From positions 1-59,366 of the forward strand of contig VCMS01000402.1 in the NCBI GenBank assembly GCA_022539475.1: a stretch of 59,366 nt of DNA, given 5' to 3'. Shown one piece after another: positions 1-59,366 of the stretch. A model generated the notes under the pieces. That model saw nothing but the letters and a program-made list of their open reading frames with translations, made no database searches and was not told the origin of the DNA. Source of the DNA: Gracilaria domingensis (Eukaryota > Rhodophyta > Florideophyceae > Gracilariales > Gracilariaceae). Position numbers and translations under genes: made by a program. Position 1 is the first letter of the stretch; each line of letters opens with the position of its first letter.

Positions 1-933
1 CTTCCGGACTGTACCCACAGAGCGGGATTACAATGACATGGAACCCAACGACTTTCTTTTCTACAAGCCAGGTATTCAGCAACATTCTGCTCACCATCCA
101 CCAAGCCTAAGTTGAGGCAACAGAAATCCCATCCCTTACAAATTGTTTCACTGCATGGCCATCCGTCTTCCCACGTGCGTCTCTATTCGAAGCTATTGTA
201 GCCGTCGTACAACTGCACAGCCTATGGGTTCCCTTCCCGCGTCTCTTCTCTCTTCGCCGCTGGAGATTTCTCTCTGAAGTTAATGCTCACGAAAGAAGAT
301 AGAGATAACTGCTGAAATCAGAGTGTGGAGGCCCAATCCTGAACGTAGTTTCTTTCGTTATCTTGCGTACTGCCGACATGTCGTTTGAAAATGGTTCATT
401 CCAGAAAGCCCGTTACTATTAACGATGTACGATTGTCGAAATCCTTGTTCAAGACCTAGGCTAACAAAATCCTCACGCGCCGAATCAGAATTCCTCGATC
501 TAGATCAGTGATACGCGTATATTTTGTGTCCCTGCTCAGAAAACGCACTGTCGAGACAGATCTTCGTGAGTTCTTCTTGAGGCGTAGTTTTGAATAAGGA
601 CCCTTATGACCCGCTAAGTTGGTGATGAACTCTCGTGCACAAGGCCAGGTCGTTCACGTTTGATACAAGTCCCACCCGGGGGGGCCCGCATTTTCCACAA
701 CTTCTTTACCCAACTTCACTGGCGGTCTATTACCAGTACCGTCTTTCTTGAAGCGGCATACGATCTCGCACATACTCAATGAACAACCCCCAACCATTTC
801 AAGAAAACGCGTTGCCATGCTGGTCTGAATGAACACGTCTGTTAGAGGATGGCTAGAGATACCGTGCCGGTTACTGCATCGGCCAGCACACTTTGCTTAA
901 CAGTTCCGAGGAGCGCATTTCCGGTGGAGCCAC
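1..933 (-). pseudogene. Decayed N-terminal part of a DNA methyltransferase gene (left copy)
   Basis: The reverse complement of this stretch matches 26,594-27,484, the first ~300 codons of the methyltransferase gene in the right copy, so the gene runs leftward out of the window. The match is broken by many one-base insertions and deletions and some substitutions, and no reading frame stays open for more than about 100 codons. The start codon is lost: the right copy has ACATGGCG where this copy reads ACAGTGGC on the minus strand (near 933). One point favours this copy: the T-run corresponding to 26,722-26,724 has four Ts here and three on the right, and four restores the frame. The conserved part lies before the catalytic motifs, so nothing about activity can be read here. 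Confidence 0.75.
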
Positions 934-1240
934 TGTAAGAACTGAGTGATCGGAAAGGACGCGAAGTAAACGAGTATTGTAGTGAACGGTAGAAGTTTCG
1001 GAGATGTTTAAAATATGGGTGGGGAAGCGTCGAAACGTCGGTAAGCGTGGAAACAATGGTGTTAGAGAGCGCAGGTGTTGCGACGGACCTACCGAGAACT
1101 GAGCGGTAATGAAAATAGAGAGACGAGTTAGTGGGATCTAAACACATCAAACCGGGGGGCACTCAGTATGTGCATGTGTTTACATTGAGATCGTCTTAGC
1201 TATTGTAAAACCAACGTTAGAAAACACTGGTTCGGTACAT

Positions 1241-1356
1241 CATTTGAACATACGCCGAGCCCGTGTCAGGACCGCGGTTCGCCGAGTTCTAAGCGAGATC
1301 TAAAGCTATTGATCTCGCTACGAACTCGGGAACCGCGGTATTCCGGCACGGCGCCA
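1241..1356. repeat. Palindrome 1 of the left copy
   Basis: This is an imperfect palindrome centred near 1,305. Its left arm matches the arm of the palindrome at 26,179-26,313; its right arm is shorter and stops at a GGCGCC sequence near 1,354. It lies upstream of the decayed methyltransferase gene, as in the right copy. It looks like one half of the original palindrome, now separated from its partner by an insertion. Confidence 0.7.
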
Positions 1357-1841
1357 TCTGACGAAACGCTACGTTTGTATACCGCCGAAAGGAAACCCCC
1401 CCCTGAGAGACCGCCACTGGTACCCTTGCCTGCGTTAGTGGGCAAGTGACGTCGAATAAACGCGATCGATGAGCCAGATGGAGACCGCGGATGACACTTC
1501 CGGACATTTGTAGCAAAGCGTGAAGGAGGAGGGGAAGGTTGAGGAGGAGAGACGATCTGGTCGGGAGCGGCAGCAGCGCACGGAGGGCGCGGTCCATCGA
1601 CGAGCTGGCGTCACTTATCACTGACCCACATAAACTGCCAGCTAACACCACCAGTCAGTGTAAAAGTGGTGTGGAATGAGAATCAGTGTGCATATTGAGT
1701 GGCGCAATTGTGTTAGTAAAGATAGGTCTCCTGCGGATGGTCCTCAGGGAAGGGTCCTTTCGGCTGGTATTCACGTGGCCGTTTCGTCAGATTCGCGCCC
1801 TGCCGACCGCGAGTTCGCAGAGTCATAGCGGAGATCATAAG
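1306..1841. mobile_element. About 540-bp insertion with ~110-bp terminal inverted repeats inside the palindrome
   Basis: Roughly 1,306-1,420 is the reverse complement of roughly 1,730-1,841. Shared blocks include ATCTGACGAAACG / CGTTTCGTCAGAT and CCGAAAGGA / TCCTTTCGG. The outer ~50 bp of each repeat equals the palindrome arm; the inner part is new sequence not present in the right copy. The core (about 1,421-1,730) encodes no recognisable protein, so this resembles a MITE or foldback element. The right copy has the palindrome without it. Confidence 0.55.
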
Positions 1842-1912
1842 CTATGATCTTCGGCTATGAACTCGGCGAACCGCTGGTTCCCACACGCTGCTCGGGCGAT
1901 TTGTTCGAAGAT
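1790..1912. repeat. Palindrome 2 of the left copy
   Basis: This is a second palindrome, centred near 1,841. Its left arm is truncated at GCGCC and its right arm is full length, ending in a variant of the ACATCTTTG-type arm end. Together with palindrome 1 it gives the order full arm, short arm, insert, short arm, full arm. The right copy has just two full arms. Confidence 0.65.
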
Positions 1913-2180
1913 GATGAAAGCGGGACAGGTGCAACCAGACGAAATCAGACATTGTATCCAACCATTATTATTAACCAGCAGGAAAACTACCCACACTGCT
2001 CACCGTGGGCATTGCAACCGATTTATTGAACGTGAGTGGTTTGCTCAATTTGTGCTCACAGCCTGCAGATAAGGGCGGAGAATTCGAACACGAGCGGTTG
2101 CAACTTCACTTGGGAGCAAACGTGACGATCTTAGAAGAACCACCAGGACTCGTGTATATCACACACACTGGCACATTATA

Positions 2181-5100
2181 ATGGATATGAGGGACTGGAA
2201 AGGTCAAATAGACGCTCTCGAAAGTGAGAAAGCCTCGACGAACCATGGACCACAACTTCGGAGCGGGACCAAATACTGCTAACCGAACGCAGCGCGGGGG
2301 GAACGCATCCCACAGCAGAGTTCGAAGGCCCGCCCAAGGCGAATCAAGTGACCTTGTTGTTGGAGGCAGGAGGAACAAAGCAGCGATTGGAAAGCTTTTC
2401 TCGGTTGAAGCGGACGCTGGATGGAGGGAAGACATACGTTCAGAAGTGAAAAATAGCATTGACATGCTCTGCAGAGGAAACCAGTAGCGAAGATGTAGTT
2501 TGGTATATGCGGAGCGACAGATATCTCATGCGCTTGACATCTCCCTTCCCTATCCCTTATAAGTTGTACCGATGAAGGATTTCTGTTCCGAAGACATGGA
2601 AGGACATATACAGGCCCGGTTTCTACCCTGGACCGAGTGAACTAATGTCATAAGGTGAGTGACGTCGTAGCGCTGATGAAGGGCAAGGTGCTTCCGAGTT
2701 CAAATTCGTCGCCCCTTGAGAATAGCCATCGAATACTGCTGGAAAACGGTGTGCGTACAGTGGGTTAGAACCTCTAAAACCATTCCAGGCCAGAAGCGAT
2801 ACCATGAAAATGCGCCTCATGTGAAAAACCCGTCGATAGCTAAAAAACCCAATGGCAGGAAACAAGCGCCTTATTATGATAACCAAAGCTGAATAACACC
2901 AGTCGAACGTTCACGGTGTGATGAAACAGATGCAAAATTCAAAGATGACAAACACGAGCCAGAGAGTAGCTGTATCGCTTTCGTAAAACAAATTTGCTAC
3001 GATTTGTGCCCAGTCTTGGAGCATCGAAGGAACAGCACTGCGAAGCTATCTCAGCTGGAAATCGCTAGTCGGAGTAACAATAGATAGTGAATTGACGTGG
3101 ATGAAGACGAAGACGAACGTGGTTCTAGTGTAAGGAAGCTCTTGGAAGCACACGGTCACATGAACTCTTTTGATGAAGGTTGATGTGATACCTCGCTGGA
3201 TGATGCTCATACGGTTTTAGCGAGTTTGGTTAATATTGTCTTAGATCATACCGAGTTACGTGTCCCCGTGAAGTCGAATATTATTTTAGTATTTTTGTTT
3301 TTTTTACTAGTTATTCTATTTACTATTTTATTTATTTTATTAATTTTTAGAGATCGAATCACCTGCTACACATTCTATTATGTTTATATTTTAATTTAAT
3401 TTTATTTATTTATATAATTATATCTAATTATTTTTTAATTTATATATTTTTTTAATGTTTATATTTATTATTGGATATTGACTTAGATATCATTACAGTT
3501 ACGTGTTCCGGTTTGAAGCTGATTAATTGAGTCATTCAAAGTTACCGAGGATATGACTGTGAGAGGGTTGTTCCGGAATCATGTCGAGGCTCTGAAAGAA
3601 GATGATTGGACGCAGGAGCTCTCCACACAGGCCACTTTGGGACCTCATGAGCGTTGCTGTTCTGTGTCTCAGGATGTGTCGAGAATAACATAGTGGCAGA
3701 AAATCTCGCTGAAAGTGATTGTGTGCTGATTGGATGGAGCTCATCGTTCATGGATTTAAGCACCTATCAAAGCTCTGTGAATCTAGCCAAACATGAGGAT
3801 CTTATGTGGGGGAAATGGGCTTTTCTTTTCGCTGTGGAAAGAGGGATAAAGCATGACAGAGCATGAGCCACGTGGGAAATCTTGAGCCTGCAATGTGCTA
3901 AAACGACTTTGATTGAAGCAAGCTCGTCTTTATGGGTTTTGCTGACAACGCGTTCATATCTATTGTTCATTTATAAGTGTCCTGTTGGAGGAAGCAGAGT
4001 AAGGACTTGAGCAAGATGGTACGAGGACCTCTCTGTCGCAGGTCACTAAGTGTTTTCGGTTTACAATGGGCCAGTATCATATCAAGCAATTTGGCAAGAT
4101 TTGCCAGAGATTGGGGTTGAAGGTGGCGAGATCCTGGATTGCGTGGAACTTTTGTGAGCGGAAATTTGTGGGATACCATGAGATTGGAATTCTTGTAATA
4201 TCAAGTATGAATTCTTATCATGGATGAAGCATACAACCCACTTCACGCTCTCGACGCTCTGGTTGCACTACTTTCAGGAGGCGAGCTTTCGAAACTGACG
4301 GAGTCGTTAGAAGACGTACCAAATAAACTTCTTTTTCTGCTGCAGGAGGCTTCAATCTTTGCAGAGGAGCTTCGAAGAAGAAGAAAGTTACATTGGAAGA
4401 AGCGATGCCATGAGGTGGAAGTGACAAAAGTTTGAAATGCGCACCAGTTCAGTGCAATACCTTGCAACACAGGCAGCACGAATTGATAAAGTACTACGAA
4501 TCAAGAAGCTTCTGCGAAGGATGGATTTTCGAGAGTTCTGGATTCTCGTGATAAGCTGCAAAGAGTTTTTAGGGCGTGGATATGTTGAAACCTGCCACTG
4601 GTTACTTGCGCCGACTGAACACACCAGTCTGAGGAACAAAAGCCGGTAGCGAGTCTACAACGCCAGAGAATAGCCACAGTTCGCAAGTAGGTAGGCCAAA
4701 GCGCAGTGCGCAAGGACTCTAAGGACTTGATGTAGAAAGTGAACGAGAAATGCCATCGAAGACAAGAAGCAATGCATGAGTCAGACGAAAGCGTCGACGA
4801 AGAATACAATGAGAGACGTGAACGCCAATCAACGGACAGAATCAAGACGGAGGGTATTCAATTCTGTTCAGAATAAAGTTATTAGTCATCTGCGGAGTCT
4901 TCGGTGCGAATGGGGTGCATAACTTGTTAAAATCATTCAAGATATCCATTATGGCAGCGACACAGATCAGATGGAGAGTACCAATTGTGTTCATTCACAG
5001 GCATGAGGACACTGACCCGTTCGATGACACAGTACCGCTGGTGTTGGTCGCCAGGTTGAAGCAAGCTGAAGAAGTAGCATAATGAAGGTGACTACTTTTC

Positions 5101-6390
5101 GTGGCTAAGTGGTTGAAACCTACCCAGCAAAATGGCCGATCTGGATAAGTGGAGAATGTCCATTAATATACTGTTGTACTCGTGGATGATGCATCATCCC
5201 AGAAGCAACACCTAGAAGCTCACTTTTGGAGCCAAGCGACTTTGAAAGTGTGCACCATTCAGTCTATTTTTTTTGCATGCAGCGTATCATGCCATTAAAC
5301 TCCTGAACGCTGGCAATGGAGGCATGGAGGTCACGAGAAACGTTATGGGGGATGCACCTGAAAGGAAACGACTCTCTTGCGTTATGTCTATTTTGTGAAG
5401 AAGAACGTCAGCTTCGAGACAGGTGTTTCTGATATTCTGGACGCTTGCATCGGATGGAGAGTTGGTGAGCTGACAGAGAGTTGAGCAAGCTCATTGCGGG
5501 ATGTTAGGTGGAAATGTACTGGACCTCCGAAGGATTCGAGAGGGCTCCAGACCTTAGCATACTGAGAACCGAATCACGTGATACCGTATCATCAACGCAG
5601 ATGAGTGGGAGGCTACATGACTACGAGAAGTAGGCATAGTGTGGATGACATGGAGACAGCCGTACCTAAGAACATGTGCTTGTGAAGAAAGGAGAGCTTT
5701 ACTGGGATGCCCGACTGGGACAGATATGTGCTTTAATGTTTACAATGATAATAGGGTGGAAAACGATCGTAGGATGATGCGCGAAGACGGGGAGGGGTTA
5801 TGCACTGCAGTTGGATAGCAAGCGGCTAGCAGTTACATACTCGGATGTTTTCCGACCTTGGCGATACTGAGAATAAGCTGGAAGAAAAGAAGAAACCCGG
5901 GGTACTTTATGATGGAGGTCCGAGTGTTGTCGTTCCTAATTTGGTATGTGAATGGCGTTCTTTACACACTACGCAGTTACTCCCAAGGGCATTTTGAAGG
6001 TGGCACCCGGGGAGTTTGTGAGGAAGTTCTTTCGTTCGCCTAAGTCTATATTTATGGAAGACGGTGATGGTTGTTCCATGCAGGCCTATCTAAATGAGGA
6101 TGGAAGATTCCCCAGGATTCTCCTTGTTTCGTTAGTCACATGTTACATTAGGCTTACCTGGAGAAATACAAGCCCCCGGTATTTGCTGTACCCTTAACCC
6201 ACACTTTTGCGACCTCAGTCAAGGAGGATTGAAACCTGTGATGAAGGAGAAGAGGAAGAATCCAGAACCGTCGAATTTGGGGAGGAGAATGATAGTGGTA
6301 TAGTGAGAAGGGTAAGAACAGTATGAAAGACTGACGAGGCAGAATTACTTGATAAGTGAGGAGATTGTAAAACGTCGGAGGATGGCGAAG
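2181..6390 (+). pseudogene. Decayed copy of the long 2OG-dioxygenase fusion gene (left copy)
   Basis: This is the reverse-oriented counterpart of 22,079-25,928. It starts at the conserved ATG at 2,181 (ATGGATATGAGG in both copies). Recognisable stretches include the coiled-coil part (about 4,220-4,640) and the dioxygenase part (about 5,330-6,200). Frames change every few dozen codons, and an AT-rich insertion interrupts it at 3,283. In two places this copy is better than the right one. Near 5,980-6,030 it stays in frame through the segment before the second iron-binding histidine. Near 6,160-6,170 it has a TAC tyrosine codon where the right copy has TAA. It cannot make a full protein as written. 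Confidence 0.75.
3235..3529. repeat. AT-rich insertion (3,283-3,476) flanked by ~48-bp direct repeats
   Basis: The right copy has a single sequence here (about 24,865-24,925, reverse complement). The left copy has it twice, at 3,235-3,282 and 3,477-3,529, separated by about 194 bp of very AT-rich DNA dominated by runs of T and A. The two flanking copies differ from each other by several bases. No TIR or coding sequence is visible in the insert. Fill-in of a long staggered break around captured AT-rich (perhaps organellar) DNA is one explanation; origin is not shown. Confidence 0.6.
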
Positions 6391-7094
6391 TAGGATCCCT
6401 GATGTGAATATGTGATGAAAATTTGATAATCTATGTGCTCGAATATAATTCCGAAGTAAATGATCTTGTACCGCAGTAGAAAGTTTCAAGAATTGTGTCA
6501 GAAGCGACGACTCACCCAAAGATTGAATGGTAGAGATTAGGATACCATACCAAACACTTTCCCATCCTGGAGAGGGCGTCATGAACAAGTGGGAAACATG
6601 TTCTGTAGATGAAGAAATTCTGTTTAGTGAAACAGCTATCCAGATATTTACTTATGTCCGTAATATTACTACTTGTCGCTGCACATTTTGAAGAATACGT
6701 TAGCCCAGAAGCTTAGTAGATGTTGTTCGGGTTGGTCTAGGTGTGCTCACCAATGCGCACATAGTATCGACTTGCGTTATTATTGTGCTAGTGGTTTGAC
6801 AATCTCCGGAGCAGACAAGTAGTACAGATGAACAAGGTGTGTTTTGTAGGAGGGGCGGTTGAATACCTCTGTACAACCAAAGGATTCAGGGGTCAAAGAC
6901 TCGGAGAGTGTGTGTGTCGAAGAAATACTGGTACCACTCTGCGTTCAGTAAAAAGTCTATAAGAAAGCAGGAAAACCTTGAGAAGGAACAAAGCTTTCCG
7001 GAACGATTGTAGTAATTACAACGCATTACGGGCATTTAGCCCTCTTCTCCGGGTTTATTACCACCCGATTGGAGAGCGAATATGTTGATTAAAC
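6391..7094. other. Intergenic, decayed copy of 21,446-22,078
   Basis: This stretch lies between the 3' ends of two convergent pseudogenes. It matches the reverse complement of 21,446-22,078 with many small indels. I see no gene of its own; short ORFs on either strand are not shared between the copies in frame. Confidence 0.5.
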
Positions 7095-7965
7095 GTATGT
7101 TTTGTAGAAAAATAGATCCCAAAGTTGTTGATGAGAAATGGTGAAGAAGCCGAAGAAGAAACCCCGGGGAAGAAGGAAATATATCATACAGTTTATGGCG
7201 AGGTATCCATTGACATCATTTGGAGGAGGACCGGAAGTGATAGTGACGAATGATAGAGAGGTCTTGATGGACGATAAAGCCCACCGATGGCCCATGCCTG
7301 ACATATGGTATTCTATTCCTCAAGTGCCGAAACGTGCCTGGAATTGTGTGACGACGGAGTCATTGACCATATGAGAGTTCTACCATACCTTGTGTGCGTG
7401 GAGAGAGAATGCCAATCAATACAGCAATAATGTGAAACATTAAGTTTTCGAGCATGCGTACGGTGATGGTGTAATCCCAGTTAGTAGTTTGGCGGAGAGC
7501 GATCGTAGAGAAGAGCGTGTGTTGTAGAGGCTTTATAATCCCATAGAGAGCTTCCTCTGGCCTACAGAAACGAAGAGGCAGAGTAATGCCAATAGAGAGG
7601 TAAAGCATGAGAGCATGTTCAGGGATATGTGAATAGACGAGCCTCTGACATGTAGTGGGTAGCCTCTGAAGATATCCCAATCTGTGTGAAGAAAGTGAGT
7701 GAGTCTTTCAAGGACTCGCGTCATGAATTGAAACTTTGAAGATATGTCATAAACTCACTGAGTGTTCATCAGTCAGTTCGGGGGATAAAGAGGTCATGTC
7801 AACTCTTCAGAACCGTGGCATTCCCCGGTGTCAAACGTCGTTATTCAGTTCGGAAGGAGTCGTCAAAGGGATGTAGTCCTATGGGAAATTGCGTGATATG
7901 AAGGTATGAGAGCAGTTTGGTTGCGAAGCTGTACATGCATACCTTGTGGTGTTTTGGAAGGCCAT
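7095..7965 (-). pseudogene. Decayed multi-spanning membrane protein gene (left copy)
   Basis: This is the reverse-oriented counterpart of 20,611-21,445. The start codon corresponds to CAT at 7,963-7,965. Hydrophobic segments are still visible in different frames, for example the last one, which reads through a G-F-F-F-G-F-F type helix before 7,100 on the minus strand. There are several frameshifts, so it is a pseudogene as sequenced. Confidence 0.6.
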
Positions 7966-9090
7966 TAGTGAGACTCTCTGCCTGTAGTAGAGTAGGAAAG
8001 AGGAGGAAAGAAATGAAGAAAGAAGGGCGAGGAGAATGAATTAATTTATTGAACGAACCTAGCAGATATTACCTATAAAAGAGGTGATACGAAGGACTTA
8101 TCTATGTTTTGTTTCTCTTAAGGCTCTTTAAATTTGAAGTGAAGAAGTGTATAAAACGAGTTGCGAACTTAGCATCGCTGATGGAATAAGCATATGACGG
8201 ATTCGCGTTCGAACATTAGGCTGGCCGTGGAGGAGTCGGACCGAAGGTACGGTGTCGCACAAGAAGTTAAAGAGTGTCGATTCGCAGGAGGAGGAAGAAT
8301 AGGACGAGCTGGACTGTGGCCACCTGATGCTGGTGGTGGCTTCCGAGCATGGGGACGCGCATGGTAGAGACGTGGTTCGACTGACGAAGAAGGTACAGGG
8401 TTCGTGTTAATAGGGAACTGACGGGGATGAAAAGCGAGCAGAAGGATGATGATGAAACGCATATTGATGAATCATGTAAGGGAGCTCAAAGGAGGAAATG
8501 GGAGAAGAAGGGCGGTGGTAGAGGGGGTATAGGAGGGAACGCCTGTAACTCTGGCGCCGTAAGACTGAAAATCGTGTACGACCGTTGGGGTTAGGAGTGT
8601 GCATCGGAAGCTGAGGACGAGGATTGCGAAGGCTTTGGTACCGGCGACATGATAGTTTGCTGGCGGATGATGTGAATGAGAGGAGAATTGGTGAGGAAGA
8701 AAACGTAGGTACTGAAGAGGAAGTGTCGAGAAGAAGGGCCGATTCCAACCGAGGAGATGTGGGGGGCTTAGAAGGAATGAAATTACAAGCCGAGGTGAGA
8801 ACAAGAAGAGAAAAGGTGATAGTAAGATGAGCGACACGGGTTTGCGTTCTAGGACAGTTCCGAAGCCGAGTGTGGAAAGGGAGCTCACTATATGTTGTTG
8901 GATACGAGGAGAATGGAGCTCAGTGAGAGCGATGTGTTGTGGAGGTATGAGAGGAAAACGTTTTGACGAATGATAGATGGAGAAAGCAGTTTCGTACGCT
9001 GATCATTCGCGAGGATGTGAAGTTAGAGGAAAGGAGAATGATAGTGCGTTTACTTTGATTGAGTGATACAAGTAGTGCCGGGTTGATGGA
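7966..9090. other. Decayed copy of 19,085-20,610; end of the detectable left arm
   Basis: The plus strand here is purine-rich and matches the reverse complement of 19,085-20,610. It includes a TATAAAAG at 8,074-8,081 that is conserved on the right. The match reaches the bases next to the N gap (9,001-9,090 pairs with 19,085-19,175), so the true end of the duplicated arm lies beyond 9,090 or in the gap. Long open stretches on the minus strand are Ser/Pro/Leu-rich and follow base composition; I do not accept them as genes. Confidence 0.5.
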
Positions 9091-10129
9091 GGTAGAAAAG
9101 TGTGGGGAATGGATGTGCAGCAACTACCATTTCTATAATGTTGACTAGCCAGGAGTTCAGTTTACATTCATTATTTGTGTTATTGCAACGACAGTACTAG
9201 CAAGTGCCGTTGGTAGCTTCCAGATCGAGCTACCACCTAATCCGTCTGAGTATTACATAGTACAGAACTTATCATGTCATCGGGTGAACGAGCAATTATG
9301 TCCGTCTTTCACTTCATTCTCAAACTTCTGTAGTATTGCTTGAAGAATATGAAAGTATAGGTATCCAAATAAATTTTTTTTTTGGCTTGCATATAGCAGT
9401 CTGATACATTCAATTTCTTGTGCACTATTTTCTAACGCTCAATCACAAATAGACCATTCTAGCCTCTTTACATAGCGTTCACGGAAACACAGACCGCCAG
9501 TGATTTACTGACAAGAGAAATAGAATTTGTGAGAAAGCCTGGCTGCATCACCTGCGGCGAAACTTCTGGCAGAAGATAACAGTCCGTACCTCCCCTCATA
9601 CACAAAACGAGTAGTGACGCCTCATTACAAGATCTGAATACACAAACTCCTGGTCTTCATAAATTCGGAGATGTGTTTATTGATCGATTTCAATTTCAGA
9701 ACCGTATGAAAAGAAGCTGATGCAGTTGCCAGCGTGAACCATATTCTAGAGTCGTGTCGGCTATTGTTTTGACGATATATTTTGTTACCCTTTAGTTAGG
9801 AACTTGATGATCAAATATCTGAACTTTTCGATTCCGATGAACGTGGGAACATATACGTCAGTTCACAACAGCACACTACACCCAATTGTGAGAAGCGAAG
9901 AAGCTTTTGAAAGACTCACCGCTTCTTGTACACTGCCGATATGTGCGGAATGTTTCCAAAGGGCGCTTCAAAAAGGTTGCTGACACTCAACCCCTGTCAT
10001 CCATGAGTTCTCTACTTAAAGCCATCAATTCCTATTCAATTAGAAAGCGTTGCTGTACAATTCCATGAACCAGGCCCCACTGTGTATCCATGGGGCATGG
10101 TGCTCAATATGTAGAAGGCGCAAAGAATA
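9091..10129. other. Single-copy spacer, no gene seen
   Basis: There is no coding signal on either strand. A small perfect hairpin with an 8-bp stem lies at 9,211-9,218 / 9,228-9,235 (TGGTAGCT / AGCTACCA, 9-base loop), about 120 bp beyond the last detectable base of the inverted arm. Confidence 0.4.
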
Positions 10130-10624
10130 ATGAATCGCTGCTCCAGTATTGTAGTGAACCGTTTCCATAGAACGAGAGTCGTTCTGGTTCTTGAAAGTGT
10201 CGTCCGCACTAAAGATCTTTCAATGCTATGGAAACTTCGAAAGAAGTCAATTAAGGCCACCCGTGCAGAGCTTGCAAGCGATATTTACAATTCAGCAGAG
10301 ATACCAAGAACCCTCCTTCAGACACTACCTCCAGTGCTGATCTTCAGACTTGATCAGTCCAACCTTGCAGAATTGGAAAGGAATGCGGAGAAATTGGGTT
10401 ACTTCACACTTTCGACTGGATGGTTTGATGTAGAAAGCGCAGAACGAACTTGCACTATCTTGACATGGCCCGGTTCAGTCTTCAACAATTTTGCTGAAGG
10501 TTTGACCCCAAAGGTACGAAGCGAGCATCTCAATGCAATCATTCATCCGTTATTCCAGGTAGACTATGATCAGAATACTTCTGAGACCTTTCGTGCAAGA
10601 AATTTACAAAGACATTTCGGGTGA
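10130..10624 (+). CDS. Hypothetical protein, 164 residues
   Basis: This is an open frame from ATG at 10,130 to TGA at 10,622-10,624, the longest in the spacer. The product is soluble and mixed alpha/beta in character: basic near the N-terminus (residues 20-50), then Leu/Asp/Glu-rich. There is no signal peptide, membrane segment or motif I recognise. The C-terminal ~120 residues have natural-looking composition. The N-terminal ~30 residues are less convincing, and the real product may start later or be joined to other exons. Downstream DNA (10,640-12,500) contains further short broken frames, so this may be a surviving piece of a larger decayed gene. Confidence 0.35.
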   Translation: MNRCSSIVVNRFHRTRVVLVLESVVRTKDLSMLWKLRKKSIKATRAELASDIYNSAEIPRTLLQTLPPVLIFRLDQSNLAELERNAEKLGYFTLSTGWFDVESAERTCTILTWPGSVFNNFAEGLTPKVRSEHLNAIIHPLFQVDYDQNTSETFRARNLQRHFG

Positions 10625-13255
10625 AAACTCGAAGGATAAATACGGATTATCATGTTACAGATCACAAGGTTTAGAGGACAATAAAGGCCTTTCTCTCTGT
10701 ACTCCCCTGCAGATTGTCCCAGCGGCTTCCAGGATGTTCTGGATTTTGGCATACCTACCATCTTTCTGTCGCTTCTTCTCAAGAAAAAGAAGTAATGATA
10801 AGGCAATTCGAAAGTAGTTCTGCACGTTCCCGGAAATAAGCCCTGGAAACATCAAGAACCTTCCTCAGATCCGACTTCTAAAATTTGGAACTTATGAAAT
10901 GGAGTGCGCAGCAGGTGAATGCGGCCAGAGAAAAAATGTGATCTGACATGCGCGCAAGATTTCTCCAGACAACAGGTGATACGAAAGACAGACCCAAGCA
11001 TAATGGCAGAAGTTGCATTCAAGAGACGGTCGTGTGTTATCCATTGAAGCTTCGGCTATTGGTTCTCACTTTCTATATGATCTTTGCATCTAGTTCTGTT
11101 TGGCTGAGGTGAAACATGTTCTTTGTCTGGTCACAATAATATCACTCTTAATCTAGAAGAGGTCTCCCGAAAACCACAAGTTGTTGGGCATATCAAATGG
11201 ATTACTCTCTGGAGAAGATACAACACGTCTATGGAGATCAACTAATGCTTTACCCAGTTCAATGGGGAGGATCTAATTACTTTCCCCCTGGTGCCCTTTT
11301 TAGCTTACAAGGCAGAGGATTTGCCGGCCTCGTATGCTGAGATTACTTAGTGAACCCTTTTCTACACCGATATAGGGCTCGAGAAGACGTCGTTCTTCTA
11401 GATGGCGGGAAGCAAGGGTTGTATCCGCCTAATTATTGATTGCCGACCCCGAACAGTCACTCTGCAATGGAACATCTGTCCGGTTAAGAAGCGTATGTTG
11501 TTTGTGGCCTATTTTTCAATCTTAGTCCGCATTTAATTGTTGCTTCATGCTCAAGCACGCACGCTAACTTCATCGCCATGACATCTTCCTAGAGAATTTA
11601 TTTGTGACCACCTCCCGTCTGTCTATCGCAGTGCATGGTGTGAGAGTACTACAGGCGTAGCTTGGAAGAAGAGTACGAGCAGTTTTCTATATTAGCTCCC
11701 ACTATATTTACAAGAGCTTAGAATTCTCGCTCTCAACGCTTACTAACAATGACAGCACATACCAGAGGTAGAAAATGAGGATATAAGGATAGTCCTAACC
11801 AGTAGCTTCTCAATCACAACAAGAAGCAGTGAGAGTATAATTGAATCAATGATGCTGCTGGATCTATGTCCACGGTGTTTGTTCATCTCCATTTCGATGT
11901 GCACAGATATTGACGAGGACGCTCATGAATCGTTCTTGTGCGAATCATCAACGCCCACTCTCTTCATTTAACTATCAAGTCTTCAAAGGTGTTCAGAAGC
12001 GCAACGTTAATGAGAGAGAGTGGAAGATTTCCTTGGAAACAAAGGATTGCTTTCAACGCAGTATTTCAAGCCAAAGTCTGCCTGACAAAAGTACCATGTA
12101 GCTGCCCACTTTGTACCACAGGAGGCACAACCTGACTGAGACATTGGTGAAGGAGATCTGTATTACGGTATGGTGCACCAGATATTCGAAATCGTTCTCG
12201 AACTTCATTAGAATGGCAGAAGGAAGAACAGTACGATCCATGTTCATTGATATGTCATGGCAGTATGGACTCAACATCGACTCAGCAAATGGAGTCATCT
12301 ATGGGAAGATCATCGACACACCGTTAGATATGTGGAACGTATTGGCTGCACTGATAGGTTCATAGCCGTGATTGACATTCTGAGGCAGTATTACTTCTAC
12401 ACTGGACGACGAACGACTAGACCACTCGTAACGAAATCACGAGGTCCTTCAAGGCGTTCGGAAGAGAATTTAAGGAGGGCGCGACGAATACAGAATGAAT
12501 GACCAGATGTTAAGACCAGGAGCGTTGCAGGGAATCCAAAATTATGTTTGAAACAAGTAGGGCGGCCTATGGAAACTAATCATTCGCAAACGACAGAAAT
12601 TAGCTTCATCGTTTGAAGCTTTGAGATGTTTAAAAGGGAGTTCTGTTCTTTTGCAGAAAAGACGAAAGAGTAAATGCGTCCAATGCGCCGTGACGCAACG
12701 CCCTAAGACTCTGCGCTTATACACCTTCTGTCGCAATAGAATCTCAGTACTCGTCTGACAACCGTAAGGCGTATTCGCGCTGACCCGAGTCATGCACGGC
12801 TACTCGCTCACGCCGCGATACTATAACTACGGTGGACACATCTCGCATCAGCCGGAGAGGCGCAAGCATCTCTTGCTCAGACGTGTACTATCCACCTGAT
12901 CCACGACAGCTCAGCTGCTCTCGTCGTATCTCTATCCAATCCGTACTATCTCCGCACCATACGAAGATTTAGTGGGCCGTTAGCCCTTTCAGTGCGCGTT
13001 ACGTCAGCTCTCGAATTAACGCCAAATTGCTGCCATAAAAAAGAAAAAGTACCCACAATGATCGCTATAATCTCCTGTAAAAGAATCAATCCGTTCTTCC
13101 AACCTAAACCTACTTCCAGAGGCATGATCATCATACAGGTATGTTGTGGGAAGTGCCTTCAGGAGAAGGACCTATAAGCCAGGCATCGCATAGAAGAAAA
13201 AGGACCATGGTCCACAGGACTTCTGAGGATCGGCTCCTTCACGGCTCGTCGCTAT
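10625..13255. other. Decayed, unassigned region
   Basis: No intact gene. A short plus-strand frame at 12,111-12,365 (84 codons) has natural-looking composition but is flanked by stops and frame changes; I cannot assign it. The stretch ends where similarity to the Gypsy LTR begins near 13,256. Confidence 0.35.
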
Positions 13256-13791
13256 CGATAGTACCAGCCACAAGGACTGCGTCGGATCAGAGCTTGCACT
13301 ATCCCTCATAAAGGACAAATTGCGCAGCACCCAAGCCTTAGGGAACGAACAGAGCACTTCAACGTACGTTAACAACGGGCGCGCGAGATAGGCGCGCAAG
13401 CCACTTATTAGTGACGGTCGCTACTATTACTGATCTGCCGTCTAGTGAGAACTAGACGATGACAAGAATCCGGCTACTGGGGAGTGGTGCTTAGGTTTAG
13501 CCTCGCCACCTGCAGCACCCTCCGATTAGAATATCTACTCGCCGCTGGCCGTCTAAGTGCCTGTGTGCACCTCCCACGGCACAAGCCACGTGTCGGAAAT
13601 ATTAAACTATCATTCACCCTTACTAAGGGGGTGGTCCGCCGAAGCACACGGACAACTGTCACGACACCTTACACGTGCTGAGCAACCCCTGAGGCTGCAC
13701 CAATTTGGACAATCTAATAAAACCACGTACTAGCTCGCCACCCTCGTGTCTGTCAGTGGCTCTCGTGGTGCCTCTCCACATAATGCACTAT
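13256..13791 (-). repeat. Diverged LTR of the Gypsy family at 41.6-52.1 kb
   Basis: This aligns end to end with the LTR at 41,609-42,034. Shared landmarks are a block containing CAAATTGCGCAGCACCCAAG, the CCACGTGTCG block, the ACAACTGTCAC block and the terminal TGCACTA. It is about 110 bp longer than the reference LTR, mostly from scattered one- and two-base insertions. The strand is given in the sense of the full-length element. Confidence 0.7.
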
Positions 13792-16700
13792 CGGACTCCC
13801 CTCAGTCCTGCACCTCGTGTATCGAGGCTGGCCAAACAACAGTCCCCACGCGGCGTCGGAGCGAACATGCGATTGCAATTTTACAGACACCAATTGTAAA
13901 GTCCCACCAAAATCCCATTGGGAGATGACATCGTACGCACGCAACGCAGCGAGGGAAGCAGCCCACATCCCCCGCAGTGGGAAACTTATCCCATTGTGGG
14001 TCGAGGCAGTACACGGCCGACGCCACGTTTTGTTTCCTTAAAGATTCTCGAGTTTGTGGTGGCGAAATGGGCGCGCGTTCAGTAGCACGCGTCCGACCGA
14101 TCACGGCGATCTTCAGGGTTCCCTGGCGTTCCGGTGAAGCGCCCAGAGTGTCGTGCCGTCCCAGTCAAAGAGTTCCCATATGCCGAACATCCGGGCATCG
14201 CTGCTAGGTCTTCCACAGGGGATACCTCAAAACGATCACTTCCCGACTGAGTTAAGCTGTTACCCAAGGCTTAACTCTCTCATATATCCTCTCTCTCAAC
14301 CCCACCCCTCTCCTTCCGAGCGGACTTGTGGAACGCACAATTATCGTGCTGAGAGGCTTACTTGTCACCTTGCGTTGCCGACACACTTCGGCAGCGTCCT
14401 CCTCACGGATGATTCCTCGCCAGATACACTTCGCTACTCTCTGACATCATATCAGACGCTTAACATGTGCCCATGTTGCTCCGACACATTCATGACCATC
14501 ATCTTCATATCCTGGACACACACGCACCTGCTACGTCTGATGATGCCGCTCACCTAGGAATGACGTGCTCGCAGTCCGCTTTTCACAGATTATCCATATC
14601 CGACTAATTTCGACGGTCATCGGCGCGCCTCATAGCAGATAGCTATATCATCCCGCTCTACTCAACAGTGCTCAATCTAACCAAATGTAAGCATTCCTAT
14701 CTATCATCCACACAGCGCTCGCCATCTATACTCCGCCGTGTCGCCTTCGCACTATGCGATTCCACACGGTCTAGCATCAGTGAGCCACCTCCACCCTGCG
14801 TCCGCTCGGACGGAGTCTCCACTCCGGCAGCTTGCGCCTAATCACACTCTTTCGACTACGCTCAACATAGACACACGTGTGATGCTGTCGCGTACATCTC
14901 TGTACTACAGACCACTCGTAGCTTCCTAAGTCCTCAGTTCTTCGCCGGTCATCAAGCTCGTGGTGTGTGCAGATGCTCCTCCAATACCGTCTCGTAGACA
15001 TTATCGTCCACACGGCCCTATCTCCTAATCGATCTCCATTCCCCGCGGGTCTAGAACGGCAACGCCACGTCCTCTGTTGACGCCGCTTTCGACGCGAGGC
15101 GGAAGCACACGCACAACACACCCGTTGGGATATCAGCACGTCCTCGCAAGGGTTCGCCGCTACCCGTCGTCTTGCGGTACAGGAGCCCTGCGGGTTGAAC
15201 GCGTTTGCTTCATCGTTCGCTTCCCGCCACTCCGTACGTCGACATACGCTATGTTCCGATCCTCGACGGGTTAGATTCCGCGCGTACCCGCTGCAACTCC
15301 AAGGCAGGGCGGGGCAATCTGAATTGCACTCGCAGCCTGCGACAATGCGCTCCGCCCTAGCCGGTGATACTTCTTCACAAGCGACTGGCGGATCTGACCC
15401 CACGAGGGCCTTCGACATACCACGGCCCGAAGGTACACGTAGGCGCGGACACGTCGCTATCCCTACACGATTGACAGTTTACGTTCCCATAGGCGGTCCA
15501 ATTATACTTCGACGCGCGGCCTGCTTCGAAATCTGTTTCGACTATCAAGATTCTCGCAGAAGAAGTCGCCGCTATCCGCGTGGTAGTCGTGCGTGCCCGT
15601 TAGGTTCATATGCCCTCAATCACTGTCTAATGACATCCGCACGGTCGGATCCGGGAAACCTTTCGCCAGGCATGCCTGCCCGTTGTTAGGAAGAACTTGC
15701 CTATCAGCAACGAGACGGGATCTCATCGGTGCATTTTACGCGGATACTCACCCCAGTCTGGGGGAAAGCACTGAAGTCCCCCTGGTGAGGTCATTATCTC
15801 CTCGGATTATCCGCGATCCAAACCCCCCTATGATCCAGATATACTGGCTCTACGCGGGATTACTGAGGCAAATTCGTTATGCTGCTACGATGCCCGTATC
15901 AGGGAGATGCACAAGATTCCTATTCGGGTGGCAGCAAACACAGAGTTTTTGATCTGCCCCGTGCGGAATTCCGCGTTCGCGACACTTTAGCATCACAATT
16001 GGCTACCATTAGCCGATATCATGTCCGTTTCTCGCTTTTAGGGTATGCCGGAACTCCTTCCCTCACTCGGCGTACACTCGAAAATTATGTCAGCGGCGCT
16101 AACGCAGTCACCGATCCGTTCTGGCAGTGTTTTTCGTGAAGTGATGCGTCCTCTCCGCCTTCATGGTGGTGGCTGTACTCTGCGCTCAGAGCAGTTCCGG
16201 TGCGTACGAAATGCTGGCCGATTGGCGCCTGTACCACGACCACAATCCTAATCCCGAAGGCGTGTTTCGCTGATCCGGCCGCTGTCATCGCTACGCGACG
16301 CGCCTCCTTGGTGGTTTCAGACATTCTGGTTGCGGTCCAACTATGTTCTCGACGGACGTTCTCCAATTTGCTGGACGACGGTTCTGACGTTATTGATTGC
16401 TCCTAAACAACATTGTTTTGTAGGTACGACTACTGATTAGCCACCGCTACCACGATATGCCCCGAACTTTGCCATGCGTTAAGACGATGGTAAGGTGTAC
16501 GCGAACATGCCGGCCGTATCGTACGTTTGGGGTGAGAGAGCGAACTCGGAACACACCCGGAATAGTCGAGGGATTACTGGCCCTTTGGGGCGTTGGTTTG
16601 TTATGCGTTCATTGGAGACCCCAATGCAGCCTCCACCGGGGTCCGTTGATATTTGCAGTCATCCTGGTCCCGCGTTGGGTCAGACGTTGCTGCGGCTGTC

Positions 16701-18351
16701 GCGGGTGGACAGAGGACGAAGACGATGTCCTCATTCCGCCTTTTGGGTTCCTTGCTTGCTCCGGTTCCGCGACCTGGCTATCCCCGTGGGAGATCCAGGC
16801 GTTGCGGATTGCTGCCGGCTGCTAGCCCAGATATCCCCATGCAGGTCTCGTCTTATCTGCAGTCCCTGCGGGTTTCCGCTTCAGCGGGCGAGCACAATTG
16901 CGCCAGCTGGCCCTGTGGGAGTGCAGGCCGATGCCGCCTCCCGCTGCGCCTGTCATCCCATATGAGTATTGGGTACGTTCGCCGCATCGGGAGGCTAGCA
17001 CCGGTGGTGTGCATTTCCAGTTTTCGAGGTTATGGGTGCTTGCTCTCTGGCCGCTCTACAGGAGGAAGTGCCAGAAACAGGGGCTTGAATTCCCCGCGAT
17101 TCTCTCTTAGGTGCTCTGACTGCCGCCCGACTCTTTTGTGCTCGTGACTCCGCGCCTGCTACGCGTTGTTTCCTAGAGGCCATGGGGATAACCTTTTTTT
17201 CCCGGGCCACCCCGCCGGGGGCTTTTGATTGGGCGACGTCGTCGCCTCGCCATAGGCATAACGTCTCGCCGCTGACCCTCTTGAAGATTATATAGCTTCC
17301 GTTTCGGTCTGCCTGCCAATTCCGTTGAGGTACCGCTGCGGACTCGCCTCGCGGAGCGACCAATGTTGCGTGAGTCTGGATGATGACCCTAACTTGGGAT
17401 TGCCGTTTGGCATCGGGAAGAGGATGCAGTGAATGCAAAGCTCTGAGCTTCAGGCGCACTCGTCCCGAAAGGCCATGTCTCGAGAATGGCGGAGCCGCCT
17501 GCAGTGGTCACGCGCACGATGCATAGATATCGAACCGTGAGGGGGCAAAGCGCTCCGTCGCGTTCCACCGCCGCTGATCCCGAAAACGGGTCAAACGCGG
17601 GCACTGCCGCAAGGCCTCCACTGTGAGAACCTCCTGACGCAGACTCCGGGGTATCCCTTGATGGGAGGTGGGTCCCAGTGCGTTTCGCTCACTGCCTCGC
17701 CGTGCGGGACGGGTTGCGGTTCTCTAAGGCGTCATCTTCACGGTCGGACATCCTCGACGCCGTCCTGCGCAGTGCAGTTTCGTTCGTCGCGTCGTACCCG
17801 TGGTGTGATGATGCGTGAGCGCGCCTCGACGTTTAAGTCCAGTAAAGATCTCAGCGTTCTCCATTGCCTTTGCCAGCGACGCGTGTTTTCGCGGCCGCCG
17901 TTTGCGGTGCGTTCATCCCCTGTGAGGGCGCAGCGCGTTGCCCTTTGGTGGTTGCGCGGTGGATACCGCAGCGTGCGGCAGGGCTGGCTTTCTGTCTCGC
18001 AAAATTGAGACCTGCTTCGGCGTCCCCTTCCCCTTTCTTGGAGTGCACTTGCGACTCCAAGCGTTTCAATGAAACGGTCCCGGCCGGGTGAGCCGCGAGC
18101 GACGTAGCGATGGTGCGCACGCGCCGCGCCTGCACGGTGCTGCGCTCGTGCGCGCGGCACGTGCAGCATGAGGCGGCGCGGGCACAGTAGCCGCGGGGCA
18201 GGCAGATAGTATGTCCTCGATAGGTGAATAGGCCAGCAAGCAGCCGGCGTTTCCACAGAGGGTTACTTGCAAGGGCGAAAAAAAACATTCGCGCTGGAAA
18301 TTACACCTCCCAGATGGGGTCGAAAACGGCGATTCTTTGTTTTGCCCGTAG
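13792..18351 (-). mobile_element. Diverged 3' non-coding part of a second Gypsy element, cut by the assembly gap
   Basis: After the LTR the sequence follows the untranslated 3' part of the full element: 13,800-14,060 matches 42,035-42,290, and 17,650-18,351 matches about 43,640-44,330. It is longer than the reference segment (about 4.6 versus 2.3 kb), so it carries extra sequence as well as many small indels. No gag or pol coding sequence remains here. The last bases before the gap (TTTGTTTTGCCCGT) correspond to about 44,318-44,331, so coding sequence would be expected next, within the gap. Confidence 0.65.
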
Positions 18352-19084
18352 NNNNNNNNNNNNNNNNNNNNNNNNNNNNNNNNNNNNNNNNNNNNNNNNN
18401 NNNNNNNNNNNNNNNNNNNNNNNNNNNNNNNNNNNNNNNNNNNNNNNNNNNNNNNNNNNNNNNNNNNNNNNNNNNNNNNNNNNNNNNNNNNNNNNNNNNN
18501 NNNNNNNNNNNNNNNNNNNNNNNNNNNNNNNNNNNNNNNNNNNNNNNNNNNNNNNNNNNNNNNNNNNNNNNNNNNNNNNNNNNNNNNNNNNNNNNNNNNN
18601 NNNNNNNNNNNNNNNNNNNNNNNNNNNNNNNNNNNNNNNNNNNNNNNNNNNNNNNNNNNNNNNNNNNNNNNNNNNNNNNNNNNNNNNNNNNNNNNNNNNN
18701 NNNNNNNNNNNNNNNNNNNNNNNNNNNNNNNNNNNNNNNNNNNNNNNNNNNNNNNNNNNNNNNNNNNNNNNNNNNNNNNNNNNNNNNNNNNNNNNNNNNN
18801 NNNNNNNNNNNNNNNNNNNNNNNNNNNNNNNNNNNNNNNNNNNNNNNNNNNNNNNNNNNNNNNNNNNNNNNNNNNNNNNNNNNNNNNNNNNNNNNNNNNN
18901 NNNNNNNNNNNNNNNNNNNNNNNNNNNNNNNNNNNNNNNNNNNNNNNNNNNNNNNNNNNNNNNNNNNNNNNNNNNNNNNNNNNNNNNNNNNNNNNNNNNN
19001 NNNNNNNNNNNNNNNNNNNNNNNNNNNNNNNNNNNNNNNNNNNNNNNNNNNNNNNNNNNNNNNNNNNNNNNNNNNNNNNNNNNN
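18352..19084. other. Assembly gap (733 Ns)
   Basis: This is a run of N. To its left is the Gypsy 3' region and to its right the end of the duplicated cluster. The two sides do not belong together in any obvious way. True content and length are unknown, and any reading frame drawn across it is meaningless. Confidence 1.
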
Positions 19085-19260
19085 CATCAACCCGCAACTT
19101 GTACTCCACCTCATTCACAAGTAAAGCACCTTCATCTCCTCCTTCCTCTACTTCCACCATCTCCGCGAATGATAGCGTAAGATTCTCATCATCATTCTCA
19201 ACGGTTTTTCCTCCTCATCCTCAACAACCATCCTCCCAGCTCACTCTCTCCCTCGTATCC
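19085..19260 (-). pseudogene. Fragment of an acidic protein running into the gap
   Basis: On the minus strand an open frame rich in Glu, Asp and Val runs from about 19,200 into the Ns (for example residues MVEVEEGGDEGA, encoded from 19,160). Upstream, near 19,205, the frame breaks at a run of five As; one more A would join it to another Glu/Asp-rich stretch. The left copy (9,001-9,090, plus strand) is recognisable but more broken. Function is unknown, and it may be the tail of a larger gene lost in the gap. Confidence 0.3.
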
Positions 19261-20610
19261 ACCACCACTGCTCCTTCTTCCAACCCGGCTCCGGAACCCG
19301 TCTGAACCCACCGATGTCTCCTTCTTACTCACTCCTTTCTCCTTCCTTGTTCCTGCACGCCACCCTTCGGCTGATTTACATCCCTCCTTCTACCCCCACC
19401 AATCCCTCGCGTTGCGATCCGGCCCTCTTCTCGCCATTTCCTCTCGCAGACCTCTCTTCCCTCACCCCATCTCCCTCACATCACCTTAACTTCGCCCCAA
19501 ACTATCCGTTCGCGCCGGTACCAAAAGTCTCTCGCATCCTCGTCCTCGCTTCCGATCCCAAACTCCTAACCTCGCAAACGCCGTTCAGATCTTCGTCTTC
19601 GCCCGGAGTTACCGGCGTTCCCTCCACACTTCCCCGCTACTCGCCCTTCTTCCTCCATTAATGCACCTCCTTTCGGCTCCCTCCAGGCTTCCTCAATGGC
19701 GTTTTATCATCTTCTTCTCGCTGCCTCTTTCATCCGCTCATTCCTTAGGCACCTAGTCACCCATTACTTCGTCAGTCGAGCCAACGTCCTCTCGCCATGC
19801 GCAGTTCCTCATGCAGCTCTTCGACCAGCACTGCAGTGGGCCCGATGTGTTTGATGTCCTCTCTCTCGACACACTCTTTAACATTCTGCTGCGACCGTCT
19901 ATAGAGATAGCCGACTCCCCACGATATTATGGACGGAGATCTTCATCGCTCATGGTCGCGTTGGTAGATAGATCTGGAAAAAGAGCAAAAGGGATATCGA
20001 AAGAGAAATCAGGGAAGCCGAAACAGACAGAACGTCGCTGAATCGCTCCTTTCGCGAACCGATTCACGGTGTACAAGGGTAGACGCTTTCGTCCCATGAC
20101 ACTGTTTAGTACCGCCGCACCCGCTCATATCCGTTTCCAACGCTCTCCGCATTCGCAAATGTATTTTTCATATTTACTAGCACAATTCTTTCACTTTTGA
20201 AACACTCTCTATGTCTTTCTCATTCTCCATGTTCTTTCCAACCGTTGCGAGAAGGGCGTCCCTTTCATACATGTTCATGCCAGTAGTATATGAAATGAAA
20301 TCCTACCACTACCATCATATCATGATTCTTCCGTCCTCTTCATCGCCCTACATTTTACTCTTCATGTACTCTCTCTTCATGGCTTTTCCATCACACGAAG
20401 CTAAGTTCGCCACTCGTTTTTATGAACACCTTCTTCACTTCAAATTTACAAGCCTCAACAGGAAACAAAACATTAGATATAGCTCCTTCGATACACCTTT
20501 TATAGGTAATATCTGCTCGTTTCGTTCTCAATAAATATATCTTCTCCTCGCCCCTTCTTTCTTCATTTCTTCTCCTCTTTCCTACCTACTCACAGGCAGC
20601 AGAGCTCACA
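19261..20610. other. Pyrimidine-rich region between the gap and the membrane protein gene
   Basis: The plus strand is strongly C/T-rich from 19,100 to about 19,800. Open frames here (for example 19,314-19,661) encode Ser/Pro/Leu-rich polypeptides typical of such composition and are not preserved in frame in the left copy, so I do not call them. The 200 bp before 20,611 are well conserved between the two copies although non-coding, which suggests a promoter region. Confidence 0.4.
20497..20504 (-). promoter_or_regulatory. Conserved TATA-like box
   Basis: TATAAAAG on the minus strand, conserved in the left copy at 8,074-8,081 within a block of conserved non-coding DNA. On this strand it would drive leftward transcription toward the acidic fragment. 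It also lies about 110 bp upstream of the rightward ATG at 20,611, so a two-way promoter is possible. Confidence 0.3.
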
Positions 20611-21445
20611 ATGGCCTTCCAAAACACCCACAAGGTATCGCATGTACAGCTTCGCAACCAAACTGCTCTCATACCTATCCATCTCAACGCATTTCCCCAT
20701 AGGACATACATCACCTTTGACGACTGCCTTCAACTGAAGTACGACGTTGACACCGGGGAAGCCACGGTTCGAGGAGTCCAGACCCTTTTATCCCCCGAAC
20801 TGCTGGATGAACTCAGTGATGTTTATGACATACTTCACGAAGTTTTCAATTCATGACCGAATCCTTGAACATCCTCCCTTCTTCCACAACAATTGGGAAT
20901 CTTTCAGAGCTACCCAACTACATGTCAGAGGCTCGGTCTTATTCACATAATCCCCTGAACATGCTCTCGCTATCCTCTCTCTTGGCATTCTCCCTCTTCG
21001 TTTCAGTAGCCATAGGAGCTCTCTATGGGATTATAAAGCCTCTCACAACACACGCTCTTCTCTACGATCGCTCCTCCCCGCCAAACACAACTGGATTCAC
21101 CATCCTGTACAGCATGCTCGAAACTATGTTTCACATTATTCTGTTTGAATTGGCATTCTCTCTTCACGCCACAAGGTATGGTAGACTCGCATATGGTCCA
21201 ATGACTCCGTCGCACACATCCAGCACCGTTTCGGCACTGAGGAATAAATACCTCGGCATGGGCATCGGTGGGCTTATCGTCCTCAACCTCTCTATCTTCG
21301 TCACCTATCAGCTCCGTCCTCCTCCAATCGATGTCATGGATTCTCTCAAACTGCATGTATTTCCTTCTTCCCCGGCGGTTTCTTCTTCGGCTTCTTCACC
21401 ATTCTCATGCAACACATTTGGGATCTATTTCTCTACAAAACATAG
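20611..21445 (+). CDS. Multi-spanning membrane protein, function unknown (frameshifted)
   Basis: The gene starts at ATG 20,611. The first 81 codons encode a soluble N-terminal domain and end in TGA at 20,854-20,856; the next frame opens with the overlapping ATGA at 20,853. The second frame holds three hydrophobic helices (around 20,960-21,020, 21,100-21,160 and 21,250-21,310). A final helix rich in Phe reads in another frame at about 21,375-21,440 and ends with TAG at 21,443-21,445; the left copy supports that last frame. So one protein of about 275 residues with four membrane segments is likely, broken by about two frame changes. I recognise no family. It converges on the dioxygenase gene. 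Which membrane it sits in is not shown. Confidence 0.45.
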
Positions 21446-22078
21446 TTCCGCCTCTCCAATCGGGTGGTATACCGGAGAAGAGGGCTAAATCCGTACTGCC
21501 GTTGTATTCTAAACTCGTTCCGGAAAAGCTTTGTTCCTTCAGGATTTCCTGCTTTCTATCAGACTTTTTCTGAACAGAGTGGTCCCAGTTTTCTTCGCAC
21601 ACACACTCTCCGAGTCTTTGGACCCGAATCCTTTGGTTCGTACAGAGGTATCCCGCCCCTCCTCACAAACACCTTGTTCAATGTACTACTTGTATGCTCC
21701 GGAGTCGTCAAACACGCACCAAGAATCAACGCAAAGCGATACTTGTGCGCCATTGGTGAGCACCCTAGACCCCCGACACAACATCTACTGCCTTCTGGCG
21801 GACGTATTCACCAAGTGCGAGACAAGTAGTATACGAACATAAGTACATAACTGATACATGTTTCAACTAAACAGAATTTCTTCTCTACAAACATAGTTCC
21901 CACTTGTCATGACGCTCTCCAGGATTGAAGTGTTTGGTATGGTATCCTATCCTACCCTTCAATCTTGGGTAGAGTCGTCGCTTCCACAATTCTTAAACTT
22001 TCTCTCGATTCACAACATCATTTACTTCGAAACTATATTCGACACATAGATTACTACAAAGTTTCATCACATATTCAC
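21446..22078. other. Intergenic region between convergent genes
   Basis: This holds the 3' flanks of the membrane protein gene (+) and the dioxygenase gene (-). Open frames at 21,464-21,842 are not conserved in the left copy and have no natural protein character. No regulatory element recognised. Confidence 0.4.
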
Positions 22079-25000
22079 TCAGTCCTCTTCGCCATCCTCA
22101 AGATCGTTTTCAATCTCCTCCACTTCATAATTCTCATCTTCGTCATCTTCTTCATACTGTTCTTCCCCTTCCTCTACTATCACCTCATCATTCTCCTCCT
22201 CCAAATTCGACGGTTCCGGATTCTTCCTCTTCTCCTTCATACTAACCAGGTCTTCATCCTCCTTGAACTGAGGTCGAAAGTGTGGGTTAAGGTGTACCGC
22301 ATCCGGGAGGTTTTATTTCTCAGGTACCATGTACATGTGGTAACGAAACAAGGGAATCTCGGGGAATCTTCCATCCTCATTTGAAGCGCCGGCATGGAAC
22401 ACATCACCTCTTCCAATAAATATAGACTTAGGCGGAACGAAAAAACTTCCTCACAAACATCCCCCGTGCCAAAACCTTCAAATACCTTGGGAGTAACTGC
22501 GTAGTCTGTATGAGACCCTTCACATACCCAAATTGGAAACGACACACTTCCGGACACCATCATAAAGTACCCCGGGTTCTTCTTCTCTTCCAGCTTATCC
22601 TCATTCGCCAAGGTCGGGAAATCCGTATGTAACTGCTGCCGCTTGCATCCAACTGCAGTGCATAACACCCTCCCCCCCGTCTTCGGCGCATACATCCTCT
22701 CGTTTTCCCACCCTATTATCTTGTAAACCCATTAAAGCACATATCTGTCCCAGTCGGGCATCCAGTAAAAGCTCTCTTCTTCACAAGCACATGTCTTTCT
22801 ACGGCTGCCTCCATGTCATCCACTATGCCTCTTCTCGTAGTCATGTACCTCCCACCATCTGCGTTGATGATCGGTATCCATGTGGTTCCGTTCTCTGGTA
22901 TCCTAAGGTCTGGAGCCCTCTCGAAGTTCCTTCGGAAGAAGTCCAGTAATTCCACACTAACATCCCCGTCAATGAGCTTGCTCAAACTCTCTGTCAGCTT
23001 CACCAACTCTCCATCTGATGCAAAGCCGTCCAGAATACAGAAACCTCTGTCTCGAAGCTCGACGTTCTTCTTCACAAAATAGACATACGCAAGAGAGTCG
23101 TTCTTCAGTGCATCCCCCATAACGTCTTCTCGTCGACCTCCATGCCTCCATTGCCGCGTTCAGGAGTTTATGGCCATGATACGCTGCATGCCAAAAGACT
23201 GCATGGTGCACACTTTCAAAGTCCTTGGGCTCCAACAAGTGGCCTCGGTGTTGCTTCTGGAGATGTATCGCATCCATCCACGGGTACACAGATTTAATGA
23301 CATTCTCCACTCCAGTCGCCACTTGCTTGGTAAGGTCTTCACCAACTTTAGCCACGAATCGTCACCTTCATATGCTACTTCTTCAGCTTTCTTCAGACCT
23401 GGCGCCAACACCTGCGGTACTGTGTCATCGAACGGGTCAGTGTCCTCTGCCTGTGAGACCACAATTGGTACTCCATCTGAGTCTGTGTCGCTGCCAATGG
23501 ATATCTGATGACTTTTCAACAAGTTTCTCACCCCCTTCGCACCAAGACTCCGCAGATGACTGATAACTTCATCCCTGAACAGATTGAATACCCTCCGTCC
23601 TTGACTTCTTCCGTTGATTAGGGTTCACGTCTCTCATTGCATTCCTTCGTCGACGGCTTCGTCTTGAACTCCTCATGCTTCTTGTCTTCGATGGCATCTT
23701 CTCTTCACTTTCTACATCAGAGTCCTTAGAGCCCTTGCGCACTGGCGCTTTGGCCTTCCTACTTGCCGAACGTGTGCCATTCTCTGCGTTGTAGACTCGT
23801 CTACCGCTTTGGTCTCAGACTGTGGTTCAGTCGGCGTAGTACCAGTGGCAGGTTTCAACATATCCACCCCTAAACTCTTTGCCAGCTTATCACGAGCAAT
23901 CCAGACTCTTCTCGAAATCCTTCCTTCCCAGAGCTTCTTATTCGAAGGTACTTCAATTCGTGCTGCCTGTGTTGCAAGGTACTCACGAACGGTGCGCATT
24001 TCAAACTTTGTCACTTCCACCTTCATGGCATACGCTTCTTCCAATGTAACTTTCTTCTTCTTCGAAAGCTCCTCTGCCAAAGATTGAAGCCTCCTGCAGC
24101 AGATAAAGAAGTATTTGCGTATGTCTTCAAAACGACCGGTCAGTTGCGACACTCGCCTCCTGGAAAAGTATGCAACCAGAGCGTCGAGCGTGAAGTGGGT
24201 TGTATGCTCATCCATGGTAAAGAATTCTTCACTTGATATACAAGAAATTCCAATCTCATGGTAGTCCTCACAAATCCGCTCCAAATGTTCCAGCAATCCA
24301 GAACTTCTCGCCACCTTCAACCCCATCTCTGCAAAATCTGGCCAAATGCCTTGATATTGTACTGGCCAATGATACCGAAAACACTTAGTGCACCTGCGAC
24401 AGAGGTCCTCGTCATCTTGCTCAAGTCCTTCTTCTCTTCCTCAACCAGGACCGTTATAAATGACACAATAGAATGCACCTTGTCAGCAAAACCCATAAGA
24501 CGAGCTTGCTTCAATCCATCGTTTAGCACATTGCCAAGGCTCAAGATTTCCCTCGTGGTCATCTTCTGTCCATCTTTTCTCTTCCACAGCGAAACAGAAA
24601 GACCTCCACATAGATTCCTAATGTTGGGCATAGATTCACAGAGCTCTTTGAGTGCTACATGACGATGAGCTTCATCAATCAGCACACAATTCACTTTCAA
24701 GCGATTGTTCTGCACTATGTCCTTCTCGGACACATCCTGAGACATAACAGCAACGCTCATGGTCCCAAGTGCCTGTAAGAAGCTTTGCGTCAATCTCTTC
24801 TTTCAGAGCCTCTACATGATTCCGGAACAACCCTCTCACAGTCATTTCCGGAACTTGAATGAGCTCAATATCGATTTCAACAGACACATACTCGTAATGA
24901 TCTAACTCAAATACCAAACTCGCATAACTCGTATCGACATCATCAGGAGGTATCACATCACCTTCATCAAAGAGTTCATTGACGTTGCTTCCAAGGCTTT

Positions 25001-25928
25001 CCTTCACTAGAACCACGTCTTCGTCTTCGTCTTTATCCACGTCAATCACTTCCATTGTCACTCCACTGCGATTTCCAGCCTGAATAATAGCTTCCGCAGT
25101 GCTGTTCCTCGATGCTCCAGACTGCACAATCGTAGCAGTTTGTTTACGAAATGCCGATACAGCACTCTCTGGGGTCGTGGTCATCTTGAATTCTTGCATC
25201 TGCTTTCCACCACCATGAACGTTCGATGATGTTTTCAGCTTTGGTACTGGCGCTTGTTTCCCGCCTTGGGGTTTTTTAGCATTCGACGGGGTTTTCACAT
25301 GAGCCACTTTCATCGGTATTCGCTTTCGGGCACTGGATGGAGTTTTAGGTTCTACCACTCGCACCCGTTTCCAAGCAGTATTCGATGGCTCCTCAGGGGC
25401 GACGAATTTGGAACTCGGAGCACCCTTGTCCCCTTCATCAGCGCTTACGACGTCACCCACCTTAGACATTAAGTTCAGGTCCCAGGCGTAGAAACCGGGC
25501 CTGTTCATGTCCTTCAAAGTCTTCGGAACAGAATCTTCATCGGTACACTTAAAGGGATAGGGATAGGGAGTGTCAAGCTCATGAGATATCTTCGCTCGCC
25601 ATATACCAACTACATCTTCCCCTGGTTTTCCCTGCAGAGCATGTCCATGCATTTCCCTTCTGAACGTTGTCTTCCCTCCACCAGCGACCGCTTCAACGAG
25701 AACAGCTTTCCCAATCGCTGCTTTGTTCCCTCCTGCCCCTCCCAACAACAAGGTCACTTCTTCGCCTGGTGCGGGCTTCGACTTCATAGCTGTGGATGCG
25801 TTCCCCGTGGCTGCGTTCGGTTCAGCAGTTTTGGTCCCGCTTCGAAGTTGTGGTGCCATGGTTCGTCGAGGCTTTCTCACCTTTCGAGAGCGTCTCATTT
25901 GACCCTTTCCCAGTCCCCTCATATCCAT
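22079..25928 (-). pseudogene. Long fusion protein with C-terminal 2-oxoglutarate/Fe(II) dioxygenase domain (multiple frameshifts)
   Basis: The gene starts at the ATG at 25,926-25,928, which is conserved in the left copy, and runs without a recognisable intergenic break to TGA at 22,079-22,081, about 1,280 codons. The reading moves between frames at about eight places. In order it has: a basic N-terminus; a glycine-rich P-loop-like AGGGKTT (near 25,660); a Lys/Ser/Pro-rich linker; an acidic VIDVDKDEDED stretch resembling a SUMO-interaction motif (near 25,030); a helical Lys/Glu-rich part (24,320-23,900); and the basic GRPKR (near 23,750). The C-terminal ~350 codons are a 2OG-Fe(II) dioxygenase, with HTD at 22,617-22,637, the second histidine in VFHAG at 22,388-22,402, and an Arg 14 residues later as the likely 2OG-binding residue. 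TAA at 22,313-22,315 replaces a left-copy TAC. As sequenced it is broken; the substrate is unknown. Confidence 0.65.
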
Positions 25929-26178
25929 TATATGGTGCCAGTGTGTGTGATATACACGAGTCCTGGTGTTCTTCAAATCGTACGTTTGCTCCCGTGAAGT
26001 TGCAACTGCTCGTGTTCGAATCTCCACCCTTTCTCGCGTGAGCACAATGGACGCAACCACTCACGTTCAAAACGGCTGAAATGCCCACGTGAGCAGTGTG
26101 GGTACAGTTCCTGATGGTTATAAATGGTTGGATCAATGTCCGATTCCGTCCTGGTTGACCACTGTCCCCGCCTTTCAT

Positions 26179-26313
26179 CATCTTTGAACATCGCCCGAGC
26201 GCCGTGTGGGAACCGCAGTTCGCCCAGTTCATAGCCGAGATCATAGCTATGATCTCGGCTATGAACTGGGCGAACCGCGGTTCCCACACGGCGCTCGGCG
26301 ATGTTCAAAGATG
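26179..26313. promoter_or_regulatory. Near-perfect 135-bp palindrome between divergent genes
   Basis: The arms 26,179-26,246 and 26,247-26,313 are reverse complements with no spacer. I count one mismatch (CCGCAG versus CCGCGG) and one unpaired base; the centre is GATCATAG/CTATGATC. It lies between the start codons of the leftward dioxygenase fusion gene (25,928) and the rightward methyltransferase gene (26,594). A palindrome this long and clean can form a cruciform and is normally unstable, so it is either recent or maintained. It could be a shared promoter/operator, a replication or resolution site, or two abutting transposon ends; the sequence alone cannot tell. Confidence 0.85.
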
Positions 26314-26593
26314 TACGAACCCAGTGTTTTCTACGTTGATTTTACATACTAGACATATAATGCACTGCACATACTGAGGTGCCCCACCGGTTTGATGTGT
26401 TTAGATCCCACTCTCGCCTCTCTATTTCATTACCCGCTCAGTTCTCGGTAATCCGTCGCAACCGCGCTCTCCACCATTGTTTCCGACGCTTCCCGACGTT
26501 TCCGACGCTTCCCACCCATTTAAACATCTCCGAAACTTCTACCGTTTCACAATACTCGTTTACTTCGCGTCCTTTCCGATTCTCAGTTCTTAC

Positions 26594-29135
26594 ATGGCGT
26601 CCACCGGAAATGACGCTCCTCGGACTGTTAAGCAGAGTGTGCTGGCCGATGAGAACCACGGCACGGTATCCTCTAGCGCATCCTCTAGCGCGTCGTTCGA
26701 TTCAGCCAGGATGGCAACGCGTTTCTTGAAATGTTGGGGGTGTTCATTGAGTTGCGAGATGCGTATGCCGCTTCAAGAAGTGGTACTGGTAATCCGCGTG
26801 AAGTTGGGTACACGGAAGTTGTAGAATACGCTGTATCAAACCGTGAACACCTGGCATGTGCACGAGAGTTCATCACCACTGCGGTCAAGGGTCCTTTCCA
26901 AAACTACTCCGCAAAAGAACTCACGAAGATCTGTCTGGACGTGCGTTTTCTGAGCAGGGTCTACAAATATACGCGTATCACTGATCTAGACGACGAGAAT
27001 TCTGATCGGCGCGTGAGAGATTTGTTTACCTGGAGTCTTGAAAAGGATTTCGACAACGGTAACTCGTTCATAGAACGGGCTTTCTGGAATGACTTTTTCA
27101 AACGACATGGTCCAGGCAGTAAGCAGACGAAGAGAACTACGTTCAGGATTGGGCCTCCCACTCGTTTTCAGCAGTTACTCTATCTCTCTTTCGTGAAGCA
27201 TATAACTTCGGAGAGAAATCTCCCAGCGGCGAAGAGAGGAAGGACCGGGAAGGGAACCCATAGAGCTGTGCAGTTCGTCGACGACTACATAGCTTCGAAT
27301 GAAACGCACGGGAGACGGATGGCACATGCAGTGCAAACAATTTGTAAGGGATGGGATTTCTTTGCCTCAACCTTAGGCTTTGGTGATGGTGAGCAGATGT
27401 TGCTGCCATACCTGCTTGTAGAAAAGAAGTCGCTTGGGTTCCATGTCATTGAATCCCGCTCTGTTGGGTACAGTCCGGAGTCAGCTTTTCATACGTTGGG
27501 GGAAGAACTGAAACCCACGTTGGATGTGAACGACACCGTTTCTTGGGTTCATACTCTTCCCGATACTATCGACGCCAACTTACGGGAGTTGGCAAAGGAA
27601 TTCTTGGCAGATTTCAGCAAGATTGTGTTGAATGGCTTCCTATACAAAATGTCCCCAACGTCAAGATGGAATTTGTTGGAAAGCTTCAGACCTGGCCGCC
27701 CCGCACGAGTACCACCCCGTTTCAATGTATTCTACGAAGAGTACGTGTCTCCTATTCATCAAGCGATGTCTGTACATAACTTCCAACCATCTCGACTTAT
27801 CCCAAGGGCCGCTCCTTCAGGGCAGGATGGAGGAAGTAATACCGTCACGGTTAAGGTTGAGGACTCGATACAGATTCCGAGCTCCTCCAAGAGGAACGCC
27901 GCAGGGAAAAGCTCAGTTAACTCCGATGTCATCGTCATCCTCGATAGCGACAATGAAGAAGGTGATACACCTGGTGCCTCTGTTGGGGCGAAAGATAACG
28001 TTCAAGATGGGGTTCTCCCCCCTCATGACTTTGATGACACGCGCACGTTAAATGCTCTAGATGTGGTGCGAGAAAGCATGGAGAAGCAATTCTCAATGCA
28101 TTGTGTCGGATATGACGAACTGGTGGAGGACCATGGTACTATCTTCCCATCGGATACATCTTTGGAAGGCAACGTTCAGTTCGTGCTCACAGACCCACCA
28201 TATGGCATCCGCGACAGCGAGTACGACGAATTGGCTGACGATGATATGGACAATACTGCGGACATCATGGCATCCATGCTTCGACCAGGAGGACATTCGT
28301 TTTGTTCTGCAGTATCGACCAGTTTGAAGACTGGGAAGAGATTTTGCGAGAGCACAAGTCGGAGGACGCAAGCGGAAAGAAAACCGCATCATTCTTAGTG
28401 GATTCGACGCCCATGAACTTCATTCGTTCTCGTTCGAACCCCTTGAAGAACCCTGCGCGTAATACTACTCGCCTGTTTGGGGCGACGGAGTACGCCGTGC
28501 ATGGCGTGAGGAATGGAAACCCGTACGCGGAACAGAAGGTAATGGTGAACTATCAGAACTTCAACTACGTTTCAGCTCGCTATCCTGGGCACTATTCTAT
28601 CATTGACCAGGTTCCAAATCTTACGCCTGGGGAGAGTCTCCGATGGAGAGTGAAGAGTGGTAGAAGAATTCGAACCGCGAAGGCTCGTCCAGAACAAAAG
28701 TCGAGGCAGCTACTGATGGAGCTGATAGCGAGGTTCTCGAATCCCGGGGATGTTGTGGTTGATCTCTACTCCGGGACGTTCTCGTGCGCGCTGGCATGTA
28801 TGGATATTGAGGGGCCTCGGCGTTTCATTGGATGTGAGCAAGATGAGCAGTGTTTCTCTCATGCCAAGCACAATGCTATTGTGCATTACGCAAGAAAGGT
28901 GTGGCGCAATGAATTGAAGATGAAAGAACCGGTTACGAATGAGGTAGTTCAAGCGTCTTATGTGGTGGATGCCAAATTTCCTGAACGGAAACGAAAGACT
29001 TCGACCATCTGGAATGCACCCAAGGGATTCCCATCGTACCAATCTTTCCCATTCCATATCATGTCGTACCTATCCACCTATTGGAATGAACCTGGTCTTA
29101 TCACTACGTACAAAGAGAAACCGTTCCATGAGTAG
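26594..29135 (+). CDS. Beta-class DNA N4-cytosine/N6-adenine methyltransferase with long N-terminal extension (two frameshifts)
   Basis: The likely start is ATG 26,594 (MASTGND). The frame breaks at 26,722-26,724, where three Ts stand and the left copy has four. It runs from 26,731 to about 28,300, then breaks again in a T-run at about 28,298-28,301 (five Ts would restore it) and continues to TAG 29,133-29,135: about 845 codons. The N-terminal ~440 residues are unassigned. At 27,928-27,951 is a hydrophobic-acidic VIVILDSD, a good SUMO-interaction motif, pointing to a nuclear protein. Catalytic motif IV is DPPY (28,192-28,203). The SAM-binding motif VVVDLYSGTFS follows at about 28,752-28,785 after a conserved R-P-E-Q-K-S segment. 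Motif order IV then I is that of bacterial beta-class N4/N6 enzymes, so the catalytic domain was probably acquired from a prokaryote or phage. It would methylate an exocyclic amino group of A or C. Confidence 0.8.
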
Positions 29136-29156
29136 CCACTTGCCTTACAAGGGAAG

Positions 29157-29759
29157 ATGACTACGTTGGACAGTCACAATTTACTCTCTGTCGAGGCGAG
29201 ATCGCTATGGCTCTGTGTGAAGAAGTCGAATATCAAACAGGCAGCAAGTGGAAATGGAGTATTTACGAGTAGGGCGTTTTCCGAAGGGGAGGTTATTGGA
29301 TACTTTTATGGGACCTTGGTGTATCCTGATCTAAGCCGACGCAATACCACACATTTGACGTATGGAGACGGAATGCTGGGGGCCACTGCATCTCGGTTCA
29401 GGAAGTATTGCATGCAAGTGAGGGTGAAGGGGCAAATGTACAAAACTCTCCCGCATTATGATACTGAAGTCAACGCTGGTCATGCCTGGATAGTTCCTGC
29501 TCCTTTCTGTGTAGCGGGCTATATCAATGACGCGTCATATCGTGAAGGTGATGAGGACAAGGAATTGGAAGAAATGGATTCTAACATGGCACGCAAACCA
29601 AATGTATTCATTCGCCAGCCCACAGAGTATCAGGCTACAACTTTGGGGCTTTTGGAGAACTACAGACTCCTCGTAGTCACGGCCTCAAGGAAAATTAAGG
29701 AGCATGACGAAATTTACGTTGACTATGGACCCACGTATCCTTGGGAAAGGTTAACCTAG
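29157..29759 (+). CDS. SET-domain protein, 200 residues
   Basis: The open frame runs from ATG 29,157 to TAG 29,757-29,759. It lies 21 bp after the methyltransferase stop and in the same frame, so removal of that one TAG would fuse the two. The SET signatures are in order: GNGVFTSRAFSEGEVIGYFYG (SET-N) at residues 32-52; GYIND with a later KPNV in place of the usual R-F-x-N-H-S-C...PN; and DEIYVDYG near the C-terminus (the usual E-x-x-x-D-Y). The histidine of the NH motif is replaced by Asp, so catalytic activity is uncertain. SET proteins methylate lysines of histones or other proteins. There are no pre-SET cysteines. The very short spacing suggests a fused or co-transcribed unit. Confidence 0.75.
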   Translation: MTTLDSHNLLSVEARSLWLCVKKSNIKQAASGNGVFTSRAFSEGEVIGYFYGTLVYPDLSRRNTTHLTYGDGMLGATASRFRKYCMQVRVKGQMYKTLPHYDTEVNAGHAWIVPAPFCVAGYINDASYREGDEDKELEEMDSNMARKPNVFIRQPTEYQATTLGLLENYRLLVVTASRKIKEHDEIYVDYGPTYPWERLT

Positions 29760-30223
29760 GTTCTCAGACAATGTCCTTGAACTTCGTATGGGCTCAATGT
29801 AGTGAGAAAAGCTTTTTGTTGGAGTAAATTGTATTGAACACTTGTGCTATGATTGCAGAAATACCACTCATATGTACACTCAAGCTGTACTGTGTAACAT
29901 ATTGATGCATATAGTGGTATGAAAGATCGTTGAAAGTGCCGTACTTGTATATGCAGGGCGCAACATCCGGGAAAATCGTACCAAGTCCGGAATATGGACC
30001 CGGGAAAGGTCCAAAAATTGAATGCCGATCCGCCACAAATGCTGCAGAATGCTTTTCTCCATATATGCAGTACGAGGTTAAATTCCCCTCCCCTTCACAT
30101 ATCAGTCCCGCACACCGAGTACGTAACCCTCACATATCACTCTCAATCATATACCTTCAGTATCGTTCACGTTTCTATATCTGTTCCGTAATACTACCGC
30201 GCACGAAAGCCGAAGGATCTCGG

Positions 30224-31075
30224 ATGGCCCCTCAACGTGCGGAGCATGCAGGTGGTAAACCGCGAAAGGCATCGGTACCGCCGGAGCGCTGGGATACTGG
30301 GGTGGCCAAACGTAGGAGCGCGGTCGTCTCACGAAGTAGTGCTACTAATGGGAGAGGTAGCCGAGGCCGAGCACCTCGTGCTGGACTTCGCAAACCAAAA
30401 TCTTCATCTACAGTATCGGAAGTAAAACCGAGAAGGAGGTCAGGAGCTTCCACATGCACTACGGAACGCACAGTAAGTGAAACCGTTCAAGCCAAGGATA
30501 GTGCAATGCCTGGGCCTGTTACACGCCACATGGCTGCAATAGAAGAGCCAAGGGTCAGTGATGATGGAAATGTAGATGTCAAAGCGATGAAAGGAAATAA
30601 GAGAAGAACGGCTGTACGTCAGAATGTAAGGAGGACAAGAGGCAGTGGAGGAACAGAAGGTCCTCGTATCGATGATTGTTTCGACAAGGTGAGAACTGCG
30701 GATGACAATGCGGAGATGGAAACCGTGGATTGCGCCATCGTGAGAGCCGAACCTAGAGCCGAACCTGGGGATAGGGAGATACCCAGAAGCGCTGCCGGAA
30801 CAGAACGTAACAGTTATGATTCGAGAAAAGTGAAGAGGAACGAGAAAATGAATGAGGGTGTCTCTCGTGCCAAGAAAGGCAGTGGAAGAAAGGAGCGGGA
30901 GTCCACGGACGCAGTAGATATCCCAAGTGACGTCGAGGACAAGGATAACGTGGAGGCGAACGATAACGTGGACGCCGGAAATGCAACGCATATGGCTCCC
31001 ATCGAAGGCAGGCATGATTCCGTCCCTCATATTGGGTCCAGACACAAGGATGACGAAGACGAAGACGAGATATAA
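30224..31075 (+). CDS. Basic, disordered, probably nuclear protein (or N-terminal half of a larger one)
   Basis: ATG 30,224 opens 283 codons ending in TAA at 31,073-31,075; upstream codons in this frame look non-coding. The product is rich in Arg, Lys, Ser, Gly and Asp, with clusters of basic residues typical of nuclear localisation and DNA or RNA contact (residues 10-90 and 190-240) and an acidic DEDEDE end. No folded domain is visible. The frame continues open straight after the stop into the coiled-coil gene that follows, so the two may be one protein of about 846 codons interrupted by a single TAA. Confidence 0.6.
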   Translation: MAPQRAEHAGGKPRKASVPPERWDTGVAKRRSAVVSRSSATNGRGSRGRAPRAGLRKPKSSSTVSEVKPRRRSGASTCTTERTVSETVQAKDSAMPGPVTRHMAAIEEPRVSDDGNVDVKAMKGNKRRTAVRQNVRRTRGSGGTEGPRIDDCFDKVRTADDNAEMETVDCAIVRAEPRAEPGDREIPRSAAGTERNSYDSRKVKRNEKMNEGVSRAKKGSGRKERESTDAVDIPSDVEDKDNVEANDNVDAGNATHMAPIEGRHDSVPHIGSRHKDDEDEDEI

Positions 31076-31267
31076 CCGACACCAGTCACAGGTGAGTCAC
31101 AGAGAAACAGGTTCAATCAGGTCAGAAGAAGGACGAACCATGGAAATGAGAATAGACGGGTGGGGAACGATCGGCAACCTGTCATAGCAAACGCCCGTAG
31201 AGAAGTATGGAACGATAAAGATGTTGATCGTGGTGCTTTGTCACGGAGCTTTTCCCTGCATGGTGCA

Positions 31268-32761
31268 ATGGAAGAAGATGAAGATGAATCCCTTTCTCCG
31301 CGATACGAGCTTTTGGAAAAGATCGGGAAACTGAAGGGAGATCTGTATCATACAATAGAGAACAAGCAAAGTCTGAAAATGAGCGTACGACTTGCTCAGA
31401 AGAACATAGAGCAACTGGAGTTTAAGGTCAGAGAACAAGAGGTTCTCATACACTCTTTGAGAGAGGCTCTCAGACGTGTAGGGAAAAGGAACGAACGTGA
31501 CAGTAACAAGAGCAGGAAGCGGTACAACATTGACGTGAACGACGAGTTTGTTGGTGTTGCGAAGACCGTCTATGACTCCATACTTCAATACGCCAAAGAC
31601 GAGACAAGAGAGCTATGCTTCGAGATGAGTATACCGGCAAGGAACTGGGGCAACCGAAGTGAGACAGTTGGACCTGAGAAAGACGACAGTGTGCTGGTTG
31701 TTGATGGGAAGGAGATAGTGCCACGGTGCCCAATGGATCTTGCCATGGAGATGAGGGCGTACACGCCATCCGTACGTGGTGGAGGCGACCATTTGTTGAT
31801 GCAAATTGTGGAGACGGAGGTAATGAAGCCACGTTGGGAATCTATCCGAGGAATGAAAATGGAAGATGACCGTGTGAAACAGTTAACGCACGACATTTGT
31901 TTGCGCAGAAGGTTGAAACAGGCTTTAAGTGATGCAATAGGTGTTCGAAAACGCCATGCGAAGGAGAAGTTATTGATGGGACTAGGTTACGACATGCTTG
32001 TAAGGACCCCGATAAAAAATGATGAAAGGGAGCAGAACAAGTATGAAGTACAAACCAGAGAGGTACGTGAAAAACTCCTACCCAAAGATGCAAATGGATG
32101 TGAGATTCTGTCGTCGTGGAGAACTCAGAAGGTAGAAGATATATGTTTCTCGGGCTTTAACCCATATCATGCAACCGAAGATGAACCCTGTGACTTGCTT
32201 TTTCGGAACAGCCTGAGCTTGGAGGTGCTGCGTGAGTTCATGGGCTACGACGTTTTACAAACAAGTTCGAGGAATACCGAAGAGAGGGATCCAGTGAATG
32301 GAACAATTATGCATCTGGCACGTCTTGATGCCTGGATAGCGTCCGTTGTTCGCGCGACAGAGTCTGAACGAGGGAGAGGTGGTAAGAGACAAGTGTTGTT
32401 CTTCAACTTGTTCGGGAAATATCTACCACTGGCACTTGAGAGTATACTGAAGACCGTGAGGGTCCGCATGCAGCAGAGTTATCCAACAGAGTTCAGAAAT
32501 GGCCCATCGAATGCTGAAGATGCGCGGCATGGAAATGATGACCGGGTGGGCACTGTGGTTTACTGGATTCCGTCGAAAAGGAAAATGTACCTTGCTGTCC
32601 GAGAAGATGTGTTTATGGGAGAGATCTCTGAGAAGCTCGGAGCTGTACTGGATTGCTATGTTGGATGCTGCAGTCGGGGAGACCGTATGTTCTACGACAT
32701 AACTGCAGAGAGGGATGTTAGGGAAAGGTTTGTGCAAGAAGGATTACATGAGGAGAATTGA
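31268..32761 (+). CDS. Coiled-coil protein of unknown function, 497 residues
   Basis: The first in-frame ATG after the TAA at 31,073 is 31,268, but the frame is open and protein-like from 31,076 onward. It ends at TGA 32,759-32,761. Residues 10-75 form a heptad-like, Leu/Lys/Glu-rich coiled coil. The remainder (about 400 residues) has the composition of a folded mixed domain with conserved-looking Trp, Cys and Gly, but I cannot name it. It is in the same direction and frame as the preceding basic ORF, and the stop lies 31 bp from that of the convergent transposase. A role as accessory protein of the mobile element is a guess from position only. Confidence 0.6.
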   Translation: MEEDEDESLSPRYELLEKIGKLKGDLYHTIENKQSLKMSVRLAQKNIEQLEFKVREQEVLIHSLREALRRVGKRNERDSNKSRKRYNIDVNDEFVGVAKTVYDSILQYAKDETRELCFEMSIPARNWGNRSETVGPEKDDSVLVVDGKEIVPRCPMDLAMEMRAYTPSVRGGGDHLLMQIVETEVMKPRWESIRGMKMEDDRVKQLTHDICLRRRLKQALSDAIGVRKRHAKEKLLMGLGYDMLVRTPIKNDEREQNKYEVQTREVREKLLPKDANGCEILSSWRTQKVEDICFSGFNPYHATEDEPCDLLFRNSLSLEVLREFMGYDVLQTSSRNTEERDPVNGTIMHLARLDAWIASVVRATESERGRGGKRQVLFFNLFGKYLPLALESILKTVRVRMQQSYPTEFRNGPSNAEDARHGNDDRVGTVVYWIPSKRKMYLAVREDVFMGEISEKLGAVLDCYVGCCSRGDRMFYDITAERDVRERFVQEGLHEEN

Positions 32762-32792
32762 ATAGAACGTCACTAATGCATTATGGTTCACG

Positions 32793-35700
32793 TTACGAAA
32801 GTTTGGTGATTGGATGGTAGTGTAAACGAGCTCTGGGATTGCGATAGAATCTGTTAATGTAGAATCGGTGGAACTTCCAGTGCAATGGAGGGAAAAAGGG
32901 GCGTGCGGGATAGTTTCGTCGGAGGATGTGTACCCAGCCTTTGATCGAAGAGAATGGGACGAGACCGAACCATGGGGATACAGATGCAGTTGTTGACCGT
33001 TTTAGAGAATTGGAGGTTTGCAATGTGTGATCTTCCTCGTCATCCGTGGCCCAGCGGAGGGAAATGCAGTTCAAGGATTCGTCAATGTTATCCAACGGCT
33101 CCGTTACCTCGAAGAAGCGAACAAAGGCAAATTTTGAATCGGAATTGCTTTGGTTACATCTGCTAAAGCGAACCAGGGCAAAGACTTTGCATACCCATGC
33201 GGTCGGGAAGTCACAACCGGGAGGAGGAGTTCCATTAACCAGGACGGTAGAGAATTTTGGGGACTTGGAAGGGCCGAAAGAAGTGGTTGCAAAAATACGT
33301 TCACACAAAGAGACCTCCGGCTCTCGCAGTCTAATGCATTGAAAGTGACGATCGTAGTCATCCAGCGAGGGGCAGAATCCAGAAACAATGTAAGCGAAGT
33401 TAACGACGGTGATTTTGATGTCATGGGGGTTGTCCAACGGTTGAAGAGTTTCTAATCTTAGGGTACGGAAGGAAGAGAGGGCGTCGCGAGAGATTTGGTT
33501 GATGAACTGCAATGTAGTTTTGGAGAACAAATCTGTGAGAGCAGATGACGGGACGTTTGGATGGGACCGTAGATACTTGTCGGCCGTGATGATGTCGAAG
33601 AGGGAGAATGAACTAGCATCACGAACCATGGAGGGACACCGCTGCGACAAACGACTGGCCGAGTTGGTAGACATGGAGAAGTGTTTCCTTACCGAGATGG
33701 AGTGTAAGAAATCCTGCGACTCTTGGATTGAGTCCACTCTTTTCTTATGCGCAGTTGATCTTCTGCGAGAGGTACGGCGGTAGTGGTTCTTGAAGAGGAG
33801 ATGCGCGTGCTCGTACACACCTGCATCACCGAAATGGAGGCCTCCGTATCGACGGATGTCTGGAATGATGTGATCCAGGAGATGGAATTTGAGAGTACGA
33901 AAGTTGGAGGCCTGGTATGGACCCAAAACTGAGACAGTTTGAGTCTTGAAGTTCTTGATGAGAGTCTCCAAAGAGCGTAAGCGATCATCAGTCCATTCTG
34001 GGGCAGTGTGGTAGTGAAGAACGTTATTGACGAGATCGACGTAAGAAGTGAAAATGGTGGTTATTGGGGCGGGAGATACTTCACCGCAGCAACGGTCGAA
34101 GAATGCACCGATGAAGGGGAAGACCATGTCGAGGGCGCGATAGTCCTTTGCTTCTAGCATGCCTCTGATTCCGTCAGTGGTGAAGAAGCCGTTGAGAGAC
34201 TTACCCTCTTCAAATGTCGAGAAATCAATATGAAGCCCTGGAGCCGGAAACGAGCCTTCGATGTCAGCTAGGATGGAGTTGGCGTGAGTAAGAATAGATG
34301 TTCTGATGGACCGAAACGACCTGGAGGATCCATTGAAGCCCACGGAAGTGTGAAGAGAATCGGACTTCAGGCGTTCGATTGTGGCGAGTTTGATGAGTTT
34401 AGAGATGCCAAGGTGAAAGTTGTGAAGGGGCTCGAAGGAGAAGATTGAATAAGGAGTGAGCAGTGAAGAGATGTTGAGAAGAGGGTAAGATTCCAGAAAG
34501 GACTTGTATGGAGAGAGAGAGAGGTGGAGTGGAGAAGTTCTACAGCTTCTTCTTTGAGGTTCCTTGCAACCCGTGGTCTATGGGAGAGGAGAGCAGAATC
34601 TGCCTCGAGAAGTAGGTCATCATGTCTTTTTCTGGTTTGCAAAGTGTGTGAGAGGGTTCGCTCTGTGAGAGTAGGTTGGTAGAGGTTGAGTTTTGAACGA
34701 GGTAGGAGACACCGGTGGCAGGCTTTGCTTGGCTTTGTGCCATGAAGTACTGCGAGAATGTCCTTGGCTTCGGGGATGTCAGCGCTGTAGTTGGAGATGA
34801 CTGGATGGCATTGGCGAAGGACTCCTTTGGCGTCGCGGAAGGGAAAACCCTTCATACCGATATGATACAGAGGTTTGAGGATGGTTTCTAGGGACTCCTG
34901 GACGAGCTGCATGCGCACAATGCGGGTCACGCTGGGGGTTGAGGGAGCGACTTCCAAGGAATCTGTGTCAGTGGAGGACGAGTCGGAGGTGAAGGATGTG
35001 GGTATGTATCCGACGAGTGTGTAGTTCTGCGTGATGCACTTTCTGCGGAAGGAGTCATTGAAATTGAGGAGGGTGATGTGAAGAGGATACGACGTAACAG
35101 AAGAACTTTTCAAAGAGGTGGAAGACTTGTCTGAATATAGTTGAACGAGGCCGACGAACGAGTCTGTGCCGGTGATACTGGGATCCTGCCAGATGACGTC
35201 GGGGTCCGGAGAATGCATGGTATGCCTCTTGATAGTCGGGACGACATGGCGGCCGAGTTCCGAAGCCATAGGGTGTGCGATTGCGGTAGTTCCTGTTCTT
35301 GAAGCTTGTTTGACTGGATGAAAGAAGGAGTTGCTGTGGGATGCGAGGCGAAGTTGTTGTAGGAGAACCTGAACGGGGTCCCTGAGGTAGAGGGTGGCGG
35401 AGAAGTTATGGTTTTTGTCATGGATGATGGTTGAGGTGAACCCAATGGAGCTGACTGTTTCTTCGAAGATTTTGGAGTGCAGTTTCAGACATTCGGCAGC
35501 GGAAGTGATGGAGGTCTGGAAGAGGGAAGAGGAAAAGGTGGATTGCTTGAGAATGTTGATGAGCTCGTCAGCAGAACGCTTTCCGAGTTTTGTGGCGATG
35601 GAGGATATGTAGGTGACGAGGTTATGGATGTGGTCTTTCTGTGAGGGTGGAGAGGGGGAGAAGGCGTTACCTGAGCCTGTGGAAGGGGACTGGGAGGCGA

Positions 35701-36013
35701 GTTGGTGATGCGGGCTGAGTATCTGTGCTGCGTCGGATGAGCGTAGGGAGAGAGCAAGCTGTTCCTGTAGATAAGGGTCGTCGTCTGCGAGTGCTATGTT
35801 ATCGGACGGTCGGTTAGAGGGAGGGAAGGAAGGGGGTTCGGTGTTGTTGAGTCTGCGGCGCTTGGTTCGGGGAGGGAAGTGGGATCCTCGATGAGGTGTT
35901 GGGGTGAGAAACGGGTTTGGGTCATTCCTGTGTCTGCATCGCTTCTGATGCTGGGCGAGAGAGGCGAGGGACTGTGTATGGAATGAGCAGCGGGGGAAAC
36001 AACAGTTGTGCAT
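32793..36013 (-). pseudogene. KDZ/Plavaka-like DDE transposase (one frameshift)
   Basis: The N-terminal half runs from ATG 36,011-36,013 in one frame to about 34,530; the C-terminal half continues in another frame to 32,793. Residues 1-40 hold a C2H2-like zinc finger (CCFPRCSF...HQKRC). Before the break are the acidic residue and Cys pair expected in this family (ADIPEAKDIL...CHRCLLP). After it come EPLHNFHLGISK, then FHLLDHIIPDIRRYGG...EHAH, the usual C-terminal D/E region, and near the end a hydrophobic V-P-F-S-S-I-K-G-W segment. Together these match KDZ/Plavaka transposases, which cut and paste DNA and are known in fungi and other eukaryotes, sometimes near TET/JBP-type dioxygenases. The frame change falls in a (GA)n run at 34,510-34,524. 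As sequenced it is inactive; total length (~1,070 codons) is normal for the family. Confidence 0.65.
34510..34524. repeat. (GA)n microsatellite in the transposase gene
   Basis: A run of GA dinucleotides on the plus strand. The reading frame of the transposase changes across it, so a gain or loss of repeat units is the simplest cause of the break. Confidence 0.7.
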
Positions 36014-36380
36014 GGCTGGGTGAGAGGGTATGAAAGTAGTGAGGGAAGTTGCTTGCAGAGGGAGGTCGGTGGTGATGGTGCGGCGCAGAATCTTGGAGCA
36101 CCCTGCAGGGGAGAGTATAAAGTGTGTTTATACGCCACCAACTCCACCGTGCACGTGATCGTTTACGTACCTTTCCTGCATGTTTCAGTGTGGGGAGGAT
36201 TTCGAACTTTTCTGAACACAACTTTCAAAAATTTTCGCGGACGGGGCATTACGCGGCCGGCGATGATTGACGTACAGTGTGGCTGCGATTGAAGTTCTTC
36301 TTCTGTGAGCTTCAGTGGCGTTGCCTCTCAGAGTCCTGTCCTGGGATGTGAAACGTGCAAAACAGGTAAGTCGAGGCGTA
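36014..36380. other. Upstream flank of the transposase gene
   Basis: This is non-coding as far as I can see. If the transposase lies at one end of an element, its terminal repeat would be near here, but I found no convincing inverted match to another part of the window. Confidence 0.3.
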
Positions 36381-36381
36381 A

Positions 36382-37770
36382 ATGTTTGATATGGCGAATA
36401 TGCGCGACTCTGACCAGTGTTTTTGCGCGGCGGCGGCTGTGTGCGAGAATGAGCGCGACAGGTTCATGAAGCTGCAGCGTGCGGAATCTTTGGATTGGAA
36501 CCGGAGTAGTTCAGGTTTTTTATGTTTGGGATGCGTACTGAATGGGTTCAATGTAAGTGAGACCTTTGGATGCTGATGGTGTTTGCGAAGTCTCACTGCG
36601 GAACGTTACGTGATTTTGCGAGACGAACGGAGAGGATTAGGAAGCAGGTTAGCGTGAATGTCTTGGGCGGGGGCCTATGGGTAAGTTTGAGAAGCTTTTT
36701 GTTCGACTTTTGATGTGAATGCTAACTGAATAATGTTGTATGCGTATGCGTAGGGCTTTTGGGACAGTTTGATGCGTGTTGTCGAGGGTATTGGTGAGGT
36801 AGGGGACACATGGTAAGTAGATGAGTGTTTATTTGAGAATGTTTCGAAGAGCGAAGAGATAGCTTACGGGATATGTGACTGCGCGGCGGGGGCTGTTTGC
36901 GAGAATGAGCGCGATAGGTTCATGGAGTTATAGCGTGCGGGATCTTTGGATTGGAAGTGGAATGGGGATGGGGCGGAAGGCGGTGATTTACTTCGTTTCC
37001 TATGTGTAACGTGTTTTTTGAGGTGAAGTGGATAAGGGAGAATGGTTACGATGTGGCTGGGTGGTTGGGTTTCTAGAGGAATCATGCTAATGACCCTGAA
37101 CTCTGACGAACAAGAGTTTGGGGTCACGGAAAGAATGATTACCTCAACGGAGGCCTTCCAGGTAATCATTCTTTGCCATTACTTCAAATTCTTGTTCGTC
37201 AGAGTTCGGTGTGGATGGCAAGGTACGCGTCGGGGTAAGTACGAGATGCTTTTTGTTCGAGTTCTGATAAGAATGCTAACTGGTTACTGTTTTATGTGTA
37301 TGTGCAGGATTTTCGGGACCGTTTGATTCGTGTTTTCGAGGCTATTGGTGAGGTAGGGACACATGGTAAGTAGATAAGTGTGCATTTGGGAAAGTTTCGA
37401 AGATGGAAAAGTATCTAACGGAGTATTTGACTAGCTTGTGTTTGTGCATGTGCAGGTGCGTTGGATGGCAATGGATCGGTGGCGGTGATGGAAATTGTGC
37501 AGTTGAGATGTTTTCGAGGGAGTTGGGGAGATGAAGATGGCGAAGAATGTTGAGGTAAGTGTGTTTATTTCCATGTTGGGATGGACGAAGAGACTAGGCA
37601 ACAGAAAACTAACCAAGGGGATGTCTACATTGAGGGCAACGAGAGCATTTTCAGGGTATCTATTCGGTGAGTTTCGATGCGTAATTGTCTTCCAAATGAT
37701 ACAGGGCTTCTTTGGTGATGTCAGAATGGACTTTCAGGGGTGCGAAGTAGGGTGGAGATGTGTACGATGA
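36382..37770 (+). pseudogene. Tandemly repeated exon/intron units, probably of a host gene
   Basis: Two related units lie in tandem, roughly 36,380-36,840 and 36,880-37,400. Each has a block encoding a C-E-N-E-R-D-R-F-M motif (36,440-36,480 and 36,895-36,925; the second has a stop). Each also has a 73-bp intron (36,681-36,753 and 37,235-37,307) with GTAAGT donor, a GCTAAC branch site and a TAG/CAG acceptor. The next exons (36,754-36,812 and 37,308-37,365) both read as a short peptide ending E-x-I-G-E-V-G. Further good introns are 37,366-37,455 and 37,555-37,654. The protein is not recognised, and exon phases do not give one clean reading frame, so I call it a decayed or incompletely understood gene. 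Confidence 0.45.
37098..37208. repeat. Foldback insertion (inverted repeat, ~47-bp arms, ~14-bp loop)
   Basis: 37,098-37,144 pairs with 37,159-37,208. Shared blocks are GAACTCTGACGAACAAGA and AAAGAATGATTACCT. It interrupts the second exon/intron repeat unit and has no counterpart in the first, so it is probably a small foldback or MITE-type insertion. Confidence 0.7.
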
Positions 37771-38134
37771 CCGGTTTGGACCTGTTTTCATGTGGTGCTA
37801 TACCTTGCATGAACCTGCAATACTGCATCAATAACATTCATTTCCGCTAGGATGGAACTTCCACCGTGCTTTCGGACCGATGGCTCTTTTGGACCGATGG
37901 ACCGGTAGTACTAGTGAACTAGCAGAAATGGAAGTTAGTTCTAAGATTCTAGCAACTTTCATATTTCTTAGAAATAGCTCGTAGTTTGAAAGTCAAGCCT
38001 AGTATTCCATTCAAACCATACTGCAGGATCTGGAGTTTACTCTAGTTTTTCTTCCACTTCAAACTTCCACTAATCGAAATTTAACATATGAAATACTAGC
38101 ATTTTTTTTCTGCGATTTTTGGACTGTAAACTAG
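37771..38134. other. No feature recognised
   Basis: An A/T-rich stretch with no open frame or repeat that I can support. It separates the intron-containing repeats from the DIRS relic. Confidence 0.4.
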
Positions 38135-39158
38135 CATCCCGGAAACACAGACGCATTTATTCTGTCCAAAGAATCCTCCTTACTGCTCCATATCATTGAC
38201 GATATCGAAGTTGTTGTATCCAAATGGCCACCGCGATCCCTCCTCCTCCTCTACAAGATATTTCGGAACACCTTCGCAGCAGCAAAGATACCAATCAAAT
38301 CCAGCAAGTCCTCTTCATTTCAAAGAGTTGTACAAAAGCAGGTCCCGTTCATTGGATGCATATGGGACTTGGAAAGTGCTTTTGTTTCCCCCATGCCCTC
38401 GAAGATGATCAAACTATACTCTTCTTTGGACGAGCTACTTCAATCTAGTACTATCGCTCTGCAAAAGTTGCAGTCAATTTTGGGAAGACTTATATGGCCA
38501 TCATTGTTCAATCGTCCTATCTGCTCTCTTGTCTCAACGTAGTCTTTCGGCACTCATCAAATACGTATCTGGAGGCAGTCCGTGTTTCGCAGCAAGACAA
38601 GAAAGAGATCTCTATGCTCACTTCTCTCCTTCCATAAGCCTTGGTGAACACCAGTGCCCCGGTATGTAACGTTGCGATCAGTTTCGATGCATCCATGCAA
38701 GCAGAAGCAGTCGTTTACACCTTCTTACCACCGACCTTGCTAAACGACTTTGGACTCTCTCGCAAATTCTTGGACACTCCAACCGCAACCATGAACTACG
38801 AGCTGAGAGCCCAGAAATGAAAGAGGTTCATGAAATTTATGCTTCTCTTTCTTCGAGCACTGCGGTCGTGCACAAATGGTGCGAAGTCGAACATATCAAC
38901 TGCCTCGAAGCTGCAACTGCATTACTTGCATTGAACTGGTTAGTGCATCATGGGTACCATAACACCAGATGCATATTCTTCACAGATTCTTCTGTAACTC
39001 AGGGTGCCTTATCAAAAGGAAGGTGTTCCTCAGTTCCCCTTCTTCTTCGCTGTCGTCGTTTCGCTGCACTATGTCTCGCTGTGGGCATCACAGTATCGTG
39101 TCTCCACCTATCCTCTAATCTACACGTTGCCGACAAGCCGTCCCGTCCGGATGTATAA
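38135..39158 (+). pseudogene. Relic of a DIRS-type retrotransposon: RT C-terminal part and RNase H
   Basis: A frame without an ATG runs from 38,135 to TAG 38,540-38,542. It contains HIIDDIEVVV, which matches the catalytic D-D block of reverse transcriptase, followed by VPFIGCIWDLESAF and the L-Q-K-L-Q-S-I-L-G-R-L segment typical of the RT-RNase H linker in DIRS/Ngaro elements. After a frame change, 38,663-38,816 carries ISFDAS, the first RNase H aspartate. Then 38,817-39,158 has NCLEAATALLAL (the usual N-x-x-E-L block), FFTDSSVTQGALSKGRCSS and a final NLHVADKPSR. These are diagnostic of DIRS-like RNase H. No tyrosine recombinase or long terminal structures remain nearby. It is a dead fragment. 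Confidence 0.7.
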
Positions 39159-41608
39159 GCTCGTGGGAGTTCTCTTTTTTGCTTGCTGAAGATCATCGTC
39201 ACTTTATCTGCATGACGATATTGGGATGGGAACAGTACGAATCTAGTCGAGTCTACTGCGTGCATAGGTTGTGCCTATCAGCACGAGGTGCTAGACATGT
39301 CCGTCTGTACCACCCCTAACCAAACATGAAATATCTTCCGCCATAGAGCAAGACCTTGGCGAGCAATAATGATATATTCGGCGCCTCCAAAGTTTGCTGA
39401 TCATCTCACGCTCACGAACATGGCATTGCTGTTGCGAGAGTTCTACCAGCAATGTAACGCACTGACAAAAGATTGATTGGATTTTCGAGGAACGAAGAAG
39501 TGAATTTATTTGAGCGATTCTGCTGCGCGAGAGCGAAAGATGATCTTTGGATCGACGGCAGTGGCTGGGGTTCACCGTCGTCGCATTTGTTTCCGCGCTT
39601 TCACTGGCGCACCACCGTCGCCCCCGATATGCCAAACATGCTCAACTCTTCGATCGCGGCCTCCTGCGCGTGCCGCTTCCGTGCGTGCCGCTTTCTCCTT
39701 CGCGACCTATAGCGTGCGTTTTTCTTCGCCCATCCGAGTAACCTCACAGCTTGCCCTCCCCCGCCTCTGCTGCCTCCATTCGCCCAGTTTGGCTTGACAG
39801 ACCTCGACGCTCTCTTTCTCTGACAAGTTTACTCTAACTACCTTTTGTGTCTTGTGAACGTTATAAGATTGCGAAGAATGCTTGAAATGGACATCAACCT
39901 TTACAAAAATTATGTGGCGCTTGATCCGCGAGAACTCATGATACCTTTCTCCTGAGGCTCTGGTTTTATACTGTAGGGTTTTACAGTAGCGCAGAAGGTT
40001 TTAATGGTCGTGGAAGTATGTGGACCAAATATAGCGTCGCGATCTTAGAGCTGCTCGACCATCGGTTAATTTCGCGAGCGGGACGGGAACAGCACCTCCC
40101 TTGTGGGGAGGGCTGTATGCGATGATTTGTGTTTATCTGCATGACAGAGATCCTGGTCGGATCCCGTCACCCACCTCTCCAGACACAAATAATCTTGAGC
40201 AACAGCTCAGCGAGCTAGCGAACATTAATTCTAATTGTTTCTTCCTAACCTCCGTATATGGAAGAGGTCGAAAATCTCTTCCATGTACGGATTCGAAGAT
40301 GCTTTGAAGCCATCACTCGCGATGAAGATATCTCTTGAAGTATATAAGTGTTTAGCATCAAACGTAGTGAAACAGAAAAAAGAAAGCAGAATCTAGCTGC
40401 GCGCAGAAAATAAAAAATAGAGATTGAAAAACAATGGAGATGCACACGCGCAAAAAAGGCTAAAATTGACCTATTCCATGTCCGCCCGACAAGGGTTAAA
40501 TAAATCGTTTGCTATGCCACAACGCTGCTGGAAAATCGTGTATTTAGACGTTTGACTGTCTATGCCACAGAAAATGAGAGGGGTGCCTTTTTGCACAATA
40601 CAAACACTTTTTTTATTGGGTTCGTGAAAAAATGAAAAGACCAGTATAATTTATATTTTAAAAATATGTACAACGTACGAAAGCATGTTTGTGACATTTA
40701 CGTGTAACAAAACGTCGCCAGTATTGTTGTCGCGTTCTGAAAAATACTCTCGTTTCTCGAATATGACGTTTTCGCTCCCATGTTGGCACCTAATATGAGA
40801 TATATGCATGGAACATATGTATTCTAGAACACCTATGATAATAGCCGTAGCTGAGAGGTGCATCTTTTGTTGTTTCTGTTTTTTTGCTCCTCTGCTTTGG
40901 AGCGGAGGATAATTGCCTCAACGGGTTTTTAAGCTATGAAACGCTTGCGAAACCAAGATACAGCTTTTTAAAAATGCGTATATATGCCTCAAAATTCACA
41001 TATATGCCTTAAACAAACTGAAATAGCAATTGCAGCGGCGCATGGTTTATCCAAGACGTTAATACTAGTGGTTGAGATGTCGATGCTCTATACGTACTGC
41101 ATAAGGTTTTGGAGAAAGCGACTCACAAGCTAAAGATATGAAAATAAATACTTTTGTGCAAAATTCTATATGTTACATACTTGTAATGTGTTCTGTAAAC
41201 GCCATTTTTGTCGACAATTGCGCGGGTAGTTACAAGAAGACCCATCAAAATACATTACATTCGAAGAAGCAGGAGTAAGAACAGGCCCTTCTCGAGAGTA
41301 CCATGTAAACGCCATTTTTGCCAACAATAGCGCGAGTGGTTACAAACCCGAGGAGGTCGAAAGTACCAGCCTAGAAAGCCAAAAGAAACGATAGATAGAT
41401 GTAGCTCAGTGGTTTGCGGAAGAAAGGAACAAACAGAGGAGAACAGGCCTACGCCTGCAAGATTCAATGACAATAGAAAACAAACAACGATGAACCAACG
41501 AATCGATCCTGGGGAGCAGGGAACCAAATAGTATCATCGTACCAGCGGCATTGAACACCTCTAGATCAAACAACCAACAGTGATACAAGAACAGGAGCTG
41601 CAGAGCAC
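39159..41608. other. No gene seen; AT-rich with one direct repeat
   Basis: There is no convincing coding sequence; short frames at 39,470-39,800 are Ser/Arg/Pro-rich shadows of composition. From about 40,450 onward the DNA is AT-rich. Confidence 0.4.
41194..41345. repeat. Direct repeat of ~42 bp
   Basis: 41,194-41,235 and 41,304-41,345 share TGTAAACGCCATTTTTG and the following CAAT-GCGCG-GTTACAA pattern with a few substitutions, 110 bp apart. Origin unknown. Confidence 0.6.
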
Positions 41609-42034
41609 TGTAGTACAGCCACAGGCCGTGACAACGTACTATGCCCTGATAAAGGAACAAATTGCGCAGCACCCAAGCGGGGACGAAGGAGCACTCAACG
41701 GACGCTAACAACGGGCCACGAGATAGGCGTGGAACACCGGTAGTGACGGTAGGATGACCCTGTTAGGAAACTAGACGATGGAAGAATCGGCTAGGGGGCG
41801 CTTGAGGTTTACCACGGTGAGCTCTGCCCGGCGGGAGATGCTTAAGTGCACATCTCACGGGCAGCAGCCACGTGTCGAAAAATAATAAACTATCTACCTA
41901 CAAGGGGGCTCCCGAAGGGCGATACGACAACTGTCACAACCCTACACGTGTGGGACCCAAGGTGCACCCTGTGCACACTACTACTACAAACTACTATTAT
42001 GCACCCATCGGGAGGTGCATCCCATTGCACTACA
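41609..42034 (-). repeat. LTR (3' LTR of the element)
   Basis: 426 bp, beginning TGTAGTACAG and ending GCACTACA on the plus strand, so it has the TG...CA ends and the short TGTAGT/ACTACA inverted repeat expected of LTRs. It contains a CCACGTG (E-box/G-box) and an AAAAATAATAAAC block conserved in all three LTR copies in the window. Confidence 0.9.
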
Positions 42035-44897
42035 GACTCCCGTTCTTGGGCCTGGCCTCGTCCCGAGGCTGGCCAAACATTCCCATTCTGTGATCAACCG
42101 CGATTGCAGCCATCGCTGAACAACAATTTCCAGCCACCAAGATCCCATTTGGGTGACCATCGTACGCTACGCAACGCGAGAGAGAGCGACGCGAAATTCC
42201 CGTGATGGGAACACAACCAATGTAGCGAGCAACACGGTGAACCCCGTCCTGCCTTCCCTTGAATTCTTGATTGGGTAACGAGTGAGCGCACGAGCGCTGC
42301 GGCTGACCAACACGGCTAAGAGCTGGTCATTTTAGCTCCGAAATACCCAGGGGGCCCGGTCGCCTCAAATGGAAGAAGTCCCATTAGGTTGGCCGGTGAA
42401 CTCGAACGAGCCTCCCCGGCTGGTGCGTTCATGCCGCGGGTACCGCGGTCGATTCCCTCACGAGCTGCGGAAATGTGCAGCCTGTCGCTGAATTCCCGGT
42501 GAGGCGCCGCAACCACTGGCAGCGCGCTTCGTAATTTGTGAGCCGCCGGAATCCCTATGGGCAAATGTGTCGCCCGTTGAGCTACTATTGCGCCTCAGCG
42601 AGCGGAGGCGCTTCCCAATGGGTTGAGATCCCGGCGTTAGACGAATTAACAAACAAAGAAATCCCGAGAGGGTCACGAACGACTTCGACCGCGAAACAGC
42701 GAGGTAGAGATCACAGCAGTCCCGTAGCGGGCCGTCCAACCGAATGAAGGACCGGCGACAGACGCCAAGGAGTGGTGGAGTTCCGATTCCTACAATCCCT
42801 GCGAAGCGTGGGCGAGCGATGCGACACGGCGAACCTCAGTGCGGAAAAATCCCGTTTGGGTCAACAGTCTGATAAGCAAACCAGAAACAAATTCCAGACC
42901 AATTGGGATCCCAGCTGGGCGAGCTACGACCGAAACAGGGTTCGCGATTGCTCCACAATGCGAGAATCCCACGCGAGGTCCAGCGATGCCAACCGCGCAA
43001 GAGCAGGTTCGAACCATCCTCAGAAGTCCCAGAGGGGTGATACGCCATGGGCGGAGTCACGAATAGAGCCCTTAGATTGGTAGCAGACTGTCCTTTCGAG
43101 AGGAAGCTAGTAGGCGCACACCCCGTTACGAGGCGCAGCACTTTCCTGTCGGGTCACTGAAGGTAAGGTAGAGACGCCCCGATGCTGCGAGACTTTGATT
43201 CCCAGCTGGGTCCTTTTCACTCATCGGCATCCCTCTCCGGACGCTTCAGTTTGCTGCTGTATCCTTCCGTAGGGTTCTTCCCGAATACGCATTGTACCGA
43301 AACACTCGGCGTAGACGGCAAATGTTGCTTCCCAATGGGTATGATTTCCTTCCCAGGGGGGTACAACGTGAGAGAGAGAGGCTCTCGAAGCTGTTTTCCC
43401 AAGGGGACACATGTCCGAGTGGGAGGCGTTCACCTTCTGTACGCACCGGGCGACGACATCCCATGGGGGCGCTGCGCTTCGAAACGAATCGCGTTGGATC
43501 GAGAGAAAACTTTCATTGACCCTGTTGGGGGCTACGAATCGCAATCGTCCAGCCACGAGCTACTGACGGTCGAAGGACTGCTCACATGTCCCGGAAGGGT
43601 CGTATCGTTTGCCGGTCACAACGGCTGTTGACCCCGGTACGGGTCGTCTCATCATCGCGCGTGACTAACAAGGGGCATTCTAGATGCGTTTCCTGGCTCC
43701 TTGGTGGGCGATGGTCCTGTTGGGCTTTGCTCACTGTCCTCGTCATATATGGATGAGTTCTCTTTGGCACCCTCCGAGTTGGACTTGAACTGTCCAGGCG
43801 GTGCGGTCTGTCGTAGCCGTCGTACCCGTGGCGGGAATGCGTAGCGCGCTTCAGCTCGTTTGAGTCAATAAAGAGCTTCAGCTTCTCCATTTTGCCTTTG
43901 CAGGACGCGTGTTCGCGGCGCGTTTGCAGTGCTTTCATCCTTTGCGAGGGCCAGCGCGTGCACTTCGGTGGTGTGCGAGGGGTGCGCAGCGTGAGGCACG
44001 GCGCTTTTGTCGCAAATTGAGCTCTTGGGTCCCCTCCCCTTCTTGGAGTGCGCTTGGACTCCAAGCGCCGAGAATTCCCGGCCGGGTGAGCCGGGGGGAT
44101 GTTGGTGGTACGCGCGCGCGTGCACGGCGCTGCGCGCGCGCGGCACGTGCCAGCAAGGTGGCGGGGTGCACAGTACGCGCGGCGGCCAGATAGGTATGTC
44201 CTCGATAGGTGAATAGGCCAAAACCGGCTGATTTCCCAAAGGGTTACTTGCAAGGCGAACCAAAAACTTCGTGCCGGAAATTACCATCCCAGATGGGGTC
44301 GAGAAGCGCGATTCTTTGTTTTGCCCGTTGCTCGGAAACGCGGGCGTTTCAGCGGCTCGCAATGCCCGATTTGGGGTGCGCGGCAAATCAAAATACTTAG
44401 GATTTTTTGATCGTGCCAGACCGCGTCCCTACGTGCAATACTGTATACCCAATCGGCTACCCACAGGCGTGGGCCCCGTGGCGTTTGGCACGCTTGCAAC
44501 GGCGCATAGCAGCGCGTGTGCTTGTGCATGGCCCGCTCGTGTCCCACGTGGGTGATTCGAGCGTGCAACGGGGCGCGCGTGTCCAACTTGGCCGTCCCGT
44601 GCGTGCAACGGCGCATGCTAGCAATGCCGGAGGCTGCGCAGAGGTGCATAGTCCTCAAAAGGTCGGGTGCGCGGTACTGCGGACGTTCCAAGTCGTCCTA
44701 GATCGTCCCCACGGGTCCAAAGTTCTCCGAGAACGTTGCGAAGCCTTTCGAAGGCCTTTGCGAGACCCATGGGGACTTTGAAAGCGCGCTATTCCGCCGG
44801 GAAAAATTGTGGCCGCCATGGCCGGGGGGGGACTATGCCAAAATTTTCCTTACCCAAAACGGGAAAAGTACTCCAAAGTCCTCGAAAGAGGTTGCGT
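42035..44897 (-). repeat. Long 3' untranslated region with phased CCC-N-GGG dyads
   Basis: No protein is encoded between the chromodomain and the 3' LTR. The region is studded with CCC(N2-5)GGG motifs at a mean spacing close to 61 bp: 42,143; 42,199; 42,553; 42,614; 42,663; 42,721; 42,851; 42,910; 43,028; 43,201; 43,331; 43,398; 43,461; 43,520; 43,591; 43,633, with degenerate forms filling most gaps. The sequence between the dyads is not repeated. The polypurine tract expected next to 42,034 is only weakly visible. Confidence 0.7.
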
Positions 44898-45158
44898 TCA
44901 GTTGCGCGAGCATGCGCGGTCGCGTCGCGCGCGAAAGCGTGCGACAAAGTTAAAGGGAATGTTGTCGAGGGGTTCCCAGAAGTCTCTCGAAGGTGGGTAA
45001 CCGTACCATCGGACTTTGACAACTGCAGACCCATCAGGGGCCACACCCTCGTCCAGGACTTTTTCTACGACCCATTCGCGGTAATCGTCGCGTTCCTCTT
45101 CGAGGAGTTCAGGCGGGAGTTCCACGTTGGGGAGAGGTGTCCCAAAGGGTTCAGGCAA
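44898..45158 (-). pseudogene. Chromodomain at the C-terminus of the integrase
   Basis: An open frame encodes an acidic lead-in and then a chromodomain with the typical W-V-V-E-K-V-L-D start, the aromatic pair in VRWYGY, and D-F-W-E-P-L-D-N-I. Chromodomains in chromoviruses bind modified histone tails and steer integration. It is in a different frame from the upstream integrase, so one frameshift lies near 45,070-45,160. Length (about 50 residues for the fold) is normal. Confidence 0.85.
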
Positions 45159-46366
45159 GGTGGTAGGATCGACCGAGACCTGTTTAGGGCCAGTAGACTG
45201 TGGCTCAGAAGAGCGTTCCCAGCGGGGTCAGACGCCTCGGAAACCATCGTCGGCGTTCCCTGTGGGACTGATGCGGGCTGACGCCACTCCGGCTGAGTCG
45301 TCAGTGGCTCAGTCGCGTCAGGACCCCGTGGGGCTCTTGTGACACGGTCGATGGAGACCGTGTCATGCAGGTCGCCGTCCAAGATGGTCACGGTTGTGTC
45401 TGTAGCTTTGACAACCCGAAAAGGACCAGTTGTCCTAGGAAGAAGCTTGCGGGAGACAGCTTCTTCCTCCGCAGTCTCCGTTGCTTTCCGTGGAGGGCGG
45501 TCTAAAAAGACGTATTCCCCAGGGGAAATTGAGAGCTGAGCCCGTACACGGGAATCAAAGTCGGCCTTGTAGCGCCGCTGGACACTGTCCATTGTCGCTT
45601 TGGCCTTCGAAAGGAGATACCGAATACGGGCGCGTGTCTGACCTTTAACTGTGACCGAATTCGGATTGTCAGACCCAGATGGGAGGATAGCGGTGGTTGG
45701 GGCGTCAACGACGATCCCAGGGGGGTGTGGCGTTAGCAACAAGTCAAGAGGTGTCGTCCCGGTGGTTCTATGAACCTGAGAGTTGTACGCAAAGACCAAG
45801 GGCGGGACGAAATCATCCCAGTCTTGCTGGTGCTCGGACACGTAATGCCTAAGGCGTCCCATAAGGGTTCGATTAAAGCACTCCGCCTGTCCGTTAGTCT
45901 GCGGGTGGTAGGCCGCCGTCAGTAAATGACGCAAACCTAGATCCTCGCAAAGGGCTTCGAAGAATTTCGCGACGAACTGCGGTCCGTTATCGATCAGCAA
46001 GTACTGGGGTGCCCCATATGGGAATACACAGTGCTCCAAGAAGGCAAGCGCGACATTGCTAGCTTCTGTAGCCCGTAAGGGAATAGCGCGAGCCAGCTTG
46101 AAGAAGCGGTCAGTAATGACCAAGATAAAGCGATTCCCATGTGTGGTCTTCGTGAGTGGCCCCAGTATGTCCATAGCGACAAATTCGAGAGGACCCGCTG
46201 GGGGAAATAGCTTCAGATACTTTTGATGCTTGTGCTGCGTACCTCGCGTCGCAGCGCATGACCGGCAATCCTTGACAGTCTGATAAACGTCATTCGCCAT
46301 GAATGGCCAATAAAAGTCCCGTCTGAGGGTCGCGTACATTTTCCTCCCTCCAGGGTGACCAGCCAA
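45065..46366 (-). pseudogene. Gypsy integrase
   Basis: This encodes the zinc-binding domain end (C-R-S-C-A-A-T) and the catalytic core: Asp in VAMDILGPLT, Asp in YLLIDNGPQF, and Glu in QTNGQAECFNRTL. The C-terminal SH3-like region and proline-rich tail follow. It inserts element cDNA into the genome. It is in frame for ~430 codons; the H-H of the zinc finger sits upstream in the RNase H frame, showing one frameshift near 46,300. Confidence 0.9.
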
Positions 46367-47613
46367 TCTTGGATAATGCGATAGATAGAGTACGCGGTCC
46401 CGTAGGGTTGGAGGGACCAGGCGCTGAATTGCACCGTCCAGGGGTGAGGTCCTTGAAAGGAAACCATGATGGTCGTACCCGAAGCGGGACTGGGGCTCTC
46501 CAACGGATTCAGCGATACCCTTACATCACGGGTCTTTCGCTTGCTCCGCCAGAAGTTCACCCCTTGGGATAGGCAGTACTTCCGTTTGCTCCGTGTCCAT
46601 GGCCAGTACATCATCATCCCCTGAGGGTTCGTTCGCGCTGTCAGAGTCCTCCCAATCAATGAGGACGTTCTCGTAAAGAGTCTCCCCTTCTTAGACTGTA
46701 GCCACGAGGCAATCACAGTCCCAGTCGGGTTCCATTGCGAAGCAGGGGAGTCGTCCTCAAGAGGTCCTTCACCGAGACCCTCGGTCTCCAAACGGGACAG
46801 TGCGTCCGCAGCTTGGTGCTTGACACCCGCACGATGCACTACGTCAAAGTCCAACTCTGACAAGCGTAGGCGCCAGCATGCGAGTCGTCCGGTACAGTCG
46901 GCCAAATTGAGGATCCACCTGAGCGAGTGGTGGTCAGTCCTGACGATGAATCTTTCACCTTCCAGGTATGGCCTTAAAAGGAGCATCGACCACACAACCG
47001 CGAGGCATTCCTTCTCGGTGGTCGTGTACTTCCGCTCCGCCCGCGAGAGGAAACGGCTCCAATACCCAATAGGTTTGTACTCCTTCCCGCCAGGTTGTTG
47101 TTGGAGTAAGGTATAGCCAACCGGGACATCGCACGCGTCGGTGTCCAATAGGTACGGACGTCCCGGTACGGGTGAAGCCAAAACTGGTGGAGAGATCAGT
47201 CTATCTCGCAACTCCTGAAAGGCCTCGTACTCTTCATCGTTCAATATCCCAAAATTATCGGGTTGTCCCTTTTCAAGTTTCCTGTTCAAAGGTGCAGCAA
47301 TGCGAGCGAAGTTAAGGACAAATCTTCGAAACACATTGCACAGTCCTACAAAGGAGCGGATTCCCGTCTGGGTCGTGGGCGGTTTAGCCTGCCTAATGGC
47401 ATCGCACGTCCTCTTGGAAACCTGTAGTTTTCCGGGCCGGACTACGTGTCCCAGGTAGTCCACAGAGGCCTGGAAGAAGAAGCATTTCTTCAGCTTCAGA
47501 GTGACTCCAGCATCCCGTAAAAGGGTCAGCACGTGGCGAATGTGCCGGAAGTGCTCCGCCAAAGAGCGGGAGTAGATGATGACGTCATCCAAGTACACCA
47601 GGCGTACTGCCAC
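46213..47613 (-). pseudogene. RT palm/thumb end, connection and RNase H of the Gypsy element
   Basis: The frame opens with VYLDDVIIYS, the catalytic Y-x-D-D of reverse transcriptase, then the thumb, and RNase H with LLDTDACDVPVGYTLLQQ, the KEC-LAVVWS block and HHSLRW...ADALSR. The last part before the frame change is the integrase N-terminal zinc domain. RNase H removes the RNA strand after copying. One base is missing just before YLDD relative to the upstream frame. Confidence 0.9.
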
Positions 47614-48113
47614 TTGACCTTACTCAGGATGATATCCAGCGCCCTCTGAAAGGCAGCGGGCGCATTCTTCAACCCGAAGGGTATTCTTGTGAAGCGGTAC
47701 AAACCCATATGGGATGTAAATGTCGCCTTGTCGCGATCTTCTTCCGCAATCTCAACCTGCCAATACCCACTATTGGCGTCGAGGGTTGAGAAGATGGTGG
47801 TTTTCCCAAGGGAATCAATACACTCATCCATACGTGGGATGGGGTATGCGTCCCGAGGGGTCACCGCGTTGAGCCGGCGGTAGTCAATACAGAACCGCCA
47901 GCTACCGTCCTTCTTTTGGACAAACACCACAGGGCTTGCCCATTCGGCCTTTGAAGGTTCAAATACGCCCGAGTCCAACATGCGTTGAACCTCGAGGCCT
48001 TCCATTGCTCTGGCCTTGTGCCCAGCCCTGTAGGGGACTTGACACACCGGTTTTGAACCCGGTTCGAGTGCAATCCTGTGTAAGGCCGCGTCTATGTGAC
48101 CGAGGCGGTCCGA
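47526..48113 (-). pseudogene. Reverse transcriptase fingers/palm of the Gypsy element
   Basis: This begins directly after an isolated TAG at 48,114-48,116 and in the same frame as the ORF before it; a Phe is usual at that spot in related enzymes. It encodes the HRI-L-G-S-K-P block, SPVVFVQKKDGSWRFCIDYR with the first catalytic Asp context, TLDANSGYWQVEI and FGLKNAPAAFQR. The frame is lost at about 47,613, just before YLDD. Confidence 0.9.
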
Positions 48114-49226
48114 CTACATATCTTCAAAGTCCTGTAGAAGGTCGATAATTTGGCCCTTGTGGGAAGAGAATTTTTCACCAATCTGGACCAACTCGCGCCA
48201 GTCTTTCGCTCCCTGTGGGTCATTCTTCTCAATCGAGTCGTCGCGTTCGAGTCCCTCGCTGGGTGCACCCTCCTCTTTTTTAAGACGAGACCCACTGGGA
48301 CCGTCTTCAAGTATTGTTAGCAAGCGAGGGGCTGGTAACGCGAGTCCAATGACCATATTCTTGGGCATGCCAACTTCCCGATGGGAGAAGTTGCTGACGA
48401 GTACCCTAAATGGACGGTTCGGAATGATATTCATGACACCGTTGGCCATGGGCGAAAGATCTCGTGAGACCCTTTTCGGATGGTTCTGTAGGAAAACCAA
48501 ACCTGGTGTCTCACAAGTGACTAGCACTTCCCGTTGGGTCATAGGGGGTATGGAAAGCGGTTGGGCGAGGCGGGCCTTGTTGGATACAGTGTTCCGAGGT
48601 AATTGGTCAATGACGTTCTTATCCCCAAGGGGTCCTCGAGAAGCACTGACAATGGCCACCGGTGGTGCACCATATAAAGAAACCTTGCGCTCGCGCGGAT
48701 ATATCGCACGGACGTGGCAGTCGATGAATGAAGTTCCCAGAAGGGCATCGGCTGCCAGGTTCGTGGCGGCCAGGAACGGTATGCGCTGCCGCAAATTTCC
48801 CAATCGGGTCGGAAGCACGATGGTTCCCAGTATATTCATGGGTTCCTTCGACGCGTTGAAAACCCGAGGGGTCCGTTTACGGTTGAGAAACCGTTCTTAC
48901 CCACGTGGGAGATTCTTCGCATGTATGATGTTCGGGCCGGCGCCAGTGTCCAGAATTACCAGGAGGGTTTTGGTCGTGCGCTTCGTAAGTCCCGCTTCCA
49001 TATGGATTTTATAGTTCTCTCGGGTCATAATATAAACTGCACCCATATCGGGGCCGTCCTCGTCTTCAGACCCAAGGAGACTATTACTGTGGGCATCCTC
49101 AGAGTCCCATAGTGGGTTGGATTCTGCGTCAGCCTGAGGGGTGAGGCTCGTACCTCGAGAGGAAAGCGTGGCCCCTACGCTTCCTCCGTCTCGTTTCCCT
49201 TCGGGTGCGCGCTGTCCTCGATAGGA
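48114..49226 (-). pseudogene. Aspartic protease and linker of the Gypsy element
   Basis: The pol frame opens right after the gag stop (a TGA in this frame overlaps it) and is -1 relative to gag. The protease active site DTGA is at 48,939-48,950 within VILDTGAGPNIIHAK. An isolated TAA at 48,897-48,899 interrupts it; the same frame then continues to 48,117 through the rest of the protease (LLGTSFIDCH) and a Pro/Asp-rich linker. The protease would cut Gag-Pol into working parts. Confidence 0.75.
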
Positions 49227-49228
49227 CT

Positions 49229-51583
49229 CTACTCAAAGAAGAGGATTTGATTGACCTGTTGAGGGCTCCGCGAAGGTGCAGGAGCACGTCCCACGGGGTT
49301 CAGTCTCGCTTGCGGGTAACGGTCTTGCGCTGCAGCCTGACCTGAGGGCAATTGCACACTTGGGCTTTGACGTAACGCCTTTCCCTGGCGGGGCTTATAG
49401 TACCCTTCGGCGACACGTCGGTGATAATTCGCCTCGCGAACTTGCACCAACGTGTTCCGGTATTTGGGCGGGAGCCATTCGCAGCAAGGCCAAGAGGTGG
49501 ACAGACAGATACGACAGGGAGTCGTTCTGTTGTCCGAATTCGGTGCCGCGCGATACAGTGGTGGTGCTTGAGTGGGCGTCACCGGATTAACCCTGGGGGG
49601 CGTGTCGTTGAAGTCCCGACGGGGTTGTATCGCAGACGGAGTCGAAGTACCCGTAGAAGGAGAAGAGGGGATACAAGGGGGCGCCGCTGGTTGAACAGCA
49701 AGGGCCAGGGCGTCCTCGTCTTCAAAATGCACGCCCCAGTCGGGTTCATCTGTGTCAGTTGAGACACTCGGCGAAGCCTTCGATGAGACCAGTCGGGTTT
49801 GTGTGCTCTTCGCCGCCTCCAGTGTTTTAAAGTACTTCCTGCCTCCCCGACGGGTATCACCCAGCCCTCCAGCATAGCTGACGAGCTGGCGGAAAACCAC
49901 TTTGGGATGCGTTGACGAGTGCATGCGTACACCGGCCCTGATTGCGGGAAGCAATCCCTCGACGAAAAGGGCCCTGAGGTGACCCTCTGGGAAGATGTTT
50001 CCACATCGGAGGTTCTTTGTCCACAATTGGTCAGCGAAATTGCGTTCCGACACCGCTGAGCTCTGGCGGTGTGTGATGACGTCGTGGTAGACCTCCGATA
50101 GGACATCATCCGTCGCGTAAACCTCAAGAAGGTAGTTGACCACCTCGGGGCAGGAAGAGAGGAGCTCAGAACTCTTCTCGACCACGGCCCCGGATTCGCC
50201 AGTGATCTTGGCGGTTACTGTGTCCTTAGCAGGCTGCTCCAGAAAGAAGCGAAACAGCCAGAGGGCTGCTCCTTCGTGTACACCATTCTGGTCACACGCA
50301 TTCCGGAACGCGGCTAAGAACCGTAAGACCAAAATTGGATCTTTGCCCGAGAGCTTCAAGGGCATTTGCAGTTGCATGCGTTTCGCATGCTTTGCAACTG
50401 CGCGAGCGACCGAAGCGTTGTAACGCCCACTCTGGTCGTCCAAACGATAGTGCTTGAAGCTAAGCACTTTAGAAAAGTCCCCATTGTTGTGTCGAATGCG
50501 CCGCAAATGCGAAACGTCCACTTCGGGGTCGGAATCGTCCGAGTCGACCGCGTCTGACCGGTCTGAGTCAGACGGCGAGTAGTCCGAGTCGGAAAAGCCA
50601 TGACCCTTGCGGGATGACTTCCTCTTGTTCCGACGTCGGTTTGGGGACTTCCGGTTCCTCCCTTTGTCACGGCCCACGTGGGAATCGCGACCGGTACTCT
50701 TCTGCTTCCCTGGGAGGGGACTGCCCAAGTCGGATCTATCAATGTTGGGGTCCCTGCCAGGTCTGGAATCTGCTTCATGTTCGGCAGGGATAGTGGTCGG
50801 TTGCCATACCGAAACGGCCGGCTGACGGTTGACGGTTTGCTCATACCCAATGGGAGAGAGCTGGAGACGGCGCTGTACCTCAGTGTGCACACTGGTGGCA
50901 ATAGTGCCGTCCAGAATTCCGGTGACGGTCATCTTAGAAGCGACCCGCTGGACAAGGGTATCCAGCAAGCCCTCCACTTCAGCATTAACCCTTTGAGGAA
51001 TACGGCGCTCGACCTCGAGTGTCACCATGGACTCCACGAGTGGCCTCAGGGCAATGAGTAGTTCTCCCGTAACGGGTTGAACCTCACTCCGTGCGGGTCG
51101 TTGCGGGGTCCCAACGAAGGTCTCAGACGCTGTTAACCTGGGGGCCTGCGGCTGCGTAGTCGCTTCTCGAGAGGCATGCTGGCGCATGGCCTCGAGACGG
51201 TTCCGAAAGTCGGTCGGGGAGGACTGACGGAGTATGCGCTCCGGGTCCTCCACACGTGGTAGAATCCCTCCATGGGTACTTCGGGTGCTCGGAGCCCCTG
51301 AACCGGGAGCAGGCGGCCCTTCGTCAGTGTCGTTATCCCGATGGGGTGGAGCAGGACCGGCATGTCCATGGGAAGATCCCGGTGGGGTGGCCATAACGGT
51401 AGGCGGAGGGGAATTTTCGTCCGGCTTGCGACAAAATGAACCCAAATGCGGGAAAGTTAGAGAAAACCCTAGAGGGAAAAAGCGACGGAGCGGCGAAACT
51501 AAATGATCCGCGACGAGTCGGAAAGGCTTGAAAGGAAGAAGATGATTTGCAAAGCGAAGGCGAATCCCTTTGAGGGTCGGCAT
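49229..51583 (-). CDS. Gag polyprotein of the Gypsy element, 784 residues, intact
   Basis: ATG at 51,581-51,583 lies ~48 bp after the 5' LTR; the frame is open to TAG 49,229-49,231. The N-terminal half is Pro/Ser/Arg-rich, with an acidic DSDYSPSDSDRSD stretch. A helical capsid-like domain (about residues 405-590) has the LKLSGKDPILVLRFLAAF pattern of retrotransposon gags. The C-terminus has a Cys cluster (CRICLSTSWPCC) but not the usual CCHC knuckle. It would build the particle around element RNA. It is the only element gene with no visible break. Confidence 0.85.
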   Translation of the reverse strand: MPTLKGIRLRFANHLLPFKPFRLVADHLVSPLRRFFPLGFSLTFPHLGSFCRKPDENSPPPTVMATPPGSSHGHAGPAPPHRDNDTDEGPPAPGSGAPSTRSTHGGILPRVEDPERILRQSSPTDFRNRLEAMRQHASREATTQPQAPRLTASETFVGTPQRPARSEVQPVTGELLIALRPLVESMVTLEVERRIPQRVNAEVEGLLDTLVQRVASKMTVTGILDGTIATSVHTEVQRRLQLSPIGYEQTVNRQPAVSVWQPTTIPAEHEADSRPGRDPNIDRSDLGSPLPGKQKSTGRDSHVGRDKGRNRKSPNRRRNKRKSSRKGHGFSDSDYSPSDSDRSDAVDSDDSDPEVDVSHLRRIRHNNGDFSKVLSFKHYRLDDQSGRYNASVARAVAKHAKRMQLQMPLKLSGKDPILVLRFLAAFRNACDQNGVHEGAALWLFRFFLEQPAKDTVTAKITGESGAVVEKSSELLSSCPEVVNYLLEVYATDDVLSEVYHDVITHRQSSAVSERNFADQLWTKNLRCGNIFPEGHLRALFVEGLLPAIRAGVRMHSSTHPKVVFRQLVSYAGGLGDTRRGGRKYFKTLEAAKSTQTRLVSSKASPSVSTDTDEPDWGVHFEDEDALALAVQPAAPPCIPSSPSTGTSTPSAIQPRRDFNDTPPRVNPVTPTQAPPLYRAAPNSDNRTTPCRICLSTSWPCCEWLPPKYRNTLVQVREANYHRRVAEGYYKPRQGKALRQSPSVQLPSGQAAAQDRYPQARLNPVGRAPAPSRSPQQVNQILFFE

Positions 51584-51610
51584 TAACCAGAAAACCCGAC
51601 CGGGGGAATT

Positions 51611-51628
51611 CTAGGTCGGGGAGGACCA
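51611..51628 (-). other. Candidate primer binding site
   Basis: On the minus strand, two bases after the end of the 5' LTR, the sequence begins TGGTCCTCCCCGACC. TGG matches the CCA end of a tRNA, and position and length fit a tRNA-primed reverse transcription start. I cannot name the tRNA. Confidence 0.55.
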
Positions 51629-51630
51629 GT

Positions 51631-52099
51631 TGTAGTACAGCCACAGGCCGTGACAAGCCGTACTATTGCTCTGATAGAAGAACCAATAATTCCGCAGCAC
51701 CAAGCGGGACGAAGGAGAACTTCAACAGACATGCTAACCAACGGGCACGAGATTAGGCGTGGGCCTGAGCACCGTTAGTGACGGGTAGGTGACACTGTTG
51801 GAGAACGACTAGCACAATGGAAAGATATTCCGGCTTAGAGGTGTGCTTTTGAGGTATATCACCACGGTGGCTCTAGCCGGCGGGAGATGCTAAGTGTTCC
51901 TCCTCTGACGCGCAGCGAGCCACGTGATGAAAAATAATAAACCTATCTACTACAAGGGGGCTCCCAAGGGCGCATCACTACCAACTGTCACACCCTACAA
52001 CGTGTGTGGGACCCAAGGTGCACCCTGTGCACACTACTACCTACAAACTTGATCTATTATGGCACCTCGGGCACACGGGTGCATTCCATAGCACTAACA
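51631..52099 (-). repeat. LTR (5' LTR of the element)
   Basis: 469 bp, aligned throughout with 41,609-42,034, starting TGTAGTACAG and ending GCACTAACA. It is 43 bp longer than the other LTR, mostly through scattered single-base insertions, which is unusual for the two LTRs of one element. Confidence 0.85.
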
Positions 52100-55000
52100 A
52101 CGACCTACACCCGAGGCGCTCAAAATGAGCCTCCAAACACCTCCAACGAGACAATGATGACCATTGAACACGAACACGTTACCGGCCACTCTACTCGACA
52201 CATACGCGTGCCAATCCCAATTAGATGACGAACAACAAGCTCACCACCGACTTGAGCCTGCACTGCTCTACCCATAAACACTGAAACGAAGATTTATTGT
52301 GTCAAAGCAGCAACGAAAGTACCTGAACGGCACTCTAGCGATCTCCCAGGTATACATAGCCGAGCAACAAGACCACAGTAAACCAAAGCAAACCAAATAC
52401 GATGGCAGAACCAATAAGGCAGTCATCAGCCATAACCAAACGAGCAGAATAGGCGAACAAGAGTTGTAATCATCTACAATCGAACTGGCAGACTCGTGCT
52501 AGGGTAACAACTCGAAACTCTCGAACACAGTGCAGCACAAGCCTTCATCTCTAGGGCTCGGCAGCACCCGTGCGAGCTGACAAGTCGTCGGTGGTTGTGC
52601 GAGACCAAGCACGTACCGAGAAAGAACGGACGAGAGAAACGTGTGAGGGCAGGGGTAGTACAGCACGGACTGTGCTGAAGGGAAGCATGGGGATGCACAA
52701 TGGAAGAGATGAGGATTCAAGAAGAACGGGAGTCTGCGGGAAGAATAATATTTAGGTGGTTGACTGGAGGTTGGAGTTGCGGCATAAGAACCGGAGAAAC
52801 ACTGACGGCTCTATATAGACATGCCGCGGCTGTCGCAGCTTCCAGGATTCAAGCTAATACATGTTATCATTTGTTCAGCTGATACAGAATTATTGGCGAC
52901 GGCATCGTGCTCCATTCCATCAATAGTTTCGTTTTTTTGGGGCGCAAAATGACCAATACTATATTAGTGCGAATAAGCCTTAACCAAGAGAGACATGTAA
53001 TAGTACACACTCCATTCTCAATGTGGGGGCGCACTGTCACATCTGCTATGATCGAGACCGAGATGTGTGACGGTCTCTTGCACGGGCTGGAATGTCGTCT
53101 TCGAAGTGGACGACATTGCCGTCCCAGGACATGGACTTTGTCTCGCAGAATGGCTTTCAATAGTTTCACATAACTGCTGTGCACACACCGGTCTGGTATG
53201 CGTGTACACGCGGACGAGGAAGCCTGCATGTGCAACACCCAATGAGTGGTCCGTGAAACCTCTCTCTCTCTCTCACAGGAGTAATGACCTGGATGGTGAT
53301 GTTCTCGAAATAGGCGACGTGGCATGGCACGCAGTAAGTGAAGTTCCGGAAGAGATTCTCAGCCTGTGATAGAGGAAAATGCAGTGATTACAATCTCTGG
53401 GCATTGAATGCGGTTGTGATGCAGCTAAGGATTTATAGAAGGTATAGGCACACAAGTACCAGGTTAAGAGTGTCGAGTTGCGGCATAAAACGCGACGCGG
53501 TAGCAGCGTGGATGCTTCGCGTCGGCAGCGTTGGCAGCGGCTGGCATTACCAGTGCAGACAAGCAAAGCAGTGCCCAAAAATACTACATTGCCACAACAA
53601 CCCTAATTCCCTATCTAAGACAAATGACCGCACGATTCGTAGTCCGCCTTTATCGCCGACACGTTGGGAGCGTCCATATTCCGCTCCTCCATATGTATTC
53701 ACATACGTGTTAGTACACATTGGCACAAAGTGGGGATGCTGAAACACAAATCGACATTTGTAAATACGATTTTTACACTGTGGCTCGGTGCGCACAATAG
53801 TTTGGTTTTTTGTGTGCACGCAAAGGATTTAAATTTTATCGGAGCTCGTCGGCCACGGAGGAAGGTTAGAATGCTTTACGTACACAAGATGGCGTATCGA
53901 AAACATACTAGAGCGCATAGTTTGTGGTTCATTACCGGAGTTCAACATGAAAGCTGTGTCATCCTGCACCAATTTGCGAGGCACGTCGCGCCTGTGTCCT
54001 AGTTTGTTCACCGATCGGTCCATGTTTACTTTCCTGTACCACATTTTTTGTTTTTCAGAATCGTTGCCAGGAGCTTGCGGAGACCCGGAAGATTAGATGA
54101 TCTGAACAGTCAAAACCTCTGCAGTTGTTCAGAAGAGTACAACCAAGCCCTCGTTCCCGTCCAAAAGGAGCGTTGTCTTAACTTGTTATTTCGATTTAAA
54201 ATGTGAAGCCTGTGTGAATCTTGACAGTGATTCTGCTGCGAGCCTTGCAGGGAAACGAAATTAAGTTATAATCTGTTGCAATTATCTCGACTTTGCAATA
54301 GCTTGCCACCAAGGCCTGTCGACAAGTTTTCAACATTGTTAATTAGTTTACCTGAACACTTGTAACATGGACACTGTTGTTCGCAGGCCATGCCTGTCAC
54401 ACAGCCAAGATACGTCCAAAAATTTTTGCTATAAAATGCTGATAGTTGGACAGCATCATACCTTCTCACATTTTCTTCAGAGCGAACATTCAAATGTTCG
54501 CGAAACCAATCGAACTCAAGAAGTTAGCACTTTGTGTTGTACCAAAACAAGCATTCCAGTGTTTAGCAAGATAGTATTGTAGTTCTATACGTACTCTCAT
54601 AAGGTCTTCTCTGTACCGCCTATAGTTTGATTTGCCCTGAAAACTCACTACGAACAGCAAGTATTCCACTTCTCTCTCGTATTTCAGTAAAAAAAACCTT
54701 AAATGTCTACCGGACATATTCGCTAACTTCTTTCGCCCCGCAAAATATTACTATCTGCGCAAACCGGATTGGCAAACTTTATGTTTATCTTGTGAAAGGT
54801 TATTAAAAGGCCATTTAATGTACCAAGAAGAATGTAGCATACTTATGTCCTCAAAAGCTCAGTATATATTAGTAATCTCGTCGCTGGCACTATTTACAGC
54901 ATCCATGCGAAATTTTGTTGGTCTCCGCACAACATTCGCGCAGCATTGTTCGAAGCAAATAGACAATATACTATTCTTTACCTTAGATTTCAAATTCAGC

Positions 55001-58000
55001 CGTGAAATAACGCGAGTATGGACAGTCACTGCCAGCGCAAGTCCACTACTTAAATGCAGTTTCGTGACACAGTGACTACGACAGCTGTCTTTACCTCTGT
55101 TTTGAACCTCGTAATCCGAAACATCTACTCCGTCGGACATCACTGCAGTCTGCCTCTGTCACAACGTCTGGTAGCTTATTGCAACCGCATCACGAACTTT
55201 TTGACTACAAAGAAGCCTAGGACACTAACCGATGATGCCTCAAAATTACTGTTTAGCTTCGACGAACATTTTTTATGTTCGCGAAAAATTCTTGACAAGC
55301 TTATGAACTCAAGCCTTATCGTAGACCCTAATTGGTCTCACTAGACATAAAGCACATATATTTTGAAGCGATGATCAGCGTACTGTCGACTGCCCTCTAT
55401 GGAACTTCAGATTACGGTCTTTCTGACTTCTCCGGATCAGCGCCTACGGGAGATGGCAGGAAAGGTTCTTAACATAGAACTATGGCATAACGTAATTTAC
55501 CATTCTTCGAGAGTATATAAGCTGCTACATTTTTACATATCTAAAATTCAATAGTCTTTCATCGAAAAACGCTTCAAGGTTATGTCAAGATTTCGACTGA
55601 ATCAGTTCTGCGAGACAAGATGTATCCCAATAAAATCGTAAAACCTTTCCAAAGAAACCTATGTTAGATTTCTAATCATTTCCATACATAGAACTCTTAG
55701 TTAGACATGGCAAAACATCCTAAAGAAACCATCTTGGTCTGCTTAACATAAACTCGTTTCGACCTAAACGAAAAATCATAGTTTAAAACCCTCTCTTCCT
55801 ATCTATTCTTTATCGTTATCCTCCCACACAAAACCCTATATTGCTAGATGTCTCTCCACCCAGCTAAGTTAAGAACGATTGAAGAGTAGTGTTCCATTAC
55901 TTATCTTCGCGTTTAGTGGGTAACACCACATAACATTTTTATGCCTGACAAGGTCCGACGTCCAAAATCCTCGGTATCAGTATTATACCTGATCAATATC
56001 TTGTTCCTCGATAGCAAGCATCACGAGTTTTCTCTTGCCGAGGCTATTCACGGACCGTCCGCAAGACTCTATCAACCAGCGCATCAAAGTGTTCCTAGTT
56101 CCATGAACGCCATTGAACTTATAACTGTTTCGCTACTGCAAACAAAAACTTTAATATGCTTTTCACCCATATGGTCCTGTGTATCCAGGAAACGATGATC
56201 AGACAGTGACATTAATGCTTAAACCGGGAACTAACTATTTCCGGTCGAGCGCGAATTCCAGATGCATTTCTTTAGCATTCTGCAACACAGAATCAGGAGG
56301 TGATACATTGCACTTCATCGCTCTATCTGTTATCGGTCACTATACACTCATTGGTAATATACCAGTTGCCTAAGGTTTGACTGAATAACTTATTGTAGTC
56401 AGGATTGTTAATGCCACACTAAAACGGCGTCCATTGATTCCATAATATTATCCCTCCTTTGACAAAACTCATATTACTACTCGTTACCTTACACCAGACA
56501 GATGTGCGTTTGGAGAAACACACACTTTGTCGCTAAAAGCTTTGGCTGCACAAATAGTAAAAATCGACTCATCGCATACTACCTGTAGCAAATGCTATGA
56601 AAGTGGTATAGTAAGAGCAAATCGGGGCTTTTGACATGTTATTCTTCGAGCTATGTTAAGTATATCGATATCTATACGGTATACTCATGCGAACAACGTA
56701 CAAATTTAAATGCTTTTTTAGGATTTAGATCAATAGCAACGACCATTTCCTGAAGCTCTTTCACATTCCATACTCCACACTAAACTAGTTGATTCTGCGC
56801 CATGCTCAGTAATTATACTTTCTTCGCAGCACACATAAGGCCCCACAAAAAGCACTGCTTAATTTCTCGTTCCACAATGGATGAGTTGTGTAGAATAAAG
56901 AATCTAGAGCCATGTACCACCGCTTTGCCAAGAAACACTCCTAAAATGCTCCTAACTGTCTACAGAGGTTTTATTCATCTGGCCAATTTCACGTCAGAAC
57001 GTTCCGCAGAGATGGCCGTTGATGCGGCGTCGTCGCGAGTAACAGAAACCGGTCTTCTATAGCACTTGAAGTGCTATTGTCATCGGACGCATGGAAGAAG
57101 TTAGTTTAGGCGATGTTCTTTGATCTATTCACGGCTCACGAGCGACAACGACGACTGATTAAATGGCATTTCCTTTCTGCCAATGATCATATAAAACCAT
57201 TCTCAACGAACTTTCACAATGCACGGGTCTGTGCGTTGCAGCGGCTTATGTTTTGCGCGTCCTCGTCACTGTACGATCAGAGAGAATGAGTTTTATCCAT
57301 GTATCGTCATGTACACGACTTCTTTCGTTCGCCACAATGTGATTATACGTTCTAGTGTACTCGTTCAGACATTACACAACATACCGTATTTATGGACGCC
57401 ATAAGTCCTTGAGATTTGATCTGTTGATGGATGATATCACTGAAATACTTCGATCTATCCTTGATAGATTTTTTAACATGCCGTTTATAGACGTAATAAA
57501 CAAATATTTATATTATGAGAAATTATAGGGTGGAAGAAGAGTTACACGGAGTCGTCGCCTTTGGATTGAAAAGCTTGATTCTGCGTATTGGTCTTCGCGA
57601 ATACTTTGCGCGAATTATCACGGATAGGTGAGCATGACGTCTTTAACCATGTCTGGTGGCGACCTATAGTAACTACAAAGCCATACCTCGTCACATTTGA
57701 CTTTCTCTAGCAGACCAGAGCGCCATAGTCGGCCCAGATACAAGAGAGAAGGGGCGGGTTTTTTCGATAATCATCAATCTATCATTTCATACATAGAAAC
57801 TGTATGTTGCAGAATTATGTTCTACGTACTTCGACTCTCAATCACATTCGAAAGATTCAGCGAGTATAACAAAGTAGAAAGTTCACTTTACCTCTTCTCT
57901 AAGAATGTTCGGCTACATCCTCCATGTTTCTGGTAAGGAAGAAATTGTCTTTTCAATTATCTAAAGAGAAATAACACCCACTATAGTCTCGTCCAAATAA

Positions 58001-59366
58001 TGCCCCTAAATGCTGTTTACTTTAAAGAATCATGACCAATGATTGAGAGCTCTCTCTCTCTCTCATTGCGAAAAGTGACGATCTTCCTTTTTGAGCTTGA
58101 CTAATTTATTCCAAAGTGTCAAGAGCAATTCATGAAGACTTTCGGCAGTAGACTTATAGCATTAGAAACTTATCGATGTAAAGGTTTCAAACCTCGCTAC
58201 CACGAAAACACCAGCCAACATGAAACTCTCGCGTGAAAGAAGAGTACCCGCCATAGTTAGCACGTCGCTACAACAAAGTTCGTTGGTCAGTATGTTACGC
58301 GAATATTCGAGCGGAATGTCCTATGTTGCAATGTACACACATGTTTCCTTGATAAGTATATTCACATGTGCTTTTTATTATCTTTCTTGCCACTTGACAA
58401 AGTTTCCTTAACTTTAAAAAAAGCAGGTCTCTAAAGGAATACTTAAACTGGATGTTTGCAGATGCTATGAATTTGACACGTTCATCCATACTTCATCTTC
58501 ATTAGCGCGCAACGTTACAGACGTACGACATAAGAACGCCTTCTCATTGAGCATCAAAAGATAATACAGTTTAGCAAGGTTTGCAAATACCCTTTCATCA
58601 AATAATCAGTCCATTGAATTTGTTCTGGAGTTACGCAAAATCTATTGAGATACAATTATGAAAGAGCAGGATTACATACTGTGACTATGAACTCCTCAAA
58701 GAACCAGTGCGGTACCGTGCCACTTGCCCAGACGAGATCTCAATTAGTGAAAAGTTCGGCACTCAAAGCCCAAGTTCAGTATCTTCTGTCTCATTTCCTC
58801 TATTAACCAGTTCTCCTTAGCCGAAGAATAAGACTGGGAACTCATTGCCGTTCTCGGATTTGCCCTTCCTACCTTCACCCCTTCGTCCCGTTTACACCCT
58901 GTTTCGACTCTATAGAAGCCCAAAAGAAAGCGCACCCTACCCTAACAGCTAAATTTCGCACGCTGTTAAAACTTCTAACGAATGATAACTACAAAAATTA
59001 GGGACTAGCGGATGGTACGAAAGCGAGAAAGTTTGCAGTTCCATGACAGACGTTGTTCCAGAACACAAACTCCTTGACACCATATCAGTGCTTGTCAATC
59101 GAATCGAAAAGAATTTACGCCAGCTTGCATACTGAAAACGGTTCATGTTACTATCCTGATAAGAAGTCTGCGTACGCAACTAACTTAGACAGCACTAGAC
59201 TTATCTGTCTAAAGATCCCTCGATAACCTTTTTCCTCGATCCTAGCATGGATCCCATACCACGCGACAATGAACCCCTATCTTGCTAGATTCGATCCATC
59301 AATAGTCAGATAAGTCATGACGGACGGAAACTATTCTGTAGATGCAATCGTAATAAGTGGGATTTA
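52100..59366. other. AT-rich region without recognisable genes
   Basis: No open frame above ~135 codons and none with a motif. CT dinucleotide runs occur at about 53,262-53,276 and 58,048-58,064. Two similar hairpins are listed separately. Short frames around 54,270-55,340 on both strands overlap each other and do not form a convincing gene. Confidence 0.45.
54482..55281. repeat. Pair of related small hairpins
   Basis: GCGAACATT/AATGTTCGC at 54,482-54,490/54,493-54,501 and CGAACAT/ATGTTCG at 55,263-55,269/55,275-55,281; both are followed by CGCGAAA-type sequence. They may be binding sites or chance in AT-rich DNA. Confidence 0.35.

What the first reader, a model, noticed from the sequence alone, without database searches (positions are those of the whole stretch)
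20611..36013. Candidate mobile element carrying a DNA methyltransferase, a 2OG dioxygenase, a SET protein and a KDZ/Plavaka-like transposase
Seen: beta-class methyltransferase motifs (DPPY, then VVVDLYSGTFS), a 2OG-Fe(II) oxygenase HxD...H...R set, SET signatures and transposase signatures lie within 15 kb with short gaps (21 bp and 31 bp between some genes). A large part of the block is duplicated in inverted orientation nearby. Known: KDZ transposons in fungi can travel with TET/JBP dioxygenases, and bacterial-type N4/N6 methyltransferases have been captured by some eukaryotes. Inference: the block is one element that writes, and perhaps erases or reads, its own DNA and chromatin marks. I know of no described element with this combination.
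Basis: partly seen in the sequence, partly recalled or inferred. Interest (0 to 1): 0.85.

Follow-up and report, generated by a model that had tools for sequence, protein, structure and literature searches.

The report
Transposon carrying its own chromatin writers
A roughly 20-kb jumping gene, present in dozens of near-identical copies in one genome, carries a transposase together with enzymes predicted to put methyl marks on DNA and on proteins such as histones, so it may write its own chromatin state.

The parts
19085..38153 (.). Visible body of the main element copy; the left terminus lies inside the N gap 18352-19084 (about 18688 by comparison with copy C12)
   Evidence: Alignment to copies C12, C20, C22, C25, C42; ends
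38139..38153 (-). Right terminal inverted repeat CGTCTGTGTTTCCGG (outer end at 38153)
   Evidence: Sharp end shared by window, C12, C22 and C42 (C42 with one base different), flanks unrelated; the 13-mer occurs 77 times in the genome against 6 for the reversed control
22050..25928 (-). ParB-like + 2OG-type oxygenase gene (broken here; frames of 1326-1327 aa without stops in C434, C61, C140); ends approximate
   Evidence: Frames in C42/C25; own-genome search
23820..24880 (-). Region of the ParB/sulfiredoxin-like domain (approximate, mapped by hand)
   Evidence: Foldseek of model mab8100306aef: ParB 7bnk and 6sdk prob 1.00, Noc 0.97-0.99, sulfiredoxin 0.98-0.99; best E 1.7e-3, TM-scores low
22621..22629 (-). 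HxD of the proposed 2OG-Fe(II) site (QQLHTDF)
   Evidence: H, D and distal H invariant in 5 of 5 aligned sequences of A2; distal R in 4 of 4 sequences of A4
26195..26298 (.). 104-bp palindrome in the shared divergent promoter
   Evidence: no palindrome with arms of 18 or more in 20 order-1 resamples
26594..29756 (+). DNA methyltransferase-SET fusion gene, disrupted in this copy (frame changes and a stop); one 1055-aa ORF in copy C12
28175..28870 (+). Beta-class amino-methyltransferase domain (DPPY, then SAM motif); approximate
29250..29731 (+). SET domain
   Evidence: PF00856 30 bits in window, 28 bits in C12; SET proteins among viral fold matches
30224..32758 (+). Coiled-coil-like ORF of unknown function (a stop interrupts it in this copy), 34-38% identical in family 2
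32796..36127 (-). Plavaka transposase, split over two frames here; 1110-aa single frame in C12
   Evidence: PF18759 82 bits, 85 bits in C12
1..9495 (-). Second, older, inverted copy (about 82-85% identical in pieces), cut by the contig start; its left-type terminus is at 9495

Best explanation
It is an autonomous terminal-inverted-repeat DNA transposon, moved by its own Plavaka (CACTA-related) transposase, that carries chromatin-modifying genes. SHOWN by sequence: one multicopy unit of about 20 kb with TIRs and 2-bp TSDs; four genes in fixed order; a DNA amino-methyltransferase fused to a SET domain; a partner protein with a ParB-like N-terminal part (by predicted fold) and an HxD...H...R motif region; large palindromes in the promoter shared by these two genes. 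INFERRED: the methyltransferase puts N6-methyladenine (less likely N4-methylcytosine) on element DNA, the SET domain puts a lysine methyl mark on histones at the same place, the ParB-like protein binds and spreads from the palindromic promoter to keep these enzymes on the element, and its oxygenase half removes host methyl marks. Together these would keep the transposase gene expressed against host silencing. I put about 0.95 on the composite element and about 0.4 on this mode of action.
Against: No activity, expression or methylation data. Seven of 15 end pairs lack a 2-bp TSD. In comparisons with the close copies and the older window copy dN/dS runs from 0.37 to 2.75, mostly near neutral, so recent copies mostly drift. 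The 2OG half is recognised by no profile and its model is unusable (pLDDT below 50). Of 34 relatives 21 carry no Pfam SET annotation, and the SET domain here has IND where the usual motif (recalled) is NHSC, so its activity is uncertain. Termini match neither published Plavaka type. The window copy is not intact.
Confidence: 0.6

Rival explanations
1. The methyltransferase-SET protein acts as a self-limiting repressor or silences competing elements: it deposits repressive marks to hold copy number down.
For: In bdelloid rotifers a captured N4C methyltransferase of the same Pfam family silences transposons, with SETDB1 as proposed partner (PMC8885841, abstract and passages); the SET mark here is unknown.
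Against: Family 1 and family 2 both show many near-identical copies, which fits activity better than strong self-silencing.
Confidence: 0.2
2. The methyltransferase times transposition: methylated or hemimethylated termini are read by the transposase so that movement follows replication, as Dam methylation does for IS10 (recalled). The SET half only tethers it to chromatin.
For: The modelled fold is closest to CcrM, a cell-cycle methyltransferase (recalled).
Against: Does not explain the SET and ParB-like parts; no target motif is known.
Confidence: 0.15
3. Methyltransferase, SET and oxygenase genes are host or other genes that merely lie next to a Plavaka transposon.
For: Plavaka and methyltransferase matches are each abundant in this genome, and in the capped lists most methyltransferase matches had no scored partner within 12 kb.
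Against: Shared sharp ends around the whole unit, TIR/TSD, fixed order and spacing in two families.
Confidence: 0.03
4. Viral or bacterial contamination or an integrated virus.
For: Methyltransferase domain relatives occur in bacteria and phages, some with ParB.
Against: Copies lie on many contigs of the same genome, some long, and the window holds a retroelement.
Confidence: 0.02

Closest known systems
TET/JBP-carrying DNA transposons of fungi, including TET+ Plavaka (Kojima 2025, PMC12730594; abstract, sections 18, 23, 26, 34 and passages seen)
   Same: A fungal DDE transposon, sometimes Plavaka, with a captured dioxygenase thought to counter silencing; 2-bp TSD
   Different: Here a DNA amino-methyltransferase fused to SET is added, and the oxygenase-like protein has HxD and a ParB-like part, not the HxE of the PE type that occurs with Plavaka. 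Termini are 5'-CGTYTGT, not TGT..ACA or CATCA..TGATG
HarbingerS/MuDR transposons of Phytophthora that carry SET histone methyltransferases (cited in PMC12730594, passage)
   Same: A DNA transposon with a SET gene
   Different: Different transposase; the passage mentions no DNA methyltransferase
Bdelloid N4CMT (PMC8885841, abstract and passages)
   Different: A host gene with a chromodomain that acts against transposons; here it is encoded by transposons and fused directly to SET. That paper says the bdelloid enzyme has no eukaryotic homologs
ParB-N6_N4_Mtase fusion proteins
   Same: ParB domain (PF02195) with the same methyltransferase family (P0038, P0040; a phage entry named ParB/Sulfiredoxin)
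   Different: Single shorter proteins without SET; here ParB-like and methyltransferase parts are in two divergent genes
DIRS-type retrotransposons with a DAM-like domain (recalled, no call)
   Same: Mobile element with a methyltransferase domain (recalled)
   Different: Retroelement, tyrosine recombinase, no SET fusion (recalled)

Membership tests
Plavaka (CMCT clade) DNA transposon | Plavaka transposase domain | tested here: met
   PF18759 82 bits in window, 85 in C12, cut-off 26.3; up to 87.5 in the genome
Plavaka (CMCT clade) DNA transposon | 2- or 3-bp TSD | tested here: met
   2 bp in 8 of 15 end pairs: 7 of 12 in family 1, 1 of 3 in family 2
Plavaka (CMCT clade) DNA transposon | Published termini TGT..ACA (type A) or CATCA..TGATG (type B) | tested here: not met
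   Termini are CGTCTGT.. or CGTTTGT..; so a Plavaka-transposase element outside types A and B
KDZ transposons | KDZ-type transposase | tested here: not met
   The only transposase family reported for this protein is Plavaka; no KDZ family matched
Beta-class DNA amino-methyltransferase | DPPY motif before the SAM motif, PF01555, fold | tested here: met
Beta-class DNA amino-methyltransferase | Methylates adenine N6 rather than cytosine N4 | not testable with these tools
SET lysine methyltransferase | SET domain over the curated cut-off | tested here: met
   28-30 bits, cut-off 22.4; SET proteins in the viral fold library
SET lysine methyltransferase | Histone substrate and activity | not testable with these tools
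   One Asn invariant in 29 of 29 (N958); the usual NHSC motif (recalled) is not kept
2OG-Fe(II) oxygenase / TET-JBP | HxD...H...R residues | tested here: met
   H, D and H invariant in 5 of 5, R in 4 of 4
2OG-Fe(II) oxygenase / TET-JBP | Profile or fold match | tested here: inconclusive
   No convincing Pfam, PDB-sequence or PHROG match; model of this part has pLDDT below 50
ParB/sulfiredoxin fold | Fold match | tested here: met
   Top six Foldseek hits are ParB, Noc (prob 0.97-1.00) and sulfiredoxin (0.98-0.99), then prob drops to 0.06; but best E is 1.7e-3 and TM-scores by target are 0.34-0.58

The most novel reading that the evidence does not exclude
A transposon lineage that carries a complete, self-contained epigenetic maintenance system: a ParB-like protein loads at palindromic sites in the bidirectional promoter and spreads along the element; a single enzyme writes a DNA mark (6mA) and a histone mark together; an oxygenase edits the host's marks. 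Its chromatin identity would be inherited independently of the host's system.
Probability: 0.22. Interest if true: 0.95.

Novelty: new variant of a known kind. Interest (0 to 1): 0.82.

Why it matters
Transposons that carry one epigenetic enzyme are known (TET/JBP, SET). One that fuses a bacterial-type DNA methyltransferase to a SET domain, keeps the fusion across deeply diverged families, and pairs it with a ParB-like/oxygenase-like protein would be a natural case of DNA and histone writing by one polypeptide. It makes a concrete test possible: are intact copies marked with 6mA, and does that mark keep them active? The passages I saw of a 2026 review of fungal DNA methylation name MTA1c and MetB (PF02384) as the fungal 6mA writers (PMC13297926); a PF01555-type writer inside transposons is not among them.

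Tried and rejected
KDZ assignment: rejected, the transposase is Plavaka. Separate methyltransferase and SET genes: rejected, one ORF in C12. Independent neighbours: rejected. Viral origin: 6 viral loci, methyltransferase part only. 2OG family by Pfam, PHROGs, PDB sequence and structure: no result; the two lowest E-values in the profile search were a fibronectin(III)-like module (0.00045) and a glycoside hydrolase family 9 chain (0.0021), which I judged unrelated. SET fold in PDB: not among the 50 rows shown, which the methyltransferase filled. Within-family dN/dS as a sign of selection: near neutral, so not used as support. Palindromes are not exclusive to the promoter: C22 has one in the right part of its family-1 copy and two that appear to lie outside the elements, C42 has one outside, and the older window copy has none. 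Host species: not identified; no CpG or TCG depletion in five parts of the window (which then stopped with an error, so flanks and family 2 were not measured). A check whether the host carries ordinary TET/JBP genes was not possible.

Full report
WHAT IS THERE. The window lies on contig C402 of an unnamed 77.9-Mb genome in 680 contigs. A eukaryotic, probably fungal, host is inferred from the abundance of Plavaka transposases and a retroelement at 45-48 kb with integrase, RNase H and reverse transcriptase domains; the species was not identified. Pfam finds N6_N4_Mtase, SET and Plavaka transposase domains in the reported block.

ONE ELEMENT. The stretch 26731-29756 has 39 other places at 95-99% DNA identity, several of them partial, plus one 85% piece (40 of 195 candidates scored). 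The stretch 20400-26700 has 22 others at 97-99% (23 of 222 scored). I fetched five copies with flanks: four stretches of 40 kb and one of 23 kb cut by its contig end. C12, C20 and C42 align to the window from its assembly gap (18352-19084) rightwards; C25 from 19334 to 36140 (its stretch holds 10,579 N); C22 only from 26241; C12, C22 and C42 reach 38153. At 38153 the window, C12 and C22 share CGTCTGTGTTTCCGGGATGC (C42 with one base different) and then all differ at once. The other end in C12, C20 and C42 is CGTCTGTGTTTCC[GC]GAACGC. In C12 the unit is 19,977 bp. The 13-mer CGTCTGTGTTTCC occurs 77 times in the genome against 6 for its reversed control.

TARGET DUPLICATION. Comparing two bases on each side, 7 of 12 family-1 end pairs match (C25 TT, C96 TA, C120 CG, C202 AT, C266 TA, C277 AA, C42 TA) and 5 do not (C140, C233, C293, C469, C12). 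In family 2, C20 matches (CT) and C395 and C239 do not. Eight of 15 at a chance of 1/16 gives P about 1e-6. I paired most ends by position, so some pairs may join two copies; that would explain misses but was not tested. C42 is longer than the others because of extra sequence inside.

A CONSERVED UNIT, NOT A CHANCE CLUSTER. PF01555 gives 150 matches in the genome (cap; 328 candidates), 126 of them longer than 550 bases. Of these 126, 36 have a Plavaka match within 12 kb; 32 have one on the opposite strand downstream, 29 of those at 5.4-6.5 kb. Likewise 26 have a ParB-2OG match within 12 kb; 25 have it on the opposite strand upstream, 21 of those at 5.5-7.0 kb. The remaining 90 and 100 had no scored partner in range; both partner lists were capped (123 of 672 and 99 of 688 candidates scored), so the counts are lower bounds. 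A family-2 element on C20 (about 34726-57565) carries all four genes in the same order. Identities are 42% (methyltransferase part), 42% (most of SET), 28-34% (the rest of that protein), 49-53% (Plavaka), 34-38% (coiled-coil-like ORF) and 27-36% (ParB-2OG). This C20 copy has broken frames too; family-2 locus L004 has a 955-aa frame across both domains. The left end is sharp at base 4565-4578 of the query in 29 of 29 other copies listed, and the right end at base 1715-1730 in 38 of 39 other main hits (C262 is the exception). Its termini on C20, CGTCTGTCTCTTGCAGATGCTAGTTTTT and CGTTTGTGTTCTGCAAAG, resemble those of family 1.

BEYOND THIS GENOME. A search of 5.8 billion proteins with the methyltransferase-SET half gave 34 relatives, 13 of them annotated with both Pfam domains; nearly all are unnamed. 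The ParB-2OG search gave 3 (only the 7992 best candidates were scored). The methyltransferase domain alone found 4 proteins, two of them ParB-methyltransferase fusions (P0038, P0040). The viral and prokaryote scans found only the methyltransferase part.

SELECTION. Against the diverged copy L002, one methyltransferase-SET stretch gives dN/dS 0.10 over 304 codons, but dS is about 3, near saturation; three further comparisons are fully saturated, and two family-2 copies give 0.49 over 597 codons. Against close copies and the older window copy dN/dS scatters from 0.37 to 2.75. So the proteins were kept over long times, while recent copies mostly drift.

PROMOTER PALINDROMES. The region between the divergent genes holds a 104-bp palindrome in the window, two palindromes in C12, and an array of unrelated palindromes in family 2. 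None with arms of 18 or more arose in 20 resamples of each of two elements. Other palindromes occur in C22 and C42 outside this place, and the old window copy has none. A ParB-like gene beside palindromic sites suggests, but does not show, a parS-like site.

MECHANISM. Best reading: a Plavaka-driven transposon that writes DNA and histone methyl marks on itself and edits host marks to stay expressed. Anatomy is shown; function is inferred. Rivals are self-limitation and replication-timed transposition.

LITERATURE. Seven searches. I read parts of PMC12730594 (abstract, sections 18, 23, 26, 34, passages), and saw passages of PMC8885841 and PMC13297926. They describe transposon-borne TET/JBP and SET genes and a host-borne PF01555 methyltransferase in rotifers. 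None of the text I saw describes a transposon with a DNA methyltransferase-SET fusion.

Noticed in passing
window 26195-26298; L049:3112-3924: Large palindromes in the divergent promoter; in family 2 an array built on GTCGTGTTAGGGTA and its complement
   Followed up: partly
window 36424-37411: Direct repeats of 56-126 bp (83-88% alike) in the right subterminal part of the element; C22 has a palindrome with arms of 44 in its right part
   Followed up: no
window 20506-21485 (+); copy C42 435-aa frame: Hydrophobic-looking ORF near the left end, uninterrupted in C42, with no Pfam match and no tblastn match in family 2
   Followed up: partly
window 45068-48113 (-): Retroelement (Ty3-like by domain order, recalled) with integrase, RNase H and reverse transcriptase domains
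   Followed up: partly
G000 contig C382 and others: Further methyltransferase subfamilies (for example three partial matches on C382 in frames of 1169-1170 aa) whose elements were not examined
   Followed up: no
P0024, P0032, P0033: Proteins in which, by eye, a ParB-like DGxHR segment precedes the methyltransferase in the same protein
   Followed up: no
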